DNA from: Candidatus Bacteroides merdigallinarum
GTDB taxonomy: Bacteria > Bacteroidota > Bacteroidia > Bacteroidales > Bacteroidaceae
DNA: 64,000 nt
NCBI GenBank assembly: GCA_019116285.1
Contig: DXBX01000033.1
Span: 1-64,000 of the forward strand
Reading direction: 5' to 3'
Shown here: positions 1-64,000 of the stretch, one piece after another
Layout: each line of letters starts with the position of its first letter
Position numbering within the stretch: position 1 is the stretch's first letter
The notes under the pieces: generated by a model
Told to the model about the DNA's origin: nothing
Seen by the model: the letters and a program-made list of their open reading frames with translations, nothing else
The model's database searches: none
Position numbers and translations under genes: made by a program

Positions 1-104
1 AAGCCGATGTAAGCAGTCACTTGTTCCTTGGCCAGCAACTCTTCCGTGCCGGGCATCATGTCGTGGAGCATGCCACGCCATCTTAATTCTTCTACAAAAT
101 TCAT
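1..104 (-). CDS. tyrS: Tyrosyl-tRNA synthetase, N-terminal fragment (gene runs off window start)
   Basis: Reverse strand encodes [35 protein letters not shown], typical TyrRS N-terminus. Confidence 0.85.
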
Positions 105-191
105 CGAATGAGTATCTGTTTATTGGTTTAATTGTTTATTGGCGCAAAAGTACGACACTTTCTCTGAAGAAGCAACCTTCGCGGAGGGAAT

Positions 192-827
192 TTAATGAAA
201 GAAAACGGATTGCACGTTGATACGGACAACTTCACACAGGTTTATGCAGGAGATTTGGCGTGCAACGGCCACCCGTTCATAAACTTCCGCAACAGACGTC
301 GGGCTTTCATCCGTCTCGATAAAAAAACGGGATAAAGGCACTGCCCGCAAGGCCTCTTCCTGAAACTTCACACCGAAGGAGAGGTAGAAACCGTGGCGTA
401 GCAATTCGCCGGCCAACTGCGCCTTCCCACGGAATCCGTGAATTATCCAAGGCACCTGCGGCGCCAGTCGCTTCCGTAAACGCAGCAAGCCGTCCGTAGC
501 CTTTACCAGATGAATAATCAACGGCTTGCCAACCTCCTCGGCCATTTCTGCCTGCCGCACAAAGACAGCCTCCTGCATCTCCATGGGCACCTGCACCAGC
601 TTGTCAAGCCCTGCCTCGCCTATAGCCAACGTCTGCGGATGATTTGCTGCCTCCCGCAGATTTTCCCAATCCTCCTGCCTCACCTCGCCTTGTTGCAAAG
701 CCCAAGGATGCACCCCTACCGAATACCATTGCCCCGGACAAGGCACGAAGTCGGCGGGCGAACGATTGACTATACGGAAACCGTCTCCACCCGGATGGTG
801 TGTATGGATATCAAAATAATCGGCCAT
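192..827 (-). CDS. TatD family hydrolase
   Basis: MADYFDIHTHHPGG...IGEAGLDK...IIHGFRGK...FFIETDESP metal-dependent hydrolase motifs; start trimmed from the longer ORF (192..959) because it overlaps yidD. Confidence 0.85.
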   Translation of the reverse strand: MADYFDIHTHHPGGDGFRIVNRSPADFVPCPGQWYSVGVHPWALQQGEVRQEDWENLREAANHPQTLAIGEAGLDKLVQVPMEMQEAVFVRQAEMAEEVGKPLIIHLVKATDGLLRLRKRLAPQVPWIIHGFRGKAQLAGELLRHGFYLSFGVKFQEEALRAVPLSRFFIETDESPTSVAEVYERVAVARQISCINLCEVVRINVQSVFFH

Positions 828-846
828 AGAAGGAATGGAAGGTATA

Positions 847-1077
847 TCAAGGCACCGGGTCATACCCCGAACCTCCCCACGGATGACAACGCAACAGACG
901 CCGTACAGCCAGGTAGAGCCCTTTGAAAGGTCCATGCTTGCGGATAGCCTCCACGGCATATTGCGAACAAGTGGGAGTAAACCGACATGAAGCCGGCGTG
1001 AAAGGGGAGATACACTTCTGGTAAAAATAGATGGGAAGCAGCAGGACGGTTGAAAAAGCTTTCAGCAACCAGCTCAT
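847..1077 (-). CDS. yidD: Membrane protein insertion efficiency factor YidD
   Basis: 76 aa, [35 protein letters not shown] signature; next to rnpA. Confidence 0.95.
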
Positions 1078-1499
1078 TCTTTTGCGCCTCCTGCCTCTTT
1101 GCGCACTTTTGACATCGACAATGTTTCGCCTATCCGTTGCAAGGCCGTCCGCATGCGTTCGACGATGATTTCAGAATCGGCCACCCGGTCGGACAGATAG
1201 ATAAAAGCAATAGCGACGCGGCAACCCGCCTGCTCCACTATCTCCAGCAACGGTTGCTTGTTCAAACGATAAGCCTCGCGCACGCGGCGCTTCACGCGGT
1301 TGCGCTTCACCGCCCTCTTGAAGCGGCGCTTCGACACGCTGACCAGGATGGAAACGGGCGCATCCAACTCATCTACAGGCAGCCAAACTACCCGTAAAGG
1401 AAATAGAGAAAATGAGCGGGAGCCTCCCGCAAACATTTTCTCTATCACTTTTTTCCTGTTCAGCCGTTCGGCTTTATGCAGCGTATTTATCATCAACAA
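1074..1499 (-). CDS. rnpA: Ribonuclease P protein component
   Basis: [22 protein letters not shown] signature. Confidence 0.93.
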
Positions 1500-1526
1500 A
1501 ATATTCCGCAGGACAAAGCCGGGAAG

Positions 1527-2279
1527 TTACTTTTCTTTGTTATTTTCCCGGATAAACATATCAAGCGCAGCCGTCATCGAAGGAGCCTGCACGCTGGGAG
1601 CCTCCAAATCCAAGCGCAAACCGGCATCGCGTACTGCTTGTGCCGTGGTGCTGCCAAAGGTGCCTATCTTGATATCCTTCTGCTCGAAGTTGGGGAAATT
1701 CTTCTTCAATGAGCTGACGCCGGCAGGGCTAAAGAACACCAGCATATCATAGTCGAACTCCTCGCCCGGCTTGAAATCATTGCTCACCGTGCGGTACATC
1801 ACCACCTCGGTATGTTGGATTTTATTCTTGTCCAGCAAGTTCTTGATGTCATCGTTATGCACATCCGACATCGGCACGAGATACTTCTCATTCTTATGCT
1901 TAACAATAGCCGGCAACAAATCATCAAACTTGCCCGTATTACCGAAGAATATCTTCCGCTTGCGGTACTGTACATACTTCTGGATATAAAGAGCAATAGC
2001 TTCCGTCACACAGAAATACTTCATCGTTTCGGGGATGGTCACACGCAACTCCGTACAAAGATTGAAAAAGTGGTCGATGGCATGGCGCGATGTGAAGACA
2101 ACAGCTGTATGGTCAAGAATAGAAACCTTTTGTTGTCTGAACTCTTTGGCCGTCAGGCTCTCCACTTTAATAAACGGGCGAAAATCTATTTTCACACCGT
2201 ACTTCTCAGCAATGTCGTAGTAAGGCGACTTCTCGGAAGTCGGCTTCGGCTGCGACACAAGTACTTTTCTGATCTTCAA
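1527..2279 (-). CDS. hemD: Uroporphyrinogen-III synthase
   Basis: HemD-like fold sequence (VLVSQPKP...FTSRHAIDHFF...FFSPAGVSSLKKNFP...FGSTTAQAVRDAGL). Confidence 0.85.
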   Translation of the reverse strand: MKIRKVLVSQPKPTSEKSPYYDIAEKYGVKIDFRPFIKVESLTAKEFRQQKVSILDHTAVVFTSRHAIDHFFNLCTELRVTIPETMKYFCVTEAIALYIQKYVQYRKRKIFFGNTGKFDDLLPAIVKHKNEKYLVPMSDVHNDDIKNLLDKNKIQHTEVVMYRTVSNDFKPGEEFDYDMLVFFSPAGVSSLKKNFPNFEQKDIKIGTFGSTTAQAVRDAGLRLDLEAPSVQAPSMTAALDMFIRENNKEK

Positions 2280-2283
2280 TGTC

Positions 2284-3018
2284 CTAATAATTTATTGTCC
2301 AGTAATCATTCAACAGCACCAACCCTCGATACAACATGAGGCAAGGGATGATTTCCACGGCGCAAAAGTACAAAATTAAAAAGAGACTGCCATACAAATT
2401 GCTGCAAAAAAGCTTTAACCACTTATAGAACGCCAGTATTTTAAGGAAAAGGAACAATACGATGCCTACTATTACCATTATTTCAAACTCTGAGTTGAAG
2501 TAGACAATAAACAATATGGACAGAAAAAGAGCAAATCCGAGGTAATAAAGAAGGGTAGAATAGGCCTCCATCCAACGTCCGGTAGTCTCCCTGTCAAGAA
2601 ATATCCAACCCAAGAAGAAATAAAGCATCCACTTCAAGAAAACATAGCCGCCACAAATCCCGGCATAAACGCCTACCAACTTCCACGTAGGCTGGGCACC
2701 CAGCAACGCAGGCTGCGACGTGCCGAAACAGATAAACAAATAGAGGCCAATCAGTACGCATGTCTGCCCCACCAGCAACAACAAGTGGCGCATATCACCA
2801 CCCGTTGAATCTGAGAAAATACTGGCGCGCTCGCGATGGAGCAAGAAATCATGCCCCAGCTGAAGCAGGTAATTACGACTGCGCGACAAGACATATGCTG
2901 ACAAGAAAAAGCATCCCAGCAACAAGATCGTCACCACCTCATCCATACGAAAAGTATAAGGTATGGGGATTCGCTCTCCGGCCCAAGCCGCTACAGTTGC
3001 CAGCAGAATATTCGTCAT
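2284..3018 (-). CDS. DUF4271-like multi-pass membrane protein
   Basis: Hydrophobic 244 aa protein in the conserved Bacteroidales hemD neighbourhood. Confidence 0.7.
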   Translation of the reverse strand: MTNILLATVAAWAGERIPIPYTFRMDEVVTILLLGCFFLSAYVLSRSRNYLLQLGHDFLLHRERASIFSDSTGGDMRHLLLLVGQTCVLIGLYLFICFGTSQPALLGAQPTWKLVGVYAGICGGYVFLKWMLYFFLGWIFLDRETTGRWMEAYSTLLYYLGFALFLSILFIVYFNSEFEIMVIVGIVLFLFLKILAFYKWLKLFCSNLYGSLFLILYFCAVEIIPCLMLYRGLVLLNDYWTINY

Positions 3019-3593
3019 AAGGCAGCAAATTTACGGATAGAGGCATCCCAACGGGGAAGACTGCCCGCCAGATCGACCGCTTCCTGCGACGAGCGCGCCA
3101 CCTGCCAAAGACCGGCATGACGCACACCCATGAAATGTTCGCCGATGGCCCGGTCGAACATCTCCAGCAGAGGATCGTAGTAACCGCGTATGTTCAGAAT
3201 CACGATGGGATTCAAGTAGAGTCCCAATTGCTTCCAGGTGATTGCTTCGAGCAACTCCTCCAACGTACCACAACCACCGGGCAGGGCGATGACAGCATCG
3301 GCCAGACGCAGCATTGTCCGCTTGCGCTCATGCATATCCTCTGTTATAATCAACTCACTCAGCCCCGTATGATGCCACCCTTGCTCCACCATAAAGCGGG
3401 GGATGACACCCGTCACCCGACCACCTGCAGCCAAAGCGGCATCGCTCACGGCACCCATAAGACCCATGTTACCTGCCCCGTTCACCACACGGATGCCGCG
3501 GCTGCCCAGGAGGGTACCCAGGCTGCGCGCGGCGTCCATATAGGCCGGGTCTATCTTGGTGCTTGACGCACAGTAGACACAAACGGTTTTCAT
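3015..3593 (-). CDS. LOG family (TIGR00730-type Rossmann fold) protein
   Basis: [22 protein letters not shown] and [22 protein letters not shown] motifs; start trimmed to [11 protein letters not shown]. Confidence 0.9.
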
Positions 3594-4885
3594 TTCAGTC
3601 CGAAGGCTTCTTTTACCTTGTCTACATAATCCAGCTTCTCCCACGTGAAGAGCTCTACCTCTACGTCCTTATTGCCCTCGTAGCGGCTGCGGAAATGCTT
3701 CACCACGGTCTTCGGCTCGCGGCCCATATGGCCGTAGGCCGCCGTTTCCTGATAGATGGGATTGCGCAATTTCAGACGGTCCTCGATAGCCTTGGGGCGG
3801 AGGTCGAACAGCTGGTCAATCTTCTGGGCTATCTCGCCATCAGTCAGATTCACATGGCTGCGACCGTAGGTGTTGACGTAGATATTGATGGGGCGTGCCA
3901 CGCCGATGGCATAGCTGACCTGCACCAACATCTCGTCGGCCACGCCGGCAGCTACCAGGTTCTTGGCGATGTGACGGGCGGCGTATGCGGCGCTGCGGTC
4001 CACCTTCGAGGGGTCCTTGCCGGAGAAAGCACCGCCTCCGTGGGCACCCTTGCCGCCGTAAGTATCAACGATGATCTTACGTCCTGTCAAGCCCGTGTCT
4101 CCGTGAGGACCGCCGATGACGAACTTGCCCGTGGGGTTGACGAAGTACTTGATCTGGTCGTTGAACAAGGCCAGCACCTTCGGTGCATGGATGGAGGCGA
4201 TGACGCGGGGCATCAGCGTATGGATGACGTCACGACGGATGACGGCCAGCATCTCCTCGTCGGCCTTCAGCTGGGCCTCGGGCGTGTCGTTGGCAGGCTG
4301 GATGAACTCGTCGTGCTGGGTGGAGACCACAATGGTATCGATACGCACGGGTGTGCCGTTGTCATCATATTCAATGGTCACCTGGCTCTTCGAGTCGGGA
4401 CGCAGGTAGGTCATCTCCTTGCCCTCGCGACGGATGTCGGCCAACACCTGGAGAATGCGGTGAGCCAGGTCGAGGGACAGGGGCATGTAGTTTTCTGTCT
4501 CGTTGGTGGCGTAGCCGAACATCATGCCTTGGTCTCCCGCGCCTTGATCCATGGGGTCTTGGCGCTCCACGCCGCGGTTGATGTCGGGACTTTGCTCATG
4601 GATGGCGCTCAAGACGCCGCACGAGTTACTCTCGAACATGTACTCGCCCTTGGTATAACCAATCTTCTTGATGACTTCGCGGGCAATGAGCGGCATGTCC
4701 ACGTAGGCTTTGGTTTTCACTTCACCGGCCAGCACTACCTGTCCGGTAGTCACCAGCGTTTCGCAAGCTACTTTAGAACTGGGGTCGTAGGCCAGCAGTT
4801 TGTCAAGCACAGCGTCCGATATTTGATCGGCCACTTTGTCGGGGTGTCCTTCAGACACCGATTCGGATGTGAATAAGTATCCCAT
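3590..4885 (-). CDS. metK: S-adenosylmethionine synthetase
   Basis: [50 protein letters not shown]. Confidence 0.98.
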
Positions 4886-4989
4886 TTCTTGAATGAAAAA
4901 TTAAGAATTAAAAAATCTGGAACAAGGAGCAGAAGAGGGAGTAGATGGCCACCCGTCCTTTACAGGCTTGGGCACTTATGGTCAGAAAA

Positions 4990-5045
4990 GGATGTGTTTT
5001 AGCATTTTTTTCTGTGGTTGCAAGCTACTCAAATCTTTCCACACG
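4990..5045 (-). promoter_or_regulatory. SAM-II-type riboswitch (pseudoknot aptamer) in the metK leader
   Basis: Minus strand CGTGTGGAAAGATTTGAGTAGCTTGCAACCACAGAAAAAAATGCTAAAACACATCC: P1 TGTGG/CCACA, conserved GATTT...TTGCAA loop, AAAAATGCTAAAA 3' segment, TAGC/GCTA pseudoknot pairing; immediately downstream of a -7-like TATCTTTGC. Confidence 0.78.
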
Positions 5046-5057
5046 CTGTTTTCGGGC

Positions 5058-5066
5058 GCAAAGATA
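5058..5066 (-). promoter_or_regulatory. Bacteroides-type -7 element (TATCTTTGC) for the metK leader
   Basis: Reverse complement of gcaaagata; matches TAnnTTTG. Confidence 0.5.
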
Positions 5067-5193
5067 GGAAGTTTCGGCCGGATTGCCACCAAGAATTACA
5101 GAGATTAACACAATAAAAATCCCCCCAAAGGTATAGATTTCCCCGTTCAATCTTTATCTTTGCCACAAAATCACTCTTAATCCATAAAAGACC

Positions 5194-6114
5194 ATGAAGG
5201 AAATGCCTTGCGAAATGCTGCCACTGGCAGTGGAAACCGAGCTAAGCCGAGACTGGACACTATTGTGCGACAAATACTGGAAGTTCAAGAACAATGCCAT
5301 GACCCTTTGTATGAATGCACGCGAATTTCCTACGTCTCGACAAATCAAGTTTGTCTCGTCACGCTCCGGACTGGAATGGAATATAATATGCACTTGGCCC
5401 GAACGAAAAAACCGGTCGGGCTTCTACACATTCTATACCCCCTATACCAATCCGAAAGGAAAGAAAGGCTGCTACTGCCTCAGCGAAGGCGACTGCGAGA
5501 AACTGACCCCGCACTTTCTGGACCGGGTGCGCACCCGCTACCTGCACCCACTCGGCATTTTCCCGAAGACCTTAGACGAAACGATGGAAGCCTATTGCCG
5601 CTACCTGACCAACGGAGAGAATTTCATGTTCATCTCCCACAACACGGGAGCCAAATATATAGTACTAAACCATGGCATTGCCATCATTGACGTGGCCGGC
5701 AACGGATTGGTCACCTACATTACCTTCGTCACCTTCGACATGCTACTCAGTTTCCAGACGCCCTACAAACGGGTCGTGGAACGCATGTATGAATTGTACG
5801 AAGCCAACCACCGCCGCTGGGATTTGGAGCGTTTTGAACGTATCATCAACGAAGAAGGCCTCACGGTCGATGGAGAACCGATGCAACAAATCAAGACCAA
5901 ACCCCGTCGGAAATTCACCGATCCACCCCAAAGCAAGAGCTTAATACAAGGCATACATGACCGGAATTACCAAAAAAACATGGAGCAAATCAACGAAAAT
6001 ATAGCCGAACTATGGGCTCCTGCCAGCCAACGTCCGGGTACGACCTCCTGGATTGCACCTGACGAAATAGCCAAAGGTGTGGAAGAACTATTAAAACAAC
6101 GGAGCAAGAAATAA
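5194..6114 (+). CDS. Hypothetical protein
   Basis: 306 aa ORF with good start context; -7-like TATCTTTGC at 5155-5163; no recognised family. Confidence 0.75.
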   Translation: MKEMPCEMLPLAVETELSRDWTLLCDKYWKFKNNAMTLCMNAREFPTSRQIKFVSSRSGLEWNIICTWPERKNRSGFYTFYTPYTNPKGKKGCYCLSEGDCEKLTPHFLDRVRTRYLHPLGIFPKTLDETMEAYCRYLTNGENFMFISHNTGAKYIVLNHGIAIIDVAGNGLVTYITFVTFDMLLSFQTPYKRVVERMYELYEANHRRWDLERFERIINEEGLTVDGEPMQQIKTKPRRKFTDPPQSKSLIQGIHDRNYQKNMEQINENIAELWAPASQRPGTTSWIAPDEIAKGVEELLKQRSKK

Positions 6115-6119
6115 TCTTC

Positions 6120-6569
6120 TCAACCTTGCCGGATCAACTGCACCACCTCGGGCGCAATCTCAGCCAGCGGCTTCAGGACAAAGTCGCGCAAATGCATCAG
6201 CGGATGGGGCAAAGTGAGTTGCGGCGTGTCCACCCGGACAGACCGGCCGGAGTCATCCTGGCAGAGCAGCAGGTCAATGTCTATCACCCGGTCGGCATAC
6301 ACACCGGCCACGGACTTGTGACTGCGCCCCATGACGCGCTCGATCTCTTGCGTCCGCTCCAAGACCTCCAAAGGAAGCAAGGATGTGTGCAACTCGGCCG
6401 CCGCATTGAGGAAAGCATTATCTGATGTGAAGCCCCAAGGCTCCGTAGCATAAAAAGCGGACAGGGAAGTCACCTTCCCTACCCGCTCTTCCAACAGACG
6501 GACCGCCGTGCGCAGGTTCTTCTCCCGGTCGCCGAGGTTCGTCCCAAGACCTATATAATATCTCATCAT
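6120..6569 (-). CDS. folK: 2-amino-4-hydroxy-6-hydroxymethyldihydropteridine diphosphokinase
   Basis: [40 protein letters not shown]. Confidence 0.96.
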
Positions 6570-7624
6570 TTGTCCGTAATGAGCATCGCGTCGCCATACG
6601 TGCCGAAGCGGTATCCCTCCTTCAAGGCCACATCGTAAGCGTTCATCACCTCGTCATAACCGCCAAAGGCCGCCACAATCATCAGCAACGTGGACAGCGG
6701 CATCTGGAAGTTGGCCACCATGGCATTGGCCACGGTGAAGTCATAGGGCGGGAAGATAAACTTGTTCGTCCAGCCGTCATAAGGTTTCAGATGCCCGTCG
6801 GTGCTGACGGTGCTCTCGATGGCACGCATCACCGTGGTACCCACGGCGCACACCTGACGGTTCTCGTCCTTGGCACGGTTGACAATGGAGACGGCCTTCT
6901 CGTCCACAATCATCTGCTCGGAGTCGGTCTTGTGCTTCGTCAGGTCCTCCACGTCTATTTCGCGGAAGTTGCCCAGGCCGGCGTGCAGGGTGATGAAGGC
7001 GAAGTTGATTCCCTTTATCTCCAGTCGTTTCAGCAGCTCGCGGCTGAAGTGCAGGTTGGCCGTAGGTGCCGTGACAGCGCCTTCGTGACGGGCAAAGATG
7101 GACTGGAAGCGTTCGGCATCCTCCGGCTCGACAGGGCGGTTGATGATGCTGTGGGGCAGCGGCGTCTCGCCCAGGGCATAGAGTGCCTTCTTGAACTCGT
7201 CGTGCGGACCGTCGTAGAGGAAACGCAGGGTGCGACCGCGGGACGTGGTGTTGTCTATCACTTCGGCCACCATCGAGTCGTCCTCACCGAAATAGAGCTT
7301 GTTGCCGATGCGGATCTTGCGGGCGGGGTCTACCAACACGTCCCACAGACGCAACTCTTCATTCAGCTCACGCAACAGGAAGACCTCAATACGGGCGCCC
7401 GTTTTCTCCTTGTTGCCATAGAGGCGGGCGGGGAAAACCTTCGTGTCATTGAAGATAAAGACGTCCCGGTCGTCGAAGTACTCCAGGATGTCTTTGAAGA
7501 CGCGGTGCTCGATCTCGCCTGTCTTGCGGTGGAGCACCATCAGGCGCGACTCGTCCCTGTACTTCGTGGGGTGCAGGGCGATTTTCTCTTCAGGAAGCTT
7601 GAACTTGAATTGTGACAGTTTCAT
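6566..7624 (-). CDS. queA: S-adenosylmethionine:tRNA ribosyltransferase-isomerase
   Basis: [42 protein letters not shown]. Confidence 0.96.
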
Positions 7625-7671
7625 AATCTTATAGTTGATAAATGATAAATGACAGTTAATAAGGACCCGGA

Positions 7672-8370
7672 TCATTCCTCCAGCGCATCCACCCACTCGC
7701 GAAAGGCCAGCGGGTCGAGGCAGTCCTCCACGCGGACGTTGCCCACGCGGGTGCGGCGCAAGGCCGTCAGGTGGGCACCGCTATGCAGCGCCTCGCCGAT
7801 GTCGCGCGCCAAGGCCCGGATATAAGTACCCTTGCTGCAGACTACGCGGATGGTAATCTCCGGCACCTCCAGCCGACAGTCCAGCAGCTCTATTTCGTCG
7901 ATGGCCAGGAGCTTGGGCCGGAGATTCACCTCCTCGCCCCGGCGGGCCAGGTCGTAAGCCCGCTCGCCATTCACCATACAGGCCGAGAAGGCAGGCGGCG
8001 TCTGCCAGATTTCGCCCGTGAACTTCGGCAAGGTCTCTTCCACCAGCTCGCGCGTGATGTGCGCCGTGGGATAGGTGGCGTCCACCTCGTGCTCCAGGTC
8101 ATAGCTGGGCGTGGTGGCTCCAAGACGCAGGGTAGCCACATACTCCTTGGTGTGGTGCTGGAACTCCTCGATGCGCTTCGTCGCCCGGCCCGTGCAGACA
8201 ATCATCACTCCTGTGGCCAATGGGTCCAACGTACCCGCATGACCTACCTTCAGCTTCTTCACGCCCAGATGCCGGCAGAGGTGGTAGCGCACGTGCCCCA
8301 CCACCTTGAACGACGTCCAGCCCAGCGGCTTGTCGAAATACAATACCTCGCCTTCCTTGAAGTCCATCAT
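7672..8370 (-). CDS. truB: tRNA pseudouridine(55) synthase
   Basis: [27 protein letters not shown]. Confidence 0.96.
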
Positions 8371-9221
8371 GCCATTTCCAGTGTATGTCCCGTCAGCAGC
8401 AGGGCCAGGATGACCACACCCACAACGATGCGGTACCAGCCGAAAGCCTTGAAGCCGTACTTCGTGACGAAACTAATGAAAAACTTGATGGCCAGCATAG
8501 CCACCACGAAAGCCACTATATTGCCAACAAACAAGGCGGGCAGATTGTTTACGACAATCTCGGTACCGCCGTCCATAAATAGCTTCAACATCTTATACCC
8601 CATGGCGGCGAACATGGTCGGCACGGCCAGGAAGAACGAGAATTCGGCGGCGGCCTTGCGCGTCAGCTTCTGCGCCATGCCGCCCACGATGGTGGCCATG
8701 GAGCGCGACACGCCCGGTATCATCGAGATGCACTGGAACATACCTATCCAAAAAGCCCGTCGCTCCGTCAGGCGCGTCTGTTCGCTGCCCTTGTTGAATA
8801 TCCGGTCGCAGAACAACATGAACACGCCACCCAGAATGAGCATGACGGCCACCACGTAGACATTCTCCAGCATGGCATCGATGAAGTCGCTGCAAAGGAG
8901 GCCCAGCACCGCCGCCGGGATGAAAGCCACCAGCAGCTTCCAGTAGAAATCATACTTGTGCAGGAAACGCTTCAGCGGCCCGGCTCCTTCGGGCGCCGGC
9001 GTATGATTCAGGCGGAAGAAGCGCTTCCAATAGAGCACCACCACCGAAAGGATGGCGCCGAACTGTATGATAAACGTGAATGCCTTGACGAACTCCGTAC
9101 TCTCCACGCCCAAGACGTTCTGCGTGATAATCATGTGCCCCGTGGACGAGACGGGCAGGAATTCAGTCAGTCCCTCTACGATGGCAATGATGATGGTTTC
9201 CCAAATGGTTAAATCTCCCAT
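8367..9221 (-). CDS. uppP: Undecaprenyl-diphosphate phosphatase
   Basis: [31 protein letters not shown]. Confidence 0.96.
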
Positions 9222-9304
9222 GTGATTGCTTCTTTTAAATCTATGATAATCAATGTATAAAAATCAGGCTATCCACAAGAATGTCCGTCGGCTCCCGCGA
9301 GCAC

Positions 9305-9392
9305 GTACGTCCATACCGACGAGCGCGTACGCCGGTACCGACGAGCGCATTCGGCGAATACCGCGAACAGACTCGGCGATATTCCTGCGGAA
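9305..9392. repeat. Degenerate 22-bp tandem repeat (about 4 units)
   Basis: GTACGTCCATACCGACGAGCGC / GTACGCCGGTACCGACGAGCGC / ATTCGGCGAATACCGCGAACAG / ACTCGGCGATATTCCTGCGGAA. Confidence 0.7.
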
Positions 9393-9416
9393 AAACCTCC
9401 TATCCCGGCCAAAATC

Positions 9417-9701
9417 TCACGCCTCGCCGTCTTCCTTCCGGACATCGCGCGGCCTGCGCAGCACGGCATAAATGATGGAGACAAAGCCCAGCAGGCAAAT
9501 GACAGGCGCCACCCGGATGCGACGCACGCTGAAGATATCCGGCTCGAAATGAGTGGGCGACGACGAAGGACCCGTCATCAGCACGAAGCCCAGAATCACC
9601 ACGGCCATACCCACAGCCAGGAGGATGAAATTGGTCTTGTCGAAAGCAAATTTCTCTCTGTTCACTTTAGTAAGAGTTAATGGTTCATTATTAGGATTCA
9701 T
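9417..9701 (-). CDS. DUF3098-like small membrane protein
   Basis: Two TM segments; between ftsX and uppP as in other Bacteroidales. Confidence 0.75.
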   Translation of the reverse strand: MNPNNEPLTLTKVNREKFAFDKTNFILLAVGMAVVILGFVLMTGPSSSPTHFEPDIFSVRRIRVAPVICLLGFVSIIYAVLRRPRDVRKEDGEA

Positions 9702-9703
9702 AA

Positions 9704-10582
9704 TTACTTATACAACGCGTCCGACCGCATCTGCAGGTATCTGTTGATGGACATCCATGCGCAAAGGGTCGTTATCAGCACCCCGGCCACCAATACGGCC
9801 GCCGCCACCAGCCCCATCACCCGCGAGGTCACCACGGCCACCAGACCCGGTTCGGTGGTCACCAGCCAGCCGGCCAGCCCCCAGAGGATGGCATCGGCCA
9901 GCAATCCGGCAAACAAGCCTATCCAGAAGTTCCGACGAAGGAACGGCCGGCGGATAAAGCTCCACGACGCGCCCACCAGCTTCATGGTGTGTATCAGGAA
10001 ACGCTTGGCATAGATGGTCAGCTTGATGGTGTTGTTGATCAACGCAAAGGAAATCAGCAAAAGCAAGGCGGCCAGTCCCAGCAACAAGAGGCTGATGCGG
10101 CCGATATTCCGGTTAATAGAATCTATCAGCTCCTGCTGGTAGACCACGTCTTTGACAAGTGCTTCCTGTCCCAACTGCTCCTCTATCCGCGCAATGCTGT
10201 CCGTATTGGCGTAGGCAGAGCGCAGCCGGATCTCAATAGAGGCCCGTAGCGGATTATAGCCCGCAAACCGGCGCGGGTCCACCCCCATCTCGCGGACGTA
10301 CTCCTTCAGGGCATCCTCCTTCGAGATGTAGGTCAGTTCCTTCACGAAAGGCTGTTTCTCCAACGAGCGTTGCAAATGCTGGATGTCGCGCTGTGCCATC
10401 CCGTCATCCAGGATCAGGGAGAAATTGATATTCTCGCGCACATAGACCGACAGGTTGCGGGCTGTCAGCACAAAGAACAGCGCCATGCCCAGCAACAGCA
10501 GGACCAGCGTCGTGCTGATGGTGGCCGTCACAAACTGCATGTCGAACTTCGAAACTGCGTTATTCCCGTTATTCTTTCCCAT
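9704..10582 (-). CDS. ftsX: Cell division ABC transporter permease FtsX
   Basis: Four TM topology; VYVRENINFSLILDDGM; AKRFLIHTMKLVGASWSFIRRPF. Confidence 0.9.
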   Translation of the reverse strand: MGKNNGNNAVSKFDMQFVTATISTTLVLLLLGMALFFVLTARNLSVYVRENINFSLILDDGMAQRDIQHLQRSLEKQPFVKELTYISKEDALKEYVREMGVDPRRFAGYNPLRASIEIRLRSAYANTDSIARIEEQLGQEALVKDVVYQQELIDSINRNIGRISLLLLGLAALLLLISFALINNTIKLTIYAKRFLIHTMKLVGASWSFIRRPFLRRNFWIGLFAGLLADAILWGLAGWLVTTEPGLVAVVTSRVMGLVAAAVLVAGVLITTLCAWMSINRYLQMRSDALYK

Positions 10583-10597
10583 AGCTCCTGCCTTTCC

Positions 10598-11506
10598 CTA
10601 ACTTTCCTTCTTCTTCCGGAAAACATAAATCATGGAGCTGCTCCGCTCCTTCCCGGCCAGCGAGCTCAGCCATGCCAACATGCCAGTCACCAGTCCGCGC
10701 ACGAAAGGCAGGCGGTGGTGCATATAGCGCTCCGTCAGCATGGATACATAAAAGGCATCGAAAGGCATGGGATAGCGTCCGGCCAGGATAAAGCCGTGTT
10801 TGGCCCCGAACTGCTGGATGGTGGAGGGTGTGAAGTGCCACAAATGGCGCGGCACGTCGTAGGCCGCCCAGTAGGAACCGTACTTGCGCGCATCGAACGA
10901 CGAGCAATTGGGCACTGCCACAATCAGCACGCCCCGCACGTCCAGGAGGCGGCGCAGTTGCTCCCACGTCTCGTTCAGGTGCTCCAGGTGCTCCATCACG
11001 TGCCATAGGGTGATGACGTCGAATCCTTCGTCGGGCAGGGTCGGCAGCACATGGTCGGGCAGCACGTCCAAGCCAAAGTGTTCTTTGGCAAAAATGCGTG
11101 CACCGCCATTCTTCTCCACCGCCCGCACTTGCCAGCCGCGGCACTCCATGGCATGGGCAAAGTATCCCGTCCCCGTGCCGATGTCCAGCAGGCGGCCGGT
11201 TGTGCGGTGCGCCTCGCGCATCACCAGCCGCGCCTTGCGGCCCAGCATGTAGGCGCGCACCCAGTGGTAGACGGTGTTCACCAGTCCCTTGTGGGTATCG
11301 GAATGCGAAATGTAATCGGGAGTTTCATAATAGCGTCCTATCTCCGCTTCGGCGGGAAAGTCCTGCGTGAAGAGGAAGCCGCAATCCCGGCACCGGCACA
11401 AGTGGAACACCTCGCCCGAAGCCGAATGATCCACACACGTCAGCGTGCGCTCCAATTGCGTGCCCCCACACAGCGGGCAGGATTTTATAGAGGCTCTATT
11501 CATCAC
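10598..11506 (-). CDS. Class I SAM-dependent methyltransferase with N-terminal zinc finger
   Basis: CPLCGG...CRDCGF; LLDIGTGTGYFAHAME; VITLWHVMEHLEH. Confidence 0.88.
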   Translation of the reverse strand: MMNRASIKSCPLCGGTQLERTLTCVDHSASGEVFHLCRCRDCGFLFTQDFPAEAEIGRYYETPDYISHSDTHKGLVNTVYHWVRAYMLGRKARLVMREAHRTTGRLLDIGTGTGYFAHAMECRGWQVRAVEKNGGARIFAKEHFGLDVLPDHVLPTLPDEGFDVITLWHVMEHLEHLNETWEQLRRLLDVRGVLIVAVPNCSSFDARKYGSYWAAYDVPRHLWHFTPSTIQQFGAKHGFILAGRYPMPFDAFYVSMLTERYMHHRLPFVRGLVTGMLAWLSSLAGKERSSSMIYVFRKKKES

Positions 11507-11694
11507 GTATCAGCTCAGAAAAAAAAGATTTTGCGGTCTCCACCGAAGGCAGAAGCCGCAGTAAACCCAAATTTGGTGCAAAGTAATAAATAAAATATGA
11601 GTTATAGGAGGCGCGTTAAGGAGATTTAACCAGAAACCCTCCCCGTGGCTGAGTCTGACTCACACGCTTACACCCCATCAGCCGCACAGGAACC

Positions 11695-13794
11695 TCACGC
11701 CTTTCCACCCTCAATCGGGAGAATAAAGAGGAAGCGGGCCCCCTTTGTATAGGTGCGGTCGTAGGCCACCTCGCCGTTTAGGATTTTGGCAATATTCTGA
11801 CAGATGTTCAAGCCCAATCCGGTGCCTTGCTTGAAGAGATCCACCTTGGTGAACTGATTGAATATGATATCCACTTTGTCGGACGGTACGCCGGGACCGG
11901 TGTCAGCCACGGAGAAGACGATATTGCCCGGCTTTTCCGAAAGCGAGCATCCCACGACAATTTCTCCCGTCTGCGTGAATTTCACGGCATTGGTCAGGAA
12001 GTTGATGAGCACTTGCTTCAAACGTTGCTCGTCCGTATTCAACGTATAATCATCGGGCACTTCCGTGAGGAAACGCAACTCCACGTCTTCCGTCACCCGA
12101 TGCCGCACAGCATCCATAGCCGTACGGCAAGCGTCGTTGCAACGGCAAGGCGCGATATGCGCCACGTATTTCTCGCTTTCCAATCCTGCCAGATCCAAGA
12201 TGTCGTTGACCAGCGTGGTCAGCAGTTCGGAATTATGCAGGATGATATGGCTGAATTCATTTTTCTCGCCCTCGCTGAAATCCGCATCAGAAGTGGCCAA
12301 TAATTGCGAGAATCCCACGATGGCATTCAGTGGGGTGCGTATCTCGTGGCTCATGTTGTGGATGAACTCGGTCTTCATGCGGCTGGAAGCCTCAGCTTGT
12401 TCGCTCGCCACGGCCAGCTCCTGGTTCTTTTTCTGCAACTGGTTCACCATCAGTCGCCGACGATGCAGGTAAAAACAAAGCATACAGATGAACACGACCA
12501 GGAATATGGTCAGGATGCCGAACAAGATATACCGGTTGCGCGAGATCAGCCTTTGTTCTTCCAGCACGTCTTGTTGCCGCAAGATTTCCGCATTGACCCT
12601 GTCCAACTCCAGCGTACGGTTCTTCAAAGCGAGTGCGCTGTTTTCGGCATTGGTCTTTTCCAATTCTGTCTCCGCCTTGGCCTGCTCCAACTGAAGGCGT
12701 GTATTGGAAAGGGTCAACGCGATGTTTTCCGCCTCCAAAGCCTGAGCTTTCCGACTCATGCGCTCGTTGCTGAGCTGCACGGACAGTTCGGCCAAGTCCG
12801 ATGTCTGGACAAGGCGAACCACGGAGTCGCTAAGTTCGGCCAGCTTCTGGCTGTATTCGTAGGCAGACTTGTAGTCGCCACTCCGCTCGGCAATCAGGCA
12901 TTGCAGCTTATAGTAGCCACCCGCATGTTTTTTGGCCGTTTCATAGTCTCCTTGGATGATGCACACGTAGGTATCCAAGATCTTCAGGATGTTGTTGGTG
13001 ACCTTCCCCGTCCGGGCCATCTCCTCCTGACACTGCGCGTAGTAGGTCATGAACTCATCTTCGCGGCCCATCTCGAACAGCGTCAGGCACTTTTCCAACA
13101 TGACGGCCTTGCGATTGGAGTGGAGTTTGGCCACCTGGATGCCTTTCTCGGCATACGCCATGGCCTTGTCATATTGCTTCGTCTGACGATACATCTTGGC
13201 CAGGCGGCCGTAGCTCAGCGAAGCATCTTGCTCGGGCAGGTAGGCCAATTGAAACTTCAGGGTCTCCTCGTGATATCGGATGGCGCTGTCGTAGTCGCCC
13301 CGGGCATAGTAGATATAACCCTGCGCCTTGAGACACGAATAAATGCCATAGTCATTCTTGTCTTGATCCGCTTGGCGCTGCATACGTTCGGCCACGTGCA
13401 ACGCCTTCAGCGAATGATTGTGATTCAGGAGCCAAAAGATATAGTCGCTGCTGGCATAATAATAATATTGCAGGTAGCCGTTCTCCCTCGCTACCTTCTG
13501 CAGACGTTGCACGGACTTCACCAGCATCAGAGAGTCTTTGCCATAGAAGTTGTGGGTCACCGAGAGGGTCAGAGCGACGCACTCCCCCTTCTTGTCACCC
13601 AGCGCACGGGCTCTCTCGGCGAGGGCATCTGCCTTCTCCAACACGTCCGGGGAAGCAACATTCTTCTGCAGCTCCCTGTACACGACGTATATTGAATCAT
13701 GGATTTTGAAGGGATTATTTTGTGCCCGGACAGGAAACTGAATGCCCGCCCAGAGAAATAATCCCATCAAAAAACAGCCTATTAACCTATTCAT
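11695..13794 (-). CDS. TPR-containing membrane sensor histidine kinase (no receiver domain)
   Basis: Signal peptide, TPR-like region, TM, FIHNMSHEIRTPLNAIVGFSQLL, NFLTNAVKFT, DTGPGVP, GTGLGL. Confidence 0.9.
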   Translation of the reverse strand: MNRLIGCFLMGLFLWAGIQFPVRAQNNPFKIHDSIYVVYRELQKNVASPDVLEKADALAERARALGDKKGECVALTLSVTHNFYGKDSLMLVKSVQRLQKVARENGYLQYYYYASSDYIFWLLNHNHSLKALHVAERMQRQADQDKNDYGIYSCLKAQGYIYYARGDYDSAIRYHEETLKFQLAYLPEQDASLSYGRLAKMYRQTKQYDKAMAYAEKGIQVAKLHSNRKAVMLEKCLTLFEMGREDEFMTYYAQCQEEMARTGKVTNNILKILDTYVCIIQGDYETAKKHAGGYYKLQCLIAERSGDYKSAYEYSQKLAELSDSVVRLVQTSDLAELSVQLSNERMSRKAQALEAENIALTLSNTRLQLEQAKAETELEKTNAENSALALKNRTLELDRVNAEILRQQDVLEEQRLISRNRYILFGILTIFLVVFICMLCFYLHRRRLMVNQLQKKNQELAVASEQAEASSRMKTEFIHNMSHEIRTPLNAIVGFSQLLATSDADFSEGEKNEFSHIILHNSELLTTLVNDILDLAGLESEKYVAHIAPCRCNDACRTAMDAVRHRVTEDVELRFLTEVPDDYTLNTDEQRLKQVLINFLTNAVKFTQTGEIVVGCSLSEKPGNIVFSVADTGPGVPSDKVDIIFNQFTKVDLFKQGTGLGLNICQNIAKILNGEVAYDRTYTKGARFLFILPIEGGKA

Positions 13795-13878
13795 CCGTGT
13801 CGCCTTGTAAAATTAGGGCAAAAGTAGGCATTTTCGAGGAACAAAGCAGCATAAAAGCCTCAAAATCTTCCAAGAAAG

Positions 13879-16491
13879 TCATTTCATCTGCCTCGGCAAC
13901 GTCAACTCGAAACGAGTGCCTTGGCTTTCTTTGGAGAAGACGGTGACTTGCCCTTGCAGAAGCCCGGTCAAAGTTTGGACAAGGCTCAAGCCAAGGCCGG
14001 CTCCCTGGATAAATTCATCGACTTTGTAAAATCGGTCATAGATATGAGACAAAGCATCCTGAGGTATGCCTTTCCCCGTATCCTCCACATAAAAGGCCAC
14101 GGTATCCGCCTCACCTTGGCGACATCCGAGGGTTATATGCCCTTGCAGCGTGAACTTGCGGGCATTGTTCACCAGGTTCACCAAAATCTGTTGGAGGCGC
14201 TTCTCATCCGTCCGGATGCTCAAAGCTTCATCTGCCGGAAGCTCCAGAAGCATCTCCACGCCTTCCTGACGCTCCTCACTGCTCTGTTGCTCGTACACCT
14301 TTTTCAGGAGGTCACACACCCGGCAATCAACGGGATGAAGCCGGACATTGCCCGTATCTATATTGGAAATGTCCAATACATCGCCCACCAACTTCAATAG
14401 CAACTGGGTATTCTTGTGGATAAGGCTGGTGAACTCTTTCACTTCCCCGGGAGAATATTGCTCAATATCGTCCAGCAAGGAAGAGAAGCCTACGATGGCA
14501 TTGAGCGGCGTACGGATTTCGTGCGTCATATTGGCTATGAAGGCGGACTTTATCCGATCGGCCTGCAGGGCACGGTCGCGAGCGGCAATCAGCTGAGCTT
14601 CCGTATCCTTATAATATTGAATGCTCTGACTGATGCCCAGCACCATATAGGGAGAACCGTCTTGCAAACCGTCATACGTGACACTGGAGAATTCCCACCA
14701 CTCATACGTACCGTCCTGATGACGCAGACGCAAAGGAGAACGCTTGTTGTCTGAATTACCTTGCCGCACTCGACTGAAATCGGCTACCGCACCGGCCACA
14801 TCCTCCGGATGAATCATGTCGCGCAACTCTGCCCGAGTCAATACCCCGTCATGACCCGGATAACCCATATAGTGAAGCAGGCGCGGAGGGAAACAGAACA
14901 TATCCTTGTCCATGTCATATTGCCAATTGAAGATGTCGCTATCCTCCATGGTCATGTGCAGCAACAGGCGTTGACGCTCCTCGTCGGAGATGTTGTGGCA
15001 AAGGATAGCTACGCCGTTCAGCCGCTCCCCGTTCAGCAAGGGGATAATCTCTCCGGACACGGGGAAGTAGGTACCGGTCTTTATTTCCTGTACAAACGAT
15101 TTCTCCGGTATAGGCATCGGCACTCTCTCCGTCCGGACTTGTTCGATCAGCTTGTGCAGGATATCTTCCCCGTTACACAGGATGCGCAAGTAGGTCCCCG
15201 CCTTACGCCCACCGTAACTCTCGTCTATCGGCAAAGCCAACATCTGCAGCATGGCGGGATTGATGAAGTGCAACTCCATGTCGGCACCGTAAGTTACCAA
15301 ACCGTCGCGGAAAGAACAGAAAATATGGTTGAACTCGTTGCGTTGCTTCACCAACTGATCCTGCACCATCAGGCGGGTTTGCATCTCCTTCCGCCGATGG
15401 CTTTCCTGATGATTCAGGTGCAATAGCCAGAGGATGACCGTAACCACCACCAGAAACAGCACAATCGAGCCGACTATCAGCCAACTTTGATACAATTCAA
15501 CCCACGAGGCACCGAAGATGACACCCTGCTTCTCCACCACACTCCGGCTCAAGCCAAATTGTTGTACAGCTTTCAGGTTATAAAGGAATGTTCCTTTCCG
15601 GTCGGTGAATCCCAACGACGCGGGAGCGGCTCCTTGCAGCACCTTGGCCGCCATCAACCCTGCCTGATACCCCATGTCATAGGGCTTCATGTCGTAAGCG
15701 CAAAGGCTTCCGCTGCTCACGGCCAGATTCTGCAACGCATAAATAGGAGCGGCAAACGAGTTGCGGGCCACAAAGGACATAAACTGACTCCAGTTGGGCG
15801 CAACGACAATGTGATTGGAGGCACTCTCCGTATAGCAGATATCCCTTACCACCCGGGCAGGCATCTCGGCCACCAAGTCATAGACCTTCCAACTATACTC
15901 CGGATGCTGCCGGCTGAATACTTTCCAATAGGCATTCAGTTCTTCCAGGCATTGGCGGCTATAGGCACTCGTATCGGCTATGCAGATAAAGTCTTTCCGC
16001 TCGGGAAACACCCGCACAGCTTCGTCCAGCAAGGCGGCATAATCATTGCTCACAGAGAAACCGCACACATTCTTGCGTTGCAACAGCGCGTCGGGCACCT
16101 TCTTCATGCCTGCACATACAACAGGCAGCTCCCATAACAAGGAATCATCGCACGTCAGCAACGCATTGACGGCCACACCGCTTACGGTCACCAAGGCATC
16201 CGCCCCTCCGGCACGGGCCTTCCGGCAGATGTCTTCCATCATCTCCGCATGCACATGCCAGTCGCCCACGCCCACACCCAAATACTCGATATCTACCGAA
16301 GCATTCACTCCTCCGGCCTTCAATCCGTCCTTCAAGCCACGGTTCAAATCTTCATGGCAGGAGGTCGCTTTGGAATAGGAATGGACAAAAGTAACGTGTC
16401 GCAAGCCCTCTGCCGCATGAACGGGCAAGAGCGTAGCCATTACCAGCATACAAACCGTAAAATAAAACCAACCGTAAGTCTGTTTGTTCAT
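13879..16491 (-). CDS. Sensor histidine kinase with periplasmic ABC-substrate-binding-like domain and PAS
   Basis: N-terminal secreted HVTFVHSYSKATSCHEDLNRGLKDGLKAGG...VVCAGMKKVP; TM; PAS; FIANMTHEIRTPLNAIVGFSSLL; NLVNNARKFT; no C-terminal REC. Confidence 0.88.
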   Translation of the reverse strand: MNKQTYGWFYFTVCMLVMATLLPVHAAEGLRHVTFVHSYSKATSCHEDLNRGLKDGLKAGGVNASVDIEYLGVGVGDWHVHAEMMEDICRKARAGGADALVTVSGVAVNALLTCDDSLLWELPVVCAGMKKVPDALLQRKNVCGFSVSNDYAALLDEAVRVFPERKDFICIADTSAYSRQCLEELNAYWKVFSRQHPEYSWKVYDLVAEMPARVVRDICYTESASNHIVVAPNWSQFMSFVARNSFAAPIYALQNLAVSSGSLCAYDMKPYDMGYQAGLMAAKVLQGAAPASLGFTDRKGTFLYNLKAVQQFGLSRSVVEKQGVIFGASWVELYQSWLIVGSIVLFLVVVTVILWLLHLNHQESHRRKEMQTRLMVQDQLVKQRNEFNHIFCSFRDGLVTYGADMELHFINPAMLQMLALPIDESYGGRKAGTYLRILCNGEDILHKLIEQVRTERVPMPIPEKSFVQEIKTGTYFPVSGEIIPLLNGERLNGVAILCHNISDEERQRLLLHMTMEDSDIFNWQYDMDKDMFCFPPRLLHYMGYPGHDGVLTRAELRDMIHPEDVAGAVADFSRVRQGNSDNKRSPLRLRHQDGTYEWWEFSSVTYDGLQDGSPYMVLGISQSIQYYKDTEAQLIAARDRALQADRIKSAFIANMTHEIRTPLNAIVGFSSLLDDIEQYSPGEVKEFTSLIHKNTQLLLKLVGDVLDISNIDTGNVRLHPVDCRVCDLLKKVYEQQSSEERQEGVEMLLELPADEALSIRTDEKRLQQILVNLVNNARKFTLQGHITLGCRQGEADTVAFYVEDTGKGIPQDALSHIYDRFYKVDEFIQGAGLGLSLVQTLTGLLQGQVTVFSKESQGTRFELTLPRQMK

Positions 16492-16714
16492 TGCTTATCG
16501 TAAGTATCCGTGCAAAGGTAAGACTTATCAGCCAAGCAACCAAATTAAACGGCAATTTATGGCTTCTTTTCAGGCATACGCGGACACCCGCCTACAAGGC
16601 CACAGAGGCATACATCCAGGGACAAATGAGATTCAGCACGAAAAAAAGAGAAAAATTTCTTATGAATTCTACATTTTCCTTGAAAATATATTCTTACTTT
16701 AATGTAATTTTCTT

Positions 16715-16723
16715 TATCTTTGC
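16715..16723 (+). promoter_or_regulatory. Putative -7 element (TATCTTTGC) for the exopolysaccharide operon
   Basis: Matches TAnnTTTG; no good -33 at normal spacing. Confidence 0.4.
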
Positions 16724-16828
16724 AGCATGGAAATTATGCCTGAAAGGCAAAGGAACAACTACCGGATCCGCATCCGACAGCAAGTTCCGAATTAGATATA
16801 TAGGATACGTTGAAAAACAACACCTATC

Positions 16829-18217
16829 ATGAGCAAAACAAACGTATACGGTTTATTTATTGCGGTCATTCTTCTGTGTTCGGGGAACACCGTTTTTGCG
16901 CAGGTCGGAAACACTACCGGCTCTGCCGAAGTTGTATTGTTGCAAGGGCTCAACAACGACAGCATTCTGTCTGCTTTCTCGCGACGGTTCGTAGTGCTCG
17001 ATTCGTTACTACAATGTACAGCGGAACCGGAAGAAGCCTTTGCATGGGTCGGTGGATGTGCATCCACCGACGTTCTTGACTCCGTCTTCGACGAGAAGGA
17101 GGCCTACGAACGCAAGGCTTTCCTGCGGAAACACGGATTGGAATTGACAGGACAGGCCTATTACCGTCTGGATGACCAATTGGGATTCGACGAAGACGAC
17201 CAATACTCACGGTATAAAGCCAAGTTTCAGGGAGAAGTCGGATGGAACCTTTTCAACAGTTCTTTCCTCCAGCGAAAATCAGAATTGCGCCTCATCAACC
17301 TCTCCAACCAGGCAGAACGGCTACAACAACAAAGAAAGCTCTTCTCCCCCACGAAAAACCATACGGAAGAAGCCATCAAAAAGTACTATGACGCCTTGTC
17401 CGCCGCAGTGCTACACGAACAATTGCTGAACAACGAGGTGTTGCAGAAGGCCTATTTGTTTGTCCTGGAAACCAACCGCGCCAGCAATGAGAAACTGCTG
17501 GAGAATAACACCGAAAAGATGCGCATCGAACATGCCCTCGCACAAACCGGGGTGACAACTCCCGAAGAGCTCCGGGCGATACGAATCCTTCAGCCCGCCT
17601 GGGTGGAAGTGGACAGCGCCCGCCTGTTAGCTCACGTGCGGGAGAACCACATCGAGCTACAAGAATCGCACGTCCGGGGGGAGATACTCGACGCCCGAAT
17701 CCGCCTCACCAACTACGCACACGAACTGCGCCTTACACCTTTCGTGAGGGTTTCCCACTACCTGCGCACCGGTATAGGACCGAAATCGTCCACCAACGTG
17801 GAGGTGGGAGCACGCTTCACTTTCCCATTCTATGGAGACGCTTCCGCCAAGCGGAAAGCTTTGCGAACCGAACAGGCCATCAATGCATTGGGAAGGGAGA
17901 CACTCTCCGAAACATTGGCAGAACAATGCCACCGCCTGCTCGACCAGCTGAATCGGCTGAACGTGGCCATCGATGCCGAACAAAGACATGCCGACCTGCT
18001 ACGCCGTTTCATTGCCCTCCGCAAAGAAGGTTATCTGAACAGCCAGAATGGCTATAACCACGTAGCACGATTGGAGGAATACAACGAATACTTGAAAAGC
18101 CTGGAGCGGACATACAGCCTGCTACGGGAGAGGGCACTCTGTCTGCTGGATATCCAAAAGACAGCGGGTTACCCGGATATGGCCCCCTTATTACGCATGA
18201 AGGAGATAAGAAAATGA
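16829..18217 (+). CDS. TolC-family outer membrane efflux/export protein
   Basis: Signal peptide ...NTVFAQ, long coiled-coil regions, VEVGARFTFPFYGDASAKRKALRTEQAINALGRE; operon with HlyD-like gene. Confidence 0.75.
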   Translation: MSKTNVYGLFIAVILLCSGNTVFAQVGNTTGSAEVVLLQGLNNDSILSAFSRRFVVLDSLLQCTAEPEEAFAWVGGCASTDVLDSVFDEKEAYERKAFLRKHGLELTGQAYYRLDDQLGFDEDDQYSRYKAKFQGEVGWNLFNSSFLQRKSELRLINLSNQAERLQQQRKLFSPTKNHTEEAIKKYYDALSAAVLHEQLLNNEVLQKAYLFVLETNRASNEKLLENNTEKMRIEHALAQTGVTTPEELRAIRILQPAWVEVDSARLLAHVRENHIELQESHVRGEILDARIRLTNYAHELRLTPFVRVSHYLRTGIGPKSSTNVEVGARFTFPFYGDASAKRKALRTEQAINALGRETLSETLAEQCHRLLDQLNRLNVAIDAEQRHADLLRRFIALRKEGYLNSQNGYNHVARLEEYNEYLKSLERTYSLLRERALCLLDIQKTAGYPDMAPLLRMKEIRK

Positions 18218-19371
18218 AAAACTTCAGTTACAATCGCGAACCGCAGGAAATGAACGTAGAAGAGGTCTTGATCTCCCGCAAGAAACGTCTCCGGAATCAA
18301 CAGATCATCTTCGGCAGCATCTTTGCCGCCGTAATGCTGATACTGGCTATTTATGTAGTGCGGCGAATTGTCTACACCTATTACGACGGCTACATCAAGC
18401 TTGATCAAAACAACATGCGGGCCGTGGATGACCTGTTCGTACTCCGTATCTACAAGCAAGTAGGCGATAGAGTGGAAGCAGGAGACACACTTTACTCCTA
18501 TGTATTGATAGACAACCTGCTGGAGCATCAGAATGTCATCTCCGTACCGGGCGTAGTGGGCGACTACCACCGGATGCAGGTGCAGGCCGAACTGGCAGCT
18601 GCCGAAGTGCCTGTCCTGCGAGTACGGCTACAGGAATTGGACAAGCGGTTGAAAAACGAAGAAAACGACGTGTACTATGGCGTGACCGACAATACCCAAA
18701 AGCTTATGCTGCAAGCCGAACGCAAAGAGGTGGAAGAGCGGTTGAGGGAACAATACCGCAAGATAGCCATCTATCGGCGTATGGCGGCCAAGGCCTCGAA
18801 AGATTTGGCTCATTCGGGGTATGGGACGAACTTCCTGCCTAACGCACCGGGAGGAAACAACGTGAGCCAGTATCTCGTCAAATACGCCTGCGCCCCCAAA
18901 GATGCTGTCGTGACAGATATCAAGGTGGCCGAAGAAACCGTAGTCTTCCACAAAGAAGGAATCATCGACCTGCAACACGATGATTACGCCGCCTGCAACC
19001 TGGGTGTGATAGCCTACATCCCAAGCAACAAGGTAAAATATATCAATAAGAAAGGAAATGTAGAAATCGTAGTCAATGATGACATTACCCTCAAGGCGAA
19101 ACTGTCGCTCCTCGGCATGCGCGTGGAGGAAATTCCCAAACACCTGGTGAGCAACTTCGCACACGACATTGATGCGGTCATTGCCTACTTCACGTTCCTG
19201 CCCGGCCAGCAAGTACCGTTTTGGGTACTTACGGACAACTTACCCGTACGAGTTCGTACCAACAATTTCCAGGCAGAGGATGAAGAATTTGCCAGCCGCA
19301 CCCTGGAAATCAAGGAGAACAGCCAAGTAATACCCGCAGATACCCTCTATCAGAAAGGAGATAACTTATGA
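18214..19371 (+). CDS. HlyD/Alg44-like periplasmic adaptor (membrane fusion protein)
   Basis: N-terminal TM, biotinyl-lipoyl-like segment (YKQVGDRVEAGDTLYSY), coiled coil, second half-motif. Confidence 0.8.
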   Translation: MKNFSYNREPQEMNVEEVLISRKKRLRNQQIIFGSIFAAVMLILAIYVVRRIVYTYYDGYIKLDQNNMRAVDDLFVLRIYKQVGDRVEAGDTLYSYVLIDNLLEHQNVISVPGVVGDYHRMQVQAELAAAEVPVLRVRLQELDKRLKNEENDVYYGVTDNTQKLMLQAERKEVEERLREQYRKIAIYRRMAAKASKDLAHSGYGTNFLPNAPGGNNVSQYLVKYACAPKDAVVTDIKVAEETVVFHKEGIIDLQHDDYAACNLGVIAYIPSNKVKYINKKGNVEIVVNDDITLKAKLSLLGMRVEEIPKHLVSNFAHDIDAVIAYFTFLPGQQVPFWVLTDNLPVRVRTNNFQAEDEEFASRTLEIKENSQVIPADTLYQKGDNL

Positions 19372-21590
19372 TAACCATTCAGAACAATAAACGGCAACGT
19401 CGAATACTGATCTTCGATAGCGCATTCAATCTGGAAGACAGCAATGACTTCCTGCGCGAGATGTTTGATGTCGTTTTTATATTCACCTCATCGCCTGATG
19501 AGGCGAAGGCCATTCTGAATGTCATCAACCCGGTCACCTCCCGCAAATGCTGCTACAAGCCCTTCCTGGTATCAAGAGACTTAAAAGGACAACTGGACGA
19601 ATACGACGAACTGGTAGACTGCTACACGTACGACATTGATGACAGCGAGACACTCGACACCGTGGAAAATATCATCAGCCACATTGAGAGCACAGGTTTA
19701 CAACCGGACGACAATCAGGTTCTCTCCGGAAACCTATTCTTTGTCCGCCTCTACCGCTACCTCATCTCGCGCCGCACGTATAACCTGACCCCGGAACTGA
19801 ACAACCTCTCGGCCATGGGCTACTCCATCCCCCTCTTCGAGTTGTTCTACCGCCAGGGAGCCTACACCCTGAACGAATATATCATCTTCAACCAATCGCT
19901 ACTGGAGAAGCGGTATATCCGACCCATACAGTTCATCAACAAGATATACCTGTGTCCGAAGTGCTTACACAGCCACCTATTATATATAGAGAACTGTCCG
20001 CACTGCCACAGCTCCAACATCGAATGCGAAGAGGTCATCCACCACTTCCGTTGCGCCAACATATCACCGGAACATACATATAATTTCGGTGGTCAGCTCC
20101 GTTGTCCCAAGTGCCACCAACTGCTGCGCCACATCGGAGTGGACTACGACCGCCCGTCTTCCGTGTACACGTGCCATAACTGTGAGGAAACTTTTGTCCA
20201 GCCAAACATGTCGGCGGTATGCACCACTTGCAACAATCAGTCGGATGTCTCCGGCCTGACTCCATATGATGTTACAGCCTTCGAAATAACCTCGGAAGGT
20301 TGCAAAGCCATCATATCGCCCAACATCGGCTTCACGGTCTACACCGACTTCTACGACAACTACATGCCCTTCGATAATTTCGTATCCCGGCTACGCCTGC
20401 TGTCCCAACTGAAAAGTGCAGGCAGTACCGATGCCGACATCGTAGTAGTGAAAGTGTGGGTGCTGAACGAACAAGAGGAATCCTGTCCGCTGAGTTCGGA
20501 TTTCATTGCTTTGATCTGCAAACGCTTCCCCACACACAAAGTCTCCTCGGCCAATAATATGGTCTATATCCGAGACTCCGTGTATGCCAGCGATAAGGAG
20601 AACAACCTCACCGGCAACGAGATGACCGACCGACTGGATGCCATTTTATACAAGGAAGCTTCGTCCATCGCTCCCGGTGAGCGCATCTGCTATGCGGTGT
20701 CACGTTACGAGGAGGACATGGAAGAGTTTACCAACAGCTTACACTTCACGTCTCCGTTTCCGAACAAAACTTTTGCCTATCGCCAACCAACAGAAAACGA
20801 GAATCAGACAGACCTCGGCAACGAAACGACAGAAGAAAACATATCTGAAAAACCGGCAGAGGCCTCTACCGAAACACTGAGCATTCCTGTCGCAGAAATC
20901 GAAGAATCTGCCACGGAAAGCGAGGAGTCTGCCACGGAAAGTGAGGAACCTATACAAGGAATTCCGGAAGAAGAGCTGAATCCAGAAGAAGAGTTGAACC
21001 TGGAAGAAGAACTGAATCCGGAAGAGACCGAATTGGAAAAAGTCAAGGAGGAAACCGAACCGGAAGAAGCTGAAGAGGAGACCCATTTAAACCGTTTCCT
21101 TTCCACTCGGACTATCGTCTTATCCCTCGCTTCCGTAGCTGCCGTAACCTTGGTGTTCGCCCTGCTGTATACGCCAGAGAAGGAGGAACTGAATACATCG
21201 ATGACCCAAGTAGAAGAAGCTCCGGCCTATGCCACCATGACGGAACTCCCAACCGACACAACCGCTACGGAAGAGCCGGCCGACAGCGTACAAGCCCCGA
21301 CAATAAAAGCCGAAATTACCACCGAACAGACAGTGGAAGAAACCTGTAAAGGCACGTATTATGTGGTAGAAGGAGCTTTCAGCCAGAAAGAGAATGCTCA
21401 ATCGCAACTGCGCAAGAATGCCGAAAGCCAGCCCGGATACGCATACCGCCTCTACAAACATGGCAATTTATACATCGTCTCACCCTTTAGTTCCACCGAC
21501 CGGACCCGGTGCGAGGAATTTATACGCACCCGGACCTTATCAGGCAACTTATGGGTAACAGAAGGCAAAAGAAAGGAGGAGAAACCATGA
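19368..21590 (+). CDS. Receiver-like/zinc-ribbon (TackOD1-like) protein with acidic linker, single TM and C-terminal SPOR domain
   Basis: CPKCLHSHLLYIENCPHC, CPKCHQLLRHIGVDYDRPSSVYTCHNC, CTTC; TM TIVLSLASVAAVTLVFALLYT; SPOR-like GTYYVVEGAFSQKENAQSQLRKN...YIVSPFSS. Confidence 0.75.
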   Translation: MITIQNNKRQRRILIFDSAFNLEDSNDFLREMFDVVFIFTSSPDEAKAILNVINPVTSRKCCYKPFLVSRDLKGQLDEYDELVDCYTYDIDDSETLDTVENIISHIESTGLQPDDNQVLSGNLFFVRLYRYLISRRTYNLTPELNNLSAMGYSIPLFELFYRQGAYTLNEYIIFNQSLLEKRYIRPIQFINKIYLCPKCLHSHLLYIENCPHCHSSNIECEEVIHHFRCANISPEHTYNFGGQLRCPKCHQLLRHIGVDYDRPSSVYTCHNCEETFVQPNMSAVCTTCNNQSDVSGLTPYDVTAFEITSEGCKAIISPNIGFTVYTDFYDNYMPFDNFVSRLRLLSQLKSAGSTDADIVVVKVWVLNEQEESCPLSSDFIALICKRFPTHKVSSANNMVYIRDSVYASDKENNLTGNEMTDRLDAILYKEASSIAPGERICYAVSRYEEDMEEFTNSLHFTSPFPNKTFAYRQPTENENQTDLGNETTEENISEKPAEASTETLSIPVAEIEESATESEESATESEEPIQGIPEEELNPEEELNLEEELNPEETELEKVKEETEPEEAEEETHLNRFLSTRTIVLSLASVAAVTLVFALLYTPEKEELNTSMTQVEEAPAYATMTELPTDTTATEEPADSVQAPTIKAEITTEQTVEETCKGTYYVVEGAFSQKENAQSQLRKNAESQPGYAYRLYKHGNLYIVSPFSSTDRTRCEEFIRTRTLSGNLWVTEGKRKEEKP
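20901..21020 (+). repeat. In-frame coding tandem repeats (21-bp EESATES x2; 18-bp EEELNP x3)
   Basis: Direct reading of DNA and protein at 20901-20942 and 20967-21020. Confidence 0.85.
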
Positions 21591-22903
21591 ACTATATCTT
21601 CGACACGCTGGATACGTTTGTGACCTACCTGGAGGGTTTGTCTATCTCGAGCATCTTGAACACCTATTGGTTCCTGTTCTTCATTGAGTTTCCACGCTAC
21701 TACCTGGCAGAGATTCTCGTGACACTCTACCGCTGTGCCACGTGGAAGTCCATCGTGCGCACTGACGAACAGGCTGCCATGACGCTTCGCAAAGACAATC
21801 CGCTGGTCTCTATTCTCGTGCCCGGCAAGAACGAAGGTAAACACATCTATGCGCTGCTGAATTCACTCCAAGAGCAGACGTACAAGAATCTTGAAATCAT
21901 CATCGTGGATGACGGCTCAGACGACACCACGCCACAAATATATACCGACCTGGAACGGCGTGGTCTTATCAGCCGCTACCTCCGCCTGAATATACGTGGC
22001 GGCAAGGCCAGTGCAGCCAATTTCGGTGCCTACTATGCACGAGGAAAATATGTCATACACCTGGATGCAGACTCTTCCCTGGATCGCGACGCCATCGAAC
22101 AAATCTTGCTCCCATTCTACTTCGACCCCAACATCAAAGCCGTGGGAGGATGCGTGAAGGTGCGCAACGCCCAAGAAACCATCTGTACCTCACTACAGGC
22201 ACTGGAATATCTGAAGACCATCATGGTGGGACGCACCGTCACCAGTGCGCTTGGTATCTACCACATCATCTCCGGTGCATTCGGCGCATTCGATACGAAA
22301 ACCTTGCGACAAATAGGCTACTGGGATATTGGCCCCGGATTGGATGGCGATATCACGCAAAAGATACGCAAGGCAGGATGGAAAGTTCACTTTGCCGGAA
22401 AAGCCGTATGCATGACCAATGTACCCACCTCGTGGGTTCAACTGTTCAAACAGCGCCTGCGCTGGTCAAAATCATTGGTACGTTTCCGCATACGTAAACA
22501 TAAGGATATACTGTTGCCCACCCGCAACTTCTCGATGCTGAACTTCCTGTCAAACTTGGAGAACATCTTCTACGATGGAGTACTGAACTACGTCTGGCTG
22601 TTCTACATCATCAATCTGGTACTAACGCAGAACAACCATTTCTTCGAAGTGGTATTCCTGGGCTTCTTCATACGCTATTGTTTCTCACTAATAGCATTTG
22701 CCATAGTGATGATAACGACCGAACGGCGCAAAGAAGAACTTTACCTCTTCGCTTACCTGCCCCTCGTCTCGCTCTACAACGGCTATTTCCTACGCTTGGC
22801 AAGATTGTGGGCACATACCACCGAGATTTTCTTCTTCACATCATACCGAGACCCATGGAACCCGCGCAAGACATCTATCTGCGCACAACTGGAACGAACG
22901 TAG
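21587..22903 (+). CDS. Processive family 2 glycosyltransferase, BcsA/Alg8-like integral membrane synthase
   Basis: VSILVPGKNEGKHI, IIIVDDGSDDTT, IHLDADSSLD, GLDGDIT, QRLRW; N- and C-terminal TM helices; no PilZ domain. Confidence 0.9.
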   Translation: MNYIFDTLDTFVTYLEGLSISSILNTYWFLFFIEFPRYYLAEILVTLYRCATWKSIVRTDEQAAMTLRKDNPLVSILVPGKNEGKHIYALLNSLQEQTYKNLEIIIVDDGSDDTTPQIYTDLERRGLISRYLRLNIRGGKASAANFGAYYARGKYVIHLDADSSLDRDAIEQILLPFYFDPNIKAVGGCVKVRNAQETICTSLQALEYLKTIMVGRTVTSALGIYHIISGAFGAFDTKTLRQIGYWDIGPGLDGDITQKIRKAGWKVHFAGKAVCMTNVPTSWVQLFKQRLRWSKSLVRFRIRKHKDILLPTRNFSMLNFLSNLENIFYDGVLNYVWLFYIINLVLTQNNHFFEVVFLGFFIRYCFSLIAFAIVMITTERRKEELYLFAYLPLVSLYNGYFLRLARLWAHTTEIFFFTSYRDPWNPRKTSICAQLERT

Positions 22904-23034
22904 AGAAAGGAGAAACTGATATGCACACATATGGATGGCCATAGACAAACAAACAAGGCGCTGACAGAAAACGGTTAGAAGCAGAAAGTCAGCAACAGAA
23001 CAACAAACGAACAACGGTAGATTAAGAGAATTAT

Positions 23035-24306
23035 ATGGATATAAAAGACATTAGAATCGGGATTATAGGATTGGGCTACGTAGGATTGCCACTGGCCTGC
23101 CTGTTTGCCAAGCGTTACCGTGTGGACGGTTTGGAAATCAACCAAGAACGGGTGAACAACCTGTTGCGTGCCCACGACGAAACCGGCGAAGTGTGTGCCA
23201 ATACCTTAGTGGACCGCATGGAAGGTAACCTGCATCTGACTACCCATCCGGAAGACCTGCGCGACTGCAACGTGTACATCGTCTGTGTGTCCACTCCGGT
23301 AGACGAAGAAAACAATCCTGACCTCACCCCGTTAAGGATGGCCAGCGCCACTGTGGGCGAACTGCTGAAGAAAGACGATGTGGTCATCTATGAGTCATCC
23401 GTCTTCCCCGGTTGCACAGAACAAATCTGCGTACCGATGCTCACCGGCAGGTCCGGCCTGACATTCAACGCGGACTATTACGTGGGTTACTCACCCGAAC
23501 GCATCAACCCGGGCGACAAGGAACATACCGTGGAGAACATCACCAAGATTGTATCCGGATCCACGCCGGAGACCCTCAATTTCGTCGAGAAACTGTATAA
23601 TTCCGTACTGACCAACGGCACTTGCCGCGCTTCGTCCATCCGTGTGGCAGAAGCCGCAAAAGTGGTAGAGAACACCCAGCGCGACGTGAACATCGCCTTG
23701 ATGAACGAACTATGTTCCGTCTTCCGCGCCATGGGCATCAGCACCACCGAAGTACTGGATTGCGCCTCCACTAAATGGAACTTCCTGAACGTACGCCCGG
23801 GATTAGTCGGCGGACACTGCATCGGTGTGGACCCTTACTACCTGATACACGGCGCATGGGCCTACAACGTCTACCCGCGTCTTATCATGGAAGCCAGGGT
23901 CATCAATGAGAACATGGCCCACTTCGTCTCCGGAGTACTGACCAAGTGCATGATGGACAGACGGGTACATGTCGTAGACTCGCGGATACTGATACTCGGC
24001 TTCTCCTTCAAGGCCAACTGCCCCGACACGCGCAACACCAAGGTAGAAGACGTGTACAGCTGCTTGCGGCGGGTCACCGACCATGTCTCTGTCTACGACC
24101 CCATCGTCAACCAGGACGAAGTGGCACGCCGTTACCGGATCCAACTGCTGAACGAACTGGACAGCCACCAGGGAGAATTCGACGCCATCATCCTCTGCGT
24201 AGCCCATAAGGAATTCTTGAACATACAACTCCGCCCGTTGCTGACCGCCCACGGCATCCTGTTTGATGCCATGAATGTACTGCCCGATGCGGACTATTAC
24301 TTATAA
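23035..24306 (+). CDS. Nucleotide sugar dehydrogenase (TviB/WbpA-like UDP-HexNAc 6-dehydrogenase)
   Basis: IGIIGLGYVGLPLA; ESSVFPGCTEQ; SPERINPGD; GLVGGHCIGVDPYYL. Confidence 0.9.
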   Translation: MDIKDIRIGIIGLGYVGLPLACLFAKRYRVDGLEINQERVNNLLRAHDETGEVCANTLVDRMEGNLHLTTHPEDLRDCNVYIVCVSTPVDEENNPDLTPLRMASATVGELLKKDDVVIYESSVFPGCTEQICVPMLTGRSGLTFNADYYVGYSPERINPGDKEHTVENITKIVSGSTPETLNFVEKLYNSVLTNGTCRASSIRVAEAAKVVENTQRDVNIALMNELCSVFRAMGISTTEVLDCASTKWNFLNVRPGLVGGHCIGVDPYYLIHGAWAYNVYPRLIMEARVINENMAHFVSGVLTKCMMDRRVHVVDSRILILGFSFKANCPDTRNTKVEDVYSCLRRVTDHVSVYDPIVNQDEVARRYRIQLLNELDSHQGEFDAIILCVAHKEFLNIQLRPLLTAHGILFDAMNVLPDADYYL

Positions 24307-24330
24307 ACGAACTTGTAAAGAATCGACCAT

Positions 24331-25350
24331 ATGAACGAAACAGATTTTTCAAAATACACCGTGCTGGTAGTGGATGATATCCCGACCAACATTCTCCTGG
24401 TGAAAGGAATGCTCGCAAAATATAAATTCAATATTGTGAGCGCCAACAGCGGTCGGCAGGCCTTGGACCTCTTGACCCGCACGCAACCGGACATCATCCT
24501 GATGGATATCCTGATGCCCGGCATGAACGGTTTCGAGGCCACCCGTGCCATCAGATCCAACCCCGCCACCGCCCACATCCCCATCATCATGCTGTCCGCC
24601 TTGAACTCGGATACAGACATCAAGGAAGGCCTGGAGGCAGGAGCCAATGAATTTATCACGAAACCCTTCATACAGGAGCACATCGTGAACTGCCTCATCA
24701 CGCAAATCAACCTCTCGGAGAGCAAGCAGAAGAAGCAGGACCGGGAAACCGAAGCCGGACTGGGATGGGATGCAGCCATCTGCCTGTTGGCCGGCATGGC
24801 CTGCTGCGGAAAGGATGACCTGGCACGCCACTTGGGCGACCTGGCACTTTCCATTCCCCTGCCTTTCCTCGACGATAGCCTGTATGCTCTGCCGGACTAC
24901 ACCTCCGAAAGCCTGGTATCCTGGGCCTCGCAACGACTGCAGAGCCTGGAGATGAAAAACGAATCCATATCGGTCAACGATTGCCTCACGCACGTCATCA
25001 GCTTACTGGTACCTGCGGCAAAAGCCCGGAAAATCACCTGGAACCTCCAACTGAACGGGCAGATAAACATCGTTGGCGACCCCGTCTTGCTAAAGGCTGT
25101 CTTCACCAACCTGTTGTCCTGCGCCTGCCATATGGGAACGGGCGAAGTGACGGTCAATGGCAACGTAGACGGAGGCTTGGCCAATCTTGTCATCACCTGT
25201 ACCCCGGACAACACAGCCATCCTGGATACCGACTTCCGCGTGGCCTTGGCCCTGGAAGTGGCCTTGAAGATGAACGGTGCGGTGACTTCCGAAAAAACCG
25301 ATGACGGGCAATACCGCTTCCAGGTATTGCTACAGACCTGGCAGAAATAA
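24331..25350 (+). CDS. Receiver-domain protein with degenerate histidine-kinase-like C-terminus
   Basis: VLVVDDIPTNILLV...IILMDILMPGMNG...MLSAL...FITKPF; C-terminal DPVLLKAVFTNLLSCACHM resembles an N-box but lacks Asn, H-box and G-boxes. Confidence 0.8.
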   Translation: MNETDFSKYTVLVVDDIPTNILLVKGMLAKYKFNIVSANSGRQALDLLTRTQPDIILMDILMPGMNGFEATRAIRSNPATAHIPIIMLSALNSDTDIKEGLEAGANEFITKPFIQEHIVNCLITQINLSESKQKKQDRETEAGLGWDAAICLLAGMACCGKDDLARHLGDLALSIPLPFLDDSLYALPDYTSESLVSWASQRLQSLEMKNESISVNDCLTHVISLLVPAAKARKITWNLQLNGQINIVGDPVLLKAVFTNLLSCACHMGTGEVTVNGNVDGGLANLVITCTPDNTAILDTDFRVALALEVALKMNGAVTSEKTDDGQYRFQVLLQTWQK

Positions 25351-25385
25351 TGTACACAAGTTTTACATATATAGCATAACGAACC

Positions 25386-27410
25386 ATGGACGGTAGAATG
25401 ATATTGATAAGCTTAGCAGGGCTGCTCGGTGTGGCCATTGCCATCCTGCTTTTCCTTTACTTGCGCAACCGCAAACGCCTGCGCCAACTACAGGAAAAGG
25501 AGGCGCAATTGTCCAACCGTATCTCTGGCATACTGAACGCCTTGCCGTTGCTCTACATGTATCAGGAAGTGATTACGGACGAGAAAGGAATGATAGTAGA
25601 TTCCTACTACCGGGATGTGAACAAGTGCTTCACCGACCAGATTTACCCACGGGAGAAGTGCATCGGTCAACTGGGCAGCAAGCTCTTTCCCGACTCCATG
25701 CCCACCTTCCTGAAGGCGAGCAACATGGCGAAGCAGACCGGAAACGCGCTCAATTTCCAGTACTACTACCCCGGGACAAACCGCTTTTACGACATTATGG
25801 TCCGCCCCTGCGAGAATGGCCGCTTCATGGAGTATTTCTGCATGGACAGCACAGAGCTGCACGAAGCACAAGAGAAGTTGCGCGACCTGAACAAGAAGAT
25901 GGAAATTGCCCTGGATGCCGCACACGTATCACCATGGCGCTACGACCTGGAGAGCAACATGATCTACAGCCAGGAAATCATCAACGAACCAACAGGCTCC
26001 ATCACACAAGAGGACATATCGCTGACCGTACAGCAAGTCTACACCAACATCCACCCCGACGACCGCACACGCGTTCGCCAAGCCCTGGAAGAACTGATAG
26101 ACGGCAAGCGGCAACGCATCAGGGAGGAATGCCGCTTAGAGTTTGTCGCCAACGGCAAGTCCCACAAGGAATGGGTAGAAGTACGTGCCATGGTGGGTAC
26201 CCGTAACAATGAGGGACACCCGCTCATGATAGTGGGCTCGCGCCAGGTGATCACCAAGCGCAAGATGATGGAGGAAGAACTGCGGGCAGCCAAACGTCAG
26301 GCGGAAGAATCCAACCGACTGAAGTCGTCTTTCCTCTCCAACATGAGCCACGAGATACGCACCCCCCTCAGTGCCATCGTAGGATTCAGTGAACTGCTGG
26401 TCAACGCCGAGACCGAAGACGAACGGACGGAGTATGTCCACATCATCGAAAACAACAGCGACCTGCTGCTGCAACTGGTGAACGATATCCTCGACCTGTC
26501 CAAGATAGAAGCCGGCACGGTGGAATTCACCTACACCGACTTCGATCTGAACAAGTTGATGAAAGAAATCTTCGACTCCACGCAGCTACGCCTGGCTTCT
26601 ATGGAAAAGCCCGTCACGCTCTCCTATGCCACCGGCATGGAACAGTGCATCATACATTCCGAACGCAACCGCCTGACACAACTCATCACCAACCTGCTGA
26701 CCAATGCCATCAAGTTCACGGACAATGGCAGCATCAGCTTTGGGTACGAGCACAGAGATACCCAACTGTATTTCTATGTCAAGGATACCGGTTGTGGCAT
26801 TGAAAAAGAACGTCAGAAGGATATCTTCGAACGCTTTGTGAAACTCAATTCGCACAAGCAGGGAACAGGTCTCGGTCTCTCCATCTGCAAGAGCATAGCG
26901 GAAACTTTGGGAGGAAAAATCGGGGTAGAGTCCGAAGTAGGCAAAGGCTCCACCTTCTGGTTCATCATTCCCTATAAGTCGGCCGAAGAAGTCCTGCAAA
27001 AGGTTGCCTCTTCCAAGACGGTCATTCCCTCGTCGCAACAGGTCAACATCCTGGTGGCGGAGGACAACGAGAGCAACTACAAGCTGATAAAAGCCATCCT
27101 GTCCAAGGAATACAACCTCTTCCATGCCTGGAACGGACAAGAGGCCGTAGAAATGTTCAGCAAGTGCCATCCGCAGCTCATCCTGATGGACATCAACATG
27201 CCCGTCATGGACGGTTACGAGGCCACCCGCGAAATCCGCAAGCTCTCTACGGACGTACCCATATTGGCGCTCACGGCCTATGCCTACGCATCGGACGAAG
27301 AGCGCATCCTGAACAGCGGCATGAACTCATACATGTCCAAACCGGTGAACACGCAGCAACTGCGCAAACGGGTGGATTCCTTGTTAAGGCAGGCATTCGT
27401 GTTCCTATAA
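25386..27410 (+). CDS. PAS-domain hybrid histidine kinase with C-terminal receiver
   Basis: TM, PAS, FLSNMSHEIRTPLSAIVGFSELL, NLLTNAIKFT, GTGLGLSICKSI, REC VAEDNESNYKLI...LILMDINMPVMDG. Confidence 0.92.
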   Translation: MDGRMILISLAGLLGVAIAILLFLYLRNRKRLRQLQEKEAQLSNRISGILNALPLLYMYQEVITDEKGMIVDSYYRDVNKCFTDQIYPREKCIGQLGSKLFPDSMPTFLKASNMAKQTGNALNFQYYYPGTNRFYDIMVRPCENGRFMEYFCMDSTELHEAQEKLRDLNKKMEIALDAAHVSPWRYDLESNMIYSQEIINEPTGSITQEDISLTVQQVYTNIHPDDRTRVRQALEELIDGKRQRIREECRLEFVANGKSHKEWVEVRAMVGTRNNEGHPLMIVGSRQVITKRKMMEEELRAAKRQAEESNRLKSSFLSNMSHEIRTPLSAIVGFSELLVNAETEDERTEYVHIIENNSDLLLQLVNDILDLSKIEAGTVEFTYTDFDLNKLMKEIFDSTQLRLASMEKPVTLSYATGMEQCIIHSERNRLTQLITNLLTNAIKFTDNGSISFGYEHRDTQLYFYVKDTGCGIEKERQKDIFERFVKLNSHKQGTGLGLSICKSIAETLGGKIGVESEVGKGSTFWFIIPYKSAEEVLQKVASSKTVIPSSQQVNILVAEDNESNYKLIKAILSKEYNLFHAWNGQEAVEMFSKCHPQLILMDINMPVMDGYEATREIRKLSTDVPILALTAYAYASDEERILNSGMNSYMSKPVNTQQLRKRVDSLLRQAFVFL

Positions 27411-27541
27411 ATAAAAGAAAGGAGGAAAAGCAAACGAAAGAAACAAACATAGGTATTAATCTTGAAGCAAAAACAGAAAGGAGTATGATGAAACAAATGA
27501 GAAAAGAACAACAATTGTCTAATTATTTAAAACGTAAAGTT

Positions 27542-29050
27542 ATGAACAAAAAGTTTTATTGGTTGGCAGGCTTTGCGGCACTCATGATGACCGCAGCTTG
27601 CAGTGACGACAATGTCACAAACCCGAATCCCGATCCAACTCCGGATCCGGAAACGGAAGAGAATGTAGTTACGCTACAAGTACTGGACGGAGCCTCGCAG
27701 GCAGATCGTATCCAAATGGTTGTACCGACAAAAGCAGTTGGAGGTGTTAAGAAGAACAGGCTCAATTATGTTGCCACGATTAAAAATCCTAAAGCACAAG
27801 CAGCAGATCGTGTCTGGTCTACCACATCCATTTATATTGAGAACGAGGAAAATACTGAACATACAGTATACATCACCTGGCATTCCGACCGACAAGCAAC
27901 CAATCCTGCACAAGTATGGGGCGGACAGCTTGATGTGGTTGGTTTTAACGAAACGGGAGATAATACCTCCACCATTGACATCGAATCTTCAGTACTAGCT
28001 CAAAATGTTATGAAATTCGAGAATGTAATGAAAGTAGACGATGTTACTTTTTATAATCCCAATGGAGAAGTTGTAGCAGGCAATAACTGGGGACTGTTTC
28101 TTTCGGCCACTCATGCCACTAAAGGAGCTGTTGTAGCCCGTATTCCCGGATTCGGCATGTCAAGAGCGGAAATCTTGGGAATGCCGGGAACCTCTGTAAA
28201 TGCTGTAGCAGAATTAGATGGCGAATTAATTGCCGTAACGGGTTATAACGGCACATACGCAACTTTTGATCCCAGTGCAAAATCAGCCTCTTACAGCTAT
28301 GAACATCCGGAAAGAAATACATGGTTAACCCTCGGACAAGAGTTGACAGCGGGCTTTGGAGGAAAATATGTCACTACTTATAATGGAGAAGCCTACATCC
28401 TGCACACGGATGCAGAGAAAGCTCAGATTATCAAAGCAAGCGACAATTCAGTAGTTGTAGACAATATGAAGCCTCTGCTTTCGGATGACAAGTTCAGCGA
28501 ATCGTATGACCCCGTTACAGGAGACTGGTTTGTGAATGAAAATGGTGCTTCAACCCCGACGCAAGGCAAGCATGTCATGGTGATAAAAGATGGCTACGCC
28601 TATGTAGGTGCAGGCTTGAACGGATTGCGTGTCTATAACCTTTCTAACGGTCAAGAAGTAGCTCAAGATGACTTTGAAGACGGTGGCCCTAACACCACTG
28701 GTTTGTGCATAGATGATGACTTGCTTTATGCCGCAACAGGCAGTGGTTTGCGTGTCTACAGCATGCTGGATGGAGGCAAGTTAAGCCTATATGCTTTCGA
28801 AGTTGCAGAATATGATGAAAACGGTTTGCCTAATTCAGACGATGTTCCCACAACCGGAGTTGAGGAAGGAGAACCCATTCTTGATGAAGATGGCAATGTA
28901 CAACAGCCCCGCCACTCGGCCAACTATGTCGCTGTCTTAACTACTACTACAGCTGGCGACAAATACATATTTGTTGCTTATGGTCAAAGCGGCGTTCGCG
29001 TGTACAAACTCATTCCGAATGTGGGTGATAATGTAGGCGGCATAGAATAA
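27542..29050 (+). CDS. Secreted lipoprotein with predicted beta-propeller-like repeats
   Basis: Lipobox LMMTAACSDD; recurrent GYAYVGAGLNGLRVYNL / DDLLYAATGSGLRVYSM / YIFVAYGQSGVRVYKL. Confidence 0.75.
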   Translation: MNKKFYWLAGFAALMMTAACSDDNVTNPNPDPTPDPETEENVVTLQVLDGASQADRIQMVVPTKAVGGVKKNRLNYVATIKNPKAQAADRVWSTTSIYIENEENTEHTVYITWHSDRQATNPAQVWGGQLDVVGFNETGDNTSTIDIESSVLAQNVMKFENVMKVDDVTFYNPNGEVVAGNNWGLFLSATHATKGAVVARIPGFGMSRAEILGMPGTSVNAVAELDGELIAVTGYNGTYATFDPSAKSASYSYEHPERNTWLTLGQELTAGFGGKYVTTYNGEAYILHTDAEKAQIIKASDNSVVVDNMKPLLSDDKFSESYDPVTGDWFVNENGASTPTQGKHVMVIKDGYAYVGAGLNGLRVYNLSNGQEVAQDDFEDGGPNTTGLCIDDDLLYAATGSGLRVYSMLDGGKLSLYAFEVAEYDENGLPNSDDVPTTGVEEGEPILDEDGNVQQPRHSANYVAVLTTTTAGDKYIFVAYGQSGVRVYKLIPNVGDNVGGIE

Positions 29051-29077
29051 GCTGACAATGCTTTAAGATAAAGTTCT

Positions 29078-29115
29078 TCCCGCCGTGAGGCGCGAATTGC
29101 TTGCGGGATTTTTTC
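29078..29115 (+). terminator. Rho-independent terminator-like hairpin 1 after lipoprotein gene
   Basis: TCCCGC ... GCGGGATTTTTT. Confidence 0.6.
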
Positions 29116-29143
29116 CCACAATTTATTTGTTTGTTTTGTTTGT

Positions 29144-29175
29144 GAGGGCATCCTTCGGGGTGCCCTCATTTTTTC
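29144..29175 (+). terminator. Rho-independent terminator 2
   Basis: GAGGGCATCC-TTCG-GGGTGCCCTC followed by ATTTTTT; 10-bp stem with UUCG tetraloop. Confidence 0.88.
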
Positions 29176-29309
29176 CACACTTAGCCACCTGAAAAAATGC
29201 AGTAGTACTGACTTGGGCAAGAAAGTATTATCCATAGACCGGATCAGTATATATTAAACCGCTTATGCTGTATATCTGTCATGCACCGGTTAAATGTGTT
29301 CCCCTCCGC

Positions 29310-29353
29310 TTCAGGTCCGTTACAACTCCGTTTCAGGTCCGTTACAACTCCGT
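29310..29353. repeat. 22-bp perfect tandem duplication
   Basis: TTCAGGTCCGTTACAACTCCGT x2. Confidence 0.9.
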
Positions 29354-29466
29354 TTTTAGACTACGCAAAAAAGGGAGGATTAAACATGCCGGGAAAGGAT
29401 GGGAAAAAATCATGAATTTCCTGCATCTGGCATACACTTCACGGCCTCAACAAATTTATGCAAGAA

Positions 29467-29498
29467 TTTGTTATATCATTTTTAATTCATACATTTGC
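29467..29498 (+). promoter_or_regulatory. Consensus Bacteroides promoter for TIR-Sel1 gene
   Basis: TTTG-N19-TACATTTGC. Confidence 0.7.
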
Positions 29499-29535
29499 GC
29501 GTATGAATCAACAATCCACCTAATTTGGTTACCTC

Positions 29536-31797
29536 ATGGAAAACAAACATGTATTTATCAGCTACTCTTCGGCCAACAAAGCCATTGCGGATGCTACCTG
29601 CCATATACTGGAAGAATACGGCATCCCCTGCTGGATTGCGCCACGCAATATCACCCCCGGCAAAACCTGGGCAGGCAACATCGTGCAGGCCATTCGTGAG
29701 TGCAGCCTCATGGTGCTGATTTATTCGGAAGAATCAAACAAATCTTCGCAGGTGGCCAATGAAGTGGACAAAGCATTCAGCCATGGGAAAATCATCATAC
29801 CTTTCCTGGTGGATGCCACCCCCATGAACGACGACTTTGACTATTACCTCTCGCGTAAGCACTGGCTGGTGGCCTATCCGGATTACAAGGAGATGCTGAT
29901 GCCATTGGTAGAAGCCGTGGCCGCCAATATCGGCATGGATATCAAACAACCGCAACCGGCTACCCGCATCCCGGACAATCCTTCTCCGACAAAAGACAAT
30001 ATGGAGACTCCGGACAATCCGCTTTATGAAGAAGCGGTCAAGTCCGCCAAGAAATCACTGGAGAGTTATGACCTGGATACGGCCTTTGCAGAGCTGATTC
30101 ATCCGGCACTGAACAACCATCAGGAAGCCCGGTTCCTAATCCGCACCATCCTCACCACCTATGCCCGCATGAAGAAGCTGGACGCCTTCCGCTTCAAGTA
30201 TATCAAGGAGCAAGCCGATGCCGGCCACGCCTTCGCCCAATACATGATGTGCCGCTACTATACACACATCGAACGGAATGACGAACAGACCTACCACTAC
30301 GCCCGATTATGCGCCGATCAAGGAGAAAGTTATGGCATCCTGGAACTGGAGCTTTGCTATGAATTCGGATTCCAGGTGGAAAAAGACATCAACCGCACCC
30401 ATGAATTGCTTGACAAAGCCGTCAACATGGGCGACCCATTCGCCATGCTGCGCTTGGCCAAAGATAACCTCTACGGCTGGACCCGGAAACGAAACGCCAA
30501 GATAGCATTCAAGCTGTTAAAACGATGCATGGAAAAACATGTTCCGGAAAGTTTTGCAATCATGGGCGATATGTTTCGCGATGGCAACGGCTTGGAAGCG
30601 GATGAAAAACGAGCTTTAGAGCTCTATCAGCAAGCTTTATCAGAAGGATACCTGGAAGCTTATGAAATCATGGCATGGCTCCATATTATCAATAAGGACT
30701 ATCAGTATAAGGAAGACACTGACATCCAGAAAGGCATCAGCCTGCTACGCAAAGGCACCGAATACGGAGTAGTAGAATGCCTGGCAGCATTGGCCTACTG
30801 CTACAGAGACGGCATTGGCGTACCGCAAAAAGCAGAGCAGGCTTATCGCTGGTACAAAAAAGCGGCTGAAGCCGGCGACAAGTTCTCTTTCTTCATGATG
30901 GGCTTTATGCATTATTACGGAGAAGGATGCGAACAAAACGATGCGGAAGCCTGGAAGTGGCTACGCCAAGGAGCCACTCTTCCCCTAGGTGCATGCTGTT
31001 ACCTGCTGGGGCTTATGTGTCAGGAAGGCCATGGCCAAGAAGGAAAGACAGAAGCAGATTGCGTGGCCTACTATGAAGAAGCCATCTATTTAGGCGGGGG
31101 TTATGCCGCAGATGCCGGCCTGAAGCTTTACCATATCTTCCGCACCCGGTCGCTGGAATCCAACCCGCTGATACGGGACGATGAAGACGCTTACCGTGAA
31201 TACGACTGGGCACCCAAGGACAACAAGCGGGCCTTGCATTACTTGAAACAAGTTGCCCGGACAGGACTCGACGCACTGACACCCTTCAAATACGGAGCCA
31301 TCCTCTGCACGGAAGGACATGATTTCACGGATGAACTAGAGGGGATAAACTACTTGAAACAAGCCGCGGAAAAAGGAGAACCGCGCGCGGCCGTCATGCT
31401 CGCACAGATTTATGAGAAAGGCGAATGGGTGGATGAAGACAAGCAAGAGGCACACCGGTATTACCAGCTGGCGGCGGATCATCATTGCGGAGACGGCTAT
31501 AGCGGCCTGGCCAAAGAATTGTGCGCCCAGCTGGAAGAATCGGATGATAAGAGTGAAGAGGATTCAAAGAAAATCCTCCGGCAAACTTACGAATACGTAT
31601 GCAAAGCGGATGAACTGGGGTGCAAAGCCGGCAATCCGCTCAATGACACCATGATAAACTTTATGCTGGAAGATGACCAGCTCACACCGGAAGAAGGCAA
31701 ACAACTCATAAGCCTGAACGAAAAATATATACGGCAAGGAGATCTGCAAAGTATCGTCGACAGAGGTGTGATGTACCACATGGGGCGACTGATATAA
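29536..31797 (+). CDS. TIR domain - Sel1 repeat protein (terminated by in-frame TAA)
   Basis: HVFISYSSANKAIADATCHILEEYGIPCWIAPRNI...SEESNKSSQVANEVDKAF (putative catalytic Glu76); multiple Sel1 repeats (e.g. LAYCYRDGIGVPQKAEQAYRWYKKAAEAG). Confidence 0.88.
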   Translation: MENKHVFISYSSANKAIADATCHILEEYGIPCWIAPRNITPGKTWAGNIVQAIRECSLMVLIYSEESNKSSQVANEVDKAFSHGKIIIPFLVDATPMNDDFDYYLSRKHWLVAYPDYKEMLMPLVEAVAANIGMDIKQPQPATRIPDNPSPTKDNMETPDNPLYEEAVKSAKKSLESYDLDTAFAELIHPALNNHQEARFLIRTILTTYARMKKLDAFRFKYIKEQADAGHAFAQYMMCRYYTHIERNDEQTYHYARLCADQGESYGILELELCYEFGFQVEKDINRTHELLDKAVNMGDPFAMLRLAKDNLYGWTRKRNAKIAFKLLKRCMEKHVPESFAIMGDMFRDGNGLEADEKRALELYQQALSEGYLEAYEIMAWLHIINKDYQYKEDTDIQKGISLLRKGTEYGVVECLAALAYCYRDGIGVPQKAEQAYRWYKKAAEAGDKFSFFMMGFMHYYGEGCEQNDAEAWKWLRQGATLPLGACCYLLGLMCQEGHGQEGKTEADCVAYYEEAIYLGGGYAADAGLKLYHIFRTRSLESNPLIRDDEDAYREYDWAPKDNKRALHYLKQVARTGLDALTPFKYGAILCTEGHDFTDELEGINYLKQAAEKGEPRAAVMLAQIYEKGEWVDEDKQEAHRYYQLAADHHCGDGYSGLAKELCAQLEESDDKSEEDSKKILRQTYEYVCKADELGCKAGNPLNDTMINFMLEDDQLTPEEGKQLISLNEKYIRQGDLQSIVDRGVMYHMGRLI

Positions 31798-32739
31798 CCG
31801 GACTGGGAAAAAGCCATTAGATACTATCAATGGGCCACACGCCTGGGCAAGGAATACACGGCTAAAAATCTGGGAGACCTGTACAGCGGCAAGGATGACA
31901 CGTCGAACGGATTGCCTCCTCTTAAGCAGGATAAGGCCACAGCTGCTTATTGGTATTCCAAAGGCAAGGAAGAATATATTATAAACTTGTACCTTGAACT
32001 CCGCAAAGAAGTCTATCAGCAGGTGGAAGACTTTGAACGCTCCTCCGCAGAAGTTATCCCGCCGGAATACTTCAAATGGGTATTCCCCTATTTCTGCGAC
32101 CCGGTATTTACCTCCGAAGCGGTCTTGCGCATCTTCGAATGGGATGACTTTACAGAAATGCAGCACGGCGATAGCTACCATTGGCCCAAAGAATTAAAAG
32201 ATTCCTATACGTCTTATATCGAATTTCGTGATTTGCTGATTAATGCTTTCGTATATGATGCGCAATTACCCGAACTGAAGGAAGAGGACTTCTTTCCCTG
32301 CCTTTCCATCCCCCATCTATTGGAATTGTCGCAGGCCGTAGGCAGAGCTTGGAATCACCTCGTAAAACAAGGAGTTCATCCTTCTTTACAACCACATCGG
32401 CAAGCATTGGACAAAATTACCCTGCTTTCATCCGACTGGGAAGGCATGCTCGACCTGGCCGAAACCATCGAAGACACAGACTTCCAACTGCTCCTCATCG
32501 ATATAGCGGAAATAAGCATAGGATTGGACAATCTGGCCAATGTGTACTGGCGACTCATCGCCTTGAACATCCTGGTGGAAGAATCCGATTACCGGTTGCC
32601 GGACAGCTTCGTGAAAGAATTTGCCGACCAATTTTTCGAAGGCACACAAGTTCTTCCGCAGAGCCGTGCCATCGCCCGGCGGCTTTACGAACTGATTCCT
32701 TATACACCGGGCGTGGAGGAGAAGTTGAAGCAATGCTGA
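31798..32739 (+). pseudogene. Continuation of the TIR-Sel1 gene in the same frame after the TAA
   Basis: Same frame as 29536 ORF; PDWEKAIRYYQWATRLGKEYTAKNLGDLYSG is a Sel1 repeat completed across the stop codon. Confidence 0.8.
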
Positions 32740-32793
32740 ACAAATATCCCTCCCCCGCATACACCTTACGGCAGAAATGTGTATTTTTGCCGA

Positions 32794-33915
32794 ATGAATA
32801 TGCCGGAAACTCATCTACACAGACAGATAGACGCGCTGACGCAAAGCGCCGTCAGCTTCGCTCTCTACCGCCTCCCGTGGAAAGAACAACCTACCTTGGT
32901 GCTCCAACGTGAAGGCACTCCCGATACGTATGCCCGCCTGCCGGAGTTGAACGGGAAGACGGGATTTGTCCTGGCACCCTTCCACGCGGACAGCCGTCAA
33001 CCCATCGTGCTCATCCGCCCGGACAAGGTGACGCGGGGATGGCCGGAAATCAAGAAAGTCCTGACCGGCCTGCAATGTTTTGCAAAGATAAAGACTCTGC
33101 CAAACCAAGCCTCCGACTCTGCCAAAGATAGCCGACAGGCGTATGCCGAGGCCTTCGGCCGCTTCATCGCCCCCCTGCGCCAAGGCATTTTCCGGAAATT
33201 GGTGCTCTCGCGCAGCGAAGACATCCGTTTGCCGGAAGACTTCTCCCCCCTGGCCACCTTCCTCAACGCCTGTCAACGCTATCCCCGTCTGATGATCTCC
33301 CTGGTGCATACCCCTCTGACCGGCACCTGGATAGGCAGCACGCCGGAGATTATCCTCAGCGAGGAGCAAGGCCGCTGGCATACGGTATCCCTGGCAGGCA
33401 CCCTGCCCGTAGTCAACGGAGGACAAACCGAGGAGTGGGGCACGAAGAACCGCGAGGAGCAGGCCTTGGTCAGCACCTACCTGCGTGACACCCTGCAACG
33501 GATTGGCACCGACCTGCAGGAGGAAGGCCCCTACACCGCCCGTGCGGGTCAGGTAATGCATCTGAAGACTGACTTCTACTTCCACCTGAAGGAAACAGAC
33601 TGCTTGGGCGACATCCTGCACCAGCTCCACCCCACCCCCGCCGTATGCGGCCTGCCCAAAGCGGAAGCCTACGACTTTATCCTACAAAACGAAGGCCACA
33701 ACCGCAGCTACTATGCAGGCATCATCGGCTGGCTGGCGCCCAACGACGGACAAACCGCCCTCTACGTCAACCTGCGCTGCATGCGCCTGACGGACGGCAA
33801 AGCCACGCTCTACGCCGGCGGCGGCATCCTTCCCTCTTCGGTGGAAGCATCGGAGTGGGAGGAAACGCAGCATAAGATGGATACGATGCGAAGAGTGATA
33901 AAGAATGAAAAATGA
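32794..33915 (+). CDS. menF: Isochorismate synthase
   Basis: FRKLVLSRSEDI; WIGSTPEIIL; HPTPAVCGLPKAEA; RSYYAGIIGW; first gene of men operon. Confidence 0.9.
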   Translation: MNMPETHLHRQIDALTQSAVSFALYRLPWKEQPTLVLQREGTPDTYARLPELNGKTGFVLAPFHADSRQPIVLIRPDKVTRGWPEIKKVLTGLQCFAKIKTLPNQASDSAKDSRQAYAEAFGRFIAPLRQGIFRKLVLSRSEDIRLPEDFSPLATFLNACQRYPRLMISLVHTPLTGTWIGSTPEIILSEEQGRWHTVSLAGTLPVVNGGQTEEWGTKNREEQALVSTYLRDTLQRIGTDLQEEGPYTARAGQVMHLKTDFYFHLKETDCLGDILHQLHPTPAVCGLPKAEAYDFILQNEGHNRSYYAGIIGWLAPNDGQTALYVNLRCMRLTDGKATLYAGGGILPSSVEASEWEETQHKMDTMRRVIKNEK

Positions 33916-33999
33916 TAAATGATAAATGAAAAACGCAGGCAGAATGGATAGCTCATCCCCCGTTTTTCATTATTAACTTTTAATTTTACATTAACCCAC

Positions 34000-35634
34000 G
34001 TGTTCACAGACAAGAAAAACGTCCTTCAACTGGCCGCTCTGCTGGCGGCGCACGGCATCCGGAGAATCGTGCTTTGCCCGGGCAGCCGTGATATTCCCTT
34101 GGTGCGCACCTTCTCGGCGATGCAAGACCAATTCACCTGCTATGCCGTGACCGATGAGCGCAGCGCGGGCTTCTTTGCCCTGGGATTGGCCCTGCACGAC
34201 GGCATCCCCGCCGCGGTGTGCTGCACCTCCGGCTCCGCCCTGCTCAATCTGCACCCCGCCGTGGCCGAAGCCTTCTACCGCCAAGTGCCGCTGGTGGTCA
34301 TCTCTGCCGACCGACCCGCCGCGTGGATAGGCCAGATGGACGGACAGACCTTGCCCCAACCCGGCGTGTTCGGCTCTTTGGTGAAGAAATCCGTCAGCCT
34401 GCCCGAGGTGAAAACAGAAGAAGACGAATGGTATTGCAACCGCCACATCAATGAAGCCTTGCTGGAGACGTGTCACCACGGCCGGGGCCCCGTACACATC
34501 AACGTGCCCATCAGCGAGCCGTTCTTCGACTGCCCGGTCGAGGTGTTGCCCCCTGCACGGGTCATTACCCGCAAAGCCAACCATTGCGAGGAACTGGCCG
34601 AACGCCTGAAGCAACTGCCCCGCCGGATGCTGCTCATCGGACAGGGGAATCCCGGCGACCCGTTTCCCGCAAATCTCGGAAATGACTTTGCCTGTTTCGC
34701 CTCCCACCTCGCCAACTACCCCGGCGCGGCCATCCGAAATGCGGAGCCCCTGCTCTCCGCCCTTAGTCCGGAGACGAAAGAGACCCTGCGCCCTGACCTC
34801 GTCATCACCTGCGGCGGCCACGTCCTCTCCAAGCGGCTGAAGCAATACCTGCGGAGCTATCCCCCCAAGGAGCATTGGCACATCGCCCCGTCGGGCGAAG
34901 TGGCCGACCTCTTCGGTTGCCTGAGCCTACTGATAGAAGCAGAGCCTGCCGACTTCTTCCAACAAGCCCTGCCCGCATCGAATGAAGAAGCAGTTGACTA
35001 CGCCCGTCGCTGGACAAGCTTGTCCGATGCCATACCCTCGCCCGCTTTCCCCTATTCGGAAATGGGAGCCATCGGTGAGGTCATCCGTCGCCTGCCCGCG
35101 CCCTGCGCCCTACATTTGGCCAACAGTTCGGTGGTGCGCTACGCCCAACTGTTTCCCCTGCCCGATGGCGTGGAGGTACTCTCCAATCGTGGCACCAACG
35201 GCATCGAAGGCTCCCTGTCCGCCGCCGTGGGTTATGCCGCCGCCTCGGACAAGCTGAACTTCGTCTTCATCGGCGACCTCAGTTTCTTCTACGATATGAA
35301 CGCCCTGTGGAATCCGCACTGCGGCAAGAACCTGCGCATCCTGTTGCTCAACAACGGCGGCGGCGAAATCTTCAACACCCTGCCCGGCCTGCGACTCATG
35401 GACGAAAACCGCCGCTTCGTATTGGGCACCCATCAGACCTCCGCCCAAGGCTGGGCCGTGGACAGCGGCTTCGACTATCTGTCCGCCCACAATGCAGAGG
35501 AACTGGCTGCTCTCCTGCCCCGCTTCACAGACACCGTCCCTGCCGACCGCCCCATGTTGCTGGAGGTTTTCACGGACAAGGACCGGGATGTGCAGTTGCT
35601 AAGGGAATACTATCATGGTATCAGAGGCAGATAA
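34000..35634 (+). CDS. menD: 2-succinyl-5-enolpyruvyl-6-hydroxy-3-cyclohexene-1-carboxylate synthase (GTG start)
   Basis: ThDP enzyme; [44 protein letters not shown]. Confidence 0.95.
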
Positions 35635-35647
35635 ATAGGAATTTAAC

Positions 35648-35767
35648 TTTTTAGACGCGGATTTTGCGGATTAGGCGGATTTTATTATTCTTTTAAATAC
35701 GGATGGCAAAATAGGGCGAAACCCCATTAAAGAATCCGCAAAATCCGCAAAATCCGCGTCTAAAAAA
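35648..35767. repeat. Long intergenic palindrome, family A copy 1
   Basis: TTTTTAGACGCGGATTTTGCGGATTAGGCGGATT ... AATCCGCAAAATCCGCAAAATCCGCGTCTAAAAAA. Confidence 0.9.
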
Positions 35768-35813
35768 TACTCCGATAAATTTTCATTTAACAACCCCAAA
35801 AACAACAACCCAT

Positions 35814-36629
35814 ATGAGAGAATGGAAAACCATCAAAGAATACGAGGATATTCTTTTTGACTACTACAACGGTATTGCCAAGATCACCATCAACCGCCCG
35901 CGCTACCGCAACGCCTTCACCCCGAAGACCACGGCGGAAATCAGCGACGCCCTCTACTACTGCCGCGAGTGCCAAGACATCAACGTAGTGGCCCTGACCG
36001 GTGCCGGCGACAAGGCCTTCTGCTCCGGCGGCGACATGCACGTCAAGGGTCACGGCGGCTATGTAGGCACGGACGGCGTGCCCCGCCTCAACGTATTGGA
36101 CGTGCAGAAGCAAATCCGCTCCCTGCCCAAGCCCGTCATTGCTATGGTCAACGGCTATGCCATCGGCGGCGGCCACGTCCTGCACGTGGTGTGCGACCTG
36201 ACCATCGCCTCCGAGAATGCCATCTTCGGACAGACAGGCCCCCGCGTGGGCAGCTTCGATGCCGGATTCGGCTCCTCCTACCTCGCCCGCATTGTCGGAC
36301 AGAAGAAGGCGCGCGAGATTTGGTTCCTCTGCCGCCAATACTCCGCCCAGGAAGCTCTGGAGATGGGCCTGGTCAACAAGGTCGTGCCCCTCGACCGCCT
36401 GGAAGACGAAATGGTGGAGTGGGCCGAGACGATGATGCAGCACAGCCCCCTGGCCCTGCGTATGATCAAGGCGGGACTGAACGCCGAACTGGACGGCCAA
36501 GCCGGCATCCAGGAATTGGCCGGCGACGCCACCATGCTCTACTACATGACGGAGGAAGCTCAAGAAGGCGGTCGTGCTTTCCTGGAGAAACGGAAGCCCG
36601 ACTGGAGCAAATACCCCAAGTTCCCCTAA
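35814..36629 (+). CDS. menB: 1,4-dihydroxy-2-naphthoyl-CoA synthase
   Basis: [51 protein letters not shown]. Confidence 0.97.
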
Positions 36630-36709
36630 GCCTTTCCAATGCCTTGAGATACCAAAGGTGGCACCTTTTCTCTATCATAGTCTGACAATCACCAAAGATT
36701 TGACCTATT

Positions 36710-37774
36710 ATGACAAGATATAGATTGGACATCATCCCCCGCACCCTGCACTTCAAGCAACCGGCCGGCACTTCGCGCGGGGTCTATCACACCCGCCAAG
36801 TGTGGTACCTGCTGCTGACCGACACGGAAAGCGGCCGCTACGGCGTGGGCGAATGTGCCCCCCTGCCCGACCTGAGCTGCGATGCGCGGCCCGACTACAC
36901 ACAAGTGTTATCCGAAATCTGCCGCAACTTCGAGCATACAGGCACGATAGACTACGAAGCCCTGCGCCCCTATCCCTCCATGCTGTTCGGCTTGGAGACG
37001 GCCCTCCTTCATCTGCAAGCGGGCAGCGTGCGCTTCTTCCCCACTCCCTTTGCCGCCGGCGAGGAAGGCATTCCCATCAACGGCCTTATCTGGATGGGCA
37101 ATTTCGAGGAGATGGCCCGCCGTTTGGAGGAAAAGATGCGCCTGGGCTTCCGCTGCATCAAGCTGAAAATCGGCGCCATCGACTTCGACCGTGAGGTGGA
37201 ATTGCTCGCGCGTGTCCGCCAACGCTTCTCGCCCCGGGAGGTAGAGTTGCGCGTGGATGCCAACGGTGCCTTCACGCCCGCCGACGCCCGCCGGAAGCTG
37301 GAAATACTCAGCCGCTTCCACCTCCACTCCATCGAACAGCCTATCCGCGCCGGACAATGGCAGGAAATGGCTGCGCTCTGTGCCGACGCTCCCTTCCCCA
37401 TCGCCCTGGACGAGGAGTTGATTGGCGTCAACGACCCTGCCCGCAAGGCAGAGCTGCTGGACACCATCCGCCCGCAATACATCATCCTGAAGCCCTCCCT
37501 ACACGGCAGCCTTCGCGGTGTCAAGGAGTGGATAGACCTGGCCACAGCGCGGGGCATCGGCTACTGGATTACCTCCGCCCTGGAAACCAACATCGGTCTG
37601 AACGCCATCGCCCAATGGACGGCCACCCAGCATCCCTGCATGCCGCAAGGACTGGGCACCGGCCTGCTCTTCACGGACAATGTAGACTATCCGCTACACA
37701 TCGAGGGAGACAGCCTGTGGTGCCGAAAGGACGGGCGAGAGCCGGAGTTGCTGAATTACCTAAAATCCAACTGA
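36710..37774 (+). CDS. menC: o-succinylbenzoate synthase
   Basis: Enolase superfamily; CIKLKIGAIDF; LRVDANGAF; SIEQPI; GYWITSALETNIGLNAIAQW. Confidence 0.93.
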   Translation: MTRYRLDIIPRTLHFKQPAGTSRGVYHTRQVWYLLLTDTESGRYGVGECAPLPDLSCDARPDYTQVLSEICRNFEHTGTIDYEALRPYPSMLFGLETALLHLQAGSVRFFPTPFAAGEEGIPINGLIWMGNFEEMARRLEEKMRLGFRCIKLKIGAIDFDREVELLARVRQRFSPREVELRVDANGAFTPADARRKLEILSRFHLHSIEQPIRAGQWQEMAALCADAPFPIALDEELIGVNDPARKAELLDTIRPQYIILKPSLHGSLRGVKEWIDLATARGIGYWITSALETNIGLNAIAQWTATQHPCMPQGLGTGLLFTDNVDYPLHIEGDSLWCRKDGREPELLNYLKSN

Positions 37775-37775
37775 A

Positions 37776-38885
37776 ATGAATCGCTTCATCACTGACATCC
37801 CCCGACAGACCATCACCCTGCACGGCCACACCTATACCGCCGCCGACTGTCGCAACCACCTGTACGATGACTTCTGCCACCACTACGGCCCGGACAGTTT
37901 CCACGCCCACTTGGCCGCCTTCCTCCGCGAATGGTTCGACTCCTCGGAGACGGTGCACGTACATACCTCCGGCTCCACCGGCACGCCGAAGGAACTGCGG
38001 GTAGAAAAACGCCGCATGATGGCATCGGCCATGATGACCGTGGATTTCCTGGGATTACAGAAGGGAGACACCGCCCTGCTCTGCATGCCCTTGCAGTACA
38101 TAGCGGGCAAGATGGTCGTGGTGCGCTCCCTGGTGGCGGGGCTGAACCTGCTGCCCGTCACTCCGTCGGGACACCCCTTGAAAGACTTGCCCGAAGCGCC
38201 GGTCTTTGCCGCCTTGATACCGATGCAGGTATTCAACTCCCTCCAAGTGCCTGCGGAAGCCGCTTTATTGAAAGACATCCGCCAACTCATCATCGGCGGA
38301 GGCAGCATCGACGTCTCTTTGGGTGAGACCTTGCGGACGTTTCCCCACGCCGTCTGGAGCACCTACGGCATGACGGAAACGCTGTCTCACATCGCCATGC
38401 GCCGGCTCAACGGGCCGGAAGTCTCGGAGTGGTACACGCCTTTCCCCGGTGTCAGCCTCTCCACCAGCCCGGAAGGCACCTTGGTCATCCAAGCCCCGGC
38501 CGTCAATCCGGACACGTTGATAACCAATGACATCGTGGAGTTTGATGCCCAAGGCCGCTTCCGCATCCTGGGGCGGCGGGACAACACCATCAATACCGGC
38601 GGCGTGAAAATACAAATCGAGCAGGTGGAAGACGCCCTGCGCCCTCACCTGCCCTTTCCTTTTGTCGTCACTTCCGTGCCCGATGCCAAGTTTGGCGAAC
38701 GCATCGTGCTGCTGGTGGAAAACACACCGGCCGACCATCCGCTCATTTCCCCGGCCATCACCACCCTGCCCCCCTATTGGCGGCCCAAGCAAGTCTTCAG
38801 CGTCCCACAGTTACCCCAAACAGGGACGGGAAAACCGAACAGGGCAACGGCACGGAAGCTGGCACGGGGATTGGCACGCAGATAA
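37776..38885 (+). CDS. menE: o-succinylbenzoate-CoA ligase (AMP-binding)
   Basis: VHTSGSTGTPKELRVEK; YGMTETLSHIA; ILGRRDNTINTGGVKI. Confidence 0.93.
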   Translation: MNRFITDIPRQTITLHGHTYTAADCRNHLYDDFCHHYGPDSFHAHLAAFLREWFDSSETVHVHTSGSTGTPKELRVEKRRMMASAMMTVDFLGLQKGDTALLCMPLQYIAGKMVVVRSLVAGLNLLPVTPSGHPLKDLPEAPVFAALIPMQVFNSLQVPAEAALLKDIRQLIIGGGSIDVSLGETLRTFPHAVWSTYGMTETLSHIAMRRLNGPEVSEWYTPFPGVSLSTSPEGTLVIQAPAVNPDTLITNDIVEFDAQGRFRILGRRDNTINTGGVKIQIEQVEDALRPHLPFPFVVTSVPDAKFGERIVLLVENTPADHPLISPAITTLPPYWRPKQVFSVPQLPQTGTGKPNRATARKLARGLARR

Positions 38886-38966
38886 CGCAGATGATACAGA
38901 TTTACGCAGATTCTTTGGTTTATAAATCTGTGATTATCTGCCTTATCCGCGTCATCTGCGTGCCAA
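38871..38966. repeat. Palindromic element overlapping menE 3' end (family A-like)
   Basis: TTGGCACGCAGATAACGCAGATGATACAGATTT ... AAATCTGTGATTATCTGCCTTATCCGCGTCATCTGCGTGCCAA. Confidence 0.85.
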
Positions 38967-38970
38967 CAAC

Positions 38971-40347
38971 CTATGACTGCACCTCCACCCCCTTCAGCGT
39001 CGCCGAGCTGCTCTCCGTCACCCGCACCAGCACCCGGTCGCCCACACGGTGCGTGCCGCGGTCGAACACCACCACGCGGTTCTGCTCCGTCCGGCCAAAC
39101 AACTGTTCACGGCTGCGCTTGGACACACCTTCTACCAACACCTCGTAGGTGCGGCCCACGCATTGTGCATTCGCCTCTGCCGACAGACGGTTCTGGAGGG
39201 CGATGATTTCATTGAGGCGGCGGATCTTCACCTCTTCGGACACATCGTCCGGCAAGTGTTTGGAAGCATACGTGCCCGGACGCTCAGAATACTTGAACAT
39301 GAAGGCCGAGTCGTAGTGGCACTCCTCCATCAGCGACAAGGACAGTTGGTGATCCTCTTCCGTCTCGCCGGGGAAGCCGCAGAAGATGTCGGTGCTGAGG
39401 CCGCAATCCGGGATGATGCGCCGGATGGCCGCCACGCGCTCCAAGTACCACTCGCGGTCATATTTACGGTTCATCAACTTCAGGATGCGGCTGCTACCGC
39501 TCTGCACAGGCAGGTGGATATGACGGCACACGTTCGGCTCTTCGGCAATGACGTGCAGCGTCTCGTCGCTCATGTCCTTGGGATGCGAAGTGGTGAAGCG
39601 CACCCGCATGTCAGGCACGGCGCGGGCCACGGTACGCAACAATTCGGGGAAGGTGATGACCGTACCGTCCTCCCGTGTGAACCGATAGGAATTGACATTC
39701 TGCCCCAAAAGCGTGACCTCCGCAAAACCATGTGCCTGCAAATCTCTTGCCTCGCGCAGGATGCTCTCTACGTCGCGGCTCCGCTCCCGTCCGCGGGTAT
39801 AGGGTACAATACAATAGGTGCAGAAGTTGTTACATCCGCGCATGATGGATACGAAGCCCGATATACGTGCCGCACCGATATGCCGGGGCACCACGTCGCG
39901 GTACGTTTCCGTCGTGGACAACTCCACATTGATAGCCTTCTCGCCCGCCTCGGCGGCTGCCATCAGATCCGGCAAGGACAAGTAGGCGTCCGGCCCCGCC
40001 ACCAGGTTCACCCCGTGCCGCTCTATCAGCTCGTCCTTCACCCGTTCGGCCATGCAACCCACCACGCCCACGATGAGGTGCGGACGTTTCTTCTTCAATG
40101 CACGCAGCGCCTCCAGGCGGTTCAGTATCTTCTGCTCGGCATTGTCGCGCACGGAGCAGGTGTTCAGGAAGACGGCATCGGCCTCCTCCGCCGAGAGGGC
40201 CGTGTCATAGCCCGCCATCTTCATCACTGAGGCTATCACCTCGCTGTCTGCCACGTTCATCTGGCAACCGTACGTCTCGATGTACAACTTCTTGTCGCCA
40301 CCGTCGGTTGCGGATTTTAAGTCCGCGCCCGTATTCTTTTCAATCAT
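38971..40347 (-). CDS. miaB: tRNA-2-methylthio-N6-dimethylallyladenosine synthase
   Basis: ETYGCQMNVADSE; MRGCNNFCTYCIVPYTRGRERSR; TRAM-like C-terminus. Confidence 0.97.
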   Translation of the reverse strand: MIEKNTGADLKSATDGGDKKLYIETYGCQMNVADSEVIASVMKMAGYDTALSAEEADAVFLNTCSVRDNAEQKILNRLEALRALKKKRPHLIVGVVGCMAERVKDELIERHGVNLVAGPDAYLSLPDLMAAAEAGEKAINVELSTTETYRDVVPRHIGAARISGFVSIMRGCNNFCTYCIVPYTRGRERSRDVESILREARDLQAHGFAEVTLLGQNVNSYRFTREDGTVITFPELLRTVARAVPDMRVRFTTSHPKDMSDETLHVIAEEPNVCRHIHLPVQSGSSRILKLMNRKYDREWYLERVAAIRRIIPDCGLSTDIFCGFPGETEEDHQLSLSLMEECHYDSAFMFKYSERPGTYASKHLPDDVSEEVKIRRLNEIIALQNRLSAEANAQCVGRTYEVLVEGVSKRSREQLFGRTEQNRVVVFDRGTHRVGDRVLVRVTESSSATLKGVEVQS

Positions 40348-40478
40348 ATATATTAAGCAGTTAAGTTTACGGGTACAAAGATAAGCGTTAGTCAGGAATC
40401 AAAGCATAAGAACAGCCAGCCTTTTTCGCAGGATGACGGAATAATTAAAACTTTCGATCCTTCTCCAAACGCCCCAAA

Positions 40479-40575
40479 GTCGTACCAAAGTCGCCCCTCC
40501 TCCCTACCAAGTCCCTGTCTATACACAAGGAGAAGGTAGGGAGGAGGTAGGGAGGAGGGGCGAATTTGGTACGAC
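40479..40575. repeat. Long palindrome, family B copy 1
   Basis: 30-nt arms (29/30 complementary) GTCGTACCAAAGTCGCCCCTCCTCCCTACC / GGTAGGGAGGAGGGGCGAATTTGGTACGAC. Confidence 0.92.
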
Positions 40576-40786
40576 TGAAAGGTGGGTTTGGCGGGGATTT
40601 TTAGGGGAAATATACAGAGTGTGTCCAAATTGGATACATGTTTAATTTTAAATGTTCCGTTTTTTATCTTATCTTTGTAAGAAAGTATAATTAAAACCTC
40701 TTTATATAATAAAGATTATAACTTTTCTGCAAGGTATTGAACCTTTTTACTTAACTGGATGTTTAATTATCAATGGATTCTGAATT

Positions 40787-41581
40787 ATGAAAGAGTTACT
40801 TTTAAGTTCGACAATACCTTATTGGATTGTTTTCGGACTTGTTACGGCGGCGGGAATTCTTGCCTTCATGGGCATGCGCAAAGAAAGCATCTCAAAATTG
40901 TCTATTCAGTTGGTAACGATTCTCGCACTGGCCGGAACGATTTTGGGATTAGCCATTTATGCAGCACTGGGAGGCAACAGCATCTGGTGGTGCACCGCGA
41001 ATGATTACGGATTTTTCGGAAGGTTGATAAGGGTTATCCCGCTGATTATTTTTGTAGGTATCCAATTGGTGCAGGTGTTTGTCTATAAATCATTCGTAGG
41101 GCAATACTTCCAAAAAGAGTTGTCCATCAAGGGTTCTTTCATTTCGCTTATTGTCATAGTTCCCGCCTCCCTTCTCTTATACATCATCCTCAACATGTTC
41201 GGCATGGAGAAAGGAACGAGGGATGTCGTTTTCTACGTCATTCTTGGAGTGGCGTTGATTGGCGGCATCGGCTGGGCCATGGCGCGCAATGTCAAGGCGA
41301 TAGGAATGATATACGGAGTAGTGTTTACGGCTGTTACACTGGTAATGATTATCGGCGGACTGATGTCATTGCTGCTTCTGCTAACAGCGTTGGTCAGACT
41401 CATCTTCGAAGTATTGCTGGTAGTGGCCGCTGTGGTCGGGACTTACTTTATGCTCACCAAGGTCATGGGACCTGCCATGGAGGTTCAATCGCGCACCGAC
41501 CTGAACGGCAATGTCCATGATTCAGTCAGCCAGAAGAACAACGCCAATGCACAGATATTGAGCAGACGCAAAGATTCATAA
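40787..41581 (+). CDS. Hypothetical multi-pass membrane protein
   Basis: 264 aa with several TM segments; upstream TATCTTTGT at 40670-40678. Confidence 0.75.
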   Translation: MKELLLSSTIPYWIVFGLVTAAGILAFMGMRKESISKLSIQLVTILALAGTILGLAIYAALGGNSIWWCTANDYGFFGRLIRVIPLIIFVGIQLVQVFVYKSFVGQYFQKELSIKGSFISLIVIVPASLLLYIILNMFGMEKGTRDVVFYVILGVALIGGIGWAMARNVKAIGMIYGVVFTAVTLVMIIGGLMSLLLLLTALVRLIFEVLLVVAAVVGTYFMLTKVMGPAMEVQSRTDLNGNVHDSVSQKNNANAQILSRRKDS

Positions 41582-41608
41582 TTGTTTAACTATTTAATTT
41601 TCAAAGTT

Positions 41609-42013
41609 ATGAACAAGAGATTATTATTTTCGGCAATAGGAGCGATAGCCCTATGTATTGCCACATCGTGCGGAGGCGGACAAAGCAAATCTCCGGCCAA
41701 TGAAGAAACCGGAAGCGCAGCCACGGAAACTGCTGTTTCTCAGGAAGCAGGAAAATCAACGGCTTATGACATCGAACGTATCAAATCCATCAAGCAACCG
41801 ACCGAAGCGGACAATGATTTCCTCCTTGACCAATACGAGCTTGTCTGCAAGGAGACCAAAGGCATGAACGGAGACGAGAAAAAGGCCTACCTGATGAAAA
41901 AGGGAGAAGAAGGCAAAGTGCTGGCTTTGCTCATCATGGGCGTAGAGAACTCTAAAGGCTTGACCGAAGCGCAAAAGGAACGCAGAGCCGCCATCCAGGA
42001 AAAATACAAGTAA
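41609..42013 (+). CDS. Hypothetical lipoprotein
   Basis: MNKRLLFSAIGAIALCIATSCGGG lipobox. Confidence 0.75.
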   Translation: MNKRLLFSAIGAIALCIATSCGGGQSKSPANEETGSAATETAVSQEAGKSTAYDIERIKSIKQPTEADNDFLLDQYELVCKETKGMNGDEKKAYLMKKGEEGKVLALLIMGVENSKGLTEAQKERRAAIQEKYK

Positions 42014-42016
42014 GCG

Positions 42017-42570
42017 ATGGACACGAAATGGAAAATCATCCTTTTTGCCTTTCTCATTTCCCTTGCCTGCCAAGTGGATGCGCAACATCGGATTGACGGC
42101 AAATACCTGCCGGAGCCGTGCCTGCAAACGGGTACGGATAAACCGAAGTTCGGTTACGCCATTTACAGGGAAGTGGAAGGGGAAGGCAAAAAGTTTGAAC
42201 TGGTGATTGGCTATCAGTATGAGGAGGCATACCCCTTCGTGGAGCCGGTAGGGCTTGCACGGGTAAAAAAAGGGGATAAATATGGGTTTATATCCACCAC
42301 CAACGTCATGGTCATATCCGCCCGTTTTGAGGAAGCGGACAATTTTACCAAAAAGGGTGTTTGCAGGGTCATGCTGGACGGAAAGTACGGACTGATTAAC
42401 GACAGGGGTTTTTGGTCGTCCCCAACAAGTATGATGCCATGAACGACCTGCTGAACGGGTGGTACGAGGTGGCCGAAGGGGATGTGTGGGGATATATGCA
42501 CCGCACGAACATCTATGTCTCCAGCTATGAGGAATATCAGAAGAAATGTGAGGCCGGTTTGATGGATTAA
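42017..42570 (+). pseudogene. Secreted WG-repeat protein with a 1-nt frameshift
   Basis: KYGFISTTNVMVIS, KYGLINDRG then frame break at T5 (42409-42413); other frame continues FLVVPNKYDAMNDLLNGWYEVAEGDVWGYMHR...GLMD*. Confidence 0.8.
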
Positions 42571-43319
42571 TACTCCACACTCTCCCCTACATTATGAATG
42601 CGCCAGAAGCGGATGCCAAGCGAATCCGTGAACTCCTTCATCCGCCAGGCGGATTCAAATCCGGTGGCCACAAAGTGCATGGGGACAAACAGCCCCACGC
42701 GGAAGCGTTCGATGAACTGGCGGGCGCCGCGCGTGTAGCCATTGCCGATGCGCCCGTCCACGGGAAACATGGCCACGTCAAAATGGCCAGTGATTTTGCG
42801 GATGTCCTTCAGTTCGCCCAGATACCGCTTCTCTTCCTTGGCGGGGTCAATGTCCATACCAAATTCCTCGCTGTGTATCAAGCCGCCATGGTAGTCCTCG
42901 GTCAGGAAGCGGGCATACCAGTTGTTCAGGTCGCCGGCGTGGAAGAGGTGCCTGCCCTCCACTTCCACTATCCAGGAAACGCCGCTGTCCGTGCTTCCGG
43001 TGGCCATTATGCGGATGCGTTCATCTTGCCAGACGCCTCCTTTGGCCAGCCAGGCATCGGCATCCTCCTTGCGCGCCCGGCGATGCTTCAGGATGTCTTT
43101 GGACAAGATATAGGTGATGTCCGCCTTCCGCTCCCGCCATGTGAAGATGCGGGGTGAGAAATGGTCTTCGTGAAAATGACTGGCCAGGACATAGAGGGGC
43201 TTGTCCGCCTCCAACAGACAAGGCATAATCTTGACCGGATCCATCCAATAATCGAATACAAGGATACAGGTATCCGTTTCGAGAGCAAAACCGCTGTGGA
43301 AGAGGTAGGTGAGTTTCAT
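42567..43319 (-). CDS. MBL-fold metal-dependent hydrolase
   Basis: MKLTYLFHSGFALETDTCILVFDYW; ASHFHEDHFSP; HAGDLNNW. Confidence 0.88.
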   Translation of the reverse strand: MKLTYLFHSGFALETDTCILVFDYWMDPVKIMPCLLEADKPLYVLASHFHEDHFSPRIFTWRERKADITYILSKDILKHRRARKEDADAWLAKGGVWQDERIRIMATGSTDSGVSWIVEVEGRHLFHAGDLNNWYARFLTEDYHGGLIHSEEFGMDIDPAKEEKRYLGELKDIRKITGHFDVAMFPVDGRIGNGYTRGARQFIERFRVGLFVPMHFVATGFESAWRMKEFTDSLGIRFWRIHNVGESVEY

Positions 43320-43370
43320 CAAAATGTATTTGGTTGATTTTTCCGAATGCAAAGGTATGAAAAACTTCCA

Positions 43371-43407
43371 TTTGGTTGTATAAATGCCAAAAATCCCGTA
43401 TCTTCGC
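43371..43407 (+). promoter_or_regulatory. Putative Bacteroides promoter for the GH2 gene
   Basis: TTTGGTTG - N20 - TATCTTCGC. Confidence 0.55.
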
Positions 43408-43438
43408 CACAAAATGTTTAACAATTTATACCATCGAA

Positions 43439-46400
43439 ATGAAAAAGAACACCTTCTTCTTGGGATGCGGAATTGGGACGCTCCTGGCTTTGGCCGGATG
43501 TTCCGGTACAGGCAGTTCGCCGGAGTCATTTGTCCGCTCGGATTATTACACCCGCGGGATCGGCGTCTATCCGGGAAATCCGAAAGAGGACTTCTCGCCG
43601 GAATTGCTTCCGGACGCCAACGAGTACCGCAACCTGGCCCGGATGCGTGCCACCATGCAATCCTCTGCCTATGATTACAATCTGACTGCCCAACTGGCCA
43701 CAGACGGCATCGTGACGGACGAACAACCCCGTTATCTGATGCTTTCCACCCCCGAAGGCGAGAAGCCCAAACGAGAAAGGGAATGGATGATAGACGGAGG
43801 TCCCTATTCGCGAAACACCGTACAGGGCGAGGATACCTATTTCCAGTTCTCCCTGAAGAACTATGCGGAAACCATCGGCAAGGCCACCATCACCGGCACG
43901 CTGGCCTTCGATGACAAAGTGGCCAAGGGCGGCTATGAAATGACGTGGGAAGGTTCAAACGACGGTAAGGAATGGACCTTGCTGGACAGCCACAAGGGAA
44001 GCGGCCTTCCCGGCAAATCTTCTTCCGGGCGGGTCACCGTGAATGACCCCAACAAGCAGACGGGCGACATCTCCATGCCCGTGCGCCGGCTGAACGAGAC
44101 ATTCAATTTCCCGAAGGAAGCCCCCTACTCCTACTATCGCATTCACCTGAAGATGAAAGGTGCCTATGCATGGACTTTCCATGAAATCGCCTTTGCCAAC
44201 CGGGCAGGAGAAGTAAACCTGAAGCCTTCGCAGTTCTTCACCAGCACGTGGATGAGCGCCACAAGCGGCACGGAATGGCTCTGTGTAGACCTGGGTTCGC
44301 GCTCCACGTTCGACAAGATCAGCCTGCACTGGATCAACAAGGCGGTAAAGGGCAAAATACAGACTTCGGACAATGCAAAAGATTGGCAAGACCTTTGCAA
44401 ACTTCCGGGAGGCGATATGCCAAACGATGTGCTGGACGTAGAAGGCAAAGCCAGATTCGTGCGCATCCTGATGGAGGAATCAGCCAACGGACAACCTTAT
44501 ATGCTGAGCGAAGTAGAGGTGATGGGCCGCGGAGGTCTGGTACCCCAACCTGCACCTATGCCCGGCATTGCCGATGGAGATTTGACCCTCTCGGGCGGAA
44601 ACTGGCAAGTGCAGCGGGCATCCGAAGTAAAGGAAAGCGGCGAGGTCATTTCTACGCCGGATTATCAGCCCGCGCAATGGGTGGTAGCCACAGTACCCGG
44701 CACGGTATTGGGCAGCTACATCAAGGCAGGCGCCTTGCCCGACCTGAACTATGCGGACAATCAGTTGGTATCGTCCGAATCCTACTTCAACTCCAACTTC
44801 TGGTATCGCAATGAATTCGAAGTGCCGCAAGGCTTCAAGGGTGATTGTGTGACGCTGAACTTTGACGGCATCAACTGGAAGGCCAATGTCTACCTGAACG
44901 GACAGAAAGCCGGACGCCTGGAGGGTGCCTTCATCCGTGGCCAGTTTGACGTGACGAATCTCCTGAAGGAGGGCACGAATGTATTGGCGGTGGAAATCAT
45001 CAAGAACGAGCATATCGGTGCCATCAAGGAGAAGAACAAACAGAGCACGGACTTCAACGGAGGTATCCTGGGAGCGGACAATCCTACCTTCCATGCCACC
45101 ATCGGCTGGGACTGGATTCCTACGGTGCGCGGACGCAACATAGGCATATGGAATGATGTAAGACTGACCAGCACCGGAAAGGTCACCATTCAAGACCCCT
45201 TCGTACAAACCGCTTTGGCATTGCCTGACACTACACAGGCTACCCTGACTCCGGAAATCATCGTGAAGAACCACGCCGACCGGGATGTGGAAGGCGTCTT
45301 GGCCGGACAAGTGGGCGACATCACCTTCGAGCAGCCCGTAAAGCTGGCGGCCAAGGAAGAGAAGACCGTGCGGTTCGACGCCAAGGATTTCCCGCAACTT
45401 CAGATGAAGAACCCGCGCTTGTGGTGGCCCAACGGCTATGGAGAACCTTACTTGTATGATGCCAACTTCACCTTCAAGATAGACGGAAAAATCTCTGATG
45501 AAGAAGACTTCAAGGTGGGTATCCGCCAGATGGACTTCAATGAAGACAATCATGTACTGAACCTCTATGTCAACGGGCGTCGCTTCATCGGCATGGGCGG
45601 CAACTGGGGATTCAGCGAAGTAAACCTCAACTACCGCGGACGTGAATACGAAACAGCCATCGCCTATCACAAGGACATGAACTTCACCATGATGCGCAAC
45701 TGGGTGGGCATGATTGGCGACGAAGAACTGTATGAAGCGTGTGATAAATACGGCATCATGGTATGGCAGGACTTCTGGCTGGCCAATCCCGCCGACGGCC
45801 CCGACCCCTATTATTCCGACATGTTCATTGACAATGCCAAGGACTACGTGAACCGCATCCGCAGCCATGCCTCCATCGGCATCTATTGCGGACGCAACGA
45901 GGGATATCCCCCTGCAAACATCGACAAGGCCTTGCGTCAGATCGTGAAGGAAGAGCATCCGGGCATCCACTATATCTCCAGCTCAGCCGATGACGTGGTA
46001 AGCGGACATGGGCCTTATCGCATGTTGCCTGCCAAGACCTACTTCACCTTGGAGAATGGCAATGACAAGTTCCATAGTGAGCGCGGTATGCCCAACGTGC
46101 TGACCTACGAAAGCTTCCAACGTACTTATTCACCCGAAGGCATTTGGCCGCAATCCCACGAATGGGGTATGCACGATTATACCTTGGAAGGTGCGCAAGG
46201 CGCTACTTCGTTCAACCAAATTATCGCCCAAGGCTATGGTGATCCGCAAAGCGCCCAAGAATTCTGCGAACTGGCTCAGTGGGTCAACTACGACGGACAT
46301 CGCAGCCTCTTCGAGTCGCGCAGCAAATACCGCATGGGCCTGCTGATGTGGATGAGCCACCCGTGCTGGCCTTCGATGGTATGGCAGACGTATGACTATT

Positions 46401-47038
46401 ACTTCGAGCCTACCGCCGCTTATTTCGGCATCAAGAAGGCGTGCGAGCCCTTGCATATCCAATGGAATCCCGCGACGGATGAAGTGGAGGTAGTGAACTA
46501 CCATGCAGGCGCTCATGCCAACCTTACAGCCCATGCCCAGGTACTGAACATGGATGCCAACGTGGCTTGGGAAGGCGAAGCCAAGGTGAACAGTCAAGAG
46601 GACACGACCGAGAAGTGCATCAAACTGCAATTTCCCGACAACCTGACGAAAGTTCACTTCATCAAGTTGACGCTGAAAGAAGGCGACAAGGTAGTTTCCG
46701 AGAACTTCTACCACCGCAGCAAAGAAGAGAACAACTATCAAGACCTGAAGCAGTTGGCCAAAGTTTCCTTGCAAAGCGACCTGCAATACGAACAGGATGC
46801 CAACGGCGAATGGCATGCCGTAGTAACGCTGGAGAACACCACCTCCACTCCCGCCCTGATGGTTCGTCTGAACATCGTGGGTGCGGAAGACGGCCTGCAA
46901 TTCCTCCCCATCTTCTACGAGGACAACTACTTTGCCCTGTTGCCCGGCGAGAAGAAAGAAGTGCGCGTGCACTGGAAAGATGTGGATACACGCGGCAATG
47001 CGCCACGGCTGGTGGTAAGCGGGTATAATGTAGAGTAA
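43439..47038 (+). CDS. Glycoside hydrolase family 2 lipoprotein with discoidin-like (F5/8 type C) region
   Basis: Lipobox LLALAGCSG; GH2 sandwich/TIM-barrel motifs, IGIYCGRNEGYPP (acid/base NE), VLTYESF. Confidence 0.88.
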   Translation: MKKNTFFLGCGIGTLLALAGCSGTGSSPESFVRSDYYTRGIGVYPGNPKEDFSPELLPDANEYRNLARMRATMQSSAYDYNLTAQLATDGIVTDEQPRYLMLSTPEGEKPKREREWMIDGGPYSRNTVQGEDTYFQFSLKNYAETIGKATITGTLAFDDKVAKGGYEMTWEGSNDGKEWTLLDSHKGSGLPGKSSSGRVTVNDPNKQTGDISMPVRRLNETFNFPKEAPYSYYRIHLKMKGAYAWTFHEIAFANRAGEVNLKPSQFFTSTWMSATSGTEWLCVDLGSRSTFDKISLHWINKAVKGKIQTSDNAKDWQDLCKLPGGDMPNDVLDVEGKARFVRILMEESANGQPYMLSEVEVMGRGGLVPQPAPMPGIADGDLTLSGGNWQVQRASEVKESGEVISTPDYQPAQWVVATVPGTVLGSYIKAGALPDLNYADNQLVSSESYFNSNFWYRNEFEVPQGFKGDCVTLNFDGINWKANVYLNGQKAGRLEGAFIRGQFDVTNLLKEGTNVLAVEIIKNEHIGAIKEKNKQSTDFNGGILGADNPTFHATIGWDWIPTVRGRNIGIWNDVRLTSTGKVTIQDPFVQTALALPDTTQATLTPEIIVKNHADRDVEGVLAGQVGDITFEQPVKLAAKEEKTVRFDAKDFPQLQMKNPRLWWPNGYGEPYLYDANFTFKIDGKISDEEDFKVGIRQMDFNEDNHVLNLYVNGRRFIGMGGNWGFSEVNLNYRGREYETAIAYHKDMNFTMMRNWVGMIGDEELYEACDKYGIMVWQDFWLANPADGPDPYYSDMFIDNAKDYVNRIRSHASIGIYCGRNEGYPPANIDKALRQIVKEEHPGIHYISSSADDVVSGHGPYRMLPAKTYFTLENGNDKFHSERGMPNVLTYESFQRTYSPEGIWPQSHEWGMHDYTLEGAQGATSFNQIIAQGYGDPQSAQEFCELAQWVNYDGHRSLFESRSKYRMGLLMWMSHPCWPSMVWQTYDYYFEPTAAYFGIKKACEPLHIQWNPATDEVEVVNYHAGAHANLTAHAQVLNMDANVAWEGEAKVNSQEDTTEKCIKLQFPDNLTKVHFIKLTLKEGDKVVSENFYHRSKEENNYQDLKQLAKVSLQSDLQYEQDANGEWHAVVTLENTTSTPALMVRLNIVGAEDGLQFLPIFYEDNYFALLPGEKKEVRVHWKDVDTRGNAPRLVVSGYNVE

Positions 47039-47058
47039 GTAACCAGCCCAACTTTATA

Positions 47059-47208
47059 GGGGTTGCATCAAAACAAAAAAGGATAATCTTTTAGACGCGG
47101 ATTTAGCGGATGATGCGGATTATTAATTTATGAGATCCGCTAAATCCGCTTTATCCGCGTCTAAAGAATAATAAATTGTCAGGTTCCTTTTTATTTTGAT
47201 ACAGCCCC
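47059..47208. mobile_element. Nested palindromic MITE-like element (contains family A palindrome)
   Basis: Outer imperfect inverted repeats GGGGTTGCATCAAAACAAAAAAGGA / TCCTTTTTATTTTGATACAGCCCC; inner TTTAGACGCGGATTTAGCGGAT ... ATCCGCTTTATCCGCGTCTAAA; no transposase ORF. Confidence 0.6.
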
Positions 47209-47239
47209 TTCTAATTACCCTATATGATACAAGTTAATT

Positions 47240-47512
47240 ATGAACACCTACTTACTTAAGAACACATCCCTAAAATTCTTCAAGAAATACTCACCCGACT
47301 ACACCCAAAACAATCCAGAGGACTGGTCTGTTATCTTGGTTGTTGCCGCAGGCTTCGGAGCATCTACCTTTGGCGACAGTTGGCTTGAAATGTCAGGATT
47401 GTTCGTGAGTGGAGTTTTAGGTGCTCATCTCATTGCCTGTGGCATCAAATTCTTGCTGACTCATAAGAATTCCCGCCTTAACCAAAGTTCCAAAACAGGA
47501 TCAGCAATATAG
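47240..47512 (+). CDS. Hypothetical small membrane protein
   Basis: 90 aa ORF with hydrophobic segment; 3' end overlaps the opposite-strand ATPase gene by 52 nt. Confidence 0.45.
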   Translation: MNTYLLKNTSLKFFKKYSPDYTQNNPEDWSVILVVAAGFGASTFGDSWLEMSGLFVSGVLGAHLIACGIKFLLTHKNSRLNQSSKTGSAI

Positions 47513-48588
47513 ACTTGCTTTCTCCCTGTTTCTATCAATTCTTTTTTCAGCAGAGAACGTTTGATGATGCTGACATTGGCAGAAGTGCCCAATTGGTATT
47601 TCCTTAAGTTCTCTTGAGTGGTGAACTCTGTGTGGATTCCTTCCGTAATGGCACGCAGGAAATTCATCTGATACGTGGTGAGATCCTCTGTCTGCTTCTC
47701 GAACAAAGGGGTGTTTTGAGCCAACAAATCCTCAACGGCTTCTTGAAAAATTTCTTCCGTTGCCTCTTTATCCGTATGTATCCACAAAAGCCAAGAAAGT
47801 TGCTGGACGTATGAAGAATGGTTATCCACCGTCAAACAGATCTTTTCGGCAAGTTCTCTGGTGATTTTCTTCCCGGTCACTTCAAACCGTCCGCAAATGT
47901 ATTCTATCCAATGGGAGGTACTTATTTTATCGAGATAGATGGCATCTCCAAATTTATAGAAAGGAAGGCTCTTCTTTTCAAACAACTCGTTCATCAAGTG
48001 CTTTTTGCTTCCGAACAGGCAATAAGACACGGACTTCTGCAATTGCCAAATACTCCGGAGCTGTTTCTGGAAATTTTTGGAGTCCTTGAACTCGCCAATC
48101 TGTTGGAATTCATCAATACAGACCACCATACGGCAGCCTTTCTTCTCGGCTATCTTTTCCGGCAATTGGAGGATTTCTGTCACGTCTTCACTCTTGGGAT
48201 TCAATTCCAAGGAGATGGAAAATTCAGAAGTCGGGTCAGGACCTAATGAAATCTTGGGGCTTATTCTTGAGAGAAACAGTTTCGCATTTTCCACCCATTC
48301 CTCCCACTTGGAAGAAGTCTGCTTGATCACAGCGGAAGCAAAGGCATCGTAAAAATCCCTATCACTCCGACAAGCAAAAATGTCCAAATAAACAATCCTC
48401 AATTCATCCGACTCAACCAAACTGCATACCTTCTGTACCAAAGATGTCTTTCCCCAGCGCCTAGGTGAAATGAGTACCGTATTTACACCGTGACGAAAGT
48501 TGGACAACAACCGTTCCATTTCTTTCTCTCGGTCCGTAAAGTTCTCACCCGATGTGGCAACTCCAAATACAAAAGGTTTGTTCTCCAT
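47461..48588 (-). CDS. AAA-type ATP-binding protein (archaeal ATPase-like)
   Basis: LISPRRWGKTSLVQKV Walker A, MVVCIDEFQQI Walker B, C-terminal winged-helix-like tail. Confidence 0.85.
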   Translation of the reverse strand: MENKPFVFGVATSGENFTDREKEMERLLSNFRHGVNTVLISPRRWGKTSLVQKVCSLVESDELRIVYLDIFACRSDRDFYDAFASAVIKQTSSKWEEWVENAKLFLSRISPKISLGPDPTSEFSISLELNPKSEDVTEILQLPEKIAEKKGCRMVVCIDEFQQIGEFKDSKNFQKQLRSIWQLQKSVSYCLFGSKKHLMNELFEKKSLPFYKFGDAIYLDKISTSHWIEYICGRFEVTGKKITRELAEKICLTVDNHSSYVQQLSWLLWIHTDKEATEEIFQEAVEDLLAQNTPLFEKQTEDLTTYQMNFLRAITEGIHTEFTTQENLRKYQLGTSANVSIIKRSLLKKELIETGRKQVYIADPVLELWLRREFL

Positions 48589-48801
48589 AATCCCATCTCG
48601 TTTTGTGGACAAAGATAGCAAATAAGGTGATTACTAACAAGTAAATTACTAATAAAGTTATTACAATACACACTCTATGTCTGAAGAAGTTTACAATAGA
48701 GCTATCGTTGATAATATACTACTCCCCCACCTACGAAGATATACTTCCCTCGCCCACAAAGATATACTAAAATGCCCAAGCAGGTACTACTCGTTTTGTA
48801 C

Positions 48802-49515
48802 TCATTCCGACCTTACCCAAAGCCTATACCCTATCCCTCGGAAAGCATCAATGACGATGCGCCCATCCGCAGCCAGCTTCTTGCGGAGACGCGTGATGTG
48901 CACATTCAGGCTCCGGGTACAGAAATAATCATCATTCCCCCACAAATCCTGCAAGATGGAAGCGGTAGGCACCACTTCGCCCATACGTCGGCACAAGAGA
49001 GCCAGTATCTCGGATTCGCGCGTGGGGAGAAGAATTTCCTGCACACCCTCCCCTGCCGGAAGCAACAATTTATGAGCCATGGCATCGAACAGGAAATTAC
49101 CGACATGGAATTTTTCTTCCGCCATCTTTGCCCGGTTTTCCTGCAACCGCCCTAACAACGAACGCACGCGCACGATGAGTTCCTTGATGGCAAAGGGCTT
49201 GCGGATGTAGTCACTTGCTCCCAATTCGAAGCCTTTGACCACATCTTCCGGATCTGTCCGCGCGGAGAGGAAGAGCACAGGTGTCCGGATGCCTTCCTTC
49301 CGCAGTTGCCGCACCAAGGTGAAGCCATCCATCTTCGGCATCATGATGTCCGCCACCATCACATCCGGCAACTCCGAATGAAGCATTTGCAGGGCCTCTT
49401 CCCCGTCATACGCATTGCGCACTTCAAATCCGTTGTCGGAAAGCGTATCCGCCAATACCCAGGCAAAAGCCTGTTCGTCTTCGACCAACAATAGTTTAAT
49501 CCGCTGCTTATCCAT
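48802..49515 (-). CDS. OmpR/PhoB-family response regulator
   Basis: LLLVEDEQAFAW...VMVADIMMPKMDG...LFLSA...YIRKPF; winged-helix output SLNVHITRLRKKLAADGRIVIDAFRGIGYRL. Confidence 0.93.
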   Translation of the reverse strand: MDKQRIKLLLVEDEQAFAWVLADTLSDNGFEVRNAYDGEEALQMLHSELPDVMVADIMMPKMDGFTLVRQLRKEGIRTPVLFLSARTDPEDVVKGFELGASDYIRKPFAIKELIVRVRSLLGRLQENRAKMAEEKFHVGNFLFDAMAHKLLLPAGEGVQEILLPTRESEILALLCRRMGEVVPTASILQDLWGNDDYFCTRSLNVHITRLRKKLAADGRIVIDAFRGIGYRLWVRSE

Positions 49516-49521
49516 ACATCC

Positions 49522-51009
49522 TCAAAATAGAATGGTCACCGTCGTCCCCCCTTCCGGGGAGCCGGAAACCGAGATTTTTCCTCCGTGTTTCTCCACCACC
49601 AAGCGGCAATAATAAAGCCCTATCCCGAATCCGCGCACATTTTGGACATCCCCCGTTGGTATCCGGTAATACTTCTCGAACACCCGTTTCCGTTGGGAAG
49701 ACGGTATGCCCATGCCATTGTCGCTGACGGAAATCCATGTATTCCTCCCCTTTTGGCCTGCCTTCAAGACGATATGCGGATGGGAAGGCGTATATTTCAC
49801 GGCATTGTCCAGCAGATTCTGCAAGACGTTGGAGAAATGGAATTTATCCACGCAGACCTGGCAATCGGGTATCTCCACGTCTATCCGGACATCCTTGCCA
49901 TACTTATCTTGCAAGGCCTGCACCTGTCCGTCCACCAACGCACGCAATGGACAGGTCTCCGGGTGCAGCCGGAAATTCTCGCTCTCCTGAACGGACAACG
50001 ACAAAATCCGCTCCACCATCGAGGAAAGCGTCTGCAGGTAATGCCGCTGGACGTCCAAGTATTTCTTCCGCTTTTCGGGATATTCCCCGACAGAAAAATC
50101 TGCCAAGGCTTCATTCGTGGCACTGATGGCGGCAATGGGCGTTTTCAGCTCATGCGTGATGTTGTGCGTGAAGTCACGCCGCATCTCCCCTACCGACTTC
50201 ATCCGCAAGATGGTCTTCAGCAGATAGATGAACGAGCCAATCAGCACCAACGCTATCAGGACGGAAGCCACAATGATGCCTCCCATCTTTCCCAAAAGCA
50301 TCCGATGAGGACTTTCTATCCTGACCCGGCATTCCGTGATGGGAAAAGTACCTGCCTCCGCCCGGCACTCCAAGGCACATTGCAAGGGGAAAAAGTCTGC
50401 ATAGAGCGTATCAAAGTTTGGCGGAATGTCCGCATCCGTCCCCGCATTTCCATACGTTATCAAGGTCGTATCCCCTTTGCCACCGGCCACTTGGATGGAA
50501 GTTCCCTGATTTTCAGCCGTATTCCCGATGGAAATCACCTTCTTGCCGGGAACTTGTTGCCTCACCAGCACGGAATAAGGCGCAAGGATGCTCCGGCTTC
50601 TGAACAATTCATCCAGAAAATCACGGAAAACCTGCACATTGAATTTGTCTGAGGATATCATTCCTCCCAATGAGTCTTTCCGGAAATCAATGGATATGGA
50701 GTTCCTTTCCTTCACATTCTTATGGACGGAAATGGAAGATATGTCCGCCGGGGAAATTCCCTCCAAAACAGGAAGGCTGGTCATTTTCCCTTCCCCCTGC
50801 ACCGGCTGGCTGATATCCATATTGACAGCCTCGCTGATGCGTCTCTCCAACTGGATGGCTTCGGAAAGAGCCGCCTGCACACTCCCTGCAAACTCGTCAT
50901 TTAATCCCTTGTAGGTCTGAATCATTAAGGCCACAGACAAACCGACCGTACCGATGATGGCCACCAGCAACACAAGTATGACTATCAGAAACTTTTTCTT
51001 GTTTTCCAT
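49522..51009 (-). CDS. Membrane sensor histidine kinase
   Basis: Two TM; FTHNITHELKTPIAAISATNEAL; NLLDNAVKYT; DNGMGIP; GFGIGLYYCRLV. Confidence 0.93.
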   Translation of the reverse strand: MENKKKFLIVILVLLVAIIGTVGLSVALMIQTYKGLNDEFAGSVQAALSEAIQLERRISEAVNMDISQPVQGEGKMTSLPVLEGISPADISSISVHKNVKERNSISIDFRKDSLGGMISSDKFNVQVFRDFLDELFRSRSILAPYSVLVRQQVPGKKVISIGNTAENQGTSIQVAGGKGDTTLITYGNAGTDADIPPNFDTLYADFFPLQCALECRAEAGTFPITECRVRIESPHRMLLGKMGGIIVASVLIALVLIGSFIYLLKTILRMKSVGEMRRDFTHNITHELKTPIAAISATNEALADFSVGEYPEKRKKYLDVQRHYLQTLSSMVERILSLSVQESENFRLHPETCPLRALVDGQVQALQDKYGKDVRIDVEIPDCQVCVDKFHFSNVLQNLLDNAVKYTPSHPHIVLKAGQKGRNTWISVSDNGMGIPSSQRKRVFEKYYRIPTGDVQNVRGFGIGLYYCRLVVEKHGGKISVSGSPEGGTTVTILF

Positions 51010-51082
51010 CTGACTTTTCCGTTTAATAACTCCCGCAAAGTTAAACATTAAGCCATAAGCCAAGAACCTTCCACTTGAAGAG

Positions 51083-51121
51083 TTAACCGTAGTTAACCGT
51101 AATTGAGCGGATGTTAACCGT
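51083..51121 (+). promoter_or_regulatory. Three phased direct repeats TTAACCGT (candidate response-regulator sites)
   Basis: TTAACCGT at 51083, 51093 and 51114 (spacings 10 and 21 nt), upstream of a -7-like GACCTTTGC at 51141. Confidence 0.65.
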
Positions 51122-51175
51122 GAATGTACCCGGCGTATGCGACCTTTGCAAGCGTAAACTAAAAAACATCATCGT

Positions 51176-52012
51176 ATGAAACATGTCATTTTCTTATTCA
51201 TTTCCCTCTGTTGCGCTTCCTTGTCCCAAGCGCAAGAAACAGCCTTGTACGAATGCTTGTATCGGTACGAGGTCAACGGTACAGACCAAAACGGCCAACC
51301 TTTCTCCGACATCTACAACGGCCTTTTGCAGATAGGTGCCGCGCAAGCCAAATTTCAGGATTATACGGCCTTCCAATCGGATTCCGTCGAACAAATCCAT
51401 CCGGACGATGCCGAATTGCAAGAAGAATATACCGTCAAAATCTTGAAAAATCCCTACTATTTTGACCAGACCGTCTACCAAAACCTGCCCAAAGGAAAAA
51501 CAACCGTCCTCAGTGTCATCACCCCGGATTATTATGTCTACACCGAAGACTTGAACACCATTTCCTGGACATTGGCAGAAGATACGGACACCATCTGCGG
51601 CTATCCCTGCCGGAAGGCTATGGGCACTTATGGAGGACGCACGTGGACAGCGTGGTATGCAGAGGATATCCCCGTATCGTTCGGTCCCTGGAAACTGATC
51701 GGCCTGCCCGGATTGATTTTGGAAGCCTCCGATTCGGAAAATATCCACCGATTCACGGCCATCAGTTTCCGGAAGGCAAAGGTTGGCATCCGTGCTTTGG
51801 ATACCGACAATGCACTGTCTATCACCCGAGACAAGTTTGTGAAAGCCAAGAACCTTTTTGAAAAAGACCCGATGAAGAACCTGCCTATCGAAGCCATCAG
51901 CGAGATGGAGGTCCGCAAATTCGGAGAAGGTGCCCAAGCCAAGTCCATCTCCATCAACGGCGTACCTTTGCGACTCCATCCCAATGGTTATGTACCTCTC
52001 GAAATACAATGA
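51176..52012 (+). CDS. GLPGLI family protein
   Basis: GPWKLIGLPGLILEASDS motif. Confidence 0.93.
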   Translation: MKHVIFLFISLCCASLSQAQETALYECLYRYEVNGTDQNGQPFSDIYNGLLQIGAAQAKFQDYTAFQSDSVEQIHPDDAELQEEYTVKILKNPYYFDQTVYQNLPKGKTTVLSVITPDYYVYTEDLNTISWTLAEDTDTICGYPCRKAMGTYGGRTWTAWYAEDIPVSFGPWKLIGLPGLILEASDSENIHRFTAISFRKAKVGIRALDTDNALSITRDKFVKAKNLFEKDPMKNLPIEAISEMEVRKFGEGAQAKSISINGVPLRLHPNGYVPLEIQ

Positions 52013-54615
52013 CGCATTCAATGAAACCCGCATTATTCCTGTTATGGACAACCCTTCTGCTTCTGCCCGCTTCCGCTTGTCCGACCGGCATCCTCATTCG
52101 GGGAACCATCACCAACCGGCAAGGGAAACCGGTGGAAGCAGTGATAGTCAAGATGTTTCAAGGGAATGACCTGGTGGCTTACACTTCTTCGAAAGCAGAC
52201 GGCTCTTACCAATTGGGCGGCACACCAAAAACTCCGCAAATCCGGCTGACCTTCGAACACTTGAGCTACCGGACGTATGCCCTGTCCTTGGAAAACCGCT
52301 CTCAAAGCCAAGACATCGTATTGGAAGAAAAGAACTTAACGCTCAAGGAAGTAACGGTCACCGCTCCCATTGTTTCCCAACAAGGGGATACCCTCTCCTT
52401 TCGCCTCTCCGCCTTTACGGGAGCCGGAGATATCAGCTTAAAAGACGCCCTGCGCAAGATTCCCGGTATCCATGTCGCAAGCAATGGAAAAATAAAATAC
52501 CTGGGCAAGGAAATCTCACACTTCTACATCGAAGGCTTGGATCTGTTGGGCGGACAATACAACATCGCTACCAACAACCTGCCGGCTTCCCTTGTCAGCA
52601 CCGTCCAGGTTTTGAATCATCACCAACCTGTCAAGTTGGAAAAAAAGATGTTCAGTGACCAAGTGGCATTGAATGTGAAGCTGAATCCCAAAGCCAAACT
52701 CCGCCCCATTGGAAACTACGAAGCGAGTGCAGGATACGGAGACGAAATGCACTACCAACTTTCCGGTGCCGGGATGTTGTTCAAACCCGATTTCCAATCC
52801 ATCCTGACGGCCAAAATAGGAAATATCCGGGAATTTGAACAAGAAGAAAACGCTCACCTCATCACCGACGAATCCGATAAACATTCCGCCCCCGACCTCC
52901 TGGGAAGGCTCTCCTCCGGCACCCCACCCCTCGACCGGAAACGCTATATTCATCCCGATGATCGCTCCCTGACCCTGAACATGCTGAACCGCATCGGCCA
53001 AGATGCCACGTTGAAAGCCCAACTCGGCTATGGCTACACCCGTACCCGCTATGATTTCCAAACCCTGCGAAGCTATTATAACGGCACGTCCGACCTCGTG
53101 CTGGAAGAAGTGCAGACCCCCCTCGCCCATACCCATACCCCGGAAATAACGCTGAAATACGAACTCAATGCTGACCAAAAGTATGTCACCAATAATCTTT
53201 CGGCAAGTGCCTCCCTTTGCGAAGACCAGTTGCCCACTCTGCAAAACTTTGCCGGAATCCAACAAACGGAAAAAATGCAAAGGTATGCCCTCCAAAACGC
53301 CTTTCAAATCCGTTGGAAACAGGGAGCCTTCCGCTGGAACCTTTCCTCTCTACTGAAATATGATGCCCATCCCGTCGGAAAACTCTCCATTTCCACGGAA
53401 TCCGAAACCGACGATGCACTCAGCCAGACGGCGCGCAATTACCGTTTTTTCACACAGGAAACCCTGTCCCTCGCCTACGATTTCCGCCGCTCCAGCCTCT
53501 ACTTCCCATGGACATTCCGTGCCACCTCCGACTGCATCCATACCTGCCTTTCCCGGCCTGACACGCTGGAGCGCAATGACCTTTCCGGCACTAATTACGA
53601 ACTCTTCTTCTCGCCCCGTTATGAATATACCCACCCCCGGCAAAAATACGTCTTCCGCGCCCAACTTGCCATGAAAGGCGAGTATCACCGTTTCCGAAAT
53701 ACAGGCAATGCCCCTGTCCAAAACAAAGGATTCCGCTTCAGCCTGAACCCTTACCTCTATTTCAACTACAAACTCAATGCACAATCCACGCTGCGTGCCC
53801 GACTCTCCTATAATCGGCAAACCGGCGATATCCTCGACTTGCTCACCGCACCCGTCCAGAAGGATTATCTCTCCCGTACCTACCGGAGCGGTCTTCTTTC
53901 AGACACAAAGATATTGACAACAAACCTGCACTATGACTTCAAGATTCCTTTGGAGATGTGGTTCTTCAATTTGGATGCAACGTATAGCCGCACTTGGAAT
54001 AACCTTATAAACGGCCAACAGATTTCCACCGAACAAATCACCCAGACACAGTACTTCATTCCCCACCATACCGACCGCTTCTCTTCTTCGGGAGAAGCCA
54101 GCAAATACTTCCGTTCCCTCCAAACCAAAATCTCCCTGCAAACCTCCTACACGTGGAGTCAGAATACCACCCTACAACAAGGCCAAACGGTTCATTACTA
54201 CGGACAAAACATAGAATGCTCCATCCATCTGAACGCCCGTCCTTGGCCGTTTCTGGAACTGGATTACAATACATTCCTTGCAAGAGTATCCTCGCGCTAC
54301 CTGGGGCAGAGGCAAAGCCTCTGCTCGCAACTGCACCGGACAAAATTCTCCCTCTTCCCGATACCCTCCTTGGAATTGGCCTTCTCCGCAGACATCACCC
54401 GGAAAGAAATCGCCTCCAGCCAATATAAGACCTTCCCCCTGCTCGATGCCGGCCTCCACTACACCTTCCGGAAATTCCGCATAGGAATAGATCTCAACAA
54501 CATGCTGCATCGGAAAGAATATTCCTACACGATATTGGATGGCCCGAACCGCTTCTCCTACCAATACCGGCTCCGGGGACGGGAAGTGCTGGTATCATTC
54601 CGGATTATCCAATGA
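52009..54615 (+). CDS. Carboxypeptidase-regulatory-like / TonB-receptor-like outer membrane protein
   Basis: Signal peptide; IRGTITNRQGKPVEAVIVKMF; plug-like region; long beta-barrel C-terminus. Confidence 0.82.
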   Translation: MTHSMKPALFLLWTTLLLLPASACPTGILIRGTITNRQGKPVEAVIVKMFQGNDLVAYTSSKADGSYQLGGTPKTPQIRLTFEHLSYRTYALSLENRSQSQDIVLEEKNLTLKEVTVTAPIVSQQGDTLSFRLSAFTGAGDISLKDALRKIPGIHVASNGKIKYLGKEISHFYIEGLDLLGGQYNIATNNLPASLVSTVQVLNHHQPVKLEKKMFSDQVALNVKLNPKAKLRPIGNYEASAGYGDEMHYQLSGAGMLFKPDFQSILTAKIGNIREFEQEENAHLITDESDKHSAPDLLGRLSSGTPPLDRKRYIHPDDRSLTLNMLNRIGQDATLKAQLGYGYTRTRYDFQTLRSYYNGTSDLVLEEVQTPLAHTHTPEITLKYELNADQKYVTNNLSASASLCEDQLPTLQNFAGIQQTEKMQRYALQNAFQIRWKQGAFRWNLSSLLKYDAHPVGKLSISTESETDDALSQTARNYRFFTQETLSLAYDFRRSSLYFPWTFRATSDCIHTCLSRPDTLERNDLSGTNYELFFSPRYEYTHPRQKYVFRAQLAMKGEYHRFRNTGNAPVQNKGFRFSLNPYLYFNYKLNAQSTLRARLSYNRQTGDILDLLTAPVQKDYLSRTYRSGLLSDTKILTTNLHYDFKIPLEMWFFNLDATYSRTWNNLINGQQISTEQITQTQYFIPHHTDRFSSSGEASKYFRSLQTKISLQTSYTWSQNTTLQQGQTVHYYGQNIECSIHLNARPWPFLELDYNTFLARVSSRYLGQRQSLCSQLHRTKFSLFPIPSLELAFSADITRKEIASSQYKTFPLLDAGLHYTFRKFRIGIDLNNMLHRKEYSYTILDGPNRFSYQYRLRGREVLVSFRIIQ

Positions 54616-54716
54616 GTCACCCCAAAGTCGCCCCAAAGTCGTTACTCCTCCCTACCTTCTCCCTGTCTATACACAAGGAGTTGGTAGGGAGGAGGTAGAT
54701 AGAAGGAACGACTTAT
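54611..54716. repeat. Long palindrome, family B copy 2
   Basis: CTCCTCCCTACCTTCTCCCTGTCTATACACAAGGAGTTGGTAGGGAGGAGGTAG, homologous to 40479-40575. Confidence 0.85.
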
Positions 54717-54784
54717 ACCCGAGAAAAGTGAGACTCATAGCGTGCTTCATCCACTGACACTGAAATTATTGCCCTCCTACTATA

Positions 54785-54814
54785 TTGAAATTGAAAATAA
54801 ACACTTAAATTTGC
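54785..54814 (+). promoter_or_regulatory. Putative Bacteroides promoter for leuS
   Basis: TTG - N18 - TAAATTTGC. Confidence 0.5.
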
Positions 54815-54864
54815 AGCGTTTATAGTAAAAAATACACTTTCAATCACAATTACAAGATACCACT

Positions 54865-57702
54865 ATGGAATATAATTTCAGGGAAATTGAAAAGAAATGG
54901 CAAAAACGGTGGGTGGACAACCAGACTTACCGCGTGAAGGAAGATGAAAGCAAGCCGAAATATTACGTACTCAACATGTTCCCCTATCCCAGCGGAGCAG
55001 GGCTGCATGTGGGACATCCCTTGGGCTACATCGCTTCGGACATCTATGCCAGGTATAAACGCCTGCAAGGATTCAACGTGCTGAATCCCATGGGATATGA
55101 TGCCTACGGACTTCCCGCCGAGCAATATGCCATTCAGACAGGTCAACACCCTGCGATTACTACCGTCAACAATATCAACCGCTATCGCGAGCAGTTGGAC
55201 AAGATAGGTTTTTCCTTCGACTGGAGCCGCGAGATACGCACCTGCGACCCGGAGTACTACCACTGGACGCAATGGGCTTTCCAGAAAATGTTCAACAGCT
55301 ATTATGACAATGACCTCCAACAGGCACGTCCCATTGAAGAGCTGACACAAAAGCTTGCGGAGACAGGCACAAAGTGCCTCAATGCCGCTTGCTCCGAAGA
55401 ACTTTGTCTGACGGCCGACGAATGGAAGGCCAAGAGCGAGAAGGAGCAGCAAGAAATCCTGATGAACTACCGCATCGCCTACCTGGGCGAGACAATGGTG
55501 AACTGGTGCCCCCAGCTGGGTACAGTACTTGCCAATGACGAGGTGGTGGACGGCGTGAGCGAACGCGGCGGCTATCCCGTGGTGCAGAAGAAGATGCGCC
55601 AATGGTGCCTGCGCGTGTCGGCCTATGCCCAGCGTCTGCTGGACGGATTGGAGACTATCCAATGGACGGATTCCTTGAAGGAAACCCAGCGCAACTGGAT
55701 TGGCCGGAGCGAAGGTGCGGAAGTGAAATTCCATGTCAAAGATAGTGATATCGATTTTATCATCTTTACCACCCGCGCCGATACGATGTTCGGCGTTACC
55801 TTTATGGTATTGGCACCGGAAAGCGAGTTCGTGGAAAAGGTTACCACCCCTGCACAGAAAGCCGAAGTGGAAGCTTACCTCGACCGCACCAAGAAGCGTA
55901 CGGAGCGCGAGCGCATCAGCGACCGTAGCGTGACGGGTGTCTTCACCGGTTCGTATGCCATCAATCCCTTCACAGGTGAGGCCGTGCCTATCTGGGTGAG
56001 CGACTATGTATTGGCCGGATACGGCACGGGTGCCATCATGGCCGTACCTGCGCATGACAGCCGCGACTATGCTTTTGCCAAGCATTTCGGCCTGCCCATC
56101 GTTCCGCTGGTGGAAGGATGCGACGTGAGCGAAGAGAGCTTCGATGCCAAGGAAGGTATCGTATGCAATTCACCCCGACAGGATGCCGTACCCTATTGCG
56201 ACCTGAACTTGAACGGATTGACCATCAAAGAAGCTATCGCCGCTACCAAGAAATACGTCAAAGAGCATAACTTGGGCCGCGTGAAGGTGAACTACCGTCT
56301 GCGCGATGCCATCTTCTCGCGTCAGCGCTATTGGGGCGAACCCTTCCCCGTATATTACAAGGATGGCATGCCCTATATGATTCCCGAAAACTGCCTCCCG
56401 CTGGAGTTGCCCGAGGTGAAGAAGTTCCTCCCCACGGAAACGGGCGAACCTCCCTTGGGACACGCCATCAAGTGGGCTTGGGATACGGCAAATAATTGCG
56501 TAGTAGAAAATGAGAAGATAGACAATGTAACCATCTTCCCGCTCGAACTGAACACCATGCCCGGTTTTGCAGGCTCCAGCGCTTATTACCTGCGCTACAT
56601 GGATCCGCGTAATGACCAAGCCTTGGTGGACAAAAAAGTGGATGAATACTGGCGCAACGTTGACCTCTACGTAGGAGGCACGGAGCACGCCACGGGTCAC
56701 CTCATCTACTCGCGCTTTTGGAATAAATTCCTGCACGACCTGGGTATTTCGGTAGTGGAAGAACCTTTCCAAAAGCTGGTGAACCAAGGCATGATCCAAG
56801 GCCGTAGCAACTTTGTTTATCGCATCAAGGATACCAATACGTTCGTTTCATTGGGATTGAAAGACCAGTATGACACTACCCCACTCCATGTGGATGTGAA
56901 CATCGTGCAAAACGATGTGCTGGATATAGAAGCCTTCAAGAACTGGCGTCCGGAATATAACACGGCTGAGTTTATCCTGGAGGACGGCAAATATGTCTGC
57001 GGATGGGCCGTGGAGAAGATGTCCAAGTCCATGTACAACGTGGTGAATCCCGACATGATTGTGGAGAAATACGGTGCTGATACGCTCCGTATGTACGAGA
57101 TGTTCCTCGGCCCCGTGGAGCAATCCAAGCCTTGGGACACGAACGGTATCGACGGCGTACACCGCTTCCTGAAGAAATTCTGGTCGCTCTTCCATGACCG
57201 TACGGGCAATTGGCAGGTGACAGACGAAGAAGCTACGGCGGAAGAATTGAAATCCCTGCACAAACTCATCAAGAAGGTAACGGGCGACATTGAGACTTTC
57301 TCCTACAACACGTCCGTCAGCGCCTTTATGATCTGTGTCAACGAACTGGCTTCCTTGAAATGTGCCAAGCGCGAGGTGCTCACTCCGTTGGTTATCACCT
57401 TGGCGCCTTTCGCTCCGCACATCTGCGAGGAATTGTGGGAAACGCTGGGTCAGAAAGACTCCGTATGTGATGCCCAATGGCCTGCCTGGAAAGAAGAATA
57501 CCTGGTGGAAAACACGGTGAACTACACCGTATCCTTCAACGGCAAGGCACGCTTCAACCAAGCCTTCCCCGCCGATGCGACTTCCGATGATATCCAGGCT
57601 TCCGTCCTGGCCGACGAACGTTCAGCCAAATGGATGGAAGGCAAGCAGGTGGTCAAAGTCATTGTCGTGCCGAAGAAGATCATCAACATTGTAGTCAAAT
57701 AA
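54865..57702 (+). CDS. leuS: Leucyl-tRNA synthetase
   Basis: [32 protein letters not shown]. Confidence 0.98.
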
Positions 57703-57706
57703 ACAT

Positions 57707-58609
57707 ATGCAATTCAAGAAACCAACAAAAACCGAAATCTTGCGTGAGAGCCGGGACTATCTGATGATAGCCTTGGGTCTCTTCAGCTACGCACTGGCAT
57801 GGGCCGTATTCATGATTCCCTATCAGATTACCACTGGCGGAACCACGGGTATCGGAGCTATCATCTATTATTCGACAGGCTTCCCCATCCAGTACACCTA
57901 CTTCATCATCAATGCGGTGCTGATGACACTGGCCATCAAGGTATTGGGACCTAAATTCAGTATCAAGACCACCTTTGCCATCATTGTATTGACGCTGATG
58001 CTGGAGTTCACCCAGTGGCTGGTGAGAAATCCGGACGGCACCTTCCCGCAACTATTGGGACCCGGACAGGACACAATGGCCTGCCTCATCGGTTCGGTGA
58101 TGTGTGGTGCAGGACTGGGCATCGCCTTCAATTGCGGAGGCAGCACGGGAGGTACGGATATCATTGCCGCCGTAGTGCATAAATACAAAGACGTAGCATT
58201 AGGGCGGATGGTGATGTTGGTGGACTGCTTGATCATCAGTTCCTGTTACTTCGTCTTCCACGACTGGAGACGCGTGATTTTCGGCTTTGTGACACTGTTC
58301 GTGATGGGCTTTGTGATAGACTATATTGTCAACAGTGCGCGCCAATCCGTACAATTTCTTATCTTCAGCCGCAAGTACGAGGAAATTGCCGACCGCATCA
58401 CCCGCGAGACACACCGTGGCGTAACGGTACTGGACGGTACGGGATGGTACAGCAAGGGAGATGTCAAGGTACTGGTGGTATTGGCTTACAAGCGCCAATC
58501 CCACGAAATCTTCCAACTGGTGAAGGATGTAGACCCCAACGCATTTGTCTCGCAAAGTTCGGTTATAGGTGTCTATGGCGAAGGTTTCGACCGACTGAAA
58601 GCAAAGTAA
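57707..58609 (+). CDS. YitT family membrane protein
   Basis: GGTTGIGAIIYY; GGSTGGTDIIAAVVHKY; C-terminal DUF2179-like region. Confidence 0.92.
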   Translation: MQFKKPTKTEILRESRDYLMIALGLFSYALAWAVFMIPYQITTGGTTGIGAIIYYSTGFPIQYTYFIINAVLMTLAIKVLGPKFSIKTTFAIIVLTLMLEFTQWLVRNPDGTFPQLLGPGQDTMACLIGSVMCGAGLGIAFNCGGSTGGTDIIAAVVHKYKDVALGRMVMLVDCLIISSCYFVFHDWRRVIFGFVTLFVMGFVIDYIVNSARQSVQFLIFSRKYEEIADRITRETHRGVTVLDGTGWYSKGDVKVLVVLAYKRQSHEIFQLVKDVDPNAFVSQSSVIGVYGEGFDRLKAK

Positions 58610-58678
58610 TAAAGCAAAGCTCCTTAAGCAAATACCGGGCAAACACATTCAACGGAAACCTATAAGAAGCAGAAAGTT

Positions 58679-59257
58679 ATGAAGAAGTTTGTATTTGCCA
58701 CTAACAATGCCCACAAGCTGGAGGAAGTGAAAGCCATCGTTGGCGAAAAGATAGAAATCCTCAGCTTGAAGGACATCGGCTGTCGAGCCGACATCCCTGA
58801 AACGGCGGATACGCTGGAGGGAAATGCCTTGCAGAAGGCAAGGTTCATTTATGAGACCTATCATCAAGATTGCTTTGCCGATGATACAGGCTTGGAAGTA
58901 GAAGCCTTGAACGGTGCACCGGGTGTTTATTCAGCCCGTTATGCAGGTGATGCACACAATTCTGAGGCCAATATGCGCAAGCTGCTCCAAGACCTGGAAG
59001 ACGTGGAAAACCGCCATGCCCGTTTCCGCACGGTCTTTGCCCTCATCCTGAACGGCAAGGAGCATCTCTTTGAAGGCATCATCAACGGTCAGATTATTAA
59101 GACACGCCGCGGTACGTCGGGCTTCGGCTATGATCCTATCTTCATTCCGGACGGTTATACACAGACCTTTGCCGAGATGGGCGACGCGCTGAAGAACAAG
59201 ATAAGCCATCGCGCCGTAGGAGCGCAAAAGCTGTGTAAATTTCTCAATACCCTATAA
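58679..59257 (+). CDS. rdgB: Non-canonical purine NTP pyrophosphatase, RdgB/HAM1
   Basis: [47 protein letters not shown]. Confidence 0.96.
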
Positions 59258-59302
59258 AAAGAAGTATCCGGCTTCTGACAACAGAAACTAGACAAAGGAA
59301 TC

Positions 59303-59355
59303 AAAAAAAGCAAAGAAGATGCATCTTGAATGAGTTCTTCTTTGCTTTCTTTTTT
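59303..59355. terminator. Bidirectional terminator between rdgB and nadA
   Basis: AAAAAAAGCAAAGAAGA ... TCTTCTTTGCTTTCTTTTTTT. Confidence 0.88.
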
Positions 59356-59364
59356 TATTTCTTC

Positions 59365-60303
59365 TTACAATCCCAACCGTGCTGAAATCTCCAGCATCCT
59401 TTCAATCGGTTTCACTGCACGTACAGCTATCTCAGGATCAACCATAATTTCAGGCGATTCATCACGCAAACAGTCGCGCAGTTTTTCCAAGGTATTCAGA
59501 CGCATATAATTGCATTCATTGCAGGCACAGGTGCTATCGGCAGGCGGAGCAGGAATGAAGGTGGTTTGCGGACACTTTCTACGCATCTCGTGCAGGATAC
59601 CTGCCTCGGTGGCTACAATATAGGTGTTTTCCGGATGTTTCACGGCATATTTCAACAAAGCTGCGGTAGAGCCTACCACATCAGCCAACTTCAGCACAGC
59701 GCCCTTGCATTCGGGGTGGGCGAGAATCAAGGCTTCGGGATGCTCCCGCTTGATATCAACCATCTTTTCCACCGAGAATTGTTCGTGTACATGGCAGGCG
59801 CCGTCCCATAATAACATATTCCGCCCTGTCACACTGTTGATATAACTCCCCAGATTTCTATCCGGCCCAAAAATAATTTTCTCATCTTTGGGGAAGCTTT
59901 CCACGATTTGCCGGGCATTGGTGGAGGTTACCACTACGTCGGTCAGTGCCTTGACGGCCGCCGTGGTGTTGACGTAAGAAATAACCGTATAGCCCGGGTG
60001 CTCTTTGACAAACTGCGCAAATTTATCGGACGGACAACTGTCTGCCAGAGAACAACCGGCGGCCATGTCCGGCACCAGTACCTTCTTCTGCGGACAAAGC
60101 ACTTTGGCTGTTTCACCCATGAAGTGAACACCACACATTACAATAATGTCTGCCTCCGTCTTTGCAGCCCACTGGGCCAGGGCCAGACTATCGCCTACAA
60201 AGTCGGCCACGTCCTGTACTTCGCCGCGCTGGTAATAGTGCCCCAGGATAACGGCATTCTTCTCTCGTTTCAGTTTTTCGATTTCTTCCTTGATGTTAGC
60301 CAT
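59365..60303 (-). CDS. nadA: Quinolinate synthase
   Basis: ILGHYYQRGEVQDVADFVGDSLALA; VCGVHFMGETAKVL; HPECKGAVLKLAD. Confidence 0.97.
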   Translation of the reverse strand: MANIKEEIEKLKREKNAVILGHYYQRGEVQDVADFVGDSLALAQWAAKTEADIIVMCGVHFMGETAKVLCPQKKVLVPDMAAGCSLADSCPSDKFAQFVKEHPGYTVISYVNTTAAVKALTDVVVTSTNARQIVESFPKDEKIIFGPDRNLGSYINSVTGRNMLLWDGACHVHEQFSVEKMVDIKREHPEALILAHPECKGAVLKLADVVGSTAALLKYAVKHPENTYIVATEAGILHEMRRKCPQTTFIPAPPADSTCACNECNYMRLNTLEKLRDCLRDESPEIMVDPEIAVRAVKPIERMLEISARLGL

Positions 60304-60339
60304 AACATATTATAATTATATCTTTTCTTCTTATTAAAA

Positions 60340-61600
60340 GAAAAACTTATGTTGATGATGATAGGCGGTTAATAGTGTGGATAATTTTTGGAGTCATTTC
60401 TTGCATGGTAAGTTATTGTATCCAGGTTTGAAATTATCCGATAGTTATCAACATCCTGTTTTCGCTATAAAGCCTTGATATTAATAGCTGTTGTCTATCA
60501 TATCCACATAAAATTAACATCCTGTCGATAAGCTGCAAAGTTAATAACTTTCAGGTAATGAACAGTGCGTATAAGGCTGAAAAATCAGTTTATTGTTTGA
60601 TTGTATTTTGAAGCTAACTTTTTTGGCAAGTTCATTCCGATGGTGGTATAACAGGAGTTTTGAAGATTGCAAGAAGAATTTATGAAAATCTTTCCCTTGT
60701 CTATTGACAGGTTTTCCACCGATATTAACCGGGATGTGAACAGAAAGGCGTATCTTTGCACGTATTTCCTACAAAGCTATGCGTAAACTGAAGATAACAG
60801 AGATGAACCGCCTCAGTGCGGAGGAATTCAAGGCGGTGGATAAGCTGCCGTTGGTCGTGGTGCTGGACAATGTGCGCTCGTTGCATAACATTGGTTCGGT
60901 GTTTCGCACTTCGGATGCCTTTCGTGTGGAGTGTATCTACCTCTGTGGCATTACGGCTACGCCTCCTCATCCGGAAATGCACAAGACAGCGTTGGGTGCG
61001 GAATTCACCGTGGATTGGAAATATGTTAATAACGTGGTGGAAGCTGTTGATAACCTCCGTGAAAATGGATATACGGTCTTTTCTGTAGAGCAGGCCGAGG
61101 GTAGTACGATGCTGCAGGATTTGGTGTTGGAGCAGGGGCGTCGTTATGCTGTAGTTTTTGGAAATGAGGTGAAAGGAGTGCAGCAGGAGGCTATCGACCA
61201 TAGTGATGGCTGCATCGAGATTCCTCAATATGGTACCAAACATTCGCTTAATGTATCGGTAACGGCAGGTATTGTCATTTGGGATTTGTTCAAGAAACTC
61301 ACTTTCTGATTTTTCTTTTGTTTTTTTCTGTTCATTGGCGGGCAGTGTCAGGAGATGTATGGCAATGCCTTGGCTTGTTTTGTGTGCTCCCGGAGGGAGA
61401 AAACGGTTGTTGATAATAGTTTCAACAGTCGGTTGATAAGTTGTTTTCAAGTATAGTTATTAACAATTGGTTGATAAGTTATCAACCGAATTAATTACTT
61501 GTATATAAGTAATATACATTATAATGTTTATCTGTTATTAGTTTTATTTTCCACTATTCGGATTTAGTTAATATGAGAGTGAATAAGTCTTTTGTTCGGA
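60340..61600. other. Candidate replication-origin-like region (DnaA-box-like sites and AT-rich DNA on both sides of the trmH-like gene)
   Basis: TTATCCACA (60376-60384, minus); TTATCAACA (60445-60453); ATATCCACA (60500-60508); TTATCAACA (61406-61414, minus); GGTTGATAAGTTATCAACC palindrome 61467-61485; AT-rich tract 61486-61580. Confidence 0.4.
60779..61309 (+). CDS. TrmH/SpoU family RNA methyltransferase
   Basis: VLDNVRSLHNIGSVFRTSDAF; VFGNEVKGV; IPQYGTKHSLNVSVTAGIVIWDL. Confidence 0.93.
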   Translation: MRKLKITEMNRLSAEEFKAVDKLPLVVVLDNVRSLHNIGSVFRTSDAFRVECIYLCGITATPPHPEMHKTALGAEFTVDWKYVNNVVEAVDNLRENGYTVFSVEQAEGSTMLQDLVLEQGRRYAVVFGNEVKGVQQEAIDHSDGCIEIPQYGTKHSLNVSVTAGIVIWDLFKKLTF

Positions 61601-61710
61601 AAGTCAGGTTTTGTGTGTAGTTTCAAAAGATTTTTAGTAAATCTGTATAAGGAATATACCTCTTTGAAATCAAGAGAGTTAGAAGAATTACCTCGTTTTC
61701 GGGTAATGAG

Positions 61711-61935
61711 TTGGTAACCGTTCTAATTGCCGTGGTCTACATCGCTTTGCTTGTTTGGGAAACTCTTACGGTACAAAGGTATGAAAAATATTCAGGCTGG
61801 AAAATCATTCCAAAAATTATTTCAGTCTGGATATTTGGCATCCACCCTTATGCCGTTTTGGGCTTGAAGCAATTAACGAGCAAGGAAGCCACGGTAAAAG
61901 CTATTCCCGTCCAAACCACACCTGCCCATCCGTAA
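61711..61935 (+). CDS. Small membrane protein or gene remnant (TTG start)
   Basis: VTVLIAVVYIALLVWETL TM segment; C-terminal tail is antisense to the end of the MFS gene. Confidence 0.3.
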   Translation: MVTVLIAVVYIALLVWETLTVQRYEKYSGWKIIPKIISVWIFGIHPYAVLGLKQLTSKEATVKAIPVQTTPAHP

Positions 61936-63032
61936 TGTTGCCAAAACAGGCCTGAAACGAATGTACCAGCAGAGCCACCCAAGAAGTAAATGGTCATATA
62001 AACGGTATTGACACGATTGATAGCGGATGCATCAAGGGCGACCACGCTGGTCTGGTTGGACAGATGGATACATTGCATTCCTGCATCAATCAACAGGATA
62101 GCGACTATCATCCATACATAGCTGGCATTCCCCCAAAATGCCAAGAACCATGCAGCCAATACCACACATCCTCCGACAATGGAGAAGAACCTTGCGCCAT
62201 ACTTTTGGATATAGCCGCTGATGAAAACCACCGTGGATGCACCTGCCAATCCGCACAAACCGAGTGCGCCGATAATATCGTCACTCGCAAAGAAAGGCTC
62301 TTGTTTCATCCGGAAAGCAAGGCAACTCCACAATGCGAAGAACGAAGCATAAGCCAATGCTGCCCTCAAAGAAGCGATACGCAAGTATGGGTATTTGTAG
62401 AGCAGGCGCAGCAAGGATTTCATCAATCCTGCATAAGTTTCTTGTGAACGGGCAGACAGCACGGGCAGCATCTTGTAAATCATCAGAAAGCATCCAAGCA
62501 TAAACGCACAAGCGACGAAATAAACGGAACGCCATCCCCAAACATCAGCGAGAAAGCCACTGAATACCCGTGAACCAAGAATGCCTATTAGCAGACAGGA
62601 TTGTATAATCCCCACGTTGCGTACCTTGTGTGCTGGTGCTGAATGGAAAGACACCAACGGGATGAAGAACTGCGGCATAACCGAAGATGCTCCGGCAAGC
62701 AAGGATGCGCCCCACACCCAATAGATGTTAGGGGCAAGTGCTATGGCAAGCAATGCGCACGATGAAATGATATAATTGGTCAATATCAGCTGCTTTCGTG
62801 AAACCAAATCGCCAAGCGGAATGACAAACACAAGTCCGACTACATAACCTATCTGGGTCAATGTCGCAACCATGCTGGCAGAAAAGTCGCTTACCCCAAA
62901 ATCCTTTGCCATGCTGCCCAACAAAGGCTGGTTGTAGTAGCAGTTGGCAACGGAAAGCCCGGTAGCGACTGCCAGCAGAGCCAGCAGAGGTGCCGGAATG
63001 CCGTGGTTTTCTCTCAATTCATATTTCATCAT
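61848..63032 (-). CDS. MFS transporter
   Basis: 12-TM pattern; GLSVANCYYNQPLLGSMAKDFGVS; PLGDLVSRKQLI. Confidence 0.92.
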   Translation of the reverse strand: MMKYELRENHGIPAPLLALLAVATGLSVANCYYNQPLLGSMAKDFGVSDFSASMVATLTQIGYVVGLVFVIPLGDLVSRKQLILTNYIISSCALLAIALAPNIYWVWGASLLAGASSVMPQFFIPLVSFHSAPAHKVRNVGIIQSCLLIGILGSRVFSGFLADVWGWRSVYFVACAFMLGCFLMIYKMLPVLSARSQETYAGLMKSLLRLLYKYPYLRIASLRAALAYASFFALWSCLAFRMKQEPFFASDDIIGALGLCGLAGASTVVFISGYIQKYGARFFSIVGGCVVLAAWFLAFWGNASYVWMIVAILLIDAGMQCIHLSNQTSVVALDASAINRVNTVYMTIYFLGGSAGTFVSGLFWQHYGWAGVVWTGIAFTVASLLVNCFKPKTA

Positions 63033-63044
63033 TTATTCCTCCTT

Positions 63045-63371
63045 TCAGTATGACACAACTTTCAATCCAATCAAGGAGGCAATGAGCGTGAACAGGAAGA
63101 AAAGCCGTATGGGAGTGGCCGGCTCTTTGAAAACGAATATCCCAATCAAGACCGTGCCGACCGCTCCGATACCCGTCCAAATGGCGTATGCCGTGCCCAA
63201 TGGCAAAGTCTGAACCGCTTTGGCAAGTAATGCCATACTCAATACCGTGGAAGCCAAGAAACCGCTTCCCCACAGATAAAAACCAATACCTGATGCCTCT
63301 CTCGTTTTTCCCAAGCAGAATGTAAGGCTTACCTCAAACAATCCTGCCAAAAATAAAATTATCCAATTCAT
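63045..63371 (-). CDS. SMR family multidrug efflux protein (EmrE/SugE-like)
   Basis: MNWIILFLAGLFEVSLTFCLG; LGTAYAIWTGIGAVGTVLIGIFVF. Confidence 0.94.
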   Translation of the reverse strand: MNWIILFLAGLFEVSLTFCLGKTREASGIGFYLWGSGFLASTVLSMALLAKAVQTLPLGTAYAIWTGIGAVGTVLIGIFVFKEPATPIRLFFLFTLIASLIGLKVVSY

Positions 63372-63395
63372 ACCTATGATTTATTAAATTCGGGT

Positions 63396-63404
63396 GCAAA
63401 AGTA
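63396..63404 (-). promoter_or_regulatory. -7-like element (TACTTTTGC) for SMR-MFS operon
   Basis: Reverse complement of gcaaaagta. Confidence 0.5.
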
Positions 63405-63420
63405 AGCAAGTAATTTCTAA

Positions 63421-63464
63421 CCGTTTTTTACATTTGGTAAAAACGGCTTTTGCATTTGGCAAAA
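63421..63464. promoter_or_regulatory. Two tandem palindromic operator candidates
   Basis: TTTTAC-ATTTG-GTAAAA (63426-63442) and TTTTGC-ATTTG-GCAAAA (63448-63464), centres 22 bp apart. Confidence 0.7.
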
Positions 63465-63527
63465 AACAGCTGTTTGTATCTGTTTCTGTGCGTTATTTTA
63501 TAATTTTGTACCACAACAAAATGACTT

Positions 63528-64000
63528 ATGGATATAAAGGAAATCATCAACCTGAGATATGCCATGCCGGATGCGTCTTTGGACAAGTTGCGGCAATGCC
63601 TGACGGAAGTTTCCTATCCCAAAGGCTTCCGCGTGCTGGAAAGTGGCAAGGTGGAGAAGGACATCTTTTTCATCAAGAAAGGCATTGTCCGCGCCTATAC
63701 TTCGGTGGACGGAAAGGACATTACCTTTTGGGTCGGCAAGGAAGGGGCGACTCTCGTTTCCATGAAAGGATATGTGAATGACGAACCGGGGTATGAAACA
63801 ATGGAGCTGATGGAAAATTCTGTCTTATATGTATTGGAAAGGAAAAAACTGAAAGAGTTATTCTTGAAGGATTTGCACATAGCCAATTGGGGACGGCGTT
63901 ATGCGGAAATGGAACTGCTTGCTGCCGAGGAACGGCTGATTTCCATGTTGTCAGCCGTCGCCTCGGAACGGTATCACGAGTTGTTGGAGAAAGAGCCTGA
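63528..64000 (+). CDS. Crp/Fnr family transcriptional regulator (truncated by window end)
   Basis: cNMP-binding-like fold: FRVLESGKVEKDIFFIKKGIVRAYTSVDGKDITFWVGKEG. Confidence 0.85.
   Translation, partial: MDIKEIINLRYAMPDASLDKLRQCLTEVSYPKGFRVLESGKVEKDIFFIKKGIVRAYTSVDGKDITFWVGKEGATLVSMKGYVNDEPGYETMELMENSVLYVLERKKLKELFLKDLHIANWGRRYAEMELLAAEERLISMLSAVASERYHELLEKEP

What the first reader, a model, noticed from the sequence alone, without database searches (positions are those of the whole stretch)
11695..29050. Candidate synthase-dependent exopolysaccharide system with its own multi-kinase control module
Seen: a plus-strand cluster TolC-like, HlyD-like, zinc-ribbon/TM/SPOR protein, BcsA/Alg8-like GT2 (DDG, DAD, QRLRW), TviB/WbpA-like UDP-sugar dehydrogenase, REC/pseudokinase, hybrid kinase and lipoprotein. 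Two receiver-less histidine kinases are transcribed divergently. Established: alginate and cellulose secretion pair a GT2 synthase with an adaptor and an OM channel, and alginate needs a sugar dehydrogenase (AlgD) and the PilZ protein Alg44. Inference: this makes an acidic (uronic acid, perhaps HexNAcA) polymer. The zinc-ribbon/SPOR protein may replace PilZ/c-di-GMP control, since no PilZ, GGDEF or EAL domain is encoded here. No Wzx/Wzy/Wza, lyase or BcsC-type TPR porin is present.
Basis: partly seen in the sequence, partly recalled or inferred. Interest (0 to 1): 0.87.

Follow-up and report, generated by a model that had tools for sequence, protein, structure and literature searches.

The report
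Zinc-ribbon protein tied to exopolysaccharide synthase
A gut Bacteroides carries genes for making and exporting a surface sugar polymer, in which the sugar-chain synthase travels with a zinc-binding protein of a poorly understood domain family; this fixed pairing recurs in distant bacteria and suggests what that domain is for.

Summary
The cluster is real and mostly as described. A coupled run, TolC-like, HlyD-like, zinc-ribbon protein, GT2 synthase (16829-22903), is followed by a UDP-HexNAc-type dehydrogenase, a receiver protein, a hybrid kinase and a lipoprotein.

It is the fixed partner of this GT2. In 395 Bacteroidota genomes, TackOD1 and this GT2 clade occur in the same 12. All 15 bacterial plasmid records with TackOD1, and 14 of 14 further loci, have the GT2 directly downstream. 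One GT2 that seemed to lack TackOD1 proved to have it. The Bacteroidota core is TolC (sometimes fused to a GH18-like domain), HlyD (sometimes with SPOR), TackOD1, GT2 and, usually, a conserved lipoprotein.

Best reading: a synthase-dependent exopolysaccharide machine that works like Shewanella Mxd. Relatives fuse TackOD1 to receiver or GGDEF domains; the window version keeps neither recognisably, and no PilZ, GGDEF or EAL was found in its genome. Direct action on the synthase and a HexNAcA polymer are inferences. The kinases are lineage-specific, not core. New variant of a known kind.

The parts
16829..18217 (+). TolC-like outer-membrane channel (462 aa, signal peptide)
   Evidence: No direct Pfam hit; profile match 98.5%, E=1.5e-15, to relatives of which several match OEP; conserved position in all Bacteroidota loci
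18214..19371 (+). HlyD-like periplasmic adaptor (385 aa, one TM at 31-49)
   Evidence: Profile match 99.0% to relatives matching HlyD_3; family profile matches EmrA at 3.6e-15
19368..21590 (+). TackOD1 zinc-ribbon protein with TM at 582-600 and a weak periplasmic SPOR-like end (740 aa)
   Evidence: PF18551 161.7 bits, 11 conserved Cys in 5 CxxC + HxxC; SPOR 16.9 bits, below cut-off
21587..22903 (+). GT2 polysaccharide synthase (438 aa)
   Evidence: Glycos_transf_2 1.9e-27; D, D, QRLRW motifs; clade of TackOD1-linked synthases 98/98
23035..24306 (+). UDP-HexNAc-type 6-dehydrogenase, TviB/WbpA class (423 aa)
   Evidence: NCBIfam TviB 437.9 bits, GDP-Man and UDP-Glc dehydrogenases far lower; only copy of its class found in the genome
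24331..25350 (+). Receiver-domain protein with unassigned C-terminal half (339 aa)
   Evidence: Response_reg 5.1e-29; C-terminal half no Pfam hit; kept in four close relatives
25386..27410 (+). Hybrid histidine kinase, PAS-HisKA-HATPase-REC (674 aa)
   Evidence: kept in four close relatives, absent from L045
27542..29050 (+). Lipoprotein of a family conserved with the cluster in Bacteroidota
   Evidence: Lipobox MTAAC; hhalign 94.8-96.8% with lipoproteins of other loci
13879..16491 (-). Divergent histidine kinase with ABC_sub_bind and PAS domains, no receiver
   Evidence: no ortholog seen in the relatives' loci
11695..13794 (-). Divergent histidine kinase with TPR repeats, no receiver
   Evidence: kept next to the cluster in L046, L047, L048

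Best explanation
This is a synthase-dependent exopolysaccharide machine. The GT2 in the inner membrane polymerises a UDP-sugar and passes the chain across the membrane; the HlyD-like adaptor and TolC-like channel carry it out of the cell; the lipoprotein acts on or anchors the product outside. The TackOD1 zinc-ribbon protein is the dedicated cytoplasmic partner that switches the synthase on. In relatives it takes its input from a fused or partner receiver domain and/or a GGDEF domain; in this Bacteroides, where no c-di-GMP genes were found, input would come from the local phosphorelay. In this lineage the TackOD1 protein also spans the membrane and may touch peptidoglycan through a SPOR-like domain. 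The dehydrogenase supplies UDP-HexNAcA, so the polymer is probably acidic. Shown: gene content, order, domain identity, co-occurrence. Inferred: export route, regulation, product.
For: TackOD1 and this GT2 clade occur in the same 12 of 395 Bacteroidota genomes (chance about 4e-23 if independent). GT2 directly downstream of TackOD1 in all 13 loci, in 14 of 14 later loci and in all 15 bacterial plasmid records. A GT2 placed in the clade without a known TackOD1 proved to have one. REC in 7 and GGDEF in 7 of 23 TackOD1 proteins. GH18-like domain fused to TolC in relatives. HlyD family to EmrA 3.6e-15. UDP-HexNAc class dehydrogenase. No PilZ, GGDEF or EAL found in the genome. Parallel: Shewanella MxdA, beside the GT2 MxdB, binds c-di-GMP and meets the receiver CheY3 (PMC7666153).
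Against: No experiment. No direct evidence that TackOD1 touches the GT2. Window TolC and HlyD have no direct family hit. The window protein's N- and C-terminal domains could not be shown to be receiver or GGDEF. The dehydrogenase is not in the cluster of L032 nor of many relatives. Four of five haloarchaeal TackOD1 records have no glycosyltransferase nearby.
Confidence: 0.7

Rival explanations
1. TackOD1 is an obligate structural or co-catalytic subunit of the synthase (as PgaD is for PgaC), needed for assembly or polymerisation, not a switch.
For: The pairing is close to invariant, and S. medicae has a minimal TackOD1 of about 80 residues with no signalling domain attached.
Against: Many TackOD1 proteins carry receiver or GGDEF domains and two-component genes recur nearby, as expected of a regulator.
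Confidence: 0.22
2. The HlyD-TolC pair exports something other than the GT2 product (protein or small molecule), and GT2 makes a glycolipid or another cell-bound sugar.
For: HlyD and TolC families are best known from protein and drug export; the profile match is to EmrA and HlyD.
Against: No ABC, MFS or RND pump was found in the cluster. TolC is fused to a GH18-like domain in relatives and a GH18-like gene sits beside HlyD in Methylocystis. GT2 is nearest to processive synthases.
Confidence: 0.08

Closest known systems
Shewanella oneidensis mxdABCD biofilm system (PMC3691769, PMC7666153, PMC11395469)
   Same: GT2 synthase (MxdB) next to an efflux-like protein (MxdC) and a regulator (MxdA) that binds c-di-GMP and meets a receiver (CheY3). 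The Photobacterium and Plesiomonas TackOD1 loci found here have the same gene order.
   Different: The window has its own TolC, dehydrogenase, lipoprotein and kinases, and no recognisable GGDEF.
Cyanobacterial XcsAB-TolC cellulose system (PMC12430437)
   Same: GT2 synthase paired with an HlyD-like adaptor and a proposed TolC route.
   Different: XcsA carries PilZ; its TolC is not in the operon; no TackOD1 is mentioned.
Rhizobial mixed-linkage glucan synthase BgsA (PMC5567048)
   Same: GT2 synthase without PilZ; adaptor partner BgsB (from my own knowledge).
   Different: BgsA is cellulose-synthase-like and binds c-di-GMP with its own C-terminus; not compared by sequence here.
Alginate (Alg8/Alg44/AlgE/AlgD) and poly-GlcNAc (Pga) systems
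   Same: Synthase-dependent logic: GT2, periplasmic part, outer-membrane exit.
   Different: No PilZ protein, different channel type, dehydrogenase of another class, GT2 far below the PgaC cut-off.
TackOD1 domain (PF18551; PMC5847659)
   Same: Full domain match with all 11 cysteines.
   Different: Described from archaea as an output domain of obscure function; no synthase link is given there.

Membership tests
TackOD1 (PF18551) | Profile score over cut-off (32 bits) | tested here: met
   161.7 bits
TackOD1 (PF18551) | 11 Cys in five CxxC plus one HxxC | tested here: met
   C196xxC199, C210xxC213, H226xxC229, C246xxC249, C269xxC272, C285xxC288 (definition PMC5847659)
Shewanella Mxd system | Regulator - GT2 - HlyD-like gene block | tested here: inconclusive
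   Same three functions are adjacent in the window, but HlyD precedes; gammaproteobacterial TackOD1 loci have the Mxd order. Mxd genes themselves not compared.
Shewanella Mxd system | MxdA contains TackOD1 | not tested
   No MxdA sequence could be obtained
Shewanella Mxd system | Regulator binds c-di-GMP | not testable with these tools
   Shown for MxdA in PMC7666153; no GGDEF, EAL or PilZ found in the window genome
Alginate system | PilZ-bearing Alg44 | tested here: not met
   No PilZ in the genome
Alginate system | GDP-mannose dehydrogenase AlgD | tested here: not met
   Dehydrogenase is UDP-HexNAc class: 199 bits against 82 for GDP-mannose dehydrogenase
Poly-GlcNAc (Pga/Ica) | GT2 over PgaC/IcaA cut-off (422.3 bits) | tested here: not met
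   165.3 bits; separate clade in the tree
Poly-GlcNAc (Pga/Ica) | PgaA porin, PgaB deacetylase, PgaD | tested here: not met
   No such Pfam or NCBIfam hits among the cluster proteins
Cellulose (Bcs) | PilZ in BcsA, BcsB, BcsC | tested here: not met
   No such domains in the cluster; no PilZ in the genome
TviB/WbpA UDP-GlcNAc 6-dehydrogenase | Score over the TviB cut-off (592 bits) | tested here: not met
   437.9 bits: best match and clearly the right class, but below the equivalog cut-off

The most novel reading that the evidence does not exclude
TackOD1 is a general control domain for one clade of polysaccharide synthases, playing the part PilZ plays elsewhere. It takes orders from receiver domains, from GGDEF-bound c-di-GMP, or from both, and in Bacteroides it works without c-di-GMP. 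The same domain in Thaumarchaeota and in Halorussus (beside a deacetylase-like gene and a glycosyltransferase) would then point to surface polymers in archaea too.
Probability: 0.45. Interest if true: 0.8.

Novelty: new variant of a known kind. Interest (0 to 1): 0.66.

Why it matters
Surface polysaccharide synthases of this type are usually controlled by c-di-GMP through PilZ-like proteins. This work ties a domain whose function was called obscure to one synthase clade across Bacteroidota, Alpha- and Gammaproteobacteria, giving that domain a testable role and suggesting a c-di-GMP-free control route in gut Bacteroides. It also gives the poorly understood Mxd biofilm system a possible wide family.

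Tried and rejected
AlphaFold2 of the TackOD1 protein (residues 1-460) gave mean pLDDT 39; the 315-460 fragment gave 56.5 and its PDB fold search had no significant match. So the idea that the window's C-terminal domain is a worn-down GGDEF rests only on helix/strand order and on relatives; profile comparison did not show it.

The N-terminal domain as a pseudo-receiver: homologous to the same region of other Bacteroidota relatives, whose domain matches a free-standing 110-residue protein in further loci, but not shown to be a receiver.

TolC-family profile against PDB: no useful match.

Getting Shewanella MxdA: the paper was not held, a plasmid locus handle was not accepted as a centre, and a viral-contig scan found only one contig, which itself carries TackOD1-GT2-HlyD.

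Considered and dropped: Wzx/Wzy or ABC-type capsule locus (no such genes among the cluster proteins); alginate, Pga and Bcs membership (see the membership test).

Full report
OBSERVATION. The window is nearly a whole contig of a Bacteroides MAG (2.7 Mb, 80.6% complete), close to Candidatus Bacteroides pullicola and B. intestinipullorum. TolC-like, HlyD-like, zinc-ribbon and GT2 genes overlap by four bases each, so they are probably translated together. GT2 starts at 21587 and the lipoprotein most likely at 27542.

THE ZINC-RIBBON PROTEIN. Residues 127-306 are TackOD1 (PF18551, 161.7 bits, cut-off 32), with the 11 cysteines in five CxxC and one HxxC that define the domain (PMC5847659). That paper, the only one held that names the domain, calls its function obscure and notes it in thaumarchaeal type IV pilus loci and some bacteria. 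One transmembrane segment lies at 582-600, followed by a weak SPOR match (16.9 bits, cut-off 21).

CO-OCCURRENCE. TackOD1 is rare in Bacteroidota: 12 of 395 genomes over the cut-off. A search of the same sample with the GT2 alignment at E<=1e-90 found the GT2 clade in exactly those 12 genomes, 13 loci; if independent, the chance is about 4e-23 (relatedness of genomes is not corrected for). In every one of those loci the GT2 directly follows TackOD1, and TolC and HlyD genes are close by. Fourteen loci fetched later from two other samplings all have the same GT2 downstream. Among 72,556 plasmid records, 20 carry the domain. All 15 bacterial ones (alpha- and gammaproteobacteria) have a GT2 directly downstream, and in most of those examined an HlyD-like gene follows. 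The reverse search with the window GT2 lists 14 of these 15 records first, before any PgaC; the fifteenth is an Aeromonas plasmid whose GT2 runs over the start of the record.

A BLIND TEST. In a tree of 35 GT2s, the bacterial TackOD1-linked ones fall in one clade (98/98) apart from PgaC/IcaA, NodC and others. It held a single row with no known TackOD1, from Sinorhizobium medicae. Reading its surroundings showed GT2, an HlyD-like gene and then a small zinc-ribbon frame that scores as TackOD1 (45.9 bits). So the clade predicted the domain. That row is on a long branch, so its exact place is unsure.

DOMAIN PARTNERS. Of 23 TackOD1 proteins from diverse loci, 7 match a receiver and 7 match GGDEF, the best at 1.4e-10; the family profile matches PleD and other receiver/GGDEF structures. 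In the window lineage neither is recognisable. Its N-terminal domain matches that of other Bacteroidota relatives (hhalign 93%), which in turn matches a free-standing 110-residue protein encoded in further loci (97.9%). Its C-terminal domain could not be assigned. No PilZ, GGDEF or EAL was found in the genome, while control genomes rang.

EXPORT AND PRODUCT. The HlyD family matches HlyD_3 in 17 of 20 members and EmrA by profile; the TolC family matches OEP in 9 of 17. The window proteins have no direct hit and are linked by profile comparison (98.5% for TolC, 99.0% for HlyD). In several relatives TolC carries a C-terminal GH18-like domain (best 2.1e-5, below the Pfam cut-off where shown; motif GIHLDVEPH), and in Methylocystis a gene with a like motif follows HlyD, though it had no Pfam hit of its own. 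A glycosidase-like domain joined to the channel argues that the cargo is a glycan. SPOR sits on HlyD in two relatives. GT2 is nearest in PDB to chondroitin and hyaluronan synthases, with lipid-linked transferases lower. The dehydrogenase is of the UDP-HexNAc class and the only such copy found in the genome. One close relative lacks it in the cluster (L032) but has another elsewhere, so an acidic product is plausible, not shown. The lipoprotein belongs to a family found in most of these Bacteroidota loci.

CONTROL GENES. The receiver protein and hybrid kinase are kept in the four close relatives, and the TPR-type divergent kinase is seen next to the cluster in three of them (L046-L048); the fourth, L032, is a short contig that does not reach that far. 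In the other Bacteroides locus (L045) none of these is present. The ABC_sub_bind kinase was seen in the window only. Two-component genes recur near the block in other bacteria, but they are different ones. The kinases look like local inputs, not part of the machine.

MECHANISM AND COMPARISON. The best-supported model is a GT2-HlyD-TolC exporter switched by the TackOD1 protein. It works like Shewanella Mxd, where the GT2 MxdB is needed for biofilm structure, and MxdA binds c-di-GMP, meets the receiver CheY3 and is thought to trigger synthesis (PMC3691769, PMC7666153, PMC11395469). Fusion of REC and GGDEF to TackOD1 mirrors those two contacts. Alginate, Pga and Bcs membership tests failed. A counterpoint is that four of five haloarchaeal records have TackOD1 with no glycosyltransferase beside it; Halorussus has a deacetylase-like gene and a glycosyltransferase.

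Noticed in passing
window 29536-31797: TIR domain plus Sel1 repeats gene (TIR_2 1.8e-19, Sel1 1.4e-37) lies between the lipoprotein and menF-like gene; in L046 the menF-like gene comes soon after the lipoprotein without it, so it may be a recent insertion, perhaps defence-related.
   Followed up: partly
L062 4950-7911: Halorussus halophilus: stand-alone TackOD1, then DUF2334 (deacetylase-like) and a glycosyltransferase, overlapping; an archaeal version of the pairing with a different GT2.
   Followed up: partly
L060, L061, L063, L069: Haloarchaeal TackOD1 proteins of about 325 residues with a shared C-terminal domain and no glycosyltransferase nearby; a second, different use of the domain.
   Followed up: no
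L076 1431-3838; L078 1591-3721: Another GT2 with a HEAT-repeat protein directly upstream, in Mesorhizobium and in the archaeon Halosolutus (also Legionella): possibly a parallel synthase-partner pair.
   Followed up: no
L097 4467-8294: A contig of the viral collection carries TackOD1-GT2-HlyD; probably host DNA or a prophage flank.
   Followed up: no
L048 975-4817: Two tandem copies of the TPR-type histidine kinase beside the cluster, where other relatives have one.
   Followed up: no
L033 and L034 (genome G203): One genome holds two TackOD1-GT2 clusters of different architecture about 13 kb apart.
   Followed up: no
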